From: Acrasis kona
Taxonomy: Eukaryota; Heterolobosea; Eutetramitea; Acrasida; Acrasidae
Reading direction: 5' to 3'
Assembly: GCA_026419775.2 (NCBI GenBank)
Contig: JAOPGA020000730.1
Location: 1-64,000 of the forward strand
Length of the DNA: 64,000 nt
The position numbers and the translations under genes are program-made. The notes beneath the pieces are model-generated. The model was not told where the DNA came from, made no database searches, and was given only the letters and a program-made list of their open reading frames with translations. Positions 1 through 64,000 of this stretch are shown one piece after another. How positions within the stretch are numbered: the stretch's first letter is position 1; each line of letters opens with the position of its first letter.

Positions 1-606
1 AGTACTGTTAGGTCAACAACACAACTCAGCGACGGCAGAATAGCAAGCGGTAGTAGTGACAAAACAATTAAGATCTGGGACACAAACAATGGACAATGTT
101 TGTTGACTTTAACTGGTCACACAAGTGCTGTTATGTCAATAACACAACTCAGCGACGGCAGAATAGCAAGCGGTAGTAGTGACAAAACAATCAAGATCTG
201 GGACACAAACAATGGACAATGTTTGTTGACTTTAACTGGTCACACAAGTACTGTTAGGTCAACAACACAACTCAGCGACGGCAGAATAGCAAGCGGTAGT
301 GATGACAAAACAATCAAGATCTGGGACACAAACAATGGACAATGTTTGTTGACTTTAACTGGTCACACAAGTACTGTTTGGTCAACAACACAACTCAGCG
401 ACGGCAGAATAGCAAGCGGTAGTGATGACAAAACAATCAAGATCTGGGACACAAACAATGGACAATGTTTGTTGACTTTAACTGGTCACACAAGTACTGT
501 TATGTCAATAACACAACTCAGCGACGGCAGAATAGCAAGCGGTAGTGATGACAACACAATCAAGATATGGGGCTCAAAAATTAATTTACAGGAATATACA
601 AAGTAG
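1..606 (+). CDS. KCTD-WD40 repeat protein, 3' part (5' end outside window)
   Basis: The frame is open from base 1 to the TAG at 604-606, giving 201 residues that are the C-terminal end of a WD40 array. Four complete repeats and one partial repeat are seen, each exactly 41 residues (123 bp) with GHTS near the start, SDGRIASGS in the middle and IKIWD at the end. The last repeat runs into the tail GSKINLQEYTK, identical to the tail of the inverted copy at 13053-14171. That copy shows the missing N-terminus is probably a coiled coil plus a BTB/T1 (KCTD) domain. WD40 arrays form beta-propellers that scaffold protein complexes; KCTD domains often recruit cullin-3. The substrate cannot be inferred. 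Repeat units are almost identical in DNA, which implies recent unit duplication or gene conversion. Confidence 0.85.
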   Translation, partial: STVRSTTQLSDGRIASGSSDKTIKIWDTNNGQCLLTLTGHTSAVMSITQLSDGRIASGSSDKTIKIWDTNNGQCLLTLTGHTSTVRSTTQLSDGRIASGSDDKTIKIWDTNNGQCLLTLTGHTSTVWSTTQLSDGRIASGSDDKTIKIWDTNNGQCLLTLTGHTSTVMSITQLSDGRIASGSDDNTIKIWGSKINLQEYTK

Positions 607-855
607 AAATTTTAAAATCCTTCCAAGTTCGGTTGGGTTTATAAAGTGATTCGTTTTTTATTATTCTATTACAAGTTTTCGTTTTCAATCATATTTTATA
701 AAAAAACGATTTTGCAAAGACGCTCCTGGCATAAACCCTAATTTAATGCAGAGACTTTAGAGAGGTCGATCATTCGCCGCTACTCAGCACCATTATGTTT
801 TTCATCTGTTAGATACCGGATTTAAGGTTTTCTTAGATTCAGTACGTCCGTTTTT
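1..855 (+). repeat. Left arm of a large inverted duplication
   Basis: This arm holds the WD40 coding end and about 245 bp of 3' flank. Read in reverse complement, 12803-13560 carries the same sequence. In the non-coding flank (607-851 against about 12808-13050) I count two substitutions, so the duplication is recent or kept alike by gene conversion. Similarity stops near 855, just after the shared string AGTACGTCCG. The arm runs off the left edge of the window, so its full length is unknown. Confidence 0.9.
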
Positions 856-1826
856 ATAACTCAACCTTCAAACAAAATTGATCGAAATTGAAGCAGGTTA
901 AACATGTTCCATGGTCTCTGTCCGATCTCATTCAAAATTTGTGTATGATAATTTGGCATGACATCCAGCTGGAAGTAATTTGGCATAGACTTCGCGCTCC
1001 TCAACAAAATGTACAGGCTAAAAGTATTGTTCGACTGGAATGACAGGTTGAAGATTTGGCATAGGCTTTGCTCTTTCCAGTGGTATTATAAGTCACAAAT
1101 GTAAACTCATATCATTGATGTCAAGATGCTCTAATTCACTCTTTATATCTATCCTTATGTGTAGTTAGTTATAAAGGCCCGTAGACAGGACCAACCTAAC
1201 TTATAGAAAGATTAAAAGTGAATGTTCAACACCATATTACTCTTCATACTTCCTGCAATATAAAAATATACTATTGTAGTTTAGAAATAGTCTAACCGCA
1301 ATGCTTACATACATACAATTTCACACGTGATCGATTTGAGGTACGCATCATACGTGTGAACTTTTTGATCTTAGTTGATTTATACAACTCCAAACCTTCT
1401 ATTTTATAATAGAAGGTTAAAAACTCCCTACCTTAAGAATTAGTTCAACCCTCACAATCGCACAAACACGTCGTGTAATCAAACGAGTTATTTGAAGCAT
1501 TAATTAATGAAAGATCTCCTATTAACCAAACCCAAGAGATCCCTCTGATGCAATATTATTTATAAATTGAGTGAACCTGGATTTGAATTCCAGTTTTCTG
1601 ATGTTGCAGCACGGACTTTATCTGATTACTTATATTGGTTCAATCTAATCAAATAAAATTGTATTTACTAAATACTCTATCAGGTAGCCGCAAACCAGTC
1701 GGACTCCTAAAGGCACTTGCTATTAATGGCCGTGAGCAAGGTTGACTTTAGTTCATTTCACCTTTCATTGTCATCCACTTTTGGTTAAATTTAATTTGTC
1801 ATTCTCAAGAGTTCCAAAAAACAAGT
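856..1826. other. Intergenic, 970 bp, no gene seen
   Basis: No supported ORF or RNA gene is visible. At 1393-1418 there is a perfect hairpin with 11-bp arms (AACCTTCTATT and its complement) and a TTAT loop. The rest is AT-rich and should contain the promoter of the surface-protein gene starting at 1827. Confidence 0.5.
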
Positions 1827-4800
1827 ATGAGGGTGTGCTATGTTCTTTGTTTGTTCACTCTACTTGTGTCTGAAATTCTAGCCTTGGCTATATCATCTAA
1901 TGGTTTAACCAACGTATGGAGGAATGGAGTGGCCATTTCGGATTTTAAATACATGACCATCGCCCCTGGTGATGTTTTGGCAATATCCTCACAGTCGCTT
2001 AATTCAACACAAAAATACATTCTCTCAGAGGTCAAGTATTTGAACTCATCCAAACACTCTATTTCGCTCATCACCAACAAACATTGGAGGTGTTCCAGTG
2101 ACCTTTCACTAGACAAGTATAAGAACTTTGATGGATACTCCCCTCCATTCGTTCATGAAGTAAATGGATATGGATCGTGGGCGGACAAGTATTCTCCTAT
2201 AATCTCAAACAATGCTGAATACATTTGGTCTCAAAATAGGACTTCAGAATCGGTTGTTTGTAAAATCCAAATACCAGAAGTAACAGAAAACAAGAAGGGT
2301 GCCACCATCAAGGTAGCAAGAGACAACTTTATCAATGGAGTTTGGGTCAACAACGCACTTGTTCCTGGATCCGATGCTTACAATGGTGCTTCCATAAGAG
2401 ACGCCTCAATATATCAAGTTAATCTATCCCCAGGAGACTTTGTATCCATTAGGGTAATCAATGCTGGAACATACACTCCCACCAACCCAGCTGCGATAAT
2501 GGCCGAGATCACTTATGACAACAATCAAAATCAATCAAAGACAATACTTTCGACTGGTTCATGGATGTGCACCAACAAACTAACCAACACCAACTGGTTT
2601 AATAGCACCTATGAAAACTTCTCCCCCGCCATTGTGTCGGCAGATAATGGTGCTGGTCCGTGGGTTAATTTGAGAGTAACTGCAATCTCCAACGATGCCA
2701 AATGGATCTGGCACAGAGACTTGGTGGACGAGGCCGGATGCAAAACTCAACTCGGTAGTTTTGCAAGTCAGACATTAGACGCATACGGTTGTGAAATTTG
2801 TTCCACTTATGCCGCACAACCTGGATCGAAGAGGAATGGATGCAACTGTTACGACGAAATCACAACAAAAACCAATGCCCCCACCCAATCTCCCGCAACA
2901 ACCACTCCAAACACCTTGATCAATTTATATCTATCCATCGATAATTACGTTAGAGGACTTTACATTAACAACATACTCGTTCCAGGAACATCCAACAACA
3001 TTGACTGGATGAACACCCAACACATCTCGTTACCCATCAAACCAAATGATGTGGTCGCCATTCAAGCCCACAACACACTTTCAGTACAGGGCATTTTGGC
3101 ACAATTAGACATTGACGGAACTATAATTGCATTAACCAATTCCGTCAATTGGAAATGCACCGGTAATTTGTTACTTGATAAAGGAGATAACTTTACGGGT
3201 TACACCACGCCCGTCAACTACGGTAGTAATTTTAATCATCCTACCTATGGCCATAGAGCTTACATCAGTAAAGATGCTGAATGGATTTGGGACGTTGATT
3301 CACAAGTGGAGTATTCTACGGTAGTGTGTAAAGTGAAATTAAATGCTTATCTGTTTCCCACATCAAGCGTTCCTACTACAACGCCAACACCAAGCACTTC
3401 ATCTCCCACCGCAACGCCAACCGCGACTCCTATTTTGCGTACGCTACCACCAACACCCACACCTACTCAAACAAAAGCACCTACGCTCACAACAACTCCA
3501 GAAGTAATCACTACCACTGCTACACCGACTACTACTACATCATCTCCTGTAGTCACTACCACCACCGCTGCACCAACCACTACAACTGCCGCACCAACAC
3601 CCACCCCATCAACTCCATCATCATGTTTCTATAAATTTACAGATCCCTCGCTACCAACATTTACATTACCAGAGCCACTATCAGGAGACTACACTCTCAA
3701 TAACGGCAATCCAATCATCACATCACAAGATACACCAGCGAGAGGATGCAACGGAGATTTATTCGAGTACTTTGATCCTCAAGATAAGGCCTGGTACAAG
3801 TGGTATTTGGATAGTAACAGAAATAACCAAACTTCCATCAACACATTCTATGTAACTAACGAGAATCGATTAAATGTTAGAACGATTCAAACGAATCAAT
3901 CTCCATTGATTGATTTATTGCACGATAAGATTGGAAGGTTAACAATAACATGTAACAACGGAGTTAGACAGTGTTTGTTATTTAATTTGAGATCTCCACG
4001 TGTTCCTGCACCAATCCCTACTCAAACGCCATCGCCAACTACACCTACCCAAACGGTAACTCCTACACAAACACCCACCGCTACATTGACTACTTCACGA
4101 GCACCATCTTCATCACTATTGATAACTACGCGCACACCCACTTCAACTCCCACTCAAACATTATTGTTCCCTACACAATGGAAGTGTGTTTATTCGCCTA
4201 ATGATAGAGACTACTTACCTGGAAGAATAAACAACCAAGGATATGCCGAATGCATGAGTAGCGATTGGCAAAACTGTTTCTGGACTTCAACAATGCAGGA
4301 ATGTAACGATCGAGTAGAGAACATGAAATCTACTCCAAATAATCTAAGACCTCTACAAACAGCTGTCAACTCTCCATGTCCATATTACTTGAATTGGGGA
4401 TGTGCAATCTACAATGCGTTCTATCCGTTCACTCCATCAGTTACACCTACTGTATCACCCACACAAACACCTACTCCAACACGCGAGGCTACTACATCAT
4501 CAGCAACTACTTCAATCCCAACAATAACATCTACTCCTTCACAATCACCTATTTCAACTAGAGCACCTACTCAAATACCTCTTGTTACAAGTGCCTCTGC
4601 TGCAACTCCTACACCAACATCTATTCCTACTCAACCTAATCCAACAAGAATACCTACATCGACTCCTACACAATCACCATCACTCTTACCAACTCTAGTA
4701 CCTACTCAATCACCTATTCCTAGACCGCTCACTCAAATACCTAATATCACAGTTGCTCCTACAGCAACAGCAACACCTACTTCCAACGCAACATCGACAT

Positions 4801-7800
4801 CTGCTATACTTCGCTTCAGTGTCGATAATTACCTCAATGGACTTTATCTAAATGGTGCTCAGATACGCGAAGGAAATAATATTAATTGGGAAATTACGCA
4901 AACAATTGAACTACCAATTAAAGTAGGTGATGTGATTACAATCCATGGTTACAATACACAAGCGCAACAAGGTATACTTGCAGATATTATCAACAAGAAC
5001 ACTGGAAGAGTAGTAACTACTACTGGTAGTCACTGGAGATGTAGCGGTAATGTTAACCTTGACAAAGGTAGTAACTTTACAGGATATAACTCGCCTGTTA
5101 CATATGGTAACAATAATAACAATGCTGTATGGGGAACAAGACCTAGTATATCCTTTAATGCTATGTGGATATGGGATGTTAACTCACAAAGAGAATACTC
5201 TTACAGTGTATGCAAAGTACAAATTACACAAGCAATGTTGAGCGAAAGTATTACTCAAGAAAGTTGTACGCAACTCTCCATCTCTTCTTGGACTCCAAAT
5301 GCTTTACCTTCAGTGCTGTCTACTTCAGTACAAGGTAATGGTTTTCCATGGAAAACAAACGGAGAATACATTTATTCTGGAGATAATCTAAGCAAACATT
5401 CCATTACATCAAGACTTGACTTTACATTTACAATTACTAAACCATCCGTACTAGAGTTCGATTACTGGATGGTATCAGAAACAAGCTATGACGTTTTCAC
5501 ATTCAGTTTGACACCAAGTACTGGATTTAGTATCAACAGGAGTGGCACATACAGAACATATGAAACTGTTCAAGTACCAATCTTTAACAGTGGAGTATAT
5601 ACAGCATCATGGACATATAGAAAAGACAGTTCTATCAGTGTAGGAGAAGATCAAGTAAGAATAAGAAGGATTGTACTTTATGATAGTAGGTGCGTTGCAC
5701 CAGAATATGATGCCACCCCAACACCTACTGCAACACATACGACCACTCCCTCACAAACAATATCACCAGCAACTACTCCAATCCCAACAATAACATCTAC
5801 TCCTTCACAATCACCTATTCCAACTAGAGTACCTACTCAAATATCCCTTGTTACAAGTACTCCTACAGCAACAAGAACAGTAGCTACTCCCACACAATCA
5901 TCATCACCATTGACAAGTTCAGCTGCAACACGCACATCTACTTCAACACCGACACTCAACCCTACTCCTACACGCACTCTAACACCAAGCCCTACTCCTA
6001 CCCAATTACCAACCTCCACTCCTACACGTACTTCAACACCAGCCTCCACTCCTACATCAACACCAACCCCTACACCAACTCAGTTGCCAACACCAACTAC
6101 AACGCCTACACTCATTCCAAATCCTACACGTACTTTAACAGCCACTCCTACTTCTTCCAGAACACCTACCCAAACAACTCTAGCTACAAGCACTCCAACT
6201 GCAACAAGAACACCTGTTATTGTTAAGTTTAGTATCGACAACTATCTTCAAGGTTTCTACTTGAATGGCGCTCAGATACGTGGTGTTAATAGTATTGAAT
6301 GGATGGAAACACAAACAATAGAGTTGTCACTAATAGAAAACGATATCATTGCAGTTTATGGTTATAACACACAAGCACAACAAGGTGTCCTTGCAGAAAT
6401 CGTCGACAAAAACACTGGAAGAGTAGTAACTACTACTGGTAGTCACTGGAGATGCAGTGGTAATGTTAACCTTGACAAAGGTAGTAACTTTACTGGATAT
6501 AACTCACCTGTTACATATGGTAACAATAATAACAATGTTGTATGGGGAACAAGACCTAGTATATCCTTTAATGCTATGTGGATATGGGATATAAGCTCAC
6601 AAAGAGAATACTCTTACAGTGTATGCAAAGTACAAATCACACAAGCAATGTTAAATGGAGGTACCTCAACATCTACACAAACACCTACTGCAACAAGAAC
6701 TCAAACACCATCACCAACTCTATCAGCAAATTCATCATCTGCGCCAACACGCACTTCAACTCTCGCACCTACATATGGTGCGACAGCTATTCCTACTGAA
6801 ACATTAACCCGTAATCCATTCCAATCGAACAGTAGTTGTACTCAACTCTCTATTACCTCTTGGACTCCAAATGCTTTACCTTCAGTGTTGTCTACTTCAG
6901 TACAAGGTACTGGTCAACCATGGAAAACGAACGGAGTATATATCTACTCCGGTGACAACTATAATATGAACTTCATTACATCAAGACTTGACTTTACATT
7001 TACAATCACTAAACCATCCGTACTAGAGTTCGATTACTGGATGGTATCAGAAACAAGCTATGACGTTTTCACATTCAGTTTGACACCAAGTACTGGATTT
7101 AGTATCAGCAGGAGTGGCACATACAGAACATATGAAACTGTTCAAGTACCAATCTTTAACAGTGGAGTATATACAGCATCATGGACATATAGAAAAGACA
7201 GTTCTATCAGTGTAGGAGAGGATCAAGTAAGAATAAGAAGGATTGTACTTTATGATAGTAGGTGCGTTGCACCAGAATATGATGCTACTCCAACACCTAC
7301 TGCAACACATACGACCACTCCCTCACAAACAATATCACCAGCAACTACTCCAATCCCAACAATAACATCTACTCCTTCACAATCACCATTGACAAGTTTA
7401 ACACCTACACGTACTTTAACAGTCACTCCTACTTCTTCCAGAACACCTACCCAAACAACTCTAGCTACAAGCACTCCAACTACAACAAGGACTCAAACAC
7501 CATCACCAAATCCATCAGTAAATCCATTTACCTGCTTAGAAAGTTCCTTCACACAATGGGCCAGTGGTAACACAACAGCACTCCCACCAAAATTTTCTAC
7601 CGTTGGAGCCAACAATGGAGATTATTGGAGAAGTGCAGGTAGTTACATCTACTCCGGTAATAATTATGACAGACACAGCATACAATCCAGACTCATGTAT
7701 GAATTCACAGTAGACAGCAACGCTGTTTTAGTAATTTGAATACAGCATGGAATCAGAAAAATCTTATGACTTTTTCGAATTTACAATCACTCCAAATGTC

Positions 7801-8652
7801 AGTTTCACTGTGCGTGAAAGTGGAATAGTGTTGAACAAAACCATTTTAACGCCAGTATTATCATCTGGTAACTATATTGCTACTTGGAAATATTCAAAAG
7901 ATGGAATTATTAGTTCTGGTATGGATCAAGTTAGAATAAAACAAATCAGATTATTTACTGATAACTGTTCTACAAGGACTTTGGCACCCACACAAGCTCC
8001 AACTATAGCACCTTCTTTAGCACCTGTTGCTACAAATACTCCCATTGCAACAAGAACACCTGTTATTGTTAAGTTTAGTATTGATAACTATCTTTATGGT
8101 TTCTACTTGAATGGCGCTCAGGTGCGTGGTAATAACAGCATTGAATGGATGGAAACACAAACAATAGAGTTATCATTAAAAGAAAATGATGTCGTTGCAG
8201 TTTATGGTTATAACACACAAGCACAACAAGGTGTTCTTGCAGAAATCGTCGATAAGAACACTGGAAGAGTAATTACTACTACAGGTAGTCACTGGAGATG
8301 CAGTGGTAATGTTAACCTTGACAAAGGTAGTAACTTTACTGGATATAACTCACCTGTTACATATGGTAACAATAACAACAATGCTGTATGGGGAACAAGA
8401 CCTAGTATATCCCTTAATGCAATGTGGATATGGGATATAAGCTCACAAAGAGAGTACTCTTACAGTGTATGCAAAGTACAAATCACACAAGAAATGTTGT
8501 TGTCAAATAGAAGTGAACCTACACATACCCCCACTCCAACAGCAACTCAATTCTCAAGAATTCCTTCACCCTCTCCTCAAGTGTCGTCAGCTTCGGTTGT
8601 TGGATTCAATTTTGTTATTTTGCTTTTCACCTTGTTGTTCTTGATGTTTTAA
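1827..8652 (+). CDS. Giant modular Thr/Pro-rich secreted surface protein, +1 frame break at 7737
   Basis: About 2275 codons if one base is skipped near 7737. Residues 1-20 are a signal peptide. Six copies of a ~130-residue beta-sandwich-like module (conserved DNY-x-GLY-x-NG, HWRCSG, NAMWIWD, CKVQ) begin near residues 25, 160, 362, 996, 1468 and, after the break, near nt 8074. Three copies of a second ~140-residue module (CTQLS...W, SGDN, SRLDF...F, EFDYWM, DQVRIRR) begin near 1147, 1670 and 1904. They are joined by long Thr/Pro/Ser linkers that look heavily O-glycosylated. The C-terminus is a short hydrophobic stretch with no cytoplasmic tail, as in GPI-anchor signals. I do not recognise the modules; the fold resembles galactose-binding-type domains only by Trp and Gly pattern. 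Likely an adhesin or cell-coat protein. The third copy of the second module is split by TGA at 7737-7739 and continues one base out of frame. Confidence 0.8.
5402..5815 (+). repeat. Internal duplication, unit 1 (414 bp)
   Basis: Nearly identical to 6974-7387 at an exact offset of 1572 bp, with a handful of substitutions. It encodes the second half of the CTQLS module and the start of the following Thr/Pro linker. Confidence 0.9.
6974..7387 (+). repeat. Internal duplication, unit 2 (414 bp)
   Basis: Partner of 5402-5815. Identity ends abruptly inside the Thr/Pro linker, where the two linkers diverge. This fits unequal exchange or gene conversion between modules. Confidence 0.9.
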
Positions 8653-8834
8653 AATTTAACGACGCACTTTACAATCCCGATTTGGAAGCTCAATAAATAG
8701 CAGCGGCTCAATAAAAACAAAATTGAAATCCAAAAACGTGAACATTTTGAAGCAAACGGCATCAAGTATGTTGTCATCAGGAAGCCCAAACACTAACCGC
8801 ACATGTTTAGGATGCTTCACAACTGTCAGTCGGT

Positions 8835-9112
8835 ATTAGTACACCCAAGGATATGCCAAAAGAAAGCCCTGTGCTAGATATTTGGTGTGGTCGAAACACA
8901 AGTCCTGTAAGAATGTCATTGTAGACAAGCAAAAATCTTGAGGGGGAGAGGCCAAAGAAGAAGAGAAAGACCAAGAAGAGTAGTAATGTTGTTGAGGCTG
9001 AGCAAGTAATTGTGGCACCATAGACCGTGAAAGAAAACACGCACGTGCAAGAAATGTGGTAATTTATTGACGAAAGAATACCACACATTCAAGGGGAGAA
9101 AACCACTGTGTA
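8835..9112 (+). pseudogene. Decayed fragment: basic AT-hook-like stretch plus short CxxC segment
   Basis: On the + strand one frame gives a Lys/Arg-rich stretch (GERPKKKRKTKK) near 8940-8980 that then hits TAG. A second frame gives KTRTCKKCGNLLTKEYHTF and ends GRKPLCK-stop at 9112. The order (basic patch, then a CxxC...C segment) recalls the ends of some transposase or chromatin-type proteins. The frames are broken, so this is a relic at best. The two pieces may be unrelated, and I cannot name a family. Confidence 0.3.
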
Positions 9113-9305
9113 AATAAAAATTGTAAAGTTTTAATTTTAGACCTTCCTAAAAAAATCAAGTATAGCGCGTCGTTAATAAACGTACAATTTTGAATACATT
9201 GATTGAAGGTTTTGTAAGCCATTTACTAAATTTAAATATTTCCTGATTAGATGTTTCAATTTGACAGTCAATGACATTCACAACAGAAGATTGAGCAACA
9301 AGAAA

Positions 9306-10445
9306 ATGAGGTCATGTTTTAGTACCTTAGAATTTCGGGTAGTACTTGCCTGTTTGGTTTTTTTACTTCTACTACTTTTCGCATACAAAGATACAACACA
9401 TTCTTTGTTAAAATCGCGGTTATCGGGATACCCACTGAAAATAGAGGATGGACATATTTATGATGATAACATTGATTTTGCAACAGAATGGTTAGCAGAA
9501 GTAAACAGGACGGACATAGTGCGACAAGCTAAACGAAACGCAGAAGTTAAGAGCATCAAACCTTTGATTTGTTTAGGCATCATAACACACAATCGCAAGG
9601 GATTAAAGTATCTTTACGTCACTCTCTACTCCATCTTGCGTGACATTTTTCAAAGTAACAAGGAAGGAGAAGAGTTTAGGACATTCCTTGAGCGCGTCAC
9701 ACTTTTCGTACTAAATGCAAATAAAAACATTGAGGGCGATCCAATTCTAAAGGATGTAGTGGATGCAGGCATCGACGTGATACCCAGTACTTCAACCACA
9801 GAAATTGAAAAAAACTACAGAGCAAAGCAGAACGAAGATTATATATCTGCACTTGAGCATTGCAGCAAGACTCAAGCGAAAATAACCTTAATCATAGAAG
9901 ATGATGCCTGGGTAGGTAGAGATTTTTTCAAAGTAGTTCAGAAGGATATCTACCCTAAGTTGAAGCATATAAAAGATTGGCTGTGGATCAAACTTTATTT
10001 TGATCCCTATTGGGATTTTTTCAGTAACAGATCCATGGTGTTTATTGGTTTTCTATCTTTCCATGTTGGCTGTATTTTTGTAATCCTTTACATTTTGTTG
10101 TCTGCATTTTTTAATATAGCGAATAGACTTGATCGATTAAGATCAGCTTTTCTGTTTGTGGTCGCCTTCGGTACCACTATACTATCAATGTTAATCATTG
10201 GCTATCCAAACTTACCTTTTGATCGGATCGGCTTTGTAGAACACTTCAAACCGGGATCGACAGTTGCACAAATTTATCCTAACAGCAAGCTGGAAGTACT
10301 TATCGATTGTATGAGTAAAAACAAGTTACTTTATAATTCAGATCTTAATATTGGGGAGTGCACAAAGGAGCATAATCTGAGGGGGTATCATTTTAAGCCT
10401 TACCTAGCAAAGCACTTCGGGGTTAAATCAACGAGGGATGTGTAG
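9306..10445 (+). CDS. PGAP4-like GPI-glycan side-chain transferase (TMEM246 family)
   Basis: 379 residues from the ATG at 9306; the frame extends upstream but has no earlier ATG. Features in order: cytosolic N-terminus, TM1 (about residues 13-27), GT-A-like domain beginning at ICLGIITHNR, an acidic metal-site motif IEDDAWVGRDFF near 200, then a tandem transmembrane hairpin (about 243-300) inserted in the glycosyltransferase domain, and a C-terminal lumenal segment ending near KHFGVKS. An inserted TM hairpin within a GT-A fold is the hallmark of PGAP4, the Golgi enzyme that adds GalNAc to GPI anchors. Length agrees with the family (about 400). It lies directly downstream of a gene encoding a GPI-type surface protein, which is suggestive but may be coincidence. 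Confidence 0.75.
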   Translation: MRSCFSTLEFRVVLACLVFLLLLLFAYKDTTHSLLKSRLSGYPLKIEDGHIYDDNIDFATEWLAEVNRTDIVRQAKRNAEVKSIKPLICLGIITHNRKGLKYLYVTLYSILRDIFQSNKEGEEFRTFLERVTLFVLNANKNIEGDPILKDVVDAGIDVIPSTSTTEIEKNYRAKQNEDYISALEHCSKTQAKITLIIEDDAWVGRDFFKVVQKDIYPKLKHIKDWLWIKLYFDPYWDFFSNRSMVFIGFLSFHVGCIFVILYILLSAFFNIANRLDRLRSAFLFVVAFGTTILSMLIIGYPNLPFDRIGFVEHFKPGSTVAQIYPNSKLEVLIDCMSKNKLLYNSDLNIGECTKEHNLRGYHFKPYLAKHFGVKSTRDV

Positions 10446-10890
10446 GAATAAAAAGAATTTGATTGAATAGTTGGATTAGATATATTGCATCTTCTTTTGT
10501 TGCTCTATCACTTCAAGTACTTGAGATCCAAATTTATTTTGACACATCGTGTTGAGGATGCTTGGAAGAAGCGATTTTCAAGCGGTGCTAAAAAACATTA
10601 TCGTGAAAACATTCTTGATTCTGCATGCTTGCTGTTCAAGAAGTTCGTGCTGACGACCTTCAATCTAGTCCATGTGTTAAAATCCGTTCTCTTTGAATCC
10701 TCACAAGCAAACAAACCAAAGCGGTGAATTTACATTCACACATTCAGCCCGCATCCTGCTCGCGGAAGAAGACGGCTAATAAAAGCAATATTTTTGTAAC
10801 ATTTCAATCGCTTTTGGACAACCCTAGGAGTTTTCAAAAAATAGAGAAATTGTAAAGTATAACTAAAATCGTCTTCGGGAAAATAGTGGT
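10446..10890. other. Intergenic, 445 bp, with an unassigned 80-codon frame
   Basis: 10485-10727 (+) is open for about 80 codons and rich in Lys, Phe and Leu, but has no in-frame ATG and no recognisable domain. It could be a 3' UTR or a decayed exon. Nothing else is seen. Confidence 0.3.
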
Positions 10891-12389
10891 ATGGACAATA
10901 GAACAGAGGACATAAAAACATGGAAGACAAGGTTTTTGTTCATACTAGAGAGGAGAAATGGAGCATCAAACATTAACATATTCTCGTATTATCTCTCCGT
11001 CATAATAATGATGTCGTCTTGGGTATTCATTTTTGACCACAACTCGATTACTAACATAACAAGGTTTTTATGGGCTCCACAATGCCATTCGTACTAGAGG
11101 TATACTGTAAAACCCCGAATAATGAAAAGGGTAGAGTGATTGGGGACATGAATTTCTACGCAGAGATAGTTCTGCTTCTATTAGGATGGACTTGGGGTTC
11201 ACTTTCTGATACGATCGGGAGAAATTTATTATATGTATTCGGATTTTCATTTACAGGTTTAGGTATTGCATTATTACCTGTCGCGAACTCTTACGGCGCA
11301 CTCGTTATTGTCCGTTTAATATGCGCTTTAGGTACTTCGGCATTGTTAGGAATCTACTTGGCCACCATCGCAGATTACGTAACCGATGAGGATAGAGGGA
11401 AGGCGGCAGGTCTTATGGGTCTTTCTTTAAACATCGGCTCTCTATTCAGTTCTTTTGTACTAATAAATCTACCTCTCTGGATGTCAGGTGGAGGAAGAGG
11501 TATCCTCACCGAAATCCAATCGGGATATATATCCTTTACAATTGTTGGCATTCTTATGCTATTGGGTGGTCTTAATTGTTTGTTGTTCCTCAAAGATGTG
11601 AGTAGTCCACCTATTGTTATTAATAGCGAAATTGTAAAGACAACAGAAAAGAAAGGTTTAGCAAAGTTCTTTTTACAATATTTGAAAGGTATTAAAGCAG
11701 CTAAAGATCCGATAGTCGCGTTGTCCTTTGCCACTGCTTTCATTAGTAGAATGGACGTCGCTACGCTTGCTTACAATTCATTGTGGATGCAACAAGAATT
11801 GGACGAAGCTGGATACTCTCGTTCTGAGGCTCTTTCTATTACCGGTCTTGTATCTGGTATATCCGGTCTCCTCACAATATTCACAGCTCCTACAATAGGA
11901 TATATGGCTGACAAAGTAGATAGAACAATCCTGCTAGGATGCGTTTCTTGCTTCTGTATTATCACCTTTAGTGCAGTTGCTATCATACCAAATCTTATTG
12001 GTTGGTGGGTTTATGTTTGGTTTGCTTGTATGAATATTGGTCATATAGGAATTACTGTTGCCGGAAACGCATTAATAGCTGGTGCAGCACCTGATGACGC
12101 TCGCGGATCAGTTATGGGTCTCTTTAACTTGCTAGCCAATGTTGGTGTTCTTTTTGCAACGAAAATAGGGGGTCACATGTTTGATTCTAGACATTCTTAT
12201 CCTTACTACTTTGTTTCAGGCGTAAATTTGATTCTAACCACATTATGTATTATTACAGCCGCTTCTCAGTGGATTTTTAGAAAAAAAGAGAGATTGATCG
12301 AAGATGTTGAATTAGGGGATGATGAATCAAATAAAGACAGAATAACGGAAGAACAAAGTAATAAAGAAGGCGATCAACGTGTAGATTGA
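10891..12389 (+). CDS. Major facilitator superfamily transporter
   Basis: Two exons: 10891-11022 and 11064-12389, with a 41-nt GT-AG intron containing a CTAAC branch site. The splice joins phase 0 and restores TM1 (YYLSVIIMMSSWVF then MGSTMPFVLEVY). The product is 485 residues with about 12 hydrophobic segments. The MFS signature between TM2 and TM3 is clear (WGSLSDTIGRN), and a second copy-like motif (GYMADKVDR) lies in the C-terminal half. The tail after residue 450 is acidic and hydrophilic. Substrate is unknown; the general layout is that of efflux or small-molecule MFS carriers. The gene is intact. Confidence 0.85.
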
Positions 12390-12431
12390 TGTACGAGCGT
12401 ATTAGAAAATTAAAGCATCATGACTTGTGGG

Positions 12432-12800
12432 AGTCACTATTAGAAGGGTAAACCTTTATAACGTCCATTAATAAAAACTAAAAAATTTTGATGATAGCAC
12501 TCTTTTTTGTCTTTGTCTTCACCAGGTCCAGTGAAGCCAGCCATAGTCCCTTTCTCATGCACAATGCGATCAGTTCCAAGGTGTCTAGTTTGAATTTCTT
12601 GGCATCCCAATTGTGATTGATCGTCCTCATGTCGATGATTGGTCTCCATATTTCGTCCTCCCACAAACTTTGATTTTGGGGTCAAGGTGTAGTCATGAAT
12701 TGGTGCCGGAGGAATTGTCTGTTTGAGAGTAATTTCCTCGTCCACCACGTCCACCACGATTTCCGCGTCCACCACGTCCTCCACGTCCACGGCCTCTTTC
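12432..12800 (-). pseudogene. Reverse transcriptase fragment (DIRS- or Ty3-like), frameshifted
   Basis: Read on the minus strand, a run of RGG/GRG codons (about 12790-12720) leads, in a shifted frame, to an RT N-terminal segment: WRPIIDMRTINHNW, KKFKLDTLELI, then GLWLASLDLVK, which matches RT motif A and its approach. A further frame gives YHQNFLVFINGRYKGLPF, corresponding to the next RT block (xLxFxxxGRxYxxxxLPFG). So at least two frameshifts and an internal deletion are present. Gly/Arg repeats just upstream of the RT and the motif spacing resemble DIRS-type tyrosine-recombinase elements, but Ty3 cannot be excluded. It abuts the inner end of the right inverted-repeat arm. Confidence 0.65.
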
Positions 12801-12802
12801 AT

Positions 12803-13560
12803 AAAGAACGGACGTACTGAATCTAAGAAAACCTCAAATCCGGTATCTAACAGATGAAAAACATAATGGTGCTGAGTAGTGGCGAATGATCGACCTCTCT
12901 AAAGTCTCTGCATTAAATTAGGGTTTATGCCAGGAGCGTCTTTGCAAAATCGTTTTTTTATAAAATATGATTGAAAACGAAAACTTGTAATAGAATAATA
13001 AAAAACGAATCACTTTATAAACCCAACCGAACTTGGAAGGATTTTAAAANTTCTACTTGGTATATTCCTGTAAATTAATTTTTGAGCCCCAGATCTTGAT
13101 TGTGTTGTCATCACTACCGCTTGCTATTCTGCCGTCNCTGAGTTGTGTTGTTGACCTAACAGTACTTGTGTGACCAGTTAAAGTCAACAAACATTGTCCA
13201 TTGTTTGTGTCCCAGATCTTGATTGTGTTGTCACAACTACCGCTTGCTATTCTGCCGTCGCTGAGTTGTGTTATTGACATAACATAGCTTGTGTGACCAG
13301 TTAAAGTCAACAAACATTGTCCATTGTTTGTGTCCCAGATCTTAATTGTTTCGTCATCACTACCGCTTGCTATTCTGCCGTCGCTGAGTTGTGTTATTGA
13401 CCAAACATTACTTGTGTGACCAGTTAAAGTCAACAAACATTGTCCATTGTTTGTGTCCCAGATCTTGATTGTATTGTCACAACTACCGCTTGCTATTCTG
13501 CCGTCGCTGAGTTGTGTTGTTGACCAAACATTATTTGTGTGACCAGTTAAAGTCAACAAA
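12803..13560 (-). repeat. Right arm of the large inverted duplication
   Basis: Reverse complement of 1-855, including the WD40 array end and the non-coding 3' flank. Two undetermined bases (n) occur here, at about 13050 and 13137, as expected if near-identical copies gave conflicting reads. The inner boundary lies at 12803, immediately next to the RT relic. Confidence 0.9.
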
Positions 13561-14171
13561 CATTGTGCATTGTTCACATCAAATTCTGTATTTTTTCCTC
13601 TTGTTTTCTCTAATTGTCCTTCAAACAGTTGGTAATATTGCGAAAAAGTGTCTTGTAAGCAATAGAACTCAATGTCTTTCCACAACCTCTCTTTTCTCTT
13701 CTTATCAAGTTCTGCAATTGCTTCTCCTACAACCTCTCCGCGTAAAGCCTCAATTATAAGGTCAAAGTCGTTCGCTTTTCTGTCTATAAAGTAGCTCCCG
13801 TCTGCTTCCGTCTTTGTTTGCATATAGCAGCTAAACATGCCAGTAAAGAAGCTGTCTTTTTGCGAGGTAAGAGTATCTATAGATGTTGTATATACTGTTC
13901 CTCCGATATCTAATTTGATTCTGTTCCCTTTCACTCGTTCAGCCATCTTTGTTCTTATTTCCTCTATCCTTTCCATTTTTTCTTTCGCCTCTTCTCTTTC
14001 CTCTGCGAGTCTTGCCTTCTCCTCTTCCAACTGCTTTTTTTCCTCAGAAAATTCTGCCCTCTCTTTTTCTAGTCTTCTCTCCTTCTTTTTTATTTCTACC
14101 ATCATATTCTTCAACGCCCCTACCACATCGTCTACGCGTTGTTCCAGCTCTTGTCCACTTTCAGCACTCAT
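13053..14171 (-). CDS. Coiled coil - BTB/T1 (KCTD) - WD40 protein
   Basis: Single exon, 372 residues. Residues 8-80 are a highly charged coiled coil (Lys/Glu heptads). Residues about 84-150 are a T1/KCTD-type BTB domain starting RIKLDIGGTVYTTS and including DSFFTGMFS and FIDRKANDFDLIIEALRG. From about 200 there are four 41-residue WD40 repeats and the tail GSKINLQEYTK. T1 domains form tetramers or pentamers and KCTD proteins often serve as cullin-3 adaptors; the propeller would carry the target. A 4-blade array is short for a closed propeller, so oligomerisation through the T1 domain may complete it. One codon contains n (13137). It is the complete version of the partial gene at window start but with different repeat variants. 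Confidence 0.85.
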   Translation of the reverse strand: MSAESGQELEQRVDDVVGALKNMMVEIKKKERRLEKERAEFSEEKKQLEEEKARLAEEREEAKEKMERIEEIRTKMAERVKGNRIKLDIGGTVYTTSIDTLTSQKDSFFTGMFSCYMQTKTEADGSYFIDRKANDFDLIIEALRGEVVGEAIAELDKKRKERLWKDIEFYCLQDTFSQYYQLFEGQLEKTRGKNTEFDVNNAQCLLTLTGHTNNVWSTTQLSDGRIASGSCDNTIKIWDTNNGQCLLTLTGHTSNVWSITQLSDGRIASGSDDETIKIWDTNNGQCLLTLTGHTSYVMSITQLSDGRIASGSCDNTIKIWDTNNGQCLLTLTGHTSTVRSTTQLXDGRIASGSDDNTIKIWGSKINLQEYTK

Positions 14172-14313
14172 CAGCAGAGAAACCCGATTTTTTGAAGAAA
14201 TGGCATGTTTTTTGTAAATAAATTGAAGTTAGAGAGACCAACAACGTACAACTTCAATAGACTATGCAAGCACACTTCACTTTCAACACAGTGTTTTCCA
14301 CAAACAACTCTGA

Positions 14314-14955
14314 CTGGGGCACCAAACTCCATTATTATACCTTCCAACATATACAATTATCTACCACCACCACCTCCAGCAAGACGATAAGGACGATATC
14401 GTTATCAACACTGAAGAATATTTTGGAAGAGGGGTAGTCAAAGTTCGTACTGCCCAGCACAGGACTAACGAATTGTTGAGATTGAGTTTGAACAATTACA
14501 AAGACTCTTGGAGGCAACAAGGAAAAAAAGAGGGTTGGTCCTGGCTACTTGAAATGATTATACATGTACAGACAAGGATGGTTCAAGGTGACGTTACAAG
14601 AAGAATTACAAAGTTCTCCCTTGGAATTGCAAAAGAAGAACACGTAGAAGAATGGTTTGGAATGATGGCTATAACATCAATAAGGAAGACGGAGCGACAA
14701 AGAAGGATTCGTGAAGCGGGTGGGGACTTTGATCATGATACCTGGCAGCACATGAAGTTCAGCGGGGAAAAGGTCAACAACATTCCAATTGCACCAAAAG
14801 GATGGAATCGTTTCTCATTTGAAAGAAAGTTCGATAAAGAAAATTCTTCTGAGTTCTTCCACTTTTCCCTGGATCCACTATTACATTTTCCTACTGCTTC
14901 AATACCCATGAGCTCCGGGCATCATTTACATATTCAGTGTTCAGTCCAAGACTAG
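14314..14955 (+). CDS. Hypothetical protein, basic, Trp-containing (start unresolved)
   Basis: Open for 213 codons after a TGA at 14311-14313 and ending at 14953-14955. There is no ATG early in the frame, so an upstream exon or a decayed start is likely. The sequence has no known domain that I recognise. It includes DDIVINTEEYFGRG, a helical Lys/Arg-rich middle (KDSWRQQGKKEGWSWLLEM) and a Pro/His-rich end. It may be a fragment of an accessory or mobile gene given its position beside the duplication. Confidence 0.4.
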   Translation: MGHQTPLLYLPTYTIIYHHHLQQDDKDDIVINTEEYFGRGVVKVRTAQHRTNELLRLSLNNYKDSWRQQGKKEGWSWLLEMIIHVQTRMVQGDVTRRITKFSLGIAKEEHVEEWFGMMAITSIRKTERQRRIREAGGDFDHDTWQHMKFSGEKVNNIPIAPKGWNRFSFERKFDKENSSEFFHFSLDPLLHFPTASIPMSSGHHLHIQCSVQD

Positions 14956-15034
14956 TACAAGGAGAAGGCATTGTATGGGCACCTTGCTAATCATTTTTAT
15001 ACTGTATAATAAATTCAATGGTAATCTTCAATGC

Positions 15035-15313
15035 TTAAAAGACTGTCAGAGGGGCAACAAGTGGACAGGAGTTGTAGCTCATGCTTGCTAAAAAGTGCCT
15101 ATCTTTATCTATTTTGTTCACATATATAGGGGCAGTTACTTGAGCTTGTGCATGTACAACTTCTCCGAAGCTTTTCCCCTCCTTTTTCTTCGTATTATTT
15201 ATCCAATACTTGCAGCTCTTCTTGTGGTTGTTAATAATTGGGAACGATATTTTATGTTTGCCCCACACACACTTACATCTTATTTCCTTAGCAAATTCCT
15301 TGCCTTCCTCCAT
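15035..15313 (-). CDS. Small hypothetical protein with Cys/His cluster
   Basis: 92 residues from the ATG at 15313. Residues about 11-40 contain C-x-C-x7-K...H-H-x3-C-K-Y-W spacing that could bind zinc, but the pattern does not match a family I can name. The rest is Lys-rich. It may be part of a longer spliced gene or a relic. Confidence 0.3.
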   Translation of the reverse strand: MEEGKEFAKEIRCKCVWGKHKISFPIINNHKKSCKYWINNTKKKEGKSFGEVVHAQAQVTAPIYVNKIDKDRHFLASMSYNSCPLVAPLTVF

Positions 15314-15357
15314 CCATATGATTGAGTGTGTCTTTGTTTCTCACAAATTTGACTCGC

Positions 15358-15386
15358 AAATTAGAATCGACAGTCGATTCTAATTT
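15358..15386. repeat. Perfect 13-bp hairpin, 3-nt loop
   Basis: Arms AAATTAGAATCGA and its exact complement flank the loop CAG. It lies between two uncertain minus-strand ORFs and is followed by a T-rich stretch. Function unknown. Confidence 0.7.
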
Positions 15387-15495
15387 ATTTTACACTCCAC
15401 CCATGTGCCCCCTTAAAGAATGGCATTTTAATAAAATGTACAAATAAATTGATCAACATTGTTTCTTGTGGCCAAAAGTGATGGTGTAAGGTAAA

Positions 15496-15957
15496 TTAAT
15501 ATGCATGGTTGAAGTTGAAGACATCATAATACGCGCCGTATGCACTCCTTGACCTTCCTGCGTTACGAGATTTGTTGAAATGATCAGAAAACCAGTTTAT
15601 AAGTAAAAGTAGAGCGCCATCTTCACATTGTTTATCAAGATTTTGAAAAAGTTCCGTTTCTACAACATGCTTGACATTCTCTCTTTTCTTTGGAATGAAC
15701 CTCATCCTTCTTACGTGCTCAGCGCTATCAAATACTCGTGCAATTCTCTCCTCAACACTGTTCAGATTTGTATTCGGAACCCTTGGCCAACGCATGATTA
15801 CTTCTGAATATACATAAATCTCCCCCAAACATTCAATGTTTAGATATAAGTGTATATCGATTTGAATAAGAAGCATAACGAATATGTAGTAAAGAAATGA
15901 CTTGTGCTCGGACGCTAGCTGAATGATCTTTTTCTTTCTCTTCTGATGGAAATTCAA
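15496..15957 (-). CDS. Hypothetical protein (start unresolved)
   Basis: 153 open codons, with no ATG at the upstream end; the first internal Met codons are about residues 28 and 55. There is a hydrophobic stretch near the N-terminus (FLYYIFVMLLIQIDIHLYL) and a basic middle. No domain recognised. Codon use is plausible but support is weak. Confidence 0.3.
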   Translation of the reverse strand: MNFHQKRKKKIIQLASEHKSFLYYIFVMLLIQIDIHLYLNIECLGEIYVYSEVIMRWPRVPNTNLNSVEERIARVFDSAEHVRRMRFIPKKRENVKHVVETELFQNLDKQCEDGALLLLINWFSDHFNKSRNAGRSRSAYGAYYDVFNFNHAY

Positions 15958-16467
15958 ATCTATCGTTTAGCCAATTGGTATGGTAGTCTTGAGATACTAA
16001 TGATAGTACTGTCTCCGCGTTGACAATATTATGTAAAAATAATGCTAATTTGTACTGGACGTTAATTACATCAAGACGAGTTAATCTTGGCTTTGTGCAG
16101 CCTCACAAGTCTACTCCATCAATCTTACTAATGGGAATTGAAAAGTTCAACCGATTCAGCCGATCATTGATCTGTTGATTTTCAAAAAGTTTATCTACAT
16201 ATAAGGTGTATCCTTCAAGTTGTAGTGCATCCTTCTCGTCCATCTGGCTTCCACCTTAAAAACATTGTCCGGGTCCGGGCGAGTTCATTTGGTTGTTCAA
16301 AATGAAATCATTCTAGAGAGAATATTGTTTAAAAAGTATCGTTCAATGTGAGGTAAATTTGTGGCGGATGAGGGAGACTGTGAAACAATGCTTGTCTTTG
16401 GATATTGATTGGTCCAATAATATTGTTCATTTTGATTGGAATAAGCGTACTTTGTAACGACCCAATC
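15958..16467. other. Intergenic, 510 bp, nothing recognised
   Basis: No supported ORF, RNA gene or repeat was seen on either strand. Confidence 0.4.
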
Positions 16468-16866
16468 ATGGTGTCTTCTTTTCACACTTTATTGATTATC
16501 GTTGTTGCATTCACCATGGCAGAGCCTCAGTTTGGACATCAGATGAGAAAACATTTTCTAATGAAGGAGGACCTTGTAAATCTCAATGCGGCAGCGTTTG
16601 GAACAATGTGTCGCCCAGCCTACGAGTCACAAAGAAAATATGTGGACATTATGGAATCTAACCCAAATATATGGTTCCGAGGTGTTTACCAAGAACCTCT
16701 CAATAGAGCTCGTACTAGAATATCCAAGTATGTCAATGCAAAAGAGGACGACCTTGTTATCGTCGAGAATACAAGCGCCGCCATCAACGCGATTATGAGG
16801 TCTTTGGCGGACGGTCTTAATCTGGGCAAAGGTGATGCAGTTCTATACATGAACATTGCGCGTTAG
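16468..16866 (+). pseudogene. Truncated class V aminotransferase (isopenicillin-N epimerase-like)
   Basis: From the ATG at 16468 the frame starts with a hydrophobic leader (SSFHTLLIIVVAFTM). It then matches the N-terminal part of PLP-dependent class V aminotransferases of the IPN-epimerase group: LVNLNAAAFGTMCRPA, NPNIWFRG, R-x3-SKYVNAKEDDLVIVENTS, AINAIMRSL, KGDAVLYMNIA. It ends at TAG 16864-16866 after about 130 residues, where the family normally has about 400. The catalytic Lys region and C-terminal domain are absent, and the downstream 200 bp show no continuation in any frame. It is therefore a 5' gene fragment and cannot encode an active enzyme. Confidence 0.7.
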
Positions 16867-17097
16867 AGCAAAGGTGTGAGTTTTATGCTGAATTATGCCG
16901 TCACTTGAACATACAGTACACTTTTCGACACCACCATATGCACTACACATTACACTGCAGTGTTCTTCTTTCTTGTTTACAATAAGCTTTGTAACAGTTC
17001 AAAAAAATAAAGAAATGTTCTTCGGATCTAGTTCACTTCCGATGGGATATAAATCTTCATTTATCGACTTGAAACAACAACTAACTGAACAAAAACA

Positions 17098-17370
17098 ATG
17101 GAAGTACTACCATACGAGAGTGCTGAAGCAGAAATTTATACATTTGAAGATTTAGACTACGAAAGTGACTATTTTTCCAAAGAACGTTCAGACATTGTAT
17201 TTTACGAGAATTTATTCGATAGGTTAGAAAAAAAGAAACTTGAGGGGCACATTCGTCCAAGAGCCAAGGTTTGTAGCTTGAAAAAGGAGAACACTAAAAG
17301 ATTGAATGTGTCTTTGAATGCTGAAAAAAAGAAGCACAACATTTATTGTAGATTAAATAAATCATCTTGA
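17098..17370 (+). CDS. Small charged hypothetical protein
   Basis: 90 residues from the ATG at 17098. The N-terminal half is acidic and tyrosine-rich (YESAEAEIYTFEDLDYESDY), the C-terminal half basic (RPRAKVCSLKKENTKR). No domain recognised. The stop lies 29 bp from the stop of the convergent RTCA gene, typical of gene spacing here, which supports a real gene. Confidence 0.5.
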   Translation: MEVLPYESAEAEIYTFEDLDYESDYFSKERSDIVFYENLFDRLEKKKLEGHIRPRAKVCSLKKENTKRLNVSLNAEKKKHNIYCRLNKSS

Positions 17371-17399
17371 ACGTATGTAAAAGGAATTCTAATAATTTA

Positions 17400-18641
17400 T
17401 TATGTTGTATACCCAATACCCTCACAAGTGACTACAAAACTAGATTCACTCTTCTCAACTGTGAACGTGGCACCAGTCATTTTGCTACAAAAATGTATAG
17501 CGGTGGAAGTGTGGTCCGTAAGAGGTCCAACGCGTAGTCTAGATGTCCCTTTTGATAATGCCATGAAAATGATTAATTGATCTTGAGTGTATTCATCAAC
17601 ACATCCATCATCCGTCCATTGCTTCAATAAATGTGCAACAATGTCTTTTGAATGTGGGGTGGCATCAAAGTGTGTCTTTTTGCTCTTTAAATCAATTGTA
17701 GCATCAGATCCATACAAACAACCAGTGTCACTCTTGGCAGCGAGTGTTACTATTAAAAAGTCGGAATGTCTATTGGTTACATCTTTTTTGATATTAAAGA
17801 TGACTTCAACATTTTTTCCGAAGGAAGTTGTAATGTCTCTACCAATCTGTTTACATAATTTATCGGCGTTACTCAAACTCTTTTCGTCTGTATAAACACA
17901 ATCAATTTGTATTTCTGATACTTTTGTGCCCTTGTCGACGAGATCGATTGAAGGAATGGGTAGATGAATGGATGGTATTTTCAAGTTAATCACACCACCT
18001 ATCAGTGATTAGAAGACAAGGAATTTAACAAGCAAACCTCCTTTGGGGTAAAATCCCCTCTTCTCGATATTTAAATCGATTGAGATACCAAAGTGTTTGG
18101 ATAATGTTACCAAAAAAATGTTGGTGAAGATATCTACAGGTGGACTAAAAGATACATCTGTGCCACCCTTCAGTACCACTGGTGGTCTGGAGTCACCTTC
18201 GTATCTGCTGAACAATAAAGCAGGTAGTAATGCCTGGGCCAAAAGAGTGCAGGATCCAGCAGTTCTAATGTCACCAACAATTTTTTGTGATGACAACATA
18301 GTGTCTTGGGGGATGAAAGTAAACTCCGTGGAACCTTTTGTCGCTCCTATAATTTTATGATATGGGTTTAGTTTTGATATCAGTTCAATACACATCAGAT
18401 GTTGGGGTTGTAATCCTGGAACCTTCCTGCCCTTTCGCACATTGTTTACTTGAATTGACTTGCCTGTAATATGTGATAGAGACATTGAGTTACGAATAAT
18501 CTGGCCACCGCCCTCTCCGTAAGACCCATCAACTTGTATTGGTTCCATTGTTTTGTTCCTGCATGTTCCAAAATTTTGTAACAAGTGTTGATTAACACTT
18601 GTTACAAAATTACGAACACAAAGTTTTCTCAACATTTTCAA
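17400..18641 (-). CDS. RTCA: RNA 3'-terminal phosphate cyclase
   Basis: Two exons: 18641-18038 and 17998-17400, with a 39-nt intron at 18037-17999. The splice creates the expected YPKGGG followed by VINLKIP. The product is 400 residues from the first ATG, or 369 from the ATG at 18548 (MEPIQVDGSYGEGGGQIIRN), which matches the family length of about 366. The hallmark GEGGGQI and RTAGSCTLLAQALLP motifs are present, and the catalytic His region lies in PHSKDIVAHLL/DDGCVDEYTQDQLIIFMAL. The enzyme uses ATP to convert RNA 3'-phosphate ends to 2',3'-cyclic phosphates. The extra N-terminal 31 residues are basic and amphipathic (MLRKLCVRNFVTS) and could be a mitochondrial presequence, or the first ATG may simply be unused. 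A perfect 17-bp hairpin sits in this leader. Confidence 0.93.
18573..18610. repeat. Perfect 17-bp inverted repeat, 4-nt loop, in RTCA leader
   Basis: ATTTTGTAACAAGTGTT and its exact complement are separated by GATT. In the RTCA transcript this would form a 17-bp stem between the upstream ATG (18641) and the conserved ATG (18548). It could affect start choice or stability. Confidence 0.85.
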
Positions 18642-19159
18642 GAAGGCAAAGTGTGGTGGGAAAATATTTTATCAGCCTTTGTAAATACAAACTTTACTAA
18701 TCATACAATTCTTTGATTTTTTATTGGACTCTGTTGCTGCTTGTTGGTCCTAATATATCATCTAACCTTCTCTGTTGTTAAGTGGATTTTGATAGAGATA
18801 CTCTAGTTTGCCGACTAATTTGATGTAATTTCGAGCACATGTCTTGATGATCTGTTTGAAGTAGCCTAGGTTCGTCAACAGTTACATATACGTCCATACG
18901 ATCAAGATAGCATCTCTCCTTTCCAGTCATCAACATCATCCCACTCTCGATGTTCTGCTCCTATCAATGTGTTTCTGTTAAATTCACTATCGATATGGTA
19001 TCTCAATCTAGCATCTTGCCAAAATTCTCTGCATTTCTCTTGATGTTGGTTAATAGAAGAACCTTCCAGATTGGCGTGGGTGTGACATCTTCATATTCAT
19101 GAAACCTTTCGAAGTTATAGTTGATCAATTAAGCGCGGCAAATAAATTCAGTTCAAAAA
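18642..19159. other. Divergent intergenic region between RTCA and MAD2
   Basis: 518 bp with no supported ORF or RNA gene. It should hold both promoters. Confidence 0.5.
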
Positions 19160-19835
19160 ATGCAAGCACAAGCCACCAAGAGCAACATCACCCTAAAGGG
19201 CTCTACAGAAATCGTCTCCGAATTCTTTGGTAAGAAATTCTGCGCCTTACACTAACATTTAATAAGGATATAGCATAAACAGCATTCTTTACCAAAGGGG
19301 CATCTATCCACCAGAGGACTTTTCCCCCATAAGCAAATACGGTCTGCAAATGTTAGTGACGAAAGATGAGGGGCTTAAAAAATACTTGTCTCAAGTTTTG
19401 AGTAAAGTATCAGGTATGCATGGGTGCTTCTATGATTTTAATCTTTAAGATTGGTTGATGCAAAAGCTTATTCAAAAACTAGTTGTTGTCGTAGCAAGCG
19501 TTGGTACAGGCGAAGTTCTTGAAAGATGGGTATTTGACATTGAAGTTGACAAGGATGTTGGTGCAGATTCTGGAGCAAAAGAGAAGGATGTGAAAGTAAT
19601 ACACAATGAAATTCAGGCCATCATTAGACAAATTACAGCAAGTGTCACATATTTACCACTACTAGAAGAACCCTGTACATTTGATTTGTTGGTATACACA
19701 AGCCGTGATACCCAAGTCCCCGTGGCATGGGAGGAGAGTGATCCTAAATTCATCATCAACAGCGAAGAGGTCCGCCTGAGATCCTTCACAACAAAGGTGC
19801 ACAAAGTCGATACATTAGTGGCATATAAAGCTTAA
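19160..19835 (+). CDS. MAD2: Mitotic spindle checkpoint protein MAD2 (HORMA domain)
   Basis: Three exons: 19160-19229, 19267-19413, 19450-19835, with introns of 37 and 36 nt. The product is 200 residues, the family length. The HORMA domain begins ITLKGSTEIVSEFFGYSINS, with the typical ILYQRGIYPPEDF segment, and ends in the safety-belt region (VAWEESDPKFI, SFTTKVHKVDTLVAYK). MAD2 binds CDC20 and MAD1 and delays anaphase until kinetochores are attached. The gene has a slightly longer charged insertion (DKDVGADSGAKEKDVKVIH) in place of the usual short loop. All splice junctions keep the frame. Confidence 0.96.
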
Positions 19836-19976
19836 GTGCTTCTTACGCGGACATGTAAAAAATAAAAAGAACGTTGTTTTAACCTAAAATTTTATCAATC
19901 AACCATGCCAAGTTTATAGTTGACGAATATTTCGTAAACAATAATCGACAACTTGATCAGTGAAGTAACAACAAAT

Positions 19977-22973
19977 ATGAACCCGGACTATAGCGGATAC
20001 GGAAACGAAGAGCCAATTGACTTGTCCACCTTGGAGAGCCAATTTACTGCAAGAGCACAGGAACCTGTCGCGGCTGATCAATTAAAAAGAAATAATGTAG
20101 AGCAACCTTTTAACAATAAGAGTAATTTGGTCGCGAAACTCACGGAAGGAATTAACCAAGTCCAACTTGATGGGCACCAGACCATAAATAGACCCCCACC
20201 CATTGACACTGTGACGACGACCTCTGACGCGACCCCTGGCGATCTAATATACAAAACTACCTATGGAAAGAATTTAACCGAACCAAGGGCAAAGGTTAGC
20301 AGTAATACCATCACCTTCTATCAAACAGAACCCACCTACACAAGCGGCAAGCTCATCACCACAAGTAATGAGTATTTGCTCTGGGGAATCAAAATGGGCC
20401 TACTAAGAGTTTTCCACAAGTTCAATTTTAAAAATGCAGTCATGAAGGGTCACAAGCAACAAATCACCGACGTCAAGTTCCATCCCAACACTCCCAACCT
20501 AGTAGCCAGCGCGAGTCGCGATCGTAGTTTAATACTATGGCAGGTCAACGAGCGCAAGCAACCCCAAGACGCTCCTGTTGGTGCCGCACCTCCTTCCAAA
20601 GAGACCACCGGCGTCACTTACAAAATACTACTTTACTTGAGGGCCCAACAAGCACAAACATACTTTAAGAGAATAGAATGGAAGAGTGCAAGCGAAAATG
20701 AACTTTTTGCGGTTACAAGTGAAAATGAGATTGTTCACTTGAACTTGGACCAATTAACATTATCCGCTCAAGTCGTCAACGATATAAGATTTTTGAACTT
20801 TAACAGCTCAATACCTGGAGCCAGAGTGTTGTTACCTGCTAGCAGCGTTCAGGTCAATGACATTCGCATATCGCCAGATGGAAAATTCTTGGCAGCTGCA
20901 TCAGAGTCTGGAAAGATTTTTACTTGGAGCGTTGAAACTTTGGAATTACTCAACGAACAACAAATACATCAAACAAGCATATTCAGCGTACATTTCTGCA
21001 AAGCTGATCCATCGGCGTCATCACCCGCAGTTATCACTGGAACGTTGAACAACACTCAATTCACATGCCATACACTCACTAACGGTCAATATTTAAAATC
21101 ACATCAGGTCACCATTCACAACGAAGACACTAGTGCACCACAATATACAAACACTGTTGAATACGAACCAACATCCAGCTGTCTATTCGTAGCCAGCATG
21201 GACACAAACACATTAATAGTTCTCCATCTCGACGATCAATACAAGATTGATCACGTTGCCGAATTCGAATCCAATCACGCCATCGTCAGTTTCAAATCAA
21301 TGGTCAAGTACGACGATCAAGAAAATAATCACATGATTGGATTGTTCTGTTTGGAGAAGGAAGCAGTCACATTGGTCAGCATCACGTTAACGGATGTGCT
21401 CAGTAACATTTATGCCAAGTTAAGAACCACCACCTATACCAAATTAAGCACCGCCGTACCTCAACCCCATGCACAATCCACATCATCACCAATCAAATCA
21501 TCCCCATCACCACCACTCAACGCTCAACAACCACCAAAAGACAACTCACAACAACAATCAACCCGCCAAGTCAAATCGCCAATCGCCGCCACTCAACCAA
21601 CGTCACCAATCGTCACCCCATCACCAAGATCACTTTCAACTCCATCTCAATTCCAATCATCACCCATCACACAATCCAAATCACAACCACCACTACCACA
21701 AGAAATCATCGCCACCACCACATCTACACCTTCATCATCGACCGCCGCTACATCCATTCCATCTCCATCACCAAAATCAAATCAAACCATTCCAACCAAT
21801 CAACTCCACCAACCCATTCCACACACTCCATCTCCCAGAGCCTCTCAATCCAAAACACAAACGCCCATCGAAACCGAAAACGAAAATTCGACCAACAATG
21901 AATTACTTCGCGAATTAAAAAAGATGGAAAAAAGATTATTGAATCGAATGGAAGAAACCATCGAAAAACAAACTCAAAAACAATACGATCAATTATACAA
22001 GAACTTGGAACGAGAGCGATTGTTACGAGTGAAGGAAGAACGCGAAAAACAAGAAGAATTATTGGACACGATCGCAAAAGCCATTTGTCAAGACATTCCC
22101 AACGAAGTGATCGGCGCCATGCAAAATCAAATCTTGCCACAAATCGGAGACGAATTGGAACAACGATTGGATCAACAATTAAATAACGCTCTGCAAAAAC
22201 AATTCGAACGATTAGGTCCGTTGGTAGAATCGAGCATCGTCACATCTGCCAAACAACCCATTCACGAATCGTTCCAACAAGTGCTCAAAGGAACGGTCAT
22301 TCCCGCATTCCAACTATCGTGTCAAAAAATGTTTAGTCAAATTAGTCAAACCTTCGAGAGCGGAATGGAAGAGAGAGTGAAGAAACCATTAAGAGATCAT
22401 TACGTCGCTCTGAATCAAGAAACATTATCCTTGATCGATCAACATTTGAAACAATTCGCAGATGCACATTCTCCGGTCATGATTCAACAGGCAGCATCGG
22501 GTGGATTAGGTGCACATGCTTCGAATATCGGTGGTGCTCACGACGGAGTGGTCGTCAACAAGAAGGAACAAATCACAAATCTGATTCGATCGTCCGCATT
22601 CGAAAATGCATTCATGATTGCATTGAGCAGTCAAGATTTGGATTTGGTTTTGTTCACTTGCGAAGCAACGAATGCGGATACTTGTCTTGTTCAATTGTCT
22701 CAACCCGTCTTGTTGAGCTTGTTACAGCAATTGAGTTATGAATTATCTGGCGAGAAATTAAATTTGAAATTGGATTGGATCGAAAAGGTTTTATTGTCCT
22801 TGGATCCCTCTCATTATAGCATTAATACTCATTCTCATGATATTTTATCTAGCGTGTTGGCTTCTTTACAAAAGTTATTTGCAAAGGCGGATCAGAGCAA
22901 GAAATCAAAAGTGAAAATGTTGATTTATGTTGTGCATAGTCAATTGAGCGCACCACCTGGTCATAAAGAATAA
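19977..22973 (+). CDS. EDC4: Enhancer of mRNA decapping 4 (Ge-1/Varicose)
   Basis: 998 residues from the ATG at 19977, single exon. An N-terminal WD40 propeller starts near residue 130; clear blades include GHKQQITDVKFHPNTPNLVA and VNDIRISPDGKFLAAASESG. Residues about 500-640 are Ser/Pro/Gln-rich and disordered. A long coiled coil follows (about 640-800), then a C-terminal alpha-helical domain (from about 865: ITNLIRSSAFENAFMIALSS) typical of EDC4, which mediates oligomerisation and P-body targeting. EDC4 scaffolds DCP1/DCP2 decapping with XRN1 in the cytoplasm. Domain order and length fit Ge-1 and Varicose (about 1000-1400). Confidence 0.92.
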   Translation: MNPDYSGYGNEEPIDLSTLESQFTARAQEPVAADQLKRNNVEQPFNNKSNLVAKLTEGINQVQLDGHQTINRPPPIDTVTTTSDATPGDLIYKTTYGKNLTEPRAKVSSNTITFYQTEPTYTSGKLITTSNEYLLWGIKMGLLRVFHKFNFKNAVMKGHKQQITDVKFHPNTPNLVASASRDRSLILWQVNERKQPQDAPVGAAPPSKETTGVTYKILLYLRAQQAQTYFKRIEWKSASENELFAVTSENEIVHLNLDQLTLSAQVVNDIRFLNFNSSIPGARVLLPASSVQVNDIRISPDGKFLAAASESGKIFTWSVETLELLNEQQIHQTSIFSVHFCKADPSASSPAVITGTLNNTQFTCHTLTNGQYLKSHQVTIHNEDTSAPQYTNTVEYEPTSSCLFVASMDTNTLIVLHLDDQYKIDHVAEFESNHAIVSFKSMVKYDDQENNHMIGLFCLEKEAVTLVSITLTDVLSNIYAKLRTTTYTKLSTAVPQPHAQSTSSPIKSSPSPPLNAQQPPKDNSQQQSTRQVKSPIAATQPTSPIVTPSPRSLSTPSQFQSSPITQSKSQPPLPQEIIATTTSTPSSSTAATSIPSPSPKSNQTIPTNQLHQPIPHTPSPRASQSKTQTPIETENENSTNNELLRELKKMEKRLLNRMEETIEKQTQKQYDQLYKNLERERLLRVKEEREKQEELLDTIAKAICQDIPNEVIGAMQNQILPQIGDELEQRLDQQLNNALQKQFERLGPLVESSIVTSAKQPIHESFQQVLKGTVIPAFQLSCQKMFSQISQTFESGMEERVKKPLRDHYVALNQETLSLIDQHLKQFADAHSPVMIQQAASGGLGAHASNIGGAHDGVVVNKKEQITNLIRSSAFENAFMIALSSQDLDLVLFTCEATNADTCLVQLSQPVLLSLLQQLSYELSGEKLNLKLDWIEKVLLSLDPSHYSINTHSHDILSSVLASLQKLFAKADQSKKSKVKMLIYVVHSQLSAPPGHKE

Positions 22974-23228
22974 AAATTTTTTGTTTCATTTTGTTTTTTT
23001 TTTCTATTGTAATGAATGGGTGGTCAACTCAACTTGAGTTGTTTTTTAAGAGTGTTTGTAGAGGTGGATTGTTGTTGTTTGGAATGGTCTTGAAGCATCT
23101 TATTGGTTGGTGATGGATTGATGGGTGTTGAAGGAATTTTTTATGTAAATCGCGTGGCAAAGGCCGGAAATAGTCAAAATTATGTTCCTGAAATAAATCC
23201 GATCCAACAATAAAAACAAAAACAAAAC

Positions 23229-23867
23229 ATGGCCCTAAGACATTTAATCGTTGTATCAGTGGCAATCTTCATTGCGCTTGGATTGTACACTGATTACCTA
23301 CCACCCAAAGTAACTCTTTATATTCGCGAACAAAGAAATCGTTTGGTCGTCACCGTTAAGGATCTTTTGGACCAAGCCGGTGTTAAAGTAGAGAAGGGAC
23401 AAGCCAAGCTTGAACAAACAGCACAGGATGCTAAGGATGCCTTAGAGTCCCAAACAAAGAAGGCAAAGAAGAATCTTGACGCAAACTTAAAGGATGCCAA
23501 GGCAACCGCCGAAGAGATCAAGAACAAAATCTTGGCCGAAGCCAAGAAGAAACAAAACGCCGCCGAAGATCTCGCCTATGATCTAAAAGACAAGGCACAA
23601 GATGTTGCCAGTGACGTTTCAGATAAGGCTAACGAAGCATTGAACAAGGCCAAAGATACCGCTTATGATCTAAAAGACAAGGCAGCAGCAGCCACCGAAG
23701 CAGCACAAGAAGCTGCCAAGAAGAAGGCCGCCGAAGCCAAGAAGGGTGTCAACGAAGCTATTGATCGTACCAAGGAAGGTTTAAAGACTGGAGCTGATAA
23801 GGTTCAAGAAGCAGCCGAAAAGGCAAAGGACGCCACCAACGAAGCTTTGAACAAGGCAAAGTTGTAA
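23229..23867 (+). CDS. LEA-like (group 3) amphipathic helical protein with N-terminal membrane segment
   Basis: 212 residues. Residues 5-20 are hydrophobic (LIVVSVAIFIALGLYTDYL), a signal peptide or anchor. From about 45 to the end the protein is a continuous Ala/Lys/Glu/Asp 11-residue-periodic helix (AYDLKDKAQDV, DKANEALNKAKDTAYDLKDK, EALNKAKL). This is the composition of group 3 late embryogenesis abundant proteins, which protect membranes and proteins in drying cells. The pattern is also seen in apolipoprotein-like helices. A role in cysts or dormant cells is an inference. Confidence 0.75.
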   Translation: MALRHLIVVSVAIFIALGLYTDYLPPKVTLYIREQRNRLVVTVKDLLDQAGVKVEKGQAKLEQTAQDAKDALESQTKKAKKNLDANLKDAKATAEEIKNKILAEAKKKQNAAEDLAYDLKDKAQDVASDVSDKANEALNKAKDTAYDLKDKAAAATEAAQEAAKKKAAEAKKGVNEAIDRTKEGLKTGADKVQEAAEKAKDATNEALNKAKL

Positions 23868-24239
23868 TCGCAAACTTCAATTAAAGAGACTTTTATTTTA
23901 TCAAACAACTGATGTGGTGATCTAATCAAATCTTATTTTTGTACTTTCGACGACTGGACACGCTTTGTGAAAGTGCGGTGGCGGAGTTTCACTTTGTTTT
24001 TAAAATTAATTTAGAAATCAGATTGAAATCACTACAAAGTGTCTATCCATGAGTTGATGGTTTGGTGGAAACCTGCGGACTACTCCGCAACGTGGATATA
24101 ACCTTACTAAATCTAATCTGATTAAATCACCAGAACAAACATGACCAAACAATTGATGTACATTATTACTGTTTCCATAAGACTAACAGTAGTAACCTTA
24201 TAACTAATTAAATGAGCTTTTGTAACTGGGACCAATATT

Positions 24240-24274
24240 TGTGTTTCTTACAATAAAGATGGAAAGGTTAATGT
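24240..24274 (+). repeat. Inverted repeat, left arm (35 bp)
   Basis: Complementary to 24459-24493 at 34 of 35 positions, with a 184-bp spacer. Both arms encode CVSYNKDGKVNV in their own orientation. Confidence 0.85.
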
Positions 24275-24458
24275 ATGGGTTTTCGGGAAAATCAAGCTTG
24301 GAGTTGACTACAATAAGAAGGCATAACTCTTTCAAATCTTGATGAAATAAAATTTTGAATTGAAATCCATGAAATTCAGATTATTTGAGCCCTGTACATC
24401 GTGACCTTCAGTGCGAAGACTTCTGAGCACATTCGAAAAACTAAAAATTGTAAAAAAA

Positions 24459-24493
24459 ACATTAACCTTTCCATCTTTATTGTAAGACACACA
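24459..24493 (-). repeat. Inverted repeat, right arm (35 bp)
   Basis: Partner of 24240-24274, one mismatch (GACACA against the expected GAAACA). Sequence beyond the arms differs. Confidence 0.85.
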
Positions 24494-24613
24494 TTTCATT
24501 CCATCGTTTACAATGAAGTCGGGTATAAATAGCGTGTGTGAATGATTTGTGTTAATTGTTCGAAAACAATACTTTCACACACACCATCATCATTTCATAA
24601 TGTCCTCTGGTTC

Positions 24614-25158
24614 CGCTATTTCTTGATGTCTTCGGGACCACAAACATTCCAGATGTGTTTAGTTACATCTGCGTATGTAGCTCCTGCATTAGTGCTTCTA
24701 TAGACACGGATTAAGTCCACTATATTGGTTCTTAATGTGGAGTGGCTCATACTTTTTTCAAATACACGCAAAGCCATATCGTTTGGTATTTCTAAAAGTT
24801 CAATATACTCTCTGAATCGACTATTATATTCTTTCATGGTTTCGTTCGGGTATGGTTTGATAGCTCTGAAGTGATCCATATAATGTTCGCTATTAACTGT
24901 ATTTTTCTTTAATGGGCTGGCGGCTTCTTTTGTAATAACATCTGAAAATAAAGATGTATCTATATCTACACCATTCCGATCTGTAATGGTGTTACTTGTA
25001 TACCATTGATCGTTTTTTGTCTTAACGGGTGTCTTATAAAAGATATTATCATCTTCATCGGTCTTATCTTTTCTGGCGTTGATTAATTGAATAATGTTCC
25101 GTAATTGGGTGCGTTTTATTTGCTTCTGAGCACGCTTGATAACTCTTGGACTCAGCAC
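24614..25158 (-). pseudogene. Gag-like fragment of a retroelement
   Basis: 180 open codons with no in-frame ATG at the upstream end; the frame stays open slightly further upstream. Residues about 90-150 show the pattern of retrotransposon gag proteins (EHYMDHFRAIKPYPNETM, EYNSRFREYIELLEIPND, then a hydrophobic/basic segment). There is no adjacent zinc knuckle, protease or RT. Likely a relic or a domesticated gag-only ORF; the intact 180-codon frame leaves the second possibility open. Confidence 0.45.
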
Positions 25159-25714
25159 AATTGGGTTCTGGTAAAAGCTGAGAGTAAAAAATGTAATAAA
25201 AAACGGGTTGGACTAGATAATGAAGTCTATATAAAATACAAATATAATTTGAACTGTGAATGATAATCATATATGTAGTCACCAAATAGCGCACTTTATA
25301 ATTTATCTAAGCTGTGGATGAAGAGCCATCCAAGCAGCGTGCTCTGTTATCTTGTGTTCGTGGCCAATTTCTTTGTAAAATTTTTTTGGTCTCTCGAATC
25401 GAGTGGTGGTTATGTCGGTTATCCCGTCGTGGTTACTCTGACCCTCTCTAACAATTCAGATTATTTATTACTGATTAACAAGAACCCTTTTATACTGCAG
25501 TACCGGTTCGCATGCCATCAGGTTATACCTGTTGGTGCAGTACTAGTTATGGCTTGTACCTATTGACACAGTACTGACTTGATGTGTTATATTGTAATGT
25601 GATTACAACATATCATTCCTAAAAAACTTAAAAAAATGACTTTACTATTGATATATTCTATGTTAAAATTTTTTAGAAACTAACACAGCAGTACTGTTCC
25701 GTGCTTTTATATCA
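25159..25714. other. Gene-poor stretch, 556 bp
   Basis: 25318-25566 (+) is an 82-codon frame with a hydrophobic N-terminus and no known domain; I do not call it. The motif AGTACTG/CAGTACT recurs around 25540-25700. Nothing else recognised. Confidence 0.3.
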
Positions 25715-26428
25715 ATGACCGAAAATACAGAAACTTACTTACTCTCCTCAACTGATGACATGGATAACATGGATGATATGGATGACATAAATGACATGAA
25801 TGACCTGTCTATCAATCTCTCCAACATCAAAGTAGAAAAAATGGTATCGGCGAAGATTGCAGTATACATAACAGCAGCCACAATAAACTTAGTGGCTTGG
25901 ATATTCGAAGTAGCGCAGTGTTTCGAGTTATTGGGACAAATCTCTGTCTATAGAAATGAGAACCAGATAGCGGGAAGGCTGAGGAGGAAGAGATTAAGAG
26001 AAATGCTACCTGCTCTTGGTAACAACTGGGTTGTTGCCATGAAAGTACACCACCGTTCAGCAAGAAGAATAAACCTCTTCGCGACTATCATGGTGCTACA
26101 TTTTCGGAAGTTGGAGTACATCAGCAGAAGGACTAGATTTTGGAATACTCCAAATAATCTTAGTCTAATTGACGCACAACATCCTGGTGGCCCTATTAGC
26201 CAGTATACCAACTATGTTGGTGTTGTCATTGCTCCAGTGGTCGCACATCCACTTGCTGTTTATAGTTATACGTATATAACTAACGCTCAGATTGCGGACG
26301 ACATGTGGTCTCTAAGGTTTTCTGACAATACTATAAGTGTCTTTGGAACTGCGCCTACAGGTTTTGACGCGATCGCTTTCTTGCGGCCACCAAACACTCT
26401 TAACGCGGACTATAGAAATATTAGATAG
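25715..26428 (+). CDS. Hypothetical membrane-associated protein with DM repeat
   Basis: 237 residues from ATG. Residues 14-35 are an imperfect 6- to 9-bp tandem coding repeat giving DDMDNMDDMDDINDM. A hydrophobic segment (about 50-72, IAVYITAATINLVAWIFEVA) could span a membrane. The rest is basic then neutral with no recognised domain. Isolated in a gene-poor, element-rich stretch, so it may belong to an accessory or mobile module. Confidence 0.5.
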   Translation: MTENTETYLLSSTDDMDNMDDMDDINDMNDLSINLSNIKVEKMVSAKIAVYITAATINLVAWIFEVAQCFELLGQISVYRNENQIAGRLRRKRLREMLPALGNNWVVAMKVHHRSARRINLFATIMVLHFRKLEYISRRTRFWNTPNNLSLIDAQHPGGPISQYTNYVGVVIAPVVAHPLAVYSYTYITNAQIADDMWSLRFSDNTISVFGTAPTGFDAIAFLRPPNTLNADYRNIR

Positions 26429-26748
26429 TTCATTGTAACCAATATATATATACATAAAAAGAAGTTTCAACAAACAAAATTACTGTATTGATAAAGTTAA
26501 ATCTCATTCTTAAGTCTTCCCATATTGACCAAAGTAACCTCAAGTCCGAAGATTGTCTTTCAAACATTTTGTATTAATGGTTGTTATTTGTGAGGTTCAC
26601 AGTGCTCTTGACATCCGTTATCAGTAAGGAGGGGCAGACAAAACAATACTCGGTTGTATGTCGACTAATTTGTTTTGAGTTCGGAGAATAGTTATCAGAT
26701 CAAAACGTACATCTGTCAACCATCAAGTGTCACAAAATTTAAGGGACC
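26429..26748. other. Intergenic, 320 bp, nothing recognised
   Basis: AT-rich, with a short ATATATATA run near 26441. It should contain the myosin promoter. Confidence 0.4.
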
Positions 26749-29722
26749 ATGTCACAGCCTGTGGACAACATGATCCTTCTGAGGGACCCCTCAGAGAAGT
26801 CTATCTTTGAAAACCTGGAAAAAAGATACAGTAAAGATTCTATCTACGTTTGTGTTTTAATTATTCAGATTTATAACCTATCTTCAGACTTATATTGGAG
26901 AGGTTTTAATATCAGTGAACCCTTTCAAAAAGATTGAAAAGGCTGTATGATGAAAAAACACTTCTACAGTATCGCAATAAGTACATGTTTGAAAATCAAC
27001 CACACTTGTTTGCAATTGCCGAGGAGTCTTACAGAAGTTTGTTAACTACAAGAGTTGATCAGACTATTATCATAACGGGAGAAAGTGGTTCAGGAAAAGT
27101 AAGTTGTACTAAGCGCAGTTTACATTACAAATTATATAGACAGAGTGTTCAAAGACTATTATCAACTACATTGCTGCTGTGTCTGGTGAGAGTGAGAGAC
27201 AGAGTGAACAGAAGGTCAAGCAGACCGTCTTAAAGTCCAACCCAATTTTAGAGGCTTTTGGTAACGCAAAAACACTAAGAAACAACAATTCTAGTCGTTT
27301 TGGGTAACTAAATTATTTTTTCAAATTTATAACTCTTGAAGCAAATACCTCGAGATTTTCTTCAATAACCGTGGTCAACTCATAGGAGGTCAAGTTACAA
27401 ACTTTCTTCTAGAGAAAGCCAGAGTCGTCACGCAAGCACAAGGCGAACGTAACTTCCATGTGTTTTACCAAATATTTACAGACGAAAAATTAAAGAAGGA
27501 ATTCTTGCTCCAAGGAGAACCTCAAGACTATAGATACCTGAATCAATCAGGAGTGTTCCGACAACCAGATGATGCCTCAAACTTTAAAGAGTTAAAATCA
27601 GCATTGATTGCCGTTGGCATGGACCCCAAGGAACAACGTTCTATTCTCGGATGTATAGCTGCCATACTTCACTTGGGAAACATTAACTTCACTTCAAATG
27701 GAGACAAAACAGTGGTGTCCAATGCAAACGTTCTTGAACCCATCTCAGTCTTATTATCAATAGATAAAAAGTACTTGATTTTGATGCTTACCACAAAAAT
27801 GCTTGAGGTAGGATCAACAAGAGGTAGCAGCTACATGGTTCCATTGACCGTTGAGGAGGCAGAGTTCTCAAGAGATGCGCTTGCGAAGGGAATTTATGAT
27901 CGTTTGTTTACTCATATCATCAACCGTATAAACAAGAGCATTGAGCTGCCAAAGAAGAAAGTTGAAAAGAATCCATACTTACAAAAGAAGGTTCAAAACG
28001 ATGTATTAACAATTGGTATATTAGACATTTACGGGTAAGTCGTCACTTCAATCTGTTAGCTAATCATGACAGCTTTGAAATTTTTGAGGTCAACTCATTC
28101 GAGCAACTCTGCATCAATTATGTCAATGAAAGACTGCAGCAAGTTTTCATAGAACTAACTTTGAAACATGAACAGGAAGAGTACGTAAAAGAAGGAATCA
28201 AATGGGACTCCATCGAATACACAAACAATTTACCTTGTGTGCAATTAATTGATTCAAACTTGGGATTATTTGGTTTGCTCAACGAAAGTTCGCTGCTACA
28301 TCAAACAGACGAAGAATGGTGGGAGAACGTCAAGAAGCAACAAGGCAACGGCAAGGGACATTTAATATACGACAAGAACTTTGTAAGTATCACTCACATC
28401 AAGTCGTTAACACTTATAGGAGAATGGAAGGTTCAAAGTAAAGCACTATGCAGGAACGGTAGAATACAGCATCAACAATTTCATCTCCAAGAACAATGAC
28501 AACTTGTTTCAATCAGCCATGCACACCATCACCACATCAAACAATGATGTGATCAGCAATTTATTCACAGTTGAAAAGCACGCAAAGAGACCTCCCACCA
28601 CAGCTCAACAATTTAGACAAAGCGTAGACGCTCTAATCAAAAAACTCATGAGCTGTCGTGCACATTACGTTCGTTGCATCAAACCCAATGAAGAAAAGTT
28701 ACCAGGTATCTTTTCGGAGGAGCTCATTTCCAATCAAATCAAGTACCTTGGATTGAAAGAAAACATTAAAGTAAGACAATTGGGATTCGTAAGTCACACC
28801 CCATTCGGTCACTTTGCACATCAATATCGATGCATCAGTCCACAATCATTCGGAAAATCAAAATCAATTTTCAAAGACGATCGTGACTTGTGTTCGCACT
28901 TGTGTAGTTTAGCAGTAAGCATTTTACATTTTTCCATTTTCACACATTCTCTAGTCCAAAGAAGAAAACAGTTTTCAATTAGGAAAATCAAAAATCTTTA
29001 TCAAACATGCCGAAGTCATTTACTGTTTGGAAGAGTTGCGCGAGAGAAAGTTGGTCGACGTCGTGAGCGTGCTACAAAAGACTTTTAGAGATTATCAACA
29101 GCGAAAGATTTTGGCAGATCAAAAGAAGGACATTAGTGCATTGTTGAAAGGTAAAAAGGAGAGAAGAAGAATTAGCATACACAGGAACTTTATCGGGGAT
29201 TATGTCAATATCAGGAACAATCGGTTGATTCAAAAAATGTTAATAAAAAATAGAGAAAAGGATGTTTTGTTTTGTGCACATGTTGAAAAAATTAACAAGA
29301 GAAGTAAAGTCCAACCACGGACAATTATGATTACGGACCAATCAATTTATAATATGCTTGTAACTGGAAATCGAATCAAAATCAAGAGAAAACTTTTAAT
29401 AAAGGATCTTGGCGGACTGATAGTGAGTCCTTATGCCGACGGTTTTTTTGCATTAGAATTCCCTAACAGATACGATTACTTTTTTAATAGTGATAACTTG
29501 ACGGAAGTGTTGTCCACCCTTACGAGACTGTACAAAGCATTGACCGGAAATACCATTACTGTCAAGATCGACGTGAGATTTCAATATAGAACATCGAAGA
29601 GTGGAAAGAAATACGTGAACTTTTTCAAGGAAGCTAACGAGGCCAAATTACCTTATGTACTCAAATCTGCAAAGGATCAGTTGAACATCTTCATACAGCC
29701 AGGTGCAACCGTATCCCACTAA
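26749..29722 (+). CDS. Class I (short-tail) myosin heavy chain, one-base frame break at about 26940
   Basis: Seven exons: 26749-26847, 26888-27098, 27140-27303, 27342-28034, 28073-28382, 28420-28914, 28955-29722; introns 37-41 nt. The coding total is 2740 nt, one more than a multiple of three. The motor domain has the P-loop GESGSGKTECSK, switch I region [10 protein letters not shown], switch [24 protein letters not shown] and the actin-binding CIKPNEEK. After the motor come LGKSKIFIK and an IQ-like helix ([18 protein letters not shown]), then a basic TH1 domain (from [13 protein letters not shown]) that binds acidic lipids. No SH3. Role: actin-membrane coupling and endocytosis. The zero frame after [10 protein letters not shown] meets TGA at 26948; the true frame ([11 protein letters not shown]) is +1. 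All else is intact, so either a sequencing error, an allele defect or frameshifting. Confidence 0.9.
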
Positions 29723-29794
29723 AAGTTGTTATTATTAAAAAATACTTGTTACAAAATATATTGTCAGGTCAACCTTCTGCTCAAAGTAAGTCCC

Positions 29795-30650
29795 ATGACA
29801 GACAAACAAGTCCCATTCACTGCATCTGCAGCAGTTGGTATCATCATACAGATAATATGTTTGCCTTTGGCATGTTATGTGGCTAAAGACCAGCTGTATC
29901 TACTGGCACCAAACAGAGAATTTAAGGCAAGCATCACGTTATTTTTGTTATTAACTTTATCAGTCTCTTCAAGACCTTTTTTACTCTGTGTACAACGATA
30001 GAACTTTACTTGGTATTACTGCCCTGTCCGCATTTATGGCCGAGGCGTCGAATCACGTTGCAAAGCGCGTAGGTGGAGGTAAATTGAGCGCATCTGCACT
30101 ATTGATTCGCATCTTGTTCATGCTATTGAGCTTTCCACTAGATACAATCCTTCTGTTGATGCAACTGGACGCTGCTACTATTAGTCCAAACAAACATACA
30201 TCCGCATCTACACTTCCCAACATGCATCTTGAACAACTTTATAACAATGTAGCATTAGCCGTTGCAGCCTCAGTAATTAAAGTCGTGCTACAGGAGATTG
30301 TGAGCAAAGTATCTGTCATCATAGCAGGTGGTGAAGAAGCCGGTAAAATTAGAAAGATTTTTGGTAATGGTGCTTTCCCCAACATTATGCAGTTTGCATT
30401 GTATCCATTCGATACATTTGACCACAGGTTTAGATTGAACGGACTCTCTGGATTCTCCACCAAAACACTTCAGGATCTTGTCACGACAACAGTCAGCAAA
30501 GGTCTTCTCAGCTATCGTATCAAGAACATTTTATCAGTCAGGTTGAGACCCACGATTGACAAAAAAGTACAAGCTTTGTTTAACAAGTCAAGTGCACCTG
30601 TTGTTGTAAGAGAGACATCAGAAGCAGTCAAAACAGAAAAGATTGAATAA
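29795..30650 (+). CDS. Multi-pass membrane protein of unknown function, GC-AG intron
   Basis: Exons 29795-29926 and 29964-30650 give 272 residues. The 37-nt intron starts GCAAGC, not GT, and ends TATCAG; the joined frame is uninterrupted (NREFK then SLQDLFYSVYND), whereas reading through gives an early stop. There are about four hydrophobic segments (about 12-30, 55-75, 82-105, 130-150), then an amphipathic C-terminal half (RTLLGITALS, FMAEASNHVAKR). I do not recognise the family. Its stop is only 6 bp from the stop of the convergent SIN1 gene. Confidence 0.65.
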
Positions 30651-30656
30651 ACAACT

Positions 30657-32370
30657 TTATACATTTCCTAACATTGTTGACCTAATGCTTACACTCTGTC
30701 TCTTAAAATGTTCGTTCTTTTCTTCTTGTTTTTTGAGTTGAATCAAGTAGTCCAGTTTTTGTTGGATGCCGTCCCTTTCAGTCTGTGTTTTAGCTTCGTA
30801 GGATAATATGGATCCATCATTAAACTTTAGGCCAAATGTTCTCGGGTTTTTCTTGTCCAATTCAACAACTGCTGTTAAACCTTCGATTTTCCTAACTGGT
30901 CTTTTGGTGCTTTCGGCCACTTTGAACACATTGCTCATAATTGAACTAGTATTGGGCGGCTTCCGGTTATAAAGTAGGTTCACATCAATACCTAATAATC
31001 GTTCCTGCCTCCTACCAAATTTATTTGTCTTGATAACACGAAACTCTCTGTACTGCATGGCCTCAATGTTAAAAGGTAAAACCTCCTCGAATTGCGAAGA
31101 GGCCACGGAGTGTCGATTATTAAATAATGATCCTAGTGGAGAGCCTGCAAATCCTGTTGGTGTGATGGAGTCATTACTTCCCACAGAATTCAATTCTAAA
31201 CTAGTTAGTTTTCGGGATGATGTCAATACGTACCTTCTTCGACAACTTTTATTAAAACTACCTTCGTCAACGTTTTCACGCTCCCAATTGTCCTCTCCCT
31301 CATGCTCTTATGTAGAGGTTTAAATTTTCCATCCCTAAAGTTGTCGTGTTAACGAAAAGTATTAACAAGCACCACATACTTCATGACACAATTTACAGAG
31401 TATTTTGTATGTTCCAACCCAAACTTAGTACATAGAACTTTATTTAAATCCCTTATCAGTAAATCAGGATGCACGGGAACCAAAGTTTCATGCTTGCTAG
31501 GTGAAATTTGCACGCTCATGCGCACGTCTGTGAGTAGTGGCAATTGTTTGACTTCACTATCCTCTTGTTGCCTTTCTGTTGCTTGTTAGAAATGATTAAA
31601 AGAGAGTAGGTACTAACCTGCTAAAGTTAACCTCATGTTGTTCCTTATTAATATAGACCTATCTAAAACAACACCAGCTGCATGTTTTCCATCATCATCC
31701 GTTGTCTTAATATTATACTGTTCGGGTTTGTCAGAAATTGGTTCCAAACCAGTTTGCTTCCTGTATAGATCTAACGCGATAGGGATAAGTGTATTGACGT
31801 TTAGTGGTGGGTGGGCTGATAGATCAATGGCTAGCCGATGAGTTCCTCCATGTTTGTGTGGCACTAACAAAGACAGTGTTTCCTGTAATATTGTAAGTTT
31901 TGGAGGACCAACTAACTTACTACTCTAGTGTTTGAGCTTGGAGCTTTAGTATTAGGAGTCCTTTTGTTGTTTTTAAAATCTTGAAACAATAGCCCCCTTG
32001 ACAATTCACAATCAGAAGAGAATTGAACATTTTTCAGTTCAAACAACAAGTCAGATTTTTCTTCAATTTTTTCTACTCTCGGCGTCTGTACTTTAGGTTC
32101 CACTTGGTTTGAAACAGGGATGGCAGAAGATTTTGATATTGCTCTCGCTATAACATCCGGTTTGTGGTCAAACAAATCTTCCTGTAATGCTGGCGGTGTA
32201 AAAGAGATTGGAGAATGTTGTGAAAATGATGAGCCTCTTGTTCTTGCAGAAAGTTGTCTCTTATTTGATGGAGAAGTAGGCATTAGTGGAGATTTTGAGC
32301 CATCCCCTATTCCAATCGTTTGATATGTGTTATAACGATGCTCCTGATGTACAGCATTGAAGCAGAACAT
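30657..32370 (-). CDS. TORC2 subunit SIN1/AVO1-like (CRIM, RBD, PH domains)
   Basis: Five exons on the minus strand: 32370-31921, 31882-31618, 31581-31380, 31334-31234, 31195-30657; introns 38, 36, 45 and 38 nt. The product is 518 residues. The N-terminal third is Ser/Pro-rich. A CRIM-like ubiquitin fold follows (PIALDLYRKQTGLEP, EQYNIKTTDDDG). Then a Ras-binding-type UBL (SVQISPSKHETLVPV, DGKFKPLHKSMRERTIGSVK), and last a PH domain (REFRVIKTNKFGRRQERLLG, KRPVRKIEGLTAV). This order is diagnostic of SIN1 (RIP3 in Dictyostelium), which places AKT/SGK-type substrates at TORC2 on the plasma membrane. Frame is kept across all four junctions. Confidence 0.85.
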
Positions 32371-32484
32371 ATCATGAAGACCTAATTTTTATCAAAAGTG
32401 GACTGACAGTGACAAGTCAATCTAACAATCAGAGCGGTTTATGGATGTTCGCAAAATTACTAGATTATTTCTATACATTTATTA

Positions 32485-33803
32485 TTAACAAATAGAACAA
32501 CACTTTGATTTGATTGCAGACGGTAATTCTACATCAACATTAGCCTCTAACACATCTGATAATTTTTGTAAAAAGAAACCGTCATGAGCATCAAACAACC
32601 CATCTTTTGTAAAGTCCTCAATTTCCATTTTCGAACAAGTGTGACGTTTTAACAAGTTAAGCACCGCTTCATTCATCTCTGCAAAATAATCATGTATGGC
32701 CATCTCCATCAACATGTTGCCCCTTTCTCCCTCCGAACATATTTTATTCAGAGCGTTCGTCCGCCTAATATCACTCGGTGTTATTTGAAGGGCCTGCCGA
32801 AGACCAGGCGACGTCGAAGTATCAGGACTCACGATTAACTCTCTCCTATCGCACAACACGTCGTAGATATTCGTCTTTTCCGTCAATATTTTGTCGGCGG
32901 TACAGGCTATAAAAAAATCATTTTGATATTCTTGTTTTTCGAACAATGTCAAATCGTTAACAGATATATAATAGTAACGAGTGGGAGTTTGTTGAAACAA
33001 ACGGCCCAGTTCTCCGTGCCGTTCTTCCACCGGCGTTAATGAAAGCGGAAGTTCGAGTAAATGTCCACATGCGTGCACTCGAGCGCAGACCACTCCTATG
33101 GGGACGTCGGAAAAGAAGAGTATTCTCTTCCGTAAAAGTAATATTTTCCAAATGGTGAGCAGGCTGGCGCCATAAAAGTGGAACAGGCTAGATAACGAGC
33201 TCACGCTTCTCGAAACATCATTCACGAACATGTCGCTCAGCAACCTGTGTGCATGTGATTTTTGAACATCGCCATTTTGTCTATCCATGTATCTTTCTAA
33301 TGTTGTTGTATCCGTTAACTCTGCTCCATTTTCGTTTAGTGATTGAGCCTGCTTTTCGCAAAATGTAAAATGTGTTACCATGGCTCTGTAGTCTTTTACT
33401 AAAACACCGACAGACCGCATTCTGGCGCCCCTTTCGATGGTTTCTGCGGTTATAAGCTTATGAAAACAAGCAATTCCGAATAAAGTGTTATGCCTAAAAA
33501 ATCTAACCAGGTTAAACTTCGAATGTCGAAACCAACTTACACATAGTCGGTGTCTAATTTGTGTATTCCACTGGGTAATGTGCGAAATTCGATACCTTCC
33601 AAATCTAATTCCTTTTCTGCTTCAACCGTCCGAAATTTCGAGTATTCTAAAAGATTCCCTCTTTTTGTATCAAATTTCGTTACGAACATACACTCTATCG
33701 ATAGATCCACTCCGTCGCGCGTGTTAATTCGTGGCGAGACCTGACTGAGGTCTACGTCAATTGTTAGTGGTTCCATGCAACGTATATATTTTTGTAAATG
33801 CAC
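32485..33803 (-). CDS. DENND11: DENN-domain protein DENND11 (LCHN) with C-terminal CaaX
   Basis: Exons 33803-33541 and 33502-32485; the 38-nt intron joins TDYV to FFRHNTLFGIACF. The product is 426 residues (alternative ATG 33776 gives 417). The longin/uDENN part is clear: MFVTKFDTKRGNLLEYSKF, DLEGIEFRTLPSGIHKLDTDY, ERGARMRSVGVL. A cDENN/dDENN region follows (LLTIWKILLLRKRILFFSDVPIG). LCHN-type proteins are Rab guanine-nucleotide exchange factors. The last residues are KSKCCSIC-stop, a CaaX-like box that would allow prenylation; this is not a feature I associate with animal LCHN. Divergent with the WW gene about 30 bp away. Confidence 0.85.
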
Positions 33804-33834
33804 ACTTTTAAGTTGACTGTGCTGGTGTCCACAA

Positions 33835-34977
33835 ATGAATGGCAGCCTCGTTGAGACACATCAATCAAAAGCAAACAATAGGACAGCGAAAGGTATTATT
33901 CATGTAGAAGACTATAAACTAATATAAGATGTTTCATGTGAAAGGTTAAAAAGAAACTTGGACACATTTTTAGAGATCGACGAAAACCAACACGTATTGC
34001 AAAAGTATAAAATATTGAGAGAAGAGTTTGACTTGTTTGATCGTGAAAACGTAAAAGATCCCGCAACAATTGCAACTTTTAGAGTTTTAGTGCAAATGTA
34101 TCAAAGGGACTACGCGGAAGGGTATATTACAAAAGACCAATTTAATAATCTGCTTTCCCGAGTCAAGCGGAAATTTGATTACATTGTTCCGGTGTCTGAG
34201 CGCAAGGATATATTCATACGGAATTTACCGAGAAAGTCTTCTCCATACGACACCCACTCATTGCTATTTTACTGTCATGGTGAATTATCTCCCAAAGAAT
34301 TATTTAATTTGTTTTTTATTGATAAACTTTTTGAAAATGTTTGTATAAGATGTTTAGGGTCAGGCTACTACTCTGTCACTCTTGATAATATTCATGATGT
34401 TCGGCGGTCGGTGTCTTTGCTTTGTAAAAAGCATCCATTGTTGTTGGAAAGTGAAGAGGATTGGACCGATAATGAAGACGAGGATTTTACTTTCTGGTTT
34501 GAAATAAATCAAAAAAACATCACTAATGCTACCGATCGCATCTACATGAGGTTAGCAACATTGTTGGATAGAATAGAGTTGTATCCTTGTGTTCTTGATA
34601 CTTCCACTATTTGTTCAAAAGTAAAGGAATTTGTTAGTTACACATGTGCTGGTTTCACTCAGAGAATAAAAGCAAAAAAGTTGGCGGATGAGTCGCAGAG
34701 ATCGAAAACCATATTTAAATCTTCTGTTTTTGGTTCTTTTTGTGATGTTGCGATTTGTACTGTGGATGCTGTTGCTAGAAGGATTTCTAAAAGTGGAGGG
34801 TTGACTGATGATCAAATTTTACAATTAGCAAACATTGGATTGCCGAAGGAGTAAGTTGATGTTTTTCCTAATGCTTATTATTTTAATAGTTGGAGGGCTG
34901 CTCTTGATCCGACTTCAAAAAGTGTATATTATTACAATTTCCGTAACCAAGTTACTACATGGCATAGACCACAATAA
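33835..34977 (+). CDS. Uncharacterised protein with C-terminal WW domain on its own exon
   Basis: Exon 2, 33929-34850, and exon 3, 34890-34977, are well supported. The 39-nt intron joins LPKD to WRAALDPTSKSVYYYNFRN, completing a WW domain with W..YYYN..TTWHRP at the very end. Exon 1, 33835-33892, with a 36-nt intron, is proposed because it supplies an ATG in frame and the acceptor is good. Total 355 residues. The body is mostly helical, with acidic (ESEEDWTDNEDED) and basic segments; no other domain recognised. WW domains bind proline-rich ligands. Confidence 0.7.
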
Positions 34978-35214
34978 TTAAAGTATAAATTATAATTATT
35001 TATTGTGCCAGATCATGTTAATTTTAAAATCTCAACATGCGTCAAATCATATGTTCCTCTTCATTTTATAACCAACCATTTTGATCATTCTCGCCTTACT
35101 AAGGTCATAACACGCGTATGTTATGATTTTTCAGATCCACATTGTTGTCCTCTTTCAACTTTCCATTGCAGCTCCACCCCTGATTGACGTTACATTATTG
35201 TAAATGGAGTCAAC

Positions 35215-35709
35215 ATGGGGAAAGTAAGGCTCATAGTGTGCCTGTTATTGTGTGTCCTTGGTTTGATTGTTATAATACAACATGTACAGTCAAATAGAAC
35301 ATTAGAGATTATTGGTCTGCATCACATAGCAATTATTGCCAAGGACTATCCAAAGTCAAAACTTTTTTATAATCACGTGTTAAATTTTAAAATTATAAGA
35401 GAAGTATATCGTAAGGAAAGGAATTCATACAAGTGCGATATGTTGGTATCAAAACAATCCAATGTACAAATTGAGCTATTTTCTTTTCCTAATCCAGCAG
35501 ATAGACCAAGTAGGCCTGAAGCCGCTGGTGCTCGTCACATATGTTTCTCTGTCGTGGATTTATCAGAATACATGAAAACTATAAAAGAAAGAGATGAGCA
35601 TAACATGGTTACATTTGAAGAAATCCGTACCGACGAATTTACAGGTGAGAGATTTGTATTTTTTTCAGACCCAGACGGACTTCCGATAGAGGTCAAAGAA
35701 ATTGTATAA
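35215..35709 (+). CDS. Glyoxalase/VOC-family protein (YaeR-like) with N-terminal signal/anchor
   Basis: 164 residues. Residues 5-24 are a hydrophobic signal or anchor (LIVCLLLCVLGLIVIIQHV). A single VOC domain follows with both beta-alpha-beta-beta-beta halves: LHHIAIIAKDY, FYNHVLNF, IELFSFPNPADRPSRPEA, ARHICFSVVDL, FFSDPDGLPIEVKE. The four metal-ligand positions are filled (His in HHIAI, Glu in IELF, His in RHI, Glu in PIEV). The sequence is much like bacterial YaeR proteins apart from the leader, so an ancient bacterial origin is possible. Substrate unknown; the leader implies the secretory pathway. Confidence 0.85.
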   Translation: MGKVRLIVCLLLCVLGLIVIIQHVQSNRTLEIIGLHHIAIIAKDYPKSKLFYNHVLNFKIIREVYRKERNSYKCDMLVSKQSNVQIELFSFPNPADRPSRPEAAGARHICFSVVDLSEYMKTIKERDEHNMVTFEEIRTDEFTGERFVFFSDPDGLPIEVKEIV

Positions 35710-35785
35710 TAAACTTTTTTGTAAGCAGAAGGTTGTTTTGTCTTGAAACTCACGAGTTCTAATCATTTAAGCACGACTGGCTCAA

Positions 35786-38422
35786 ATGAACCGAGGAAAC
35801 AAGAGGTCAGCTTGGGATTATAGTGAACATTCAGAAAACATCACCAAGTCTGCAAGAATAGATTATGAGGAACTTTCAATGCCGTCGAACGGCGATGTAC
35901 CTGGGGTTTACAGATTTATCAATCAGCTTACTGTCGCTGAGTGCATGCAGCTTTTATTTGAAAGAGATGATATATTGGATGAGTCTTTTGATTTGATCAA
36001 GAATGATTTTAACCACCGACTTTTGGACCTTCCTACCACAGAAGCACTTTCTCAAGATGAAGACGAAGATGAAAATGAAGAAGAAGATTTAGAGAACGAA
36101 GAGGAAGAAGACAATGACAATGATTCTTCAAGTTCAGAAGATGAGTACATTGAACGAGAAGTTAGTTACAATTTTAGACGAGATAAAGATTCATTAGAAG
36201 GATTTCCTGACCAATGTAACTTAATTGAACCGGTTTGGAGGCAGGGGTGTGATGTGTTTTCAGAGATGGTCAGGGTGGTGGTGTTAGGTGTTTGCAGGCT
36301 AACAATTGCCGCTCAAGACAAGAACATAGAGTCAGTTGAAGACCTAACAGCTTTGTATAAATCCATTAAAGAAGACGATGAGACTTTTATTGTTCCACAA
36401 TCTGAAGAAAGTGAAGACCAACCCGTACTAATAGACACCATCCAAGCAGCCAACTACTTACATGTCCTTAAGCGAATGAACCTCGCACTCCGCAGAGTTC
36501 AGCAACATGTAGAGCCGAGAGTGTTTGCTCTCACATGGAGTCATGTAATTCCTCGACACATTCTTTCAAGCATGATCAAGTACGAACCCAAATTCGAAGA
36601 AGAGATGGATATAGCAACGCTTCAAATGTTGGGAAGTGATGCAGGAAACATTTATCACGACTTTGACCAATATTCCGACGAAGAAGAGCTATTAGGCTTG
36701 GATGAAGAATTCAACGACAATTTCAAAGAATTTTTTGATTCAAACGATGTTTTTGACATTCTTGGTTACGACCCAACATGGGATAGCGAATTTTCGGATG
36801 AAGATGAGGATGATCCTGACTTTAGTTGTGTGGTTTTGTCGAGGGATGCGCCTAATGAAAACGAATGCAAATTAGTAGCCTACTCTAACTTTAAACAAAT
36901 GGACACCCATCACTTTGAGTATATACCAGACGAATGGACTCACGAAGATAATTCCTACGATACTTTGATAGATTATTCTGGAACTTGGTTGAATAGCATG
37001 AAGGATGTTTGTTCTGTAGGTAGACATCATCTCAAGGTCAGGAAGGAAGAATTGGAAAATATGTATAAATATCAATATGATGAAGATTACAATAAAAATG
37101 TAGTTGGCACCAAAGAGTGCATAAACGATTTTTCTTCTGTTACCGAATGGTTGAGAAGCGATTTAGTCCGTGTGATGCGAAAGGCTGGTGTGTTTGAAAT
37201 GTCGCAAGATGCAATCTCCTATTGTTTTTATCGACTCCGTAATTATATACACGATGTAATATCAAATTTAGAGGGAACCTCTGTTAATGTAGAGGATATC
37301 AAGAGATCATTACAGGAGTTGAACAGACACAAACGAGTTAAAGCTTATGGTTTGGGCGAAAGCTCTTTACAAGATAAAAGCATTAGTACTTTAGAGGATA
37401 TGCAAGAACTTGGTGATGAATCGTTCGATGAACAAGATATTGTCCACGACGATGTTGCATTTGTACCAGAATCTACCTATGTATTAGATATGATGAAGTT
37501 GGTAGATGTTATGCAAGGACATGACTTCTCTCCCAATTCAGATCAAATTGCAATGCATGTTTCTGATAATGTCACAATCTTAATATTTAAACCACTTTTT
37601 ATTGTTTGTTTTCCATCACTACCTGTCAGATCCAGTCGAGTCATTGCTCAGCCAATGAACAATGCAGACGATATTCTTGATCATATAGAATCCTACCTCG
37701 AAGAAAATCAGCAAGAGGATATTTTTCATCAAGACCAAGGAACTTACTCCATTATTGTTGAGGGTGCCAGCTATAATGTACATAAAAAAATTTTAAGTTG
37801 TCGTTGTGAATTTTTTAAAACTCTTTTTTCAAGTGGTTTTGATGATTCAGTCTCTAATGAATTTGTGTGCGACCAAGACTGGAACTCACTTTCGGTCAAG
37901 TCCTGCATAGAGTATATGTATCGAGATGTCGTGTCTGGGCTTGACGAAATGACAGCAAGTGAGGTACAAAGTTTATTAGAACGCTCTAAATTCGTCATGC
38001 TGGAGCGTTTGACTTCAATATGTCGATTAAAGTTAATTCAATGTATCTCGTCCGATACCATCCAATCTATTCTAGAATTTACTGTAGCCCACAACGACCT
38101 TGTAATTTTCCATGGCATAGAGAATGCTGTGTTTGTAGATCACTCGTACTTGCAAGAATTAGACGAAATATCAAAACTTTATTTTGAAAAATTAATTATA
38201 GTCGAGACAACTATTGATAATATTATGTCCAAGGCAACATACATCGCCTCATGTTTAGAGCAGTGCACCATGGAGGAAATATTTTTAGATAGAATTAAAA
38301 ATCACCGTGAACATTTGCAGATATTTTTTGAAGAATACTATTATGAGTTTGAGGGGAATCATAAGGAGTTGTACAATCTGCTGCATAATAGAAGTCAGGA
38401 TATTTTCCTTCTAAAACTTTAA
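35786..38422 (+). CDS. Large acidic protein with C-terminal BTB domain
   Basis: 878 residues, single exon. A very acidic block lies near 92-125 (DEDEDENEEED..., SSSSEDEY). The middle is unrecognised and partly acidic. The BTB/POZ domain is at about 652-745 (TYSIIVEGASYNVHKKILSC, FFKTLFSSGF, CIEYMYRDVV), followed by a BACK-like helical tail (LIQCISSDTIQSILEF). BTB proteins commonly recruit cullin-3 ligases. Ends at TAA 38420-38422. Confidence 0.75.
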   Translation: MNRGNKRSAWDYSEHSENITKSARIDYEELSMPSNGDVPGVYRFINQLTVAECMQLLFERDDILDESFDLIKNDFNHRLLDLPTTEALSQDEDEDENEEEDLENEEEEDNDNDSSSSEDEYIEREVSYNFRRDKDSLEGFPDQCNLIEPVWRQGCDVFSEMVRVVVLGVCRLTIAAQDKNIESVEDLTALYKSIKEDDETFIVPQSEESEDQPVLIDTIQAANYLHVLKRMNLALRRVQQHVEPRVFALTWSHVIPRHILSSMIKYEPKFEEEMDIATLQMLGSDAGNIYHDFDQYSDEEELLGLDEEFNDNFKEFFDSNDVFDILGYDPTWDSEFSDEDEDDPDFSCVVLSRDAPNENECKLVAYSNFKQMDTHHFEYIPDEWTHEDNSYDTLIDYSGTWLNSMKDVCSVGRHHLKVRKEELENMYKYQYDEDYNKNVVGTKECINDFSSVTEWLRSDLVRVMRKAGVFEMSQDAISYCFYRLRNYIHDVISNLEGTSVNVEDIKRSLQELNRHKRVKAYGLGESSLQDKSISTLEDMQELGDESFDEQDIVHDDVAFVPESTYVLDMMKLVDVMQGHDFSPNSDQIAMHVSDNVTILIFKPLFIVCFPSLPVRSSRVIAQPMNNADDILDHIESYLEENQQEDIFHQDQGTYSIIVEGASYNVHKKILSCRCEFFKTLFSSGFDDSVSNEFVCDQDWNSLSVKSCIEYMYRDVVSGLDEMTASEVQSLLERSKFVMLERLTSICRLKLIQCISSDTIQSILEFTVAHNDLVIFHGIENAVFVDHSYLQELDEISKLYFEKLIIVETTIDNIMSKATYIASCLEQCTMEEIFLDRIKNHREHLQIFFEEYYYEFEGNHKELYNLLHNRSQDIFLLKL

Positions 38423-38574
38423 TCATCAAAATTGCTTGTAATGAAAAATGAAAATAAAATAGCTTACAACAAACTTCTAACTAAAATTAAAAACAATGCT
38501 ATTCTTAACCTGCCAATCAATTAAATAGAGATCAATCGCAGGAAAATACATAATAAAAACATAAAAAACGCAAC

Positions 38575-39657
38575 ATGAACAGCAGAATTTCAAGAGACAC
38601 CCAAGTGCTAAGCCCCGTCATTGAAGAGGCACCATTAGTCACTAAAATTGTTGACAAGCCAGTTCTAACTGAAGTCAAAGATATCAAGAATCTAAACGTC
38701 GTTCACAAAGATCTTGTACATGAGATCCATGAACAACCAATCGTTGAGATTGCAAGAAAACCCGAGACAGTGCTTGTCAAAGAACAACCACTTATCAAGA
38801 CCGTCACTGCTCCATTAAAGATGGAGGAGTTTGGTGTGAGCCAACACGTTGATCTTGATTTCTCATCACCTGTTGAGAGAACGCAAGTGTACAGTGATGC
38901 TAAACACATCAACCTTAATGAGACAATCAAGAGCGTGCAAACACGTGAAGTCATCGAGAGACACATTGTCCCCACTGTCACCGAGATCCACGAACAAAAG
39001 ATTGTCAATGTCATTGAACAACCAATCGTCAGAACTTATCACGAGGCACCCATTGTACGTGAGGTAGCCTACTCTGAGTTGGTTGATGAGCAACCAATCA
39101 AGAAGGATTTCTTGGACCTCAAAGGAGATGATATCATGAGAGATTCATCGATCGAACGTGAAAAGATGCTACCGGCAAATCAACTTTCAACTCACATCTT
39201 GACTAATGCCCCTGAAAAGGTCATCCCAACACACAGCACATTACCAACTCAAACTCTTCCAAAACCAAGTGGTGTTTTCTCCACTTTGGAATTCAAAAAC
39301 CAAATCAAGAATGGAGATCTTGTACTTCACGAAGCAAGACCATTGTCCTCAAGGAAATTACCCGTTGAATTGTTGGCACAAAAAAAGCTTCTCAACAAGT
39401 CTAGATACTTCTCCAAACCAGCATTCTCCGGTCAATTCATGGCCCAAAAAGCATTGTTGAAACCAGTTCCCGAAAACCTTTATTCAAAGGAGTTGAGTGA
39501 ATTGGGACAGTGGAAGGACAACAGCTGGACTGCAACCGTTTTGAGCAGTACTGGAAGTTTCCTCAAGAACGCCTATGAGGGTGCAAAGCACCTTGCCTCT
39601 GATGCATATGACTCTGCCAAGCACATGACTGGCGATGCATTGGGCAAAAAATTGTAA
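38575..39657 (+). CDS. Hydrophilic repetitive protein with IHEQPIV-type repeats and LEA-like tail
   Basis: 360 residues. Residues about 10-175 repeat a V/I-P-E-Q pattern (VVHKDLVHEIHEQPIVEI, TEIHEQKIVNVIEQPIVR, YHEAPIVREV). The centre is Ser/Pro-rich, and the C-terminal 35 residues are an amphipathic helix with 11-residue periodicity (NAYEGAKHLASDAYDSAKH), as in LEA proteins. The repeat style recalls cytoskeletal alveolin/articulin-type proteins and heat-soluble stress proteins; I cannot decide between them. Together with the LEA-like gene at 23229 it suggests a desiccation- or encystment-competent organism. Confidence 0.65.
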   Translation: MNSRISRDTQVLSPVIEEAPLVTKIVDKPVLTEVKDIKNLNVVHKDLVHEIHEQPIVEIARKPETVLVKEQPLIKTVTAPLKMEEFGVSQHVDLDFSSPVERTQVYSDAKHINLNETIKSVQTREVIERHIVPTVTEIHEQKIVNVIEQPIVRTYHEAPIVREVAYSELVDEQPIKKDFLDLKGDDIMRDSSIEREKMLPANQLSTHILTNAPEKVIPTHSTLPTQTLPKPSGVFSTLEFKNQIKNGDLVLHEARPLSSRKLPVELLAQKKLLNKSRYFSKPAFSGQFMAQKALLKPVPENLYSKELSELGQWKDNSWTATVLSSTGSFLKNAYEGAKHLASDAYDSAKHMTGDALGKKL

Positions 39658-39730
39658 ATTTGAATAAATACCTTCCATTACAACTAGTTGTCTTCTTACA
39701 AATGTCAAAACGTCAAACAAAAAAACAAAA

Positions 39731-41285
39731 ATGGTGAACGCGCTTCTTATTATCATGATGATTGTGATACCAGTCATCTTTTTATTCTCATCGTTCATGT
39801 TCGTTGTATTCTTCTCAAGTCCTGTGGATCGCTTCCAGGCCATTTTACCAAAGATTATAGTCGTTAGTCACACCACCAACAACGTACAACGACTCACTTT
39901 TAATGCAATAGATATTAGGAATGACGTTCGCAGGTTGCGCGGTACTATTTCTTCCTTTTGATGTTTGGAACAATATACAAGCGGGAGGATTAACAAGCGC
40001 TACACCAGTCATCTGGCAGATTATTTTCGCTTTCATGGCAGCTTGGATCGTTTTAGTGCTACCGTTTAGTTTGATTTACTTTGAAACCTTTGACTCGGAG
40101 AAGGATCATGTGAAGAATGTTGTGAGCCAATCCATCTCAGCAATAGTCGGTACTATAATCATTTTCATCATCACAGGCCTAGGGATGGGTATATCCTACA
40201 TTTTCTTTGGTTACGTACAAATACCAATGACCACACAAGTATCAAGCTATGGAGCCGCATCACTTTCCAGTGTAGTCCTTAACTGCGACACCTGCTACCT
40301 TGAGTCAAGCGACTTGACCACACGCATGGGAATTATAGTTTACATTACAGCCTTTTTGTGTGCAGTAGGTTGGTTTGTATTAGTAGTGTGTGGAGGATGT
40401 GGCATGTCATCGATCCCCATCACATTGATTCTCGGCTGCGTCAATAGGCCAAAGCGCATCAAGCTTGAGGAGTTTGTGGTTCAGCAAAAGAAGTTTGCTC
40501 TACGGTCTCATAATTTAATCAAGGCAGGAAAAAAGATTGAAGCATTGAGGAAACAACCAGGAGGACGCACAAACATGCAGACCATTAGATTGTATCAGGA
40601 ATTCAAGAGAGCCGTCTACACTGCTGATGAGGAGTACCAACTTTTAAAGACACAATTTGAGAAGGGAGGAGGAAGCATTGTTTTTTATGTAATTGGTTTA
40701 ATTTTTGGTGTGGTTGCGGCCGTCATAACAATCTTGTGGATCATCCATATGATTTTGTTCATGTTCACAAAGCAACCCATATGGGGAGGTTTGAATTTAT
40801 TATTCTATTATCTTGATTATGCGTTCCCATTGTTTGGTCTAATTGCTTATTCTATTTTTGCATTCTATTTGTTAATGTCAGTGATAGCGGGAAACATTAC
40901 CATTGCTTCAAGACTTCCTTTGGTAAGTCTATACCCAATCAAATTCAAGGATACCTTAACAAGTTCTTTCCTATATAACACATGGTTGTTGATGTTGGGA
41001 TGTATTCCTGTCATACAATTCACTGCGAACGCATTCTCAAGTTACGGAAGCGTCACTTCTTTGAGTGGTATGGTTGACTTTCGATTGTAAATAATTTTCT
41101 AACAAACTTTAGGTTTCTTCAACGTGTATGTCACCAACATGATTTACTTTAATTGGTTCTTTGCGAACGTTCACTACGTCTTCTTTGCATTCATATTCAT
41201 CGGGTTTGCCTTGAGTATGTTCTTCGCATTCAGACCAAACAAGACAAAAGAGCAAAAGATTATAGAACAGATTATGGAATCTTAA
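39731..41285 (+). CDS. LMBR1-domain membrane protein (LMBRD1-like)
   Basis: Three exons: 39731-39862, 39912-41068, 41114-41285 (introns 49 and 45 nt, the longest in the window). The product is 486 residues with about nine TM segments. Splicing restores PKIIV-ILGMTFAGCAVLFLP-FDVWNN, the signature N-terminal region of LMBR1/LMBD1 proteins, and the last exon adds two C-terminal TM segments (NVYVTNMIYFNWFF, VFFAFIFIGFALSMFF). A basic cytosolic loop lies near 240-300 (CVNRPKRIKLEEFVVQQKK). LMBD1 is linked to lysosomal cobalamin export; LIMR relatives bind lipocalins. The exact subfamily is not certain. Confidence 0.8.
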
Positions 41286-41317
41286 TAAACTAGATGTTCA
41301 TTATTAGGATGAAATTT

Positions 41318-42769
41318 TTACTTTCTCTTCTTTTTTTTCTCCGGCTCACTATCACTACTATCGGAACTACTTTCTGCACCACTGTATCTCTTTTTCTTCT
41401 TTTCTTGTTCACTATCAGAGTCCGAACGAGAGCGCTTCCTCTTCTTTTTCTTGTCCTTTTCAGATTCCGAATCAGAGTCAGCAGTGTTTTTCTTGCTCTT
41501 CTTGGTCTTTTCCTTCTTGTCCTTCTTGCTCTTCTTCTCCTCTTGTTCACTTTCAGAGGTTGAATCAGAATCAGAGTCAGCAGTATATTTCTTGCTCTTC
41601 TTGGTCTTGTCCTTCTTGCTCTTCTTCTTCTCCTCTTGTTCACTCTCAGATTCCGAATCAGAATCAGAGTCCGAATCATTTTTGGAGGATTTCTTCTTGG
41701 ACTTGTCCTTCTTGCTCTTCTTCTCCTCTTTTTCGCTTTCGGAACTCGAATCAGAATCAGAGTTCGAATCTTTTTTGGAGGATTTCTTCGTGAATGATGT
41801 CGTACTATTACGTTTAACACGCTTCTCCTCGTCATCGCTATCGTCGCTATCGACTCCATTTTCCATTTTAATCAATCTACGTTTCTCTTTGGCCTCCTTC
41901 ACCTTCTTCAACATTTCTTCCATCTTCTTTGCATTAGCTTCCTTCTTTAACTTCTTCATTTCTATTCTCTCTTCTCTCTTTTTCGCATGAATTTCCGAAG
42001 TTTTTTGATTCTTGAGGTTTAATCTCTCCTCTTCTTCCTTCATGTAATCCGTAAAAATTTTTTCCTCTCCGCGCCATGCACCTGTGCCATCATCTACATC
42101 TTCGAGGAAAGGGTAATTCTTAATCTCTACTTCTTTGTCATCATTTTCTCTTGATTCTTTGTATTGATCCTTTCCAAAGGAAGGTTGGACTCTTAATAAT
42201 CTTCCATCAGGAGTTAATTTTGAACCTGAGAGATCCAAAGCGGCATCAGCGTGTTCTTGTTGCTCGAAACTGATTAATGCCTTTTGATCTTGCATTCGAA
42301 CATTTTTGATGGGTCCGCATTTCGAAAAGAACTCGACGAGCTGTTCTTCGGTATTGGATTTGAGGAAGTTCGAGACGAGAATTGTCTTTGATATTTCGCG
42401 TTGTAGTACTGATATTCTGTACCTGCCTATCTTTGTGCTGTTGAGCTTTGTGGCCTTTGATACTGAGCGTGGGTACAACATTCTGATGAGTGCAGACCTT
42501 GGTGTGTCGAAAAGTATTTTGACAACTTTGCATTTTTTCAAGAGCCTTTTTAATTCATATTGCGAAGATGGGTCTGGGGGTAAATTTGATACCACAACCA
42601 TTAGTTTCGTGGCCCTCTTTCTTTTATTGATTGATGATAAACCTCTTTTTATGATGGGAGAGGCTTTATCTGCCTTCACTTGATCTCTTTTTTCTTTCCA
42701 AGTTCTTTTCACTCCCTTTAACTTTGGTGCATTGTGATCGAACTCTGTCTGTTGTGTCCTTTTGGGCAT
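41318..42769 (-). CDS. Nucleolar-type RNA-binding protein: RRM domains plus Lys/Ser/Asp-Glu-rich tail
   Basis: 483 residues, single exon. Two RRM-like domains: about 57-128 (KLMVVVSNLPPDPS, YRISVLQR) and about 131-200 (KTILVSNFLKSNTEEQL, ALISFEQQEHADAAL). A coiled-coil basic region follows (about 240-310), then alternating KKSKKDK and DSDSDSESE blocks to the end. The acidic/basic repeats are those of nucleolar and snoRNP-associated proteins such as NOPP140 or nucleolin; probable role in ribosome biogenesis. The stop is 32 bp from the stop of the convergent LMBR1 gene. Confidence 0.8.
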   Translation of the reverse strand: MPKRTQQTEFDHNAPKLKGVKRTWKEKRDQVKADKASPIIKRGLSSINKRKRATKLMVVVSNLPPDPSSQYELKRLLKKCKVVKILFDTPRSALIRMLYPRSVSKATKLNSTKIGRYRISVLQREISKTILVSNFLKSNTEEQLVEFFSKCGPIKNVRMQDQKALISFEQQEHADAALDLSGSKLTPDGRLLRVQPSFGKDQYKESRENDDKEVEIKNYPFLEDVDDGTGAWRGEEKIFTDYMKEEEERLNLKNQKTSEIHAKKREERIEMKKLKKEANAKKMEEMLKKVKEAKEKRRLIKMENGVDSDDSDDEEKRVKRNSTTSFTKKSSKKDSNSDSDSSSESEKEEKKSKKDKSKKKSSKNDSDSDSDSESESEQEEKKKSKKDKTKKSKKYTADSDSDSTSESEQEEKKSKKDKKEKTKKSKKNTADSDSESEKDKKKKRKRSRSDSDSEQEKKKKRYSGAESSSDSSDSEPEKKKKRK

Positions 42770-43110
42770 TGTATTTTATGTGAATTCGTTTTAAATTTTG
42801 AAGTAGCTTACAAAACTCTTCGAAAGTGGGTGCACAGAAATGATGAACGTGAGGACATTTTGAAGGTAAAATTCGTTTATTTTTTAAAAGTAGGATTTTT
42901 ATAAAGTAAATAATCATTAATAAATAATGAAGGGAAGGGAATTAAAATGTGGTTCCATTCGGATTTTATAACAAGACCTACCCCACGTATGGATTTGCCA
43001 TCACTTTTAAAGTTACAATTCACACAAAAAGAGAATCGATACAATTTTTTCAAGGAAATGAATTTATTCAATACATCGCCATAGGATCTAATCACGATGG
43101 TGTGTACAAT

Positions 43111-44463
43111 TTATTCAACATGTTCTTCCTCGTCCCCAACCATGGAGCTGTTTTGGCTGTCGACGCTTATTTCTTCATAATCCTTCTCTAGGGCTGCCAA
43201 ATCCTCTCTTGCCTCAGCAAACTCGCCCTCTTCCATTCCTTCACCGACGTACCAATGAACAAAGGCTCTTTTGGCATACATTAAATCGAACTTTGCATTG
43301 GTTCTTGCAAAGACTTCGGCGATGGCAGTGCTGTTGCTCAACAAGGCTACGGTCTTATCGACGGGTGCCATATCCGCTCCCTTGATGACTGATGGCAAAC
43401 GATTGTTGATTCCAATCTTGAATGGACATGGTGACCAATCGACGATTTGGATACCAGCCTTGGTTCTTACGGAGGCAATTGCTTGGTTGACGTCTTTGGT
43501 GACTACATCTCCTCTGTACAGTAAGCAGCACGAGACGTATTTTCCATTGCTTGGGTTGCATCTTGCCATCATGTTGGTTGGGTCGAATGCTGCGGAGGTC
43601 AACTCTTGGACACTGTTTTGAGTGTAGTGAATCTCTTCCTTGCTGTTGACTGGCGCCAATGAGGAAAGCATAAAGTGAATGCGTGGGTATGGTACCAAGT
43701 TGGTTTGGAATTCGTTCAAGTCAACGTTCAATGAACCTGGGAATCTCAATGAGCAAGTGATTGATGACACAACTTGAGCGATGAGTCTGTTCAAGTTAGT
43801 GTAGGTTGGTCTCTCTACCTTCAACTTGTTCTTGCAAATATCATAGATGGCTTCGTTGTCAAGGACGGTAGTGACGTCGTTGTGCTCTAGTAGTGCGTGG
43901 GTGGATAGAACGGAATTGTATGGTTCAACAACAGAGTTGCTGACTTGAGGTGATGGGTAGACAGTGAAACCAAGTTTGCACTTCTTGGTGAACTCTGTGC
44001 TGATCTTTTCTAGTAGGAGTGAAGCAAAACCAGATCCAGTACCACCACCGACAGAGTTGAAGATCAAGAAACCTTGTAGGCTTGAGCAGTTGTCAGCAAT
44101 TCTGCGGATGCAGTCAATGGTCTTGTCAACCATGTCCTTACCGACGGTGTAGTGACCTCTTGCAAAGTTGTTGGCAGCGTCCTCCTTTCCAGAGATCAAT
44201 TGGCCTGGATGGTATAGTTCCTTGTAATCACCAGTGCGTACAGAGTCAATGACGGATGGTTCCAAATCAACCATGACGTTTCTTGGGACGTATCTTCCTT
44301 TGCTTGTTTCGTTGAAGAAGACACCTGGATCATTGTCACCTCTGTCGGATGCGTCCAATGTTCCATCTTGTTTGATCTTGTGTTCTTGTGCATATAATTC
44401 CCAGCATGAGTTACCGACTTGGATACCAGCTTGACCAATGTGAAGGTTGATGATTTCTCTCAT
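43111..44463 (-). CDS. Divergent alpha-tubulin (mitotic type)
   Basis: 450 residues, no intron. All key tubulin elements are present: [17 protein letters not shown] (with the MREI-type start), GGGTGSG G-box, TVYPSPQ, and the alpha-specific catalytic Glu in [20 protein letters not shown]. The H1-S2 loop is unusual: residue 40 is Asp in [17 protein letters not shown], so the acetylated Lys40 is missing. The C-terminus ends EEEHVE without terminal Tyr or Phe, so it cannot enter the detyrosination cycle. In Naegleria, spindle-specific tubulins are strongly divergent from flagellar ones, and this fits that class. Assigned as alpha rather than beta by the catalytic Glu and the start motif. Confidence 0.93.
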
Positions 44464-44883
44464 GTTTATTTGACAATCGTTCCAATATTATGTTGGATGC
44501 TTTTGTTTTTGTTTGAATTGTGTGAAGTTGGACATTTCTTTTTATTTAGGGAAGGTTTGGGCGGGATATGTCCAATGTCATGATAATTATCGTTACATGT
44601 CAAAATAAGAGGGAAACTAATAGTAATTATAGAAAGATCTATAATTTATAATTTTGTAACAAAAAAAGTATACGGGGTAGTCACAATAAAGACTAGAATA
44701 AAGATTGAAAGGTTATTGCAAAATAAATTCTCATGATCGTCAGCTTGGTCACTAACCCTTTCTTTTAAGGATGAGAGAGGGGGCATAGCCGTGCGACGAC
44801 CCCACTGCATTATGGTTCGTGGATGGTCAACCTATTCTATTGCTTACAAAACTTTAGAGACTCTGAAACTAACAAGTATCGCA
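44464..44883. other. Divergent intergenic region (alpha-tubulin / methyltransferase)
   Basis: 420 bp between two divergently transcribed genes. The methyltransferase frame is open upstream to 44791 with an ATG at 44812, so part of this region may be coding. No other feature seen. Confidence 0.4.
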
Positions 44884-45574
44884 ATGGATTCTCTCCTACT
44901 CCAACTACGAAACGAGCGCATAAATCGACGTATCACAATGACAAAAACATTCATGGTGGAGAATGAGTTTGAAAATGTTGAGGTAACCATAATAGAACAG
45001 CCAGGTGCTGAGCTTGGAAGTGTGGTAAGGTAAACGAGAGCTCTTTTGTAACTATAACCAGGTCTGGCCAGGCGCTTGCTTTTTGTCAGATTACATTCAA
45101 CAGAACAGACAACTAATTCTTCAAAAAAGGGTGATTGAACTCGGTTGCGGTCCTGGACTCCCGGGTATATGTTCTGCTATACTTGGTGCCAGAGAAGTCA
45201 TCCTAACGGAGCAGAACAAACCAGAATTACTGAGGATAATCAATCAAAACATTCAACTTAACCAGAGCAAAACAAAGTGCGAGATCAAATCACTCGTGCT
45301 TGATTGGTTTGATGATACCTCAATCAAGAATACCTCACCACCCTTTGATGTAATTTTAGCGTCTGACATTGTGTACAATAACAACATTCAGCTCTTCGAC
45401 GCACTCTGTAATACAATAAAACTGTTGGCAAGTAATACTACAGTCATACTTTTAAGCTATAAAAAAAGAGATGCTGCTGAAAAATATTTCTTTGACAACC
45501 TTGGTGAAGGTTTTCGCTTCGATAAGGTGAGTTCCGGAGGTGATCAAATGATATATAAAATCTGTATGAAATAA
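44884..45574 (+). CDS. METTL21-like lysine methyltransferase
   Basis: Exons 44884-45024 and 45062-45574; the 37-nt intron joins LGSV to VWPGACFLSDYIQ. The product is 217 residues. SAM-binding motif I is VIELGCGPGLPGI, motif II/acidic loop VILTEQNK, and post-I LVLDWFD. The family motif ASDIVYN (D-x-x-Y-like) at the catalytic site is typical of METTL21/METTL22 class seven-beta-strand protein lysine methyltransferases, which modify chaperones and elongation factors. An upstream ATG at 44812 would add 24 residues. Target unknown. Confidence 0.85.
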
Positions 45575-46077
45575 AACACATTTTTTGAATCTTGACTGCT
45601 ACCTTTCATTCATCTGTAAGATGTTAATTTGCTATCCGTGCACATTAAATTGAAAAGAAATGAACATGAAAATAATATTAATACATTGCAATCTTTATAT
45701 CACATTGAATACTTTTTAGTTGTTAGACCAAATATTCCCAGAATGAATTCCGGTGTTTCATCCTTGTAATTAGGCCATCTTTTACCTGACTCACCATTTT
45801 CTTTGCATATCTGGTATTACTGTCGGCGAACGTCATTGACTACGAAAGTGTGTTACAATATTTTGTAGTGATGCACTGGGATCAGTACAGGTAACCTCGG
45901 CGCAGTCAAAGAGATATGAGGAGCATTTTGAAATAGACAACATTGAATAGAATTGTATGCAAACTCGAACTTAGAAAGTCCTCGACAACGTTTATCTCTT
46001 GGTGCTCTTTGAATATTCTATGGTTTCCTGTTACACTACTTTGGTTTACCAAAACTGCTTTACAATCAATTTTTAAA
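45575..46077. other. Intergenic, 503 bp
   Basis: No RNA gene or repeat seen. The following gene's frame is open back to about 45943 but lacks an ATG before 46078. Confidence 0.4.
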
Positions 46078-47298
46078 ATGCGCACAGTGTTGATCATCAC
46101 AGTTTCCATCTCATTAATTATTGTATCTTCAATTTATTCAACAGACTACCCAAACATCATATTACGTATATGCAATATTTTAGGATACGGACGGACCATT
46201 CCAAAAGTTGAGAAAACAATTAGAATTGGTGTTCTGGGTGCCGCAAATATTGCTGGACTAGCACTAATATGGCCATCCAAATATATTCCAACAGTTGAAA
46301 TCACCACTATTGCTGCTAGATCAAAACAAAGGGCTCAAGCTTATGCAGAACAAAAAGGCATTCCACGTGTACTTGATAATTACGATGATTTAATAAATGA
46401 TCCTGATATTGATGCCATCTACAATCCTCTCCCAAATTCACACCACTACGAATGGACAATCAAGGCCATCAAAGCAGGAAAACACGTCCTTTGTGAAAAA
46501 CCCTTCACGTCAAATGCCGAAGAAGCAGAAAGTATCGCCCAAGCCATTAAAGAGCAAAATACAAAAGGGGGAGCAAACTCACCTAACCAACGCTTTCCTG
46601 GAGATGTCGTAGTTATAGAGGCAATGCATTGGAGAATGCACCCCCTTGCTCTCCGCATTAAGGAAATTATAAACTGCGGAGCGCTCGGCAGAATCCTTTA
46701 CACAACCACCAGCATGATCGTCCCATACATGCCAAAAGATGACATTCGTTTTGATTTCTCCCTATCGGGCGGGGCAATGATGGACGTAGGAGCTTACGCA
46801 GTATCTACTTCAAGATGGGTTTCGGAACAAGTCGACGATCCAGATTACATGGAGCCAGAAGTACTCAGCGCAACAGCCGATATGATGCCAGAGAGCGACA
46901 ACATTGACACAGGAATGCAAGCAGTGCTGAAGTACCCAAATGGAGTGATTTCAAACATTAAGTGTTCGCTGTGGGGAGGATTAAAAATTTCACCTTCAAT
47001 CTCTATTGTAGGTGACAAAGGATCGTTGTACGTTTATAATTTTGTGTTTCCAAGCGCATATCATTATTTGACAGTTAGGGATGTCAATCAAACAGAATAT
47101 ACGGAGAAGGTTTATGGACATGGTGGACCAACATTTAGATATCAACTTGACGCATTTTCAAAGGTTGTGAGAGGCGAGATTAAAGATTGGAAGAGTGTGG
47201 GGATGCCTACAATTCAAGATTCAATCACAAACATGAAGGTTATTGATATGATTTATCAAAAGTCAGGTTTGGGCAAGAGAGCAAGAAGAAAATTTTGA
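46078..47298 (+). CDS. Gfo/Idh/MocA-family NAD(P)-dependent oxidoreductase with N-terminal signal/anchor
   Basis: 406 residues from the ATG at 46078, chosen because it begins a hydrophobic leader (LIITVSISLIIVSSIY). The Rossmann fold starts IRIGVLGAANIAGLAL. The catalytic-site motif HVLCEKPF is present, as are IEAMHWRMHP and the C-terminal substrate domain (GRILYTTTSMIVPY, GGAMMDVGAYAVS). Closest in pattern to dimeric dihydrodiol/D-xylose dehydrogenases. The enzyme likely acts on a sugar or diol in the secretory pathway. It ends 25 bp before the tRNA-Lys 3' end. Confidence 0.88.
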   Translation: MRTVLIITVSISLIIVSSIYSTDYPNIILRICNILGYGRTIPKVEKTIRIGVLGAANIAGLALIWPSKYIPTVEITTIAARSKQRAQAYAEQKGIPRVLDNYDDLINDPDIDAIYNPLPNSHHYEWTIKAIKAGKHVLCEKPFTSNAEEAESIAQAIKEQNTKGGANSPNQRFPGDVVVIEAMHWRMHPLALRIKEIINCGALGRILYTTTSMIVPYMPKDDIRFDFSLSGGAMMDVGAYAVSTSRWVSEQVDDPDYMEPEVLSATADMMPESDNIDTGMQAVLKYPNGVISNIKCSLWGGLKISPSISIVGDKGSLYVYNFVFPSAYHYLTVRDVNQTEYTEKVYGHGGPTFRYQLDAFSKVVRGEIKDWKSVGMPTIQDSITNMKVIDMIYQKSGLGKRARRKF

Positions 47299-47323
47299 AA
47301 TTTTTTAGAAAATATGTAAAAAT

Positions 47324-47406
47324 CGCCCACCGGGGGGCTCGAACCCCCGACCATTGGATTAAAAGTCCAACGCTCTATTTCAAGCGACCGACTGAGCTAG
47401 ACGGGC
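47324..47406 (-). tRNA. tRNA-Lys (UUU) with 10-nt D-loop insertion
   Basis: Acceptor GCCCGTC pairs with GGTGGGC; D-stem GCTC/GAGC; anticodon stem TTGGA/TCCAA with loop CTTTTAA (anticodon TTT at 47363-47361); T-stem GGGGG/CCCCC with loop TTCGAGC; discriminator G. No CCA is encoded and a T-run terminator follows. Everything is canonical except the D-loop, which has TCGCTTGAAA (47387-47378) between AGTCGG and TAGAGC. Removing these 10 nt gives a standard 73-nt tRNA-Lys. Confidence 0.95.
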
Positions 47407-47826
47407 TACATTACCTTGAATATTTGCATTATTTGTACCAATTTCAATTATCTTTAGGTTAAGGATTGGTGTATTGTTTAAAATGTGCGATGGATTAGGA
47501 ACCGAGATGCCTGTTATTTAGCATGTTCTGTTTATCTTACACCGACAGACATTATCTCGACACTATAGTCACAACACTCAGTTTGTCTTTATGTTGCTGA
47601 AGGTAATGTCGAATGCATTTCTTAGTTTTATTGTTGTAAATCAGTGTGTTGTGGTTGACAACGCTGTTTATCCAAAATATTATGGGATTACAACAAAAGG
47701 ATGTGCAGACAATCTCATTTGATTGAGTGGAAATCGCTTGTTGAATGCTTCTATACCGATTTCACTCAGTCGACGAAAGTGGTAAATAGGACAACCTTAT
47801 TATATACTAATTCAATTCACACAAAT
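47407..47826. other. Intergenic, 420 bp, nothing recognised
   Basis: No supported coding or RNA feature. Confidence 0.4.
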
Positions 47827-48144
47827 TTAACAAAGTGCTACGGCTTTCAGTTCGTATTGTTTAATTACAGTAACTGCATAATCAAGACTAAAGTGATCAA
47901 GTCTGAATCCTATAACGTTAGCTTTATTATTGCGCACGTCTACAACAAAATTACGATCAGAAGGTAACAAGCTGACAGTTTGCTTCTTCTTCCATATCCA
48001 GTTCCTCTGAAAATTTGTTTTAAACACGTTCATGACCTGAGAAGGTCTACGATACAACATAAAAAACACTTGTAGTTTTGTTTGAATAAGTTTGTAATCA
48101 AATTGTAAACAATGATGCACAATCTCAAATAAATCACGGCTCAT
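47827..48144 (-). CDS. Hypothetical protein, 105 residues
   Basis: Begins with ATG at 48144 (MSRDLFEIVHHCLQFDYK). Mixed hydrophobic and basic composition, with a Trp/Lys-rich centre (NFQRNWIWKKK). No domain recognised. It may be the first exon of a longer gene or a member of a lineage-specific family. Confidence 0.35.
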   Translation of the reverse strand: MSRDLFEIVHHCLQFDYKLIQTKLQVFFMLYRRPSQVMNVFKTNFQRNWIWKKKQTVSLLPSDRNFVVDVRNNKANVIGFRLDHFSLDYAVTVIKQYELKAVALC

Positions 48145-48220
48145 TATCGTTCTACATCTTATATACTTTGTTATTAAATCAGAATTAACAACATCATCAA
48201 CAATTCCAACAACATTAGTG

Positions 48221-48577
48221 TCACTCGAGATGACTCAATGAGTTATTGTAGCTTTTGGTAAAGTCATTTAGGGAGAGGTCTTTATTGTGTAATGTTTCAA
48301 ATGCCTTGTTAACGCTGTCCGACCAATGAGGTTTACGGTTGGCCTCCTCTGCAATTTTGATGTTGTCATATCTGGGGCCCTTCTTTTTTGCAACGTTGCT
48401 TGTCGTTGATGGTGACAAAATGTCGTCGTCTGATTCTTCTTTGTTGTCCTTGTTTGAAGTTGAAAATATTGAGTCGACAAAAGTGTTTGATAAGATGTTT
48501 TTTGTTTGTTGAATTCTTCTGTGGAACTCAACTTTTACATTGCCAACCCATGATGACGTGACATTCAAACTGATCAC
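48221..48577 (-). CDS. Hypothetical charged protein, start unresolved
   Basis: 118 open codons, extending a few codons further upstream to a TAA, with no in-frame ATG, so a missing upstream exon is likely. The N-terminal part is beta-like (NVISLNVTSSWVGNVKVEFH), followed by a disordered Ser/Asp/Lys-rich segment. No family recognised. Confidence 0.35.
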   Translation of the reverse strand: MISLNVTSSWVGNVKVEFHRRIQQTKNILSNTFVDSIFSTSNKDNKEESDDDILSPSTTSNVAKKKGPRYDNIKIAEEANRKPHWSDSVNKAFETLHNKDLSLNDFTKSYNNSLSHLE

Positions 48578-48785
48578 ATTTATATTGGAGTCATCGAGTA
48601 TTCTTTATCTATAAAGACTAAATATTTTAAATTGGGACTTCTCATGTTACAATGACTTTACTAAGAAGGTTTGATGAAAAAAGATCAGTCGCATCTTGTC
48701 CGGAAATGATGGTCATCTATTTAATCGTAGTAAACAAGAACATGTTTGTGTTGGTAATTAGTAACATTCAATTCAAAAACAACAT

Positions 48786-49556
48786 TTAATGTTTCTTGAG
48801 AGCAGATACAATAATCTTAGCAAGACCAGTTGCAGAGGCAGGGTTTTGTCCTGTGAACAAGTTTCCATCTCTAACTACATGTGGTTGCCAGTTGGCAACC
48901 TTTGTATATAGACCACCATTCCTCTTTAAAGTATCTTCTAGTGAGAATGGCATCTGTGAAGTCGTTCCACCCTCTTCCTCTTCTCCGTTAGTGTACCCTG
49001 CTACTCTCTTTCCATCGATCAAGTTCTTTCCGTTTGAGAGCCTTACATTCAATAGACCTGCTGGACCGTGGCACACGGCTGCTACAATCTTGTTGGACTC
49101 GTAGAATGCTCTTGTTAGTTGTTGGACGGCAACATCTGTAGGCAAATCGTACATGGGGCCATGACCACCGACAAAGAAGATGGCAGAGTACTTGTTTGGG
49201 TTAACATCTGAAATCTTGATGGTGTTGCTTAATTGCTTTTGCACGCTTGCATTGTTGAGGAAGTCTACGGAAATCTTGTCATCCTTGTAGTCTTGTACGC
49301 TGTAGGGATCCAATGGAGATTTGCCACCCTTTGGTGAAGCATAGTCTACTTTTAAACCAGCGTTGGTGAACACGTGATGAGGATGAGCAGCTTCTGGTAG
49401 GTAGTAGCCTGTCTTCTTGCCAGAGGTACCCAAGTCTTCGTGACTAGTGACCACGAGTAGGATTCTCTGCTCAGCATTGGCGTGGTGTGATGCTAACTTC
49501 TTTGATGCAATGGTGGTTGCAATAACGGCAATTAACAGTACCAAACCGACTCTCAT
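48786..49556 (-). CDS. Secreted DJ-1/PfpI-family protein (Hsp31-like)
   Basis: 256 residues from the ATG at 49556 (MRVGLVLLIAVIATTIA, a signal peptide). The frame is open further upstream, but this Met gives the leader. The class I glutamine amidotransferase-like fold shows ILLVVTSHEDLG, FFVGGHGPMYDLPTD and the nucleophile elbow VAAVCHGPAGL with the catalytic Cys; His follows directly. Hsp31-type members are glutathione-independent glyoxalases or chaperones. A secretory leader is unusual for this group and places it in the endomembrane system or outside. Asp/His of the triad cannot be confirmed by eye. Confidence 0.88.
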   Translation of the reverse strand: MRVGLVLLIAVIATTIASKKLASHHANAEQRILLVVTSHEDLGTSGKKTGYYLPEAAHPHHVFTNAGLKVDYASPKGGKSPLDPYSVQDYKDDKISVDFLNNASVQKQLSNTIKISDVNPNKYSAIFFVGGHGPMYDLPTDVAVQQLTRAFYESNKIVAAVCHGPAGLLNVRLSNGKNLIDGKRVAGYTNGEEEEGGTTSQMPFSLEDTLKRNGGLYTKVANWQPHVVRDGNLFTGQNPASATGLAKIIVSALKKH

Positions 49557-50411
49557 TTTTTTTGATTCCAGTACTGAGAAATCAATGTTACATCGATTTT
49601 TAATGCGCTGAAATAAACTCCGATACTCCGAATTACGCCCCAACCGTTCCTGGAGATGTCGTTTTTACAACGAGTAACGTATTTTGTTGAAATATTATTG
49701 GTGAACTAATGAATGTTATACCCTTGTGACAGCAGTTGTAAAATGGTGTTGTAATATATGAACGTTATATTCGAGTATAACGAGAATCCAGTAATGAGCT
49801 CCGCAGGCACTATAAAGTGACAAGGAGCGCGACAGAATAAATTAACAAAATATATTGATAACTCAAACACTGTTCTTTATATTACTGGACCTTACGTTTT
49901 TTATCACAAATGGCGATTCATAACATTTTGAAACGGCAAGATCAAGGGTATTAAAATTATAGCCAACCACAACAAACAATCTCCAACAACTGCTGAAATT
50001 CTTCTTGAAAACGACACAATAATCAACATTATCGGGAATTTGATGTGTCAAACATATAACATAGGAATAACGATGCAGAAGGAGAAAGATTTTTAGTATC
50101 CTTCATAGATCAGAATTCCTTCTTCCCATCTTTGACTACTTTACCGGATGGCAGATTAAACCGTACGAAACTCAAACAGACAAAGATCACTCTTGAACAC
50201 CAAGCAATTAACCCACCATGAGCGCTTTGTTGACAACGCATGCGCCTTTTGGATATCTGATGACTTTTCTCGCACTGGTATACATGTTAACCAATGCTTT
50301 AAAAGCAACCAAAGACATCAATGCAGTATCTCTTCATTAAAAAGAAGATAGGAATTATGCTCTCCAAACTAATGTCAAAACCAACAATTTGACATTGGAA
50401 GGAAAAAAGAA
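49557..50411. other. Intergenic, 855 bp, nothing recognised
   Basis: AT-rich. No ORF with a domain, no RNA gene and no clear repeat were seen on either strand. Confidence 0.45.
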
Positions 50412-50496
50412 TGGACGAGTCCGGAATTGAACCGGAGACTTCTTGCATGCTAAGCAAGCACTCTATATTAGTTATTACCAACTGAGTTACACGCCC
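50412..50496 (-). tRNA. tRNA-Ala (AGC) with 12-nt D-loop insertion
   Basis: Acceptor GGGCGTG pairs with CTCGTCC (one G-T and one T-T position); D-stem ACTC/GAGT; anticodon stem CTTGC/GCAAG with loop TTAGCAT (AGC at 50451-50449); T-stem TCCGG/CCGGA with loop TTCAATT; discriminator A; a T-run follows. The D-loop contains AATAACTAATAT (50476-50465) between AGTTGGT and AGAGTG. Without it the molecule is a normal 73-nt tRNA. The insertion falls at the same place as in the tRNA-Lys, right after the conserved GG. Confidence 0.92.
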
Positions 50497-50827
50497 TATT
50501 TACCAGTATTAGTTAAGTAACGTTGATGGTATATTAAAAATTGTTATCGTCAATAACGATTACATCATTTATCTATCAGGAGGAGGCCAGATTTATTGTA
50601 TGGAAGTTGCCCTCCTTTGACAATGAATTGTTGCGATTTTCAGATCTAGATTCCTTCGAAAGAATCGTCTGTGTTTTCATTTTCTTCATGTCCTCACCTA
50701 CTACATCGACGATACAACCTTCACCCTAAATATTTGTGTTCATCTTATCGGTTTGCCGCTCTAAATCAATCAACTTGAAAACTGTTAACAAAGAAACCAG
50801 TGATCCTGACCTAATGTCTGTGTGACG
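50497..50827. other. Intergenic, 331 bp, nothing recognised
   Basis: No supported feature; presumed promoter of the LRR/Sfi1 gene. Confidence 0.4.
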
Positions 50828-53800
50828 ATGAAATCGCAAATCCAAAACAGCTACAGATCGATAAACTGTCGGACAAATGGTCTTAATGGTACGACCAAAC
50901 TTTCAAATCGGGTTCCGTGTAATCCAACAACAAAGAAGACGAAATCTAGTTCAATGCCCTCAAATATACCAGATGTTATAGTACGCAATAAACCATATTT
51001 GATCTAACTAGATTAGTTGAGTACGGTGATTAAAAACAAGGTTAGTGGTATCACAGTGGAGCCACACAAAATAAGTGTGGTGGAAAAATATGTGTCTGTT
51101 GTGGACACTGTTCCGGAAAACCTACAGAATGCAGAAACAGTATTTTTAAGTAATAACTGCATCTCCACTCTGTTTGGCTTAAAACAATTTAAAAATATCA
51201 AAACATTATCAATAGCAAATAACTGTGTAAGATTATCAACTGCCGATTTTTGACACTCCTAGATTTCATCATTTTCAGAACTCGATCATTTGAGAGAATT
51301 GACCCAACTTAAAAATATTAATTTGGAGTTCAATCCAATTTCTCAAATGCCCTACTATCGATATCACGTCATTTACAGCATACCACAAATTAAAATCATC
51401 GATGGGAAGGACGTATCTGCACAAGAGAGATCAAAGTATCTATCCACAATCAAGAACGAAGATGGCAAGCTAGCGTTAATGTTTTCAAATGAACAGCAAA
51501 TCGCTAGAATATGTAGAGGATTAGAAGAGTTTCGATCTAGCACGGAGGTTAGACGTCGTGTTCTTTACAACATATCAAACCAAACTCAACTCGACCTGAA
51601 TGAGGTTAGTAATGTTGATTTGGTAATTGAATGTTTTGAGATGGAAACAATTCTTACAGAAGAGGACAGACTTCACATTTACGACGTCCTCCGCAAAGAA
51701 GTTCGAAAAGTATATAATCTTCGAATGTTCGGAGGCACCACAAAGGAAGCACCTAGAGTCAAAATCTCAGATCCATGGGAATCTTGTTACGCTGAAGTTA
51801 TGCACAATCAAAGTATTCGATTATCAGAGCTTAAGAGTGAACTCAACGAGGAACTAAAAAACATATCGGAACACGACGAACACTTACAAAAAAGCAATGA
51901 TACAGGAAGCATTGTAGCAGACGAAATACGCAAAGTAATTGACCACATCATAAGAGACGAAGAGACCAACATTGAAAAACAAGACTACCAAACAACAACA
52001 TTCCGAACAAACAATGCAACCACTCTAGTACATTCCCTTCCACCCAAACAAAACGAACCAACAAATGAAGAACCGACATCCACCACAACAAAACGACCCT
52101 CGACAACGACCAATACCCACAACCAAATCATTTACACAAAATCAAAAAACATCATTCCCGAACCACAACAAACAAACATCACGCGCAATCACCACAACAA
52201 TGAATCACAACAACAACAACATGAAGCCCTACAACAAATCAACTCTAGATTAAAATCAAAATTAGAATCCTTCAAAAATCAAAACGAATCAAACGTAAGA
52301 AGAGCCCAAACAGAACGAGATCAATTCACAGACGAAATCAAGATCCTTCGAAAACAATTATTAGAAAACCAACAACATTCCATCTCACAATCCGCACAAC
52401 TCAAACAAGAATACGAAAACAAGGAAAAACAATTTCACATTGATTTACAAAACCTGAAAAATCAATTACATGAATTACAAATCACACAAAATGACGAAAA
52501 GGAATCAATCCACAAAAATCAATTATTACAATTCACAAAAAATGAACATGAATTGGAACAAGTTAAAAAAACAGCATTGCAATATCAATTAGAGCTCGAA
52601 AAAATCTACAATCAAGAAAATCAATTTCAAACGGCCATTCATCATCACGAACGCACATTATTAAAGAATGGATTCCATCAATTAAAAAAATCAATCGCCA
52701 CATCAAAACAAATTACCAAAATACAATTACATTTCAATAAAGCATGTGATTTGAACCTGAAACAAAAAGTCATCTCCAAATGGATCATGCATCTCAAAAT
52801 GAAACAATTTCTCAAAAAGAAAAATCAATCAAATATTCAAAATTTAATTGATTTGTGGAACCAAAAATATCATATTAGGTCCTTACAATCCATTCAATTA
52901 CTCAAAAAGAAAAAATATTATTTTAATCAATTCAAATTAAAAACAAATCAAATCCATCACATTCAATTACTACAAGAGAGAGCAATTTTACATTACAACC
53001 TTTCAATCAAGTCCAAATGCTTTTCAAAATGGAACCAATCACTTTTGTCCATTCAATCACAAAGTGAAGAAATTTCACAAAATGTAATTCAATTCCAATC
53101 CAAATTAGTCACAAAAAAGTATTTCAAATTATGGAAGTACTTGTATCAAAAGAGAATTGAGTTATACAACAAAATGCATTTTGATCAAATTCGAAATTTG
53201 AAAATTTCAATTTTTAATCAATGGCATCATTCACAAGTATCCAAATCAACACAGCGCCTAAATCACCTTTCATCTCTACAATTCAATCAACAATTCATAA
53301 TCAAGAAATTCTTTTCCATTTGGAAACATTTATACATTCAAAAGCAATCTACTTTATTGGCACTCAACCACTACAAACAAGCAAAGAACCAAAAAACAAT
53401 TGAATTATTTTTCAAAGAATGGAAATTAAAAATCAAATCAAAGAAATTAAAAAAGCTAAAATTAGCAAAATCTTTTGATTTTTATTTCCATCAATTATAC
53501 ATCAAATCATTCGCTGTACTAAAGAATTACACGACTCGTCGTAAATTAAAATCAAAATCCAATCAAATTGCTGATTCAAATTTCAAAAATGTGATTTTAC
53601 AACGATGGAGAAGACAATTACAAATCATGAGAAATGATTACCGAACCATGAACAAAGCTATTCAATGGCACCAAACACAATTTAAATTCAAAATCAAAAG
53701 TTCATTACAAAAATGGAAAATCATTACAAAGTACAATCAATCTCTCTTACAAATCAAAAATATTGTGAATGGTAGATGGAACCGTTGCTTCATGAGAATG

Positions 53801-54715
53801 TTGATTTGTAAATGGAGAAATTTACATTACAATAAAATCAAGAATCATTACAACGATTCAAAATCAAAATTGAATGAATTGAATGTAATCATGCAACACA
53901 CCATATCCAAATCATCGCAAACACAATTAGAGAATGTGCAAATTGTTCAGAGATTGCATCAAGTCACTGCTGATTGTGCCCAATTGAAATTAAAATGTAG
54001 CGAATTAGATTCTTGCGTATTACAACATCAAGAAGAAAAAAAGGAATTTGAAATGATAGATTCATCACTAAGGGATGAAATTGAAAATTTGAAATGTGAA
54101 TTACAACAATTGAAAAATGCACCTCTACCTCCACCACCTACCAATGTTGTTGATGAAGAAAAAATGCATATGGAACAACAACAAATGTTACATTCCACAA
54201 GAATGTTAATTGATGAGAAAATCAAATTGGAAAAGAAATTAGATGCATCTCTTCAAGATCATCAATCTACTAAAGAAAGGTTAAATTCATGTTTGGAGAT
54301 GATTGGATCATTAAAGTTGTTATTAGAGGAGAAAAACAAGAAGCACTCTAGTGAGATTGAAATGTTGAAATCACAAATGAGCATGGAGATGAAACAAAGG
54401 ATGAATGCATTTGCAAATCAAAAATATGAAATGGATTTGTTGCATTCAACATCATCAGTCAAGCAACATCATCATGTAGGTCGTGAATCATATGTACATC
54501 TTGTACAAGATGAAAAATTTAATAAAAATTTAAATCAGCATTTTAATGTGATGCATCGCCATCAAGATGAAATTAAAAATTTTGAATCTTCTAGTTTAAT
54601 TTCCAGTGATAGTTTTATGGAATCTAGTGTAAATTCTACAAACAGTCACAGTGAAGATTTGGATCTTGAATTTAATAAAATGCAACAACAAATCGCGAGG
54701 TTGAATGCAAGGTGA
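50828..54715 (+). CDS. LRR / coiled-coil / Sfi1-type repeat centrosomal protein
   Basis: Exons 50828-50980, 51017-51226 and 51263-54715, with two 36-nt introns; 1271 residues. Exons 2-3 encode leucine-rich repeats (AETVFLSNNCISTLFGL, IKTLSIANNC/ISSFSELDHL, LKNINLEFNPIS) and an LRR cap (YSIPQIKIIDGKDVS) as in centrosomal LRR proteins (LRRCC1/CEP97/VFL1). Then come a disordered Thr/Asn/Gln region, a coiled coil, and about ten spaced Sfi1-like motifs with an aromatic-x2-Trp core (ISKWIMHLK, FSKWNQSL, FKLWKYLY, FNQWHHSQ, FSIWKHLY, FKEWKLKI, LQRWRRQL, LQKWKII, ICKWRNLHY). A second coiled coil ends the protein. Sfi1 repeats bind centrin. Probable role at the microtubule-organising centre or basal body. 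Confidence 0.82.
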
Positions 54716-54831
54716 TTGATTGTAAATAAAAATGTATTTTTATGTTATTTTTGATTTTTTCTGGTTGAGTTGTGTTGAGCGCCAAGGGTTGTCAGTTTCT
54801 CTCCATTGAAGCTTTCGAAAAATTAACCAAT

Positions 54832-55899
54832 ATGAGCGACAACGATAGAGGTTCTGGTGTGTATGGTGGTGATCTGTTTCGGACTCAAAGTAAAATCAAA
54901 CTACCAGCAAAGCCCACTATTGATGGTTCTCCTCAAGGAGCAAATCATTCATCTAGAAACACATTATCTGACGACGTTGGTTTTGCGACAAATCTTTCGG
55001 ATGAAATTGAAAAAATGAAGAAGAAAGACGAAATGTACGATAAACAATTCCAGAATTATGAAAAGTATTTGAACCCGATAAGTCCCAAATTCTCAGGAAC
55101 CAATTCCACCTATTCTTTTGAAGGAAACGAAAATTTAATATCACACATTGATGAACTGCTTGAAGAGTTTAGAAGAGAAACAAACCTTGTCAGACAAAAT
55201 GCTCTGTCCGTAACAGCTAACCAACTTACGGATACTTTTAAACCGAGGGAAGTTTCGTTCGAGAAGCTAGAACCACCGCCACTACCTGTCTCAGAGTCGG
55301 GTCCAAAGACAACGTTTGAACCAGATTATGAAGTAGAATACGAAAACACACTCAAATCCAGAACACCTTCATCTAAAAACCAATATGCTCTCGATCACTA
55401 TCACGTTGCAGAACCAGATACACCAAACATGCACAAGACACCGAAAGCTGTTAAAGGATCAGAACACTTGGTATCACCGTCTCCATTCACCAGGTTAAAA
55501 AATTCAGATGCCAAAGGATTCTCCTCATCACCCCTATCTCAACCAGATTTCAACCAATCACCACTCAATCACACATTCAACAGATCACCAGTCGACAATA
55601 ACACTTTTAACCAAACGCTCAACAGCCCAACCAACAACACCAGAACACAACAAACCCTATACGCACCCTACTTTCACTCTCTAGAAAACAACAACACCAC
55701 AACTGCACCAGAACAAATCCCTCCACCAAGAACAAACAACAACCACGAAGAAATCACATCGCTCAAGGTAGAAAACATTCAACTACGTGATCAAGTCAAT
55801 AAACTCCAATCACAAGTAGCATCACTACAAACACGCATGGATGGATTAGAATCAAACATGGATCACATTTTGAAATTATTAACAATGCAACATTTATAA
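54832..55899 (+). CDS. Hypothetical protein with C-terminal coiled coil
   Basis: 355 residues from the ATG at 54832. Mostly Ser/Pro/Asn-rich and disordered, with proline-rich patches (EPPPLPVSESG, QIPPPRTNNN). A 45-residue leucine heptad coiled coil ends the protein (EITSLKVENIQLRDQVNKLQ). Repeated PxxF-type elements (QSPLNHTFNRSPVDNNTF). No known domain. Its stop is 18 bp from the stop of the convergent BAG6-like gene. Confidence 0.6.
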   Translation: MSDNDRGSGVYGGDLFRTQSKIKLPAKPTIDGSPQGANHSSRNTLSDDVGFATNLSDEIEKMKKKDEMYDKQFQNYEKYLNPISPKFSGTNSTYSFEGNENLISHIDELLEEFRRETNLVRQNALSVTANQLTDTFKPREVSFEKLEPPPLPVSESGPKTTFEPDYEVEYENTLKSRTPSSKNQYALDHYHVAEPDTPNMHKTPKAVKGSEHLVSPSPFTRLKNSDAKGFSSSPLSQPDFNQSPLNHTFNRSPVDNNTFNQTLNSPTNNTRTQQTLYAPYFHSLENNNTTTAPEQIPPPRTNNNHEEITSLKVENIQLRDQVNKLQSQVASLQTRMDGLESNMDHILKLLTMQHL

Positions 55900-55917
55900 A
55901 AATATTTTTATTCATCA

Positions 55918-58445
55918 TCAATCGAGGTCTTGTTCTTCTTCTTCGGACTCTTCGGAGTATCTTGATTCCTCTTTCTCTTGTTCGACTACAACACCGCCCT
56001 GTTAAGCTAAGAAATAAAAAAAACAAAACAAGATTACCTTTCTGCCAGAATAAGCTTCGCTCTGTTGCGTATTGACGCCCGTGTTGTTATTCATCACCAA
56101 TCGATCTTGTTGCAACGTGTTGGTAATTCTCTCGATCGTCTCTTCGTCCAAATCTTGTCCCCACTGCTGTTGTTGTCTAACTAATTGTTGTGGTCTTTGA
56201 ACCGATTGTTGTTGTTGTTGTTGAACAATTGCTCGTTGTTGTTGTTGTTGTTGTTCGACTGGACTAGAAGGAGATGCACTCGTGGTGGTGGTGGTAGTAG
56301 CAACAGAAGAAGATGATGGTGCCTCTGTGAACGAAAATTCACGCTGTGGATGTAAATTCTTATAAATCAAATAATTGCGATTGATAAAATCGGTGCATGC
56401 ATTCACCACAAATCCGCTCAATGCGCTCAAATTGGATGGCAATCCGCTCATCAACTTTTTGACCAACAAGTTGACCATGGTGTTGCTGTAGATTGGATTG
56501 TTGACGAATCGAACGGTCATCAAATCAACCAATTCACCAGTGCACATGTACACCACTTGCTTGATGCAACTGCTAAATGTAGAATCACGATCCGATCGTA
56601 AAATGTGAGAATAATTAGAAGCGATGGATTCCGATGTGGAATCGTCCATGATCAAATCAATCACGCACGATAAATACGTTCGTAAGATTTTGATCGAATC
56701 CGAAATCAACGAATCTACTTGGTTGGTTCCCTCGTTGAGCGCATTCATGATTTCTGCATCTCGTCGACATTCTTGTTCGATGAATGTTAATGCTCTCTCT
56801 ACGAGCTGCGAACGAGTGGTTCCGTCGACGAGGTATCGCTCTAGCAAGTGATCCCTGATGGGTTGTCTTGTGGATTCCAATACGCTCCAATCGCCTGATG
56901 CAAGGGATGTGATTCCGCTCATGCGTAGATTGCTGATCGCTACTTGGACGAATGCATCGAATGGATTGTCGCTGTTGACGTCAACGTTGAGAGCAGTTGC
57001 TGCTTGCGTTAACCAATCGGAAACATTTTGTTGTGGTTGTGATTGTGGATTCAAGATGGATGCATTACCATTGTTGCCCATCATGAATGAAAATGGATTT
57101 GATTGTGATGACTGAGATGGTAATGTAGAAGATTGTTGACCGTTGATGAATCCTTGGACCATTGGCATGGCTTGTTGAATGAGTCCATTCAGATCGATTC
57201 CTGCACCACTTCCTACGCTTCCAAGACTTCCTAATAGATTGGCAAATGGATTCACAGGTGGTTGATTGTTCGTGTTGGATTGTGTTGGTTGTTGTTGTGA
57301 TGGAGATGGTTGGGTGAATGGAGATGTTGATGTTGGTTGTTGTTGTTGTTGTTGTTGTGGTGCACCTTGTTGTTGTCTTGAACGAATGTTTTGAACGACG
57401 GAATGAGGTACTTGTACCTGTTGTTCGGATACAATTGTTAATGTGCCACCTTGTGGTTGTGGACCTGTGCTGTGAGTGCGGTGTCTGGTGTGACTTGATT
57501 GCATGTTGATCTGACTTTGAAGCCTTGCTAGTTGATCAGGTAGGGTTGCTAATTCTGATGGAGTCGCATGAACATGGATGTTGATTCCATTCACAGTTGA
57601 TCTTTGAGGCTGTTGCTGTTGTTGATGATTGGGCTGAGTGTGACTTTGTAGTAATTGTAAAAGTGACTGCCTATCATCTGATGTCAAGGGTGTGTTGTTG
57701 GTTAGACTTGCAGTGAGTGCTTGGAGACGTTGCTGGTCTAATTGAGGAGCGACGCGCTGCTGTTGTTGCTGCTGTTGCTGTTGTGGTTGTGGTTGGGCTC
57801 CATTCTGAATGAGTTGGCCAATTGAACTTACAAGCTAAAATTCGTTAGTTAAAATTAAAAGTGAACTTTATATGTACGTTAGTTAACTGGGCGGGTGACT
57901 GAAGCCGTATGGGACCCATGATGGTTTGTTGATGCTGTTGATTGGGACCTTGAGGTCTTGGTGGGATTTGACTAAAAGAATTGGCGCCAGATGTAGGGAA
58001 GTTGAGTGTCGGGGCCTGTGGTTGTTGTGGCTGTGGGGGACCTGAAGGATTTGATGAACTCTGTGTTGCTGCTGACGCTGATCCGCTACTGGTACTGGAG
58101 GATTGATCCGCACCTGCTCTATTTGCGATAGCAACCAAATTCACGATACTGCCTTCTTTGATATCTATGATGGTGGATAAACAAATAACGATAAAGTTGA
58201 AACGTACCATATTCGGAGATCTTAAAATCATCCTTCATTAATTTTCCTTTAATGATCAATCTTTGTTTGTTCGCTTCCATAATGCCCATTGCGGCAAGCT
58301 TCTCTTTGAGCTCCCTTACAGTAGTCTATTCAACAATAAATAATCAATGCCATAACGAACAAACATTTCTTGAGACTTCTACGGTCACAGGGTTACTGCT
58401 CGTTATAAACTTGACGCTTATATTGAACGTATCGGTGTTGGACAT
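55918..58445 (-). CDS. BAG6/Scythe-like ubiquitin-like chaperone
   Basis: Five exons on the minus strand: 58445-58365, 58325-58208, 58164-57878, 57834-56038, 55998-55918; introns 39, 43, 43 and 39 nt. The product is 787 residues. Exons 1-3 build an N-terminal ubiquitin-like domain (FNISVKFITSSNPVTVEV, TTVRELKEKLAAMGI, QRLIIKGKLMKDD, IKEGSIVNLV). A Pro/Gln-rich region with poly-Gln follows. Then comes a helical domain (about 440-600: DNPFDAFVQVAISNLRMSG, ERALTFIEQECRRDAEIM, LVKKLMSGLPSNLS) resembling the BAG6 conserved region, and an acidic C-terminus. BAG6 captures mislocalised membrane proteins and hands them to the tail-anchor or proteasome pathways. Assignment rests on domain order, not on a diagnostic motif. 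Confidence 0.75.
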
Positions 58446-58490
58446 GTTTATAGGAAAGTGATGGCCAAGTTGTCAACCTTGATTACAATT

Positions 58491-59649
58491 TTATTCTGCT
58501 TTTACAACTTTTGATGGTTGGCTGCCCTCATCTTCTGCTTTTCTCTTTTCTCCTACTTGGGCGTCGCTACCTTCGTCCTTTCCACGTCCCTTACCACCTT
58601 TACCACCTCTTCCGCCTTTTCCACCTCTTCCGCCGCGGCCACCTTTGCCTCCACGACCACCTTTTCCACCCTTTTGTCTAGCGGCACCAGCTGCAACCTT
58701 GTCGGCGACCATTCTTTCGTAGAATTCCTTTTCGTCGGATCCTGATGGGACGCTCAACTCAACCTTGTTTCCACCAATTTGTGTCTCCTTAGTGGTCATC
58801 TCTTCTTGTGCCTTCTTTGCAGCGTCGGCTTGTGTATATCTTACTAGTGCTTGTGTCTTATCATCCTTGTATGGGAAGTCAACATATGCTGCCGACCCGT
58901 ATTCGTTGGCAATGTCTTTGATGGTTGCGAAAGTGACATCGGAGGCCTCACCAATGTTCTTAATGTATAAAAGGCAACCTTCGTCGTATTTTAGCTCCTT
59001 CAAGGCGGATTCTATTTGTGAGTCTAGTTTGGCTTTTTTGGCCTTCTCCTTTTGTTCTTCTCTGCCTTTGGATTTCTCCTCAGACCATTCGGCTCTTGTC
59101 TTGATTATCAAAGGTGCCTCATCTGTCTCTGAAAATTTAAGGTCTTTGTTCTCCAAGAACTTCTTGGCGACTTCCTCAGATTTGAAGAGGATGAATGCAC
59201 TTTGCTTAAAGTCCTTTGTTTGGTTGTGGTATCTCATTCTTACTGCCTCAACCTCACCGAACTTGGAGAAGAAGCCTTGGAGTGAGTCAAGGGTGGAGTC
59301 TTTTGGTAGACCCTTTACATAAACTGTTCTGCTCTCGGCTGTATCAACCTCTGGAAGAGGTGTGATACGTCTCATCATGGTGTTATCGTCAGAAACTTGA
59401 AGCATTGGGCTCTTCTTTGCTGCCTCTACAACAACATTCTTATCTGTTGTGAGCGATTGCATTCTCTTGAATGAAGCAATTGTGTCAACACTTACATCTT
59501 CAATAATGTTATAAACGAAATGTTTTTAAATACTTACATCCTTCAGGGTGGTTTGCAACCAATGCTCTTAAAAAGCGATCTGAAGGGAGGTTGGCATCTG
59601 AAAAATAAAATTCTATTTGCTTTAGGACTTGATCTTGTGTTGAGGCCAT
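58491..59649 (-). CDS. SSB: La protein (La motif, RRM, RGG tail)
   Basis: Exons 59649-59538 and 59497-58491; the 40-nt intron joins NHPEG to YVSVDTIASFKRMQSL. The product is 372 residues. The La motif is clear: QVLKQIEFYFSDANLPSDRF, RALVANHPEG, FKRMQSLTTD. RRM1 begins SRTVYVKGLPKDST, RRM2 LLYIKNIGEASDV. The C-terminus has repeated KGGRGG units and an acidic/basic end with a likely nuclear signal (GEKRKAE). La binds UUU-OH ends of Pol III transcripts, including pre-tRNAs, and would handle the tRNAs of this window. 46 bp separate it from the BAG6-like gene downstream. Confidence 0.95.
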
Positions 59650-59844
59650 GTTGTGTGAAAGTTTCAAACGGTAAGTTCAATTGAATAAGATTACAATAAA
59701 TGGTTGAGTGAATTATAATGAAGAACTTGTGTTGTGAACATAAAGAGTTGTAAATGAAGCCATTATAATTCTTGTCAATCATTGGTGTCGTCTTCAAGAT
59801 GTTGGAGCAGTTTGTTGAAAAGTATTACAACAAAATCTAATCTT

Positions 59845-60720
59845 ATGTATGCCAAGAGAGATCGGAGGAGACCTACCAAAAGACAGAAAATATCAGAAGA
59901 GTATGTAGTGCCGGAAATAGAATGGACCTGTGTTCTTCCCAAAGAAATATTCTCCAAGATATTGTCTTTTATAGGACTTGACGCTTGGCCAGTTATAATA
60001 ACATGCAAAAGCTTCTACTTTTATATGGATACCAACCTTGACCACGCAAAACTTTTGGTGGCACAGTTATTAAATGTCAATTCTACTTCATTGTCTTTGG
60101 ATGATAGCGTCAAGTGGGGGAGACTATTCAAAACTCTAACGAAAAACCACATGAAGGGTAGAATACAACCGATGGTGCCTCAAAGACAAGAAGACATAAA
60201 TCATGTGAGGGAATTGAAATCAAACCTGGAGTCTTTACTTGTTCATATTAGTTTCAAAAAGTATTGTATATGTAATAATATTCCAAATTGGATGCAAGTA
60301 GGAACAATTTTCGATAAACTCGAGCTTACTACTTACGAAAATGACTGCTACGCTGACGTACTTGAGGTCCGTGCCAAATGGCGCCTTGTTTGCCTCACCG
60401 GTAAGGTCATATTATTCACGGCCACATACTATTATGCCGGTGGAACGTGCGAACAAAAGCGCTTCTTTAATTTTAATACGTCACCCAGTATTGACATGAA
60501 GGATTTTGCTTCTGAAGTTACAATTGATGAGGAGAGCCGAAAAAATGTTACTTTGGATGTATTGAAGAAGTATATTTCTATTTGCCTCGCCATGACTGAT
60601 TTAGATTGTACTGAAGACCGAAGTGGATGGAGATATTATGAGGAAAACTTTGACGAAATGTGGAAGGAGAAAGAAGAAGGTAATAATCTAAAAAATAGAT
60701 ACTGCGGACTTTCATACTAG
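59845..60720 (+). CDS. F-box-like protein
   Basis: 291 residues from the ATG at 59845. A basic N-terminus (KRDRRRPTKRQK) is followed by an F-box-like motif near residue 35 (LPKEIFSKILSFIGLDAWPV, ITCKSFYFYM). The rest has no recognised repeats. F-box proteins link substrates to SCF ubiquitin ligases. The frame is open upstream to 59782 without ATG. Divergent with La, about 195 bp between start codons. Confidence 0.65.
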   Translation: MYAKRDRRRPTKRQKISEEYVVPEIEWTCVLPKEIFSKILSFIGLDAWPVIITCKSFYFYMDTNLDHAKLLVAQLLNVNSTSLSLDDSVKWGRLFKTLTKNHMKGRIQPMVPQRQEDINHVRELKSNLESLLVHISFKKYCICNNIPNWMQVGTIFDKLELTTYENDCYADVLEVRAKWRLVCLTGKVILFTATYYYAGGTCEQKRFFNFNTSPSIDMKDFASEVTIDEESRKNVTLDVLKKYISICLAMTDLDCTEDRSGWRYYEENFDEMWKEKEEGNNLKNRYCGLSY

Positions 60721-60786
60721 CGATTAAACAAAAATTGGTTAACAGCATAAAAAAACTATATATTTATAATAAATGATAATTTTCAA

Positions 60787-60879
60787 TGGCGATATGATCG
60801 AGTTTATTACGATACTGGTCTAAGATGGACGACTCAAGTTCGTCTCCGAAAGGGCGTGGGTTCAAATCCCACTGTCGTC
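60787..60879 (+). tRNA. tRNA-Leu (CAA) with 13-nt D-loop insertion and no anticodon intron
   Basis: Acceptor GGCGATA pairs with TGTCGTC; D-stem ATC/GAT; anticodon stem GACGA/TCGTC with loop CTCAAGT (CAA at 60834-60836); long variable arm TCCGAAAGGGC; T-stem GTGGG/CCCAC with loop TTCAAAT; discriminator A; CTTTT follows. The D-loop holds TTATTACGATACT (60803-60815) between GAGT and GGTCTAA. Unlike Lys and Ala, the insertion lies before the conserved GG. Leu-CAA genes often have an intron next to the anticodon in other eukaryotes; none is present here. Confidence 0.92.
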
Positions 60880-60933
60880 ACTTTTATAAAACGATTAACT
60901 ATTACGATTTTTGCATCATAACTGGTTGCTGAT

Positions 60934-61548
60934 TTATTGAAAGGTATTCCCACTCTTATTGCGATAAAGAAATTCACATGTATTACCACGATAAACATTA
61001 TTTAGATCGTGTGTTATTTGTGAGTGTCCAAAAAACATTGCTGTTTGCAGCGCTTGTTGTATGTTGGTTGCTCCTTTTTGAATCATAAGATAGGCAATTG
61101 ATGCATGTCCTCCTGAACACGCACCAAGTAAACCGCCGTTCCAATCTGATGCTCCTCTCTCTATAAGGAGATTGACAATGATATCGTGTCCTCCAAAGCA
61201 TGCATTTAATAAGGCTTCGTCAAGCATATTTGTAAATGTACTGCTGTAATAGTGCGAGTAAGGTTCTTTCAGGTCGGATTCTGTTTTAAGTCTCTTCGGC
61301 GATGGTTTGGAGAAGTTAAATTCATCAAAGTCCCTCCTTTTCATGGAATTTTTGTAAAATGAATTGAGTGCCTCAATGAAGAAATTGCATATGAAAGAAA
61401 TCTTAGAAGCATCAAGATGCAATATGGCTTGAATAACCTTTGTAGATAGTACGTTAGTACCGCAGATATAGTACAAGAAAACCAGAATAGTAAAATCGCC
61501 GCAGTTAATGTCTTGGATCCTCAAATTTTCGTAAAAAGAGCCAATCAA
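60934..61548 (-). CDS. Ankyrin-repeat protein (5' end unresolved)
   Basis: 204 open codons. Three ankyrin-like repeats lie at about 110-185 (ALLNACFGGHDIIVNLLIER, GLLGACSGGHASIAYLMIQK, ALQTAMFFGHSQ). The N-terminal half is helical with a basic patch (PSPKRLKTES). No ATG occurs at the upstream end, so a first exon is missing or start codons are internal. Such ankyrin proteins are numerous in amoebae; partner unknown. Confidence 0.6.
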   Translation of the reverse strand: MIGSFYENLRIQDINCGDFTILVFLYYICGTNVLSTKVIQAILHLDASKISFICNFFIEALNSFYKNSMKRRDFDEFNFSKPSPKRLKTESDLKEPYSHYYSSTFTNMLDEALLNACFGGHDIIVNLLIERGASDWNGGLLGACSGGHASIAYLMIQKGATNIQQALQTAMFFGHSQITHDLNNVYRGNTCEFLYRNKSGNTFQ

Positions 61549-61654
61549 TATTACACAACCCTATAGAGTTCCACCAGGTGACGTCCTATCTCACCGATTT
61601 GTCCTCTCATGAATTCCAAAATAAATAAACAAAAGTGAGATCTCTAAACGGGAT

Positions 61655-62560
61655 TTATTTCCTAGCAAGTAAAAGTAGAAGCATTTCTCCAATTACAGCA
61701 GCTTCTATAACATTTTCATCCAATAGAGGCGTCATATACTCTCCTTTTTGAATCCGAATATCGGTCACTCTTTGAACGCCTCCATAACAGCTTGACCACA
61801 AGGACCCATTCTCAGCTACAAAATAATATCGACCTGCACAGGGAACAATTTGCTTCACTCCACCTGAATTCTCTAATAACTCTCTATCAATAAAAATTCT
61901 TGTCCATGAATAAACTCTATCACTACTAGCCAAGCCTTTTGAGTTGCCAACAACAAAGCATCGGTTATCCCCTTTTTGATTTGTTACAATATTTTAACTC
62001 AATCGAGAACTTACATGTCCAAAGTAGCGATGATTTTTCATTGCTAATTAAAAACCTGACTGTTGATGGGTTTTCGAATCTTAGATCTAAACTATGATCT
62101 GGTACAAAATCACCATGGTCATCTTTGTACCAAATTAAACCATTAGTGGTTATGACCATGATATGGTTTCTTCCCTGTACAATATCAAGAGCGTTATCGC
62201 ACACCATTTCTATGATGCCATTTGATATCCTATGTAACTTTCCAAAGAAGCTGTCTTCATCCTCTGTCTTGTTAATAAAGTTCTAATATAGACGAAATAT
62301 AAACCTGATAATATGTAAAAGGATTGTTCAGTTACGCCAATTTTGAGTACTTTTAGTTCCGGTTCCACAATTTTTTTCAAATCTGTAAATTCTACAAACT
62401 CAAATGTATATAAATCTCCCATAATCTGCTGTCCTCTGATGTAGATCTTAGAGTCCATCGTTAAAACTATAGTGCTATTCTTGAGAACTTTGATTTCCAT
62501 GATGTATTTGTTTGCGAGATTGTCGGCTCCAGTATCATACCAATTATTTGTTTGAAACAT
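61655..62560 (-). CDS. RCC1-like beta-propeller protein, uncertain family
   Basis: Three exons: 62560-62305, 62263-62015, 61971-61655; introns 41 and 43 nt; 273 residues. The repeating pattern of a hydrophobic strand, Gly/Trp turn and D-G-x-L/I-W (STIVLTMDSKIYIRGQQ, HIMVITTNGLIWYKDDHG, RYYFVAENGSLWSSCYGG) resembles RCC1 blades, but the canonical G-x-N-x-x-G-Q-L motifs are missing. The splice sites keep the frame in both junctions (ILS-EDEDSFFG, LLWT-WDNRCFVV). Function unknown. Confidence 0.6.
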
Positions 62561-62629
62561 TGTACTGGAAAGTACGTACGTTAGATTGTCTGTACTACTA
62601 TAGCGGTTAGATTTATAGTACTCATGGTC

Positions 62630-63511
62630 TTACGATGCGCAAATTACTGCATCATCACAATGTGATGAGAAGAGCTTTATACTGGATAAATCGCCAGATA
62701 GTTCATCTGGTAACATTGTTTCTATGCTGATATGATTCATATCGCATACTATCAAGTCGAACCCGCCATCTGTTATTGTTGTTTGTGGAGATGATTGAAC
62801 TTGAGTCACTGGTGACCATGACTCTTCGTCACAAATGGTGGTATCTTTCATATCAAGTGATATACTGGGAGTGAACGAATCCTCAGGTGCCTTGTATTGA
62901 GGTACAGGATCTTCCTCTACAAAATCGTTTGGGCATATCAAGATAACCTTCTTTTCTTTGTTGTTTTGATTTAGTCTGGGGAGATGAATTGAAAATGGAA
63001 GGCGTTCGCCACTCCAAACTGGAATCGCAGAAATGATGCTATCGCCATGCCTGTGATCTGAATAAAATCTTAGATGAATTTTAACTTTGTATGTTTGTTC
63101 GTCGTGAATGTTTGTGAACCTAAATTCGAATACTGCCTCGAACGCTTTATTTTTGCATCTGCCTTCTAGAACTAGAAGAATAAGTTTAGCGATAAAAAGT
63201 TAGTTACACTTTATGTATGGGTTCTTGTGGTGAGCGTGTATCACGTCTGGTCTAAGAAATGAAATACTACCTCTTGTTATATCGTGGTTAGCAACATCTA
63301 TCTTGAAGTTTGACCTATTAGAAACATAAACTGTTTGTTGGTTTCCCATACTGTGTAATTTTGATACTACCTTTAATTTTTGAAACGGTTTTTAAAACGA
63401 ACAGTTCTGGGAGATTCAACTTGTTAACGTGACGTAATCTAAATTTGGAACTACAAAAGGAGTATGTTCCAGTATAAACAAGTAGAACTAAAACCGCCAC
63501 GTTGATTCGAC
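62630..63511 (-). CDS. Uncharacterised spliced gene (5' end unresolved)
   Basis: Three exons are supported by frame: 63511-63371, 63330-63208 and 63171-62630 (introns 40 and 36 nt). Together they give at least 268 residues. The central part is beta-rich (FEAVFEFRFTNIHDEQTYKV, FSIHLPRLNQNNK) and could be a beta-sandwich; the C-terminus is acidic and Thr/Ser-rich. I see no ATG for exon 1 that fits the usual intron length; the only one would need a 28-nt intron. No family recognised. Confidence 0.5.
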
Positions 63512-63587
63512 CTGTTAGTTCACAAAGAGTTGTTAGAACAAAATAGCATGAAAGACTTTGTCCAGCTTCAAAATCATAGTTTACTAT

Positions 63588-64000
63588 TTACATAATTACG
63601 CACTTACATTGCGCTCCTGAATTCTTCAAGGTCTCTTTGTAGTATTCATGGATTGCGACTTCAAATACTTGATTAACTCCTTGCATAGTTTTTGCTGAGC
63701 AATCAAGATTTTTGCATCCGTATGATGAAGCGAGCTTCTCTGCATCTTGAACATTTACAAACTGTTTTCCTTTTCTTTGGTCTCTGCGATCCTTCTTAAG
63801 TCCAACAAGTAGAATTGGAGTGTTATCGACAATATCCCACGTCTGCTTCATCAACTACAACATTTAGATAGATTGCTATAGCTAGCTTACCTTTTCGCAA
63901 TACTCAAAAGAGTTCTTGTCCACTGTACTGTAACATACTAAAACTACATTTACACCGCTGTACACCTTCTTTTGCTCTTGAGGAGATAGCTTTCTTGTAT
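63588..64000 (-). CDS. Rho-family small GTPase, 3' part (5' end outside window)
   Basis: Exons (64000)-63891 and 63854-63588 with a 36-nt intron. Visible elements: NVVLVCYSTVDKNSFEYCEK (Rho G3-G4 spacer), WDIVDNTPILLVGLKKDRRD (G4), DCSAKTMQGVNQVFEVAI (G5 SAK/L), and a CaaX end CKCVIM for prenylation. The insert helix expected of Rho is short. The G4 motif reads LKKD where Rho proteins have TKxD, so the first residue is changed. Rho GTPases control actin and cell shape. The P-loop is outside the window. Confidence 0.85.

Follow-up and report, generated by a model that had tools for sequence, protein, structure and literature searches.

tRNA genes with D-loop inserts in the Acrasis kona window

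The 64,000-nt stretch of Acrasis kona DNA analysed here (the window) raises the question of whether extra bases in the D-loops of its tRNA genes are introns or parts of enlarged D-arms. Three tRNAs reach the gathering score of Rfam RF00005 across the whole window, each with such extra bases, and a permissive scan of the same stretch found no further tRNA; ARAGORN recovers the Leu gene alone, with the wrong 5′ end. The genes, their inserts (flanked below by exon bases) and the exon strand (H5′) of the central helix of a predicted bulge-helix-bulge (BHB) are as follows.

47324..47406, minus strand: tRNA-Lys(UUU) gene with insert, 83 nt; RF00005 59.3 bits, full model 1-71
47377..47386, minus strand: Lys(UUU) D-loop insert (putative intron), 10 nt, at about 20/21; AGTCGGT-CGCTTGAAAT-AGAGC
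47389..47392, minus strand: Lys(UUU) H5′ GTCG; predicted to form 3/4 pairs with insert TGAA (47379-47382), the outer pair being G.A
50412..50496, minus strand: tRNA-Ala(AGC) gene with insert, 85 nt; RF00005 51.6 bits
50465..50476, minus strand: Ala(AGC) D-loop insert (putative intron), 12 nt, at about 20/21; AGTTGGT-AATAACTAATAT-AGAGT
50479..50482, minus strand: Ala(AGC) H5′ GTTG; predicted to form 4/4 pairs with insert TAAT (50467-50470)
60788..60880, plus strand: tRNA-Leu(CAA) gene with insert, 93 nt; RF00005 40.3 bits
60803..60815, plus strand: Leu(CAA) D-loop insert (putative intron), 13 nt, at about 15/16; GATCGAG-TTTATTACGATAC-TGGTC
60797..60800, plus strand: Leu(CAA) H5′ ATCG (D-stem 5′ strand); predicted to form 4/4 pairs with insert CGAT (60810-60813)

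The first-pass annotation had described inserts of 10-13 nt in all three genes and D-loops of 18, 20 and 24 nt; the sequences agree, with inserts read as 10, 12 and 13 nt (Lys, Ala and Leu), and the placement it gave is also correct, after GGU in Lys and Ala and before UGG in Leu.

Distribution of the inserts

D-loop inserts are present in 22 of the 29 A. kona isoacceptors examined and in 129 of 184 gene records, a sample biased by the queries; from the 100 places listed by one search, 45 were selected for retrieval. A less biased sample of 100 B-box places includes 62 recognised tRNAs, 43 of them with inserts; the parse identified no tRNA gene at the other 38, which include at least a partial Val gene (L168). 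A concatenated yeast tRNA query gave 12 matches, to Pro or Ser genes only. An RF00005 search of the genome, in which 63 of 2352 candidates were scored, returned 59, without the three window genes. The suggestion of a genome-wide system therefore stands for the 22 isoacceptors but does not extend to every family, as the sampled records of Met (8), Trp (4), His (2) and Pro-CGG (2), and the single records of Thr-UGU, Gly-CCC and Leu-CAG, are insert-free. Several records are degenerate, partial or from families absent from the pattern list, and lie outside the parse (L079, L097, L100, L168, L185, L237, L238 and the 5′ part of L157).

The 103 distinct inserts are 9-28 nt long (9-17 nt in 99 of them) and are located at about 15/16, 17/18, 20/21 and 21/22 in our numbering. 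Many A. kona tRNA genes thus appear to have a D-loop broken by tiny, fast-changing inserts, mostly of 10 to 13 bases. Familiar intron classes do not account for them: spliceosomal introns (GT...AG) are a poor match, with an AG end in only 2 of the 103, group I or II self-splicing introns require a catalytic core of hundreds of nucleotides, and canonical 37/38 introns are at another position than the inserts of the 129 records. Introns at 37/38 do occur: within the parse they are confined to five records each of Tyr and Val-AAC and one of Gln, and outside it one was seen by eye in a Val-UAC record (L185). Five Tyr genes and four Val genes have both a 37/38 intron and a D-loop insert.

Constant bodies and variable inserts

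When the inserts are removed and the flanks joined, each family collapses to between one and four distinct bodies, and the higher counts for Tyr (3) and Val (4) still include the 37/38 intron. One example is Ala-AGC, in which 17 insert-bearing copies have 12 distinct inserts and one joined body, and the one insert-free copy (L078) is identical to that body. Leu-CAA has 13 insert-bearing copies with seven distinct inserts, together with two insert-free copies (L098 and L099). With the Lys-UUU copies described below, these counts show that the window inserts are no chance feature. Insert-free copies match the joined body exactly in Ala-AGC (1/1), Asp (7/7), Ser-UGA (6/6), Leu-CAA (1/2), Leu-UAG (2/3), Asn (1/1), Arg-UCG (1/1), Arg-ACG (1/1) and Ser-AGA (1/1). 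Two further families are informative as to position. The 11 insert-bearing Lys-UUU copies use two sites (about 15/16 in six genes and 20/21 in five) and share one joined body; the site used in the window gene has two other inserts in the four other copies. In Gln-UUG a single body is found in two insert-free genes (a likely duplicate having been dropped), in one gene with a D-loop insert and in one with an insert at 37/38. Inserts can also be common to different families: genes for Lys-UUU, Asn and Ile have the 10-mer TATTTGAAAT at one and the same position. ARAGORN places the true 5′ end in 98 of the 103 joined sequences and in only 18 of the 103 unspliced ones, and similar systems in other protists may therefore have been overlooked.

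Bulge-helix-bulge pairing

The inserts share a pairing relationship with the upstream exon, in which two 4-base segments face each other; the one in the exon stops 2 nt short of the 5′ junction and the one in the insert 2 nt short of the 3′ junction (register 2,2). All four positions can pair in 73 of the 103 distinct inserts and at least three in 102, whereas shuffled inserts give means of 3.7 (maximum 12) and 22.7 (maximum 38), respectively. In a first set of 99 inserts there is a sharp peak at the (2,2) register, and permutation among exon classes reached the observed mean in 0 of 20,000 trials. The pairing is kept where exons differ, with compensatory change between Leu-CAA (ATCG/CGAT) and Leu-UAG (GCCG/CGGT), and with a C-G pair replaced by T-A in Arg-CCU (AGCG/AGTT and AGTG/AATT, 3/4 pairs each). 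Only three pairs form in Lys-UUU (20/21), Asn and Ile, where the outer one is mostly G.A; the Gln D-loop insert likewise has 3/4, one Ile insert is weakest with 2/4, and five of the 23 family/site sets are without any 4/4 insert. Duplication of a piece of the tRNA was considered as the source of the pairing. In Lys the insert strand (H3′) is GAGC, identical to the 3′ strand of the D-stem, but the two differ in Leu-CAA (CGAT), Leu-UAG (CGGT) and the 20/21 class (e.g. CAAC), so duplication is no general explanation.

The predicted geometry is that of the BHB as cut by tRNA endonuclease. The central helix expected of BHB introns is found, the GTCG class having it in a relaxed 3-bp form, and the junctions that restore the insert-free body each fall after the second base of a predicted 3-nt bulge, although a 1-base slide is possible in some genes. 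The inserts do not fit the strict hBHBh′ motif with helices flanking both sides; the 99 inserts of 9-17 nt leave little or no room for an h′ helix. In the 20/21 class the D-stem would be the flanking helix, and in such a model it can serve as h in a relaxed, hBH-like form; in the 15/16 class the intron would hold a decoy partner for the D-stem 5′ strand. An unconstrained minimum-energy fold of the Ala precursor contains the D-stem, A14 and the GTTG/TAAT helix (extended to 6 bp), with the 3′ junction inside a 3-nt ATA bulge. Left unaided, the program does not pick the BHB as the minimum-energy fold of the Lys or the Leu precursor, and it gives no proper D-arm for joined Lys and Leu either.

Introns, enlarged D-loops or pseudogenes

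Intron or enlarged D-arm was the choice left by the first-pass annotation, and the variable inserts, the insert-free twins, the two-site Lys-UUU genes, the BHB pairing in 102 of 103 inserts and the 37/38 introns of Tyr, Val and Gln strongly favor the former. We interpret the inserts as ectopic BHB-type tRNA introns, with a probability of roughly 0.93. Retention in mature tRNAs, as enlarged and hypervariable D-loops, would be in keeping with the natural variability of D-loop length and with the tolerance of the tRNA covariance model for genes with the insert present. It is very improbable given the identical bodies of insert-free twins, the single Lys-UUU body reached from two sites and a pairing register that is the one of the splicing motif; moreover, a retained insert paired to the 5′ side of the D-stem (15/16 class), or to bases 15-18 and thereby G18 (20/21 class), should hinder the D-arm or its D-loop/T-loop contact. 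It is yet harder to credit that the insert-bearing copies are silent pseudogenes and that insert-free copies supply the tRNA pool. Among the sampled genes, 13 of the 22 isoacceptors with inserts do also have insert-free copies, and degenerate or partial copies exist (L097 and L100), with decayed copies being under-counted because the parse requires conserved exons. However, nine of the 22 are represented in our sample, which is less than the whole genome, by insert-bearing genes only: Lys-CUU (20 records), Lys-UUU (11), Ile (8), Tyr (5), Val-AAC (5), Ala-UGC (4), Arg-CCU (4), Glu-CUC (3) and Ala-CGC (1). Pseudogenes would be expected to have relaxed bodies, whereas the bodies are strongly constrained, BHB pairing is preserved across differing exons, and a TTTT within 15 nt of the 3′ end is equally common with an insert (124/129) and without (53/55).

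The splicing machinery bears on how such introns would be removed. The A. kona genome encodes Sen2 and Sen34, recognisable as such and the only two PF01974 genes found, as would be expected if the inserts are BHB introns, together with RtcB and a PF12928 domain, which we take to be that of Sen54. Sen15 (PF09631) was not detected in A. kona (best E 0.8, below the cut-off), and a small divergent gene could escape such a search. A dedicated splicing route, one of the options in the earlier annotation, is unneeded, since Sen2, Sen34, the Sen54-type gene and RtcB could presumably do the work. Removal by something other than the Sen endonuclease, which overlaps in its odds with the BHB-intron interpretation, is unlikely. 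The apparent lack of Sen15 could be held in its favor, as could available portions of the literature, in which eukaryotic Sen is said to be tied to 37/38, with the yeast endonuclease measuring to that position (PMC3978253), and how the Guillardia theta nucleomorph splices its very short ectopic introns is called unknown (PMC4090602). Against it, BHB geometry is the substrate of the Sen enzyme family, no PF01974 gene was found beyond the two named, and Cyanidioschyzon merolae, which has such introns, is described in part of the same source as having Sen2/34/54 and no evident Sen15 (PMC3978253). The Sen endonuclease is quite probably the cutter of the D-loop introns.

A model for the probable D-loop introns in A. 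kona

For these BHB introns, the whole gene including the insert would be transcribed by RNA polymerase III, the Sen2/Sen34/Sen54 endonuclease would cleave both bulges, and RtcB would join the exons; the true D-arm would fold and meet the T-loop only after joining. Introns could be gained, lost and changed rapidly, because constraint would be limited to the last six or so intron bases. A tentative extension, to which we give somewhat less than even odds, is that an active radiation of BHB introns is under way in A. kona, in which introns arise, pass from one nuclear tRNA gene to another at several positions in the D-loop and disappear again while the mature sequence hardly changes; a relaxed Sen complex, perhaps one that has lost Sen15 as C. 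merolae is reported to have done, would have made any short BHB-completing sequence spliceable. The 103 distinct natural variants around near-identical exons are a data set on what eukaryotic Sen accepts, and they bear on the birth, movement and death of tRNA introns and on whether a missing Sen15 accompanies relaxed specificity.

Comparison with known systems

Outside A. kona, descriptions of such an arrangement come chiefly from archaea and a small number of algae, and our literature search found no description of D-loop tRNA inserts for the A. kona lineage. Reviews, in the portions available, place eukaryotic tRNA introns outside 37/38 in a red alga and in nucleomorphs, and take short inserts in the D-arm of other tRNA genes as a sign of pseudogenes; A. 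kona is a free-living, non-photosynthetic heterolobosean amoeba. Canonical 37/38 introns occur in its Tyr, Val and Gln genes, presumably cut by the same endonuclease, and differ in position from the D-loop inserts.

Among eukaryotes, the nuclear tRNAs of C. merolae have ectopic BHB introns (Soma et al. 2007, 2013; via PMC3978253, PMC4090602, PMC9602550). As far as the available text of these sources goes, the likeness includes nuclear introns outside 37/38 and in the D-arm (12/13 in Ile and 14/15 in Arg of C. merolae), several introns per gene, BHB-type motifs and the endonuclease complement noted above. A. kona differs in belonging to another supergroup and in having very short inserts that are clustered at a few D-loop sites, vary among paralogues and, for a single isoacceptor, are found in as many as 20 of the sampled gene records. 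The G. theta nucleomorph (Kawach et al. 2005; via PMC4090602, PMC3978253) similarly has short introns (3-24 nt) at non-canonical sites in eukaryotic tRNAs, their excision confirmed by RT-PCR. As excerpted, the G. theta set comprises nine genes, many of them lacking a defined BHB, in the reduced nucleus of an endosymbiont, whereas in A. kona one BHB rule applies in a 37-Mb genome assembly. In Crenarchaeota/Thermoproteales, the parts of PMC4090602 and PMC8450103 available describe BHB introns at a large number of sites, 20/21 among them, with similar introns in different isodecoders read as spread; these differ from A. kona in their archaeal endonuclease types, in using many more sites and in also having strict hBHBh′ forms.

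tRNA genes with D-loop inserts

Exactly three tRNA genes are found in the window by a search with Rfam RF00005, all with an enlarged D-loop, and the matches agree with the positions in the first-pass annotation, which had proposed that the extra bases are either introns or enlarged D-arms. The inserts, read from the sequence, are:

47386-47377, minus strand: 10 nt insert in tRNA-Lys(UUU)
50476-50465, minus strand: 12 nt insert in tRNA-Ala(AGC)
60803-60815, plus strand: 13 nt insert in tRNA-Leu(CAA)

In each case clean removal of the insert leaves a textbook tRNA, as had been claimed. ARAGORN misses the Lys and Ala genes in the window and truncates the Leu gene. Other features of the window include:

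1827-8652: open reading frame within this interval, very long (1970 aa), Thr/Pro-rich, with repeated domains; a further ORF close behind continues the repeats
18009-18641, minus strand: ORF for an RNA-end-processing enzyme (RNA 3'-terminal phosphate cyclase domain, PF01137, E 1e-47)
43111-44463, minus strand: divergent alpha-tubulin; among the 120 matches listed, the closest named ones of normal length are from Naegleria (67-68%)
58491-59462, minus strand: ORF with RRM_1 and RRM_3 domains

The presence of an RNA-end-processing ORF in the same window as intron-bearing tRNAs is probably due to chance. The RRM ORF presumably resembles part of La, a protein that binds the ends of pol III transcripts. 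An F-box-like protein of the window (P0140) has one other match, in A. kona (58%).

Genome-wide distribution

The assembly surveyed (37.35 Mb in 1021 contigs), in which the window is positions 1-64000 of contig C355, is smaller than the 44.02 Mbp given in the accessible text of the genome paper for A. kona, a heterolobosean amoeba (PMC11589745). Loci were collected by DNA searches with the three window genes, two B-box motif searches and small fetched stretches, and were parsed by exon patterns, such that only genes with conserved exons are recoverable. The resulting 184 D-loop records, a count skewed by the choice of queries, represent 29 isoacceptors, and an insert is present in 129 and absent from 55. 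The 22 insert-bearing isoacceptors are Lys-UUU, Lys-CUU, Ala-AGC, Ala-UGC, Ala-CGC, Leu-CAA, Leu-UAG, Gly-UCC, Asp, Glu-CUC, Pro-UGG, Ser-AGA, Ser-UGA, Tyr, Val-AAC, Gln-UUG, Asn, Ile-AAU, Arg-UCG, Arg-CCU, Arg-ACG and Arg-UCU; the sampled genes of the other seven (Met, Trp, His, Thr-UGU, Gly-CCC, Pro-CGG and Leu-CAG) lack inserts. The B-box motif GGTTCRAWTCC occurs 264 times genome-wide, compared with 27 for a reversed-motif control, and among the first 100 places listed in contig order 62 are recognised tRNA genes and 38 are not. A D-loop insert is present in 43 of these 62 genes, nine of which also have a 37/38 intron; two have a 37/38 intron with no recognised D-loop insert, and 17 have neither. 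The suggestion of a genome-wide system, made from three genes, is supported by these samples.

Genes with both introns are Tyr loci L114, L115, L141, L156 and L162 and Val loci L126, L128, L161 and L173. The inserts of three tRNA-Glu(CUC) genes (L110, L118, L171) are far longer than the rest (26-28 nt) and all start with TTACAA. Two Val-UAC-like loci read by eye are outside the counts: L185, with a 37/38-like insert and an unusual 5' part, and L238, with a D-loop insert fitting GTGG/TCAC. A repeated element at L123, L145, L165 and L176 has the B-box-like GGTTCGATTCC together with conserved upstream sequence; it is not recognisable as a tRNA and is perhaps another pol III element.

Variable inserts in stable tRNA bodies

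Inserts vary among gene copies while the joined body (the tRNA sequence after insert removal) is largely constant. Seventeen insert-bearing Ala-AGC genes, with 12 distinct inserts of 9-13 nt, yield one joined body, which is also that of the single insert-free gene. The Lys-UUU inserts are at ~15/16 in six genes and ~20/21 in five (site numbers are our own reading of standard tRNA numbering), and both classes give a single body. A common body is shared by seven insert-free and two insert-bearing Asp genes, by six and one Ser-UGA genes, respectively, and by four Gln-UUG genes, of which two are insert-free and the others carry a D-loop insert and a 37/38 insert, respectively. Thirteen Leu-CAA genes have an insert and two do not, one of the two having an identical body; insert-free copies with an identical body are two of three for Leu-UAG and one of one each for Asn, Arg-UCG, Arg-ACG and Ser-AGA. 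Minor variants occur in Lys-CUU (three bodies in 20 genes) and Asn (three in seven).

The DNA flanking the copies is mostly different, and the few pairs with common flanks (e.g. L041 and L042) may be recent or assembly duplicates. A terminator T-run lies downstream of 124 of the 129 insert-bearing and 53 of the 55 insert-free genes. The most frequent insert length is 10 nt (37 of 103 distinct inserts). One 10 nt insert, TATTTGAAAT, is identical at one D-loop site across Lys-UUU, Ile-AAU and Asn-GUU genes (L033, L034, L035, L192, L218, L235), which suggests either that an intron spread through gene conversion or that the inserts converged.

A pairing motif at the insert junctions

When junctions are set to make the joined body match the insert-free gene, pairing is seen between two four-base segments, one in the exon and one in the insert, which end 2 nt before the 5' junction and 2 nt before the 3' junction, respectively. 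Of the distinct inserts in the first parse (99), 70% have 4/4 pairs in this register (2,2), with a mean of 3.69; the runner-up (1,3), which is the same helix with a one-base shift, has 43% (mean 3.41), and the mean for every other computed register is at most 2.86. When later loci are included, 73 of 103 distinct inserts have 4/4 pairs and 102 have at least three, compared with means of 3.7 (maximum 12) and 22.7 (maximum 38) in 2000 shuffles of the inserts. None of 20000 permutations of the 11 exon classes gave a mean as high as that observed (null 2.37, sd 0.25). Because related copies are not independent we also counted by family and site: 4/4 inserts occur in 18 of 23 sets, and 22 sets have no insert with fewer than three pairs.

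Exon and insert segments covary: GCTC with GAGC or GAGT; ATCG with CGAT; GCCG with CGGT; GTCT with AGAC, AGAT or GGAT; GTTG with CAAC, TAAT or TGAC; AGTG with CACT; AATG with CATT; GGTC with GATT; and TCAG with CTGA (Arg-UCU, L233). Among Arg-CCU copies one pair is C-G in some and T-A in others. The GTCG class (Lys-UUU 20/21, Asn and Ile) has three pairs, with a single Ile insert having two. The 103 distinct inserts end in AT (71), AA (15), AC (12) or others (5).

Cleavage of a bulge-helix-bulge (BHB), the substrate motif of tRNA endonuclease, falls after the second base of each bulge. Judged from sequence, the insert pairing would be this BHB rule, with junctions after the second base of 3-nt bulges beside a 4-bp helix; two 3-nt bulges flanking a 4-bp helix are the sizes stated in the available text of PMC3978253. 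The flanking helix of the 20/21 class is the D-stem; inserts of the 15/16 class bring a decoy partner for the D-stem 5' strand. When the Ala precursor (20/21 class) is folded without constraint, its minimum-energy structure includes the D-stem and A14 as well as the helix, and the 3' junction lies in an ATA bulge. Unaided minimum-energy folding gives the motif in neither the Lys nor the Leu precursor, in which it can be enforced at a cost of 0.8 and 1.3 kcal/mol, respectively; joined Lys and Leu likewise lack a proper D-arm in the folding program. The alternative that inserts are retained in mature tRNA is disfavoured by this geometry, since in either class an unspliced RNA would not be expected to hold both the motif and the normal D-arm/T-loop contact.

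tRNA splicing machinery

Of the tRNA endonuclease subunits, to which the first-pass annotation had also pointed, Sen2, Sen34 and a PF12928 match were recovered and Sen15 was not. The assembly has two PF01974 genes: L106, whose best solved-structure match is the Sen2 chain of 7zrz (E 8e-33), also has the N-terminal domain, and its product includes the whole 233-residue A. kona database Sen2 without difference; L105 best matches the Sen34 chain of 8iss (E 1e-13). PF12928, which we take to be the Sen54 N-terminal domain, has a single match above cut-off. Sen15 (PF09631) has no match above cut-off in the assembly (best E 0.8), in a search whose 14 control genomes are prokaryotic and which may therefore miss a eukaryotic Sen15. 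RtcB has a full-length match on contig C620 and a match on C179 in two pieces, the smaller with two TAA. In C. merolae, the accessible portion of PMC3978253 reports Sen2/34/54, with Sen15 not evident. Ordinary tRNA splicing would probably be needed in A. kona anyway, given that some Tyr, Val and Gln genes have introns at 37/38.

Relationship to known ectopic introns

We found no account of nuclear tRNA introns in Acrasis or other Heterolobosea among literature titles and abstract openings, drawn mostly from sources other than subscription papers and supplements, in accord with the earlier statement that none was known for this lineage. The literature searched that names both 'tRNA intron' and Naegleria, as far as its accessible text extends, describes no such introns there; N. 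gruberi has 924 tRNA genes according to the part available of PMC2888827. In the main text of the A. kona genome paper, in its accessible form, 'tRNA' appears only twice, each time in 'tRNA synthetases' (PMC11589745). Ectopic tRNA introns have been described from archaea, the red alga C. merolae and nucleomorphs, as had been noted, and the accessible parts of four papers support this (PMC4090602, PMC3978253, PMC9602550, PMC8450103). The A. kona inserts appear to share the BHB type with these, but differ in their location in a non-algal nucleus, their presence in 43 of 62 sampled genes, their minimal size and their differences from paralogue to paralogue.
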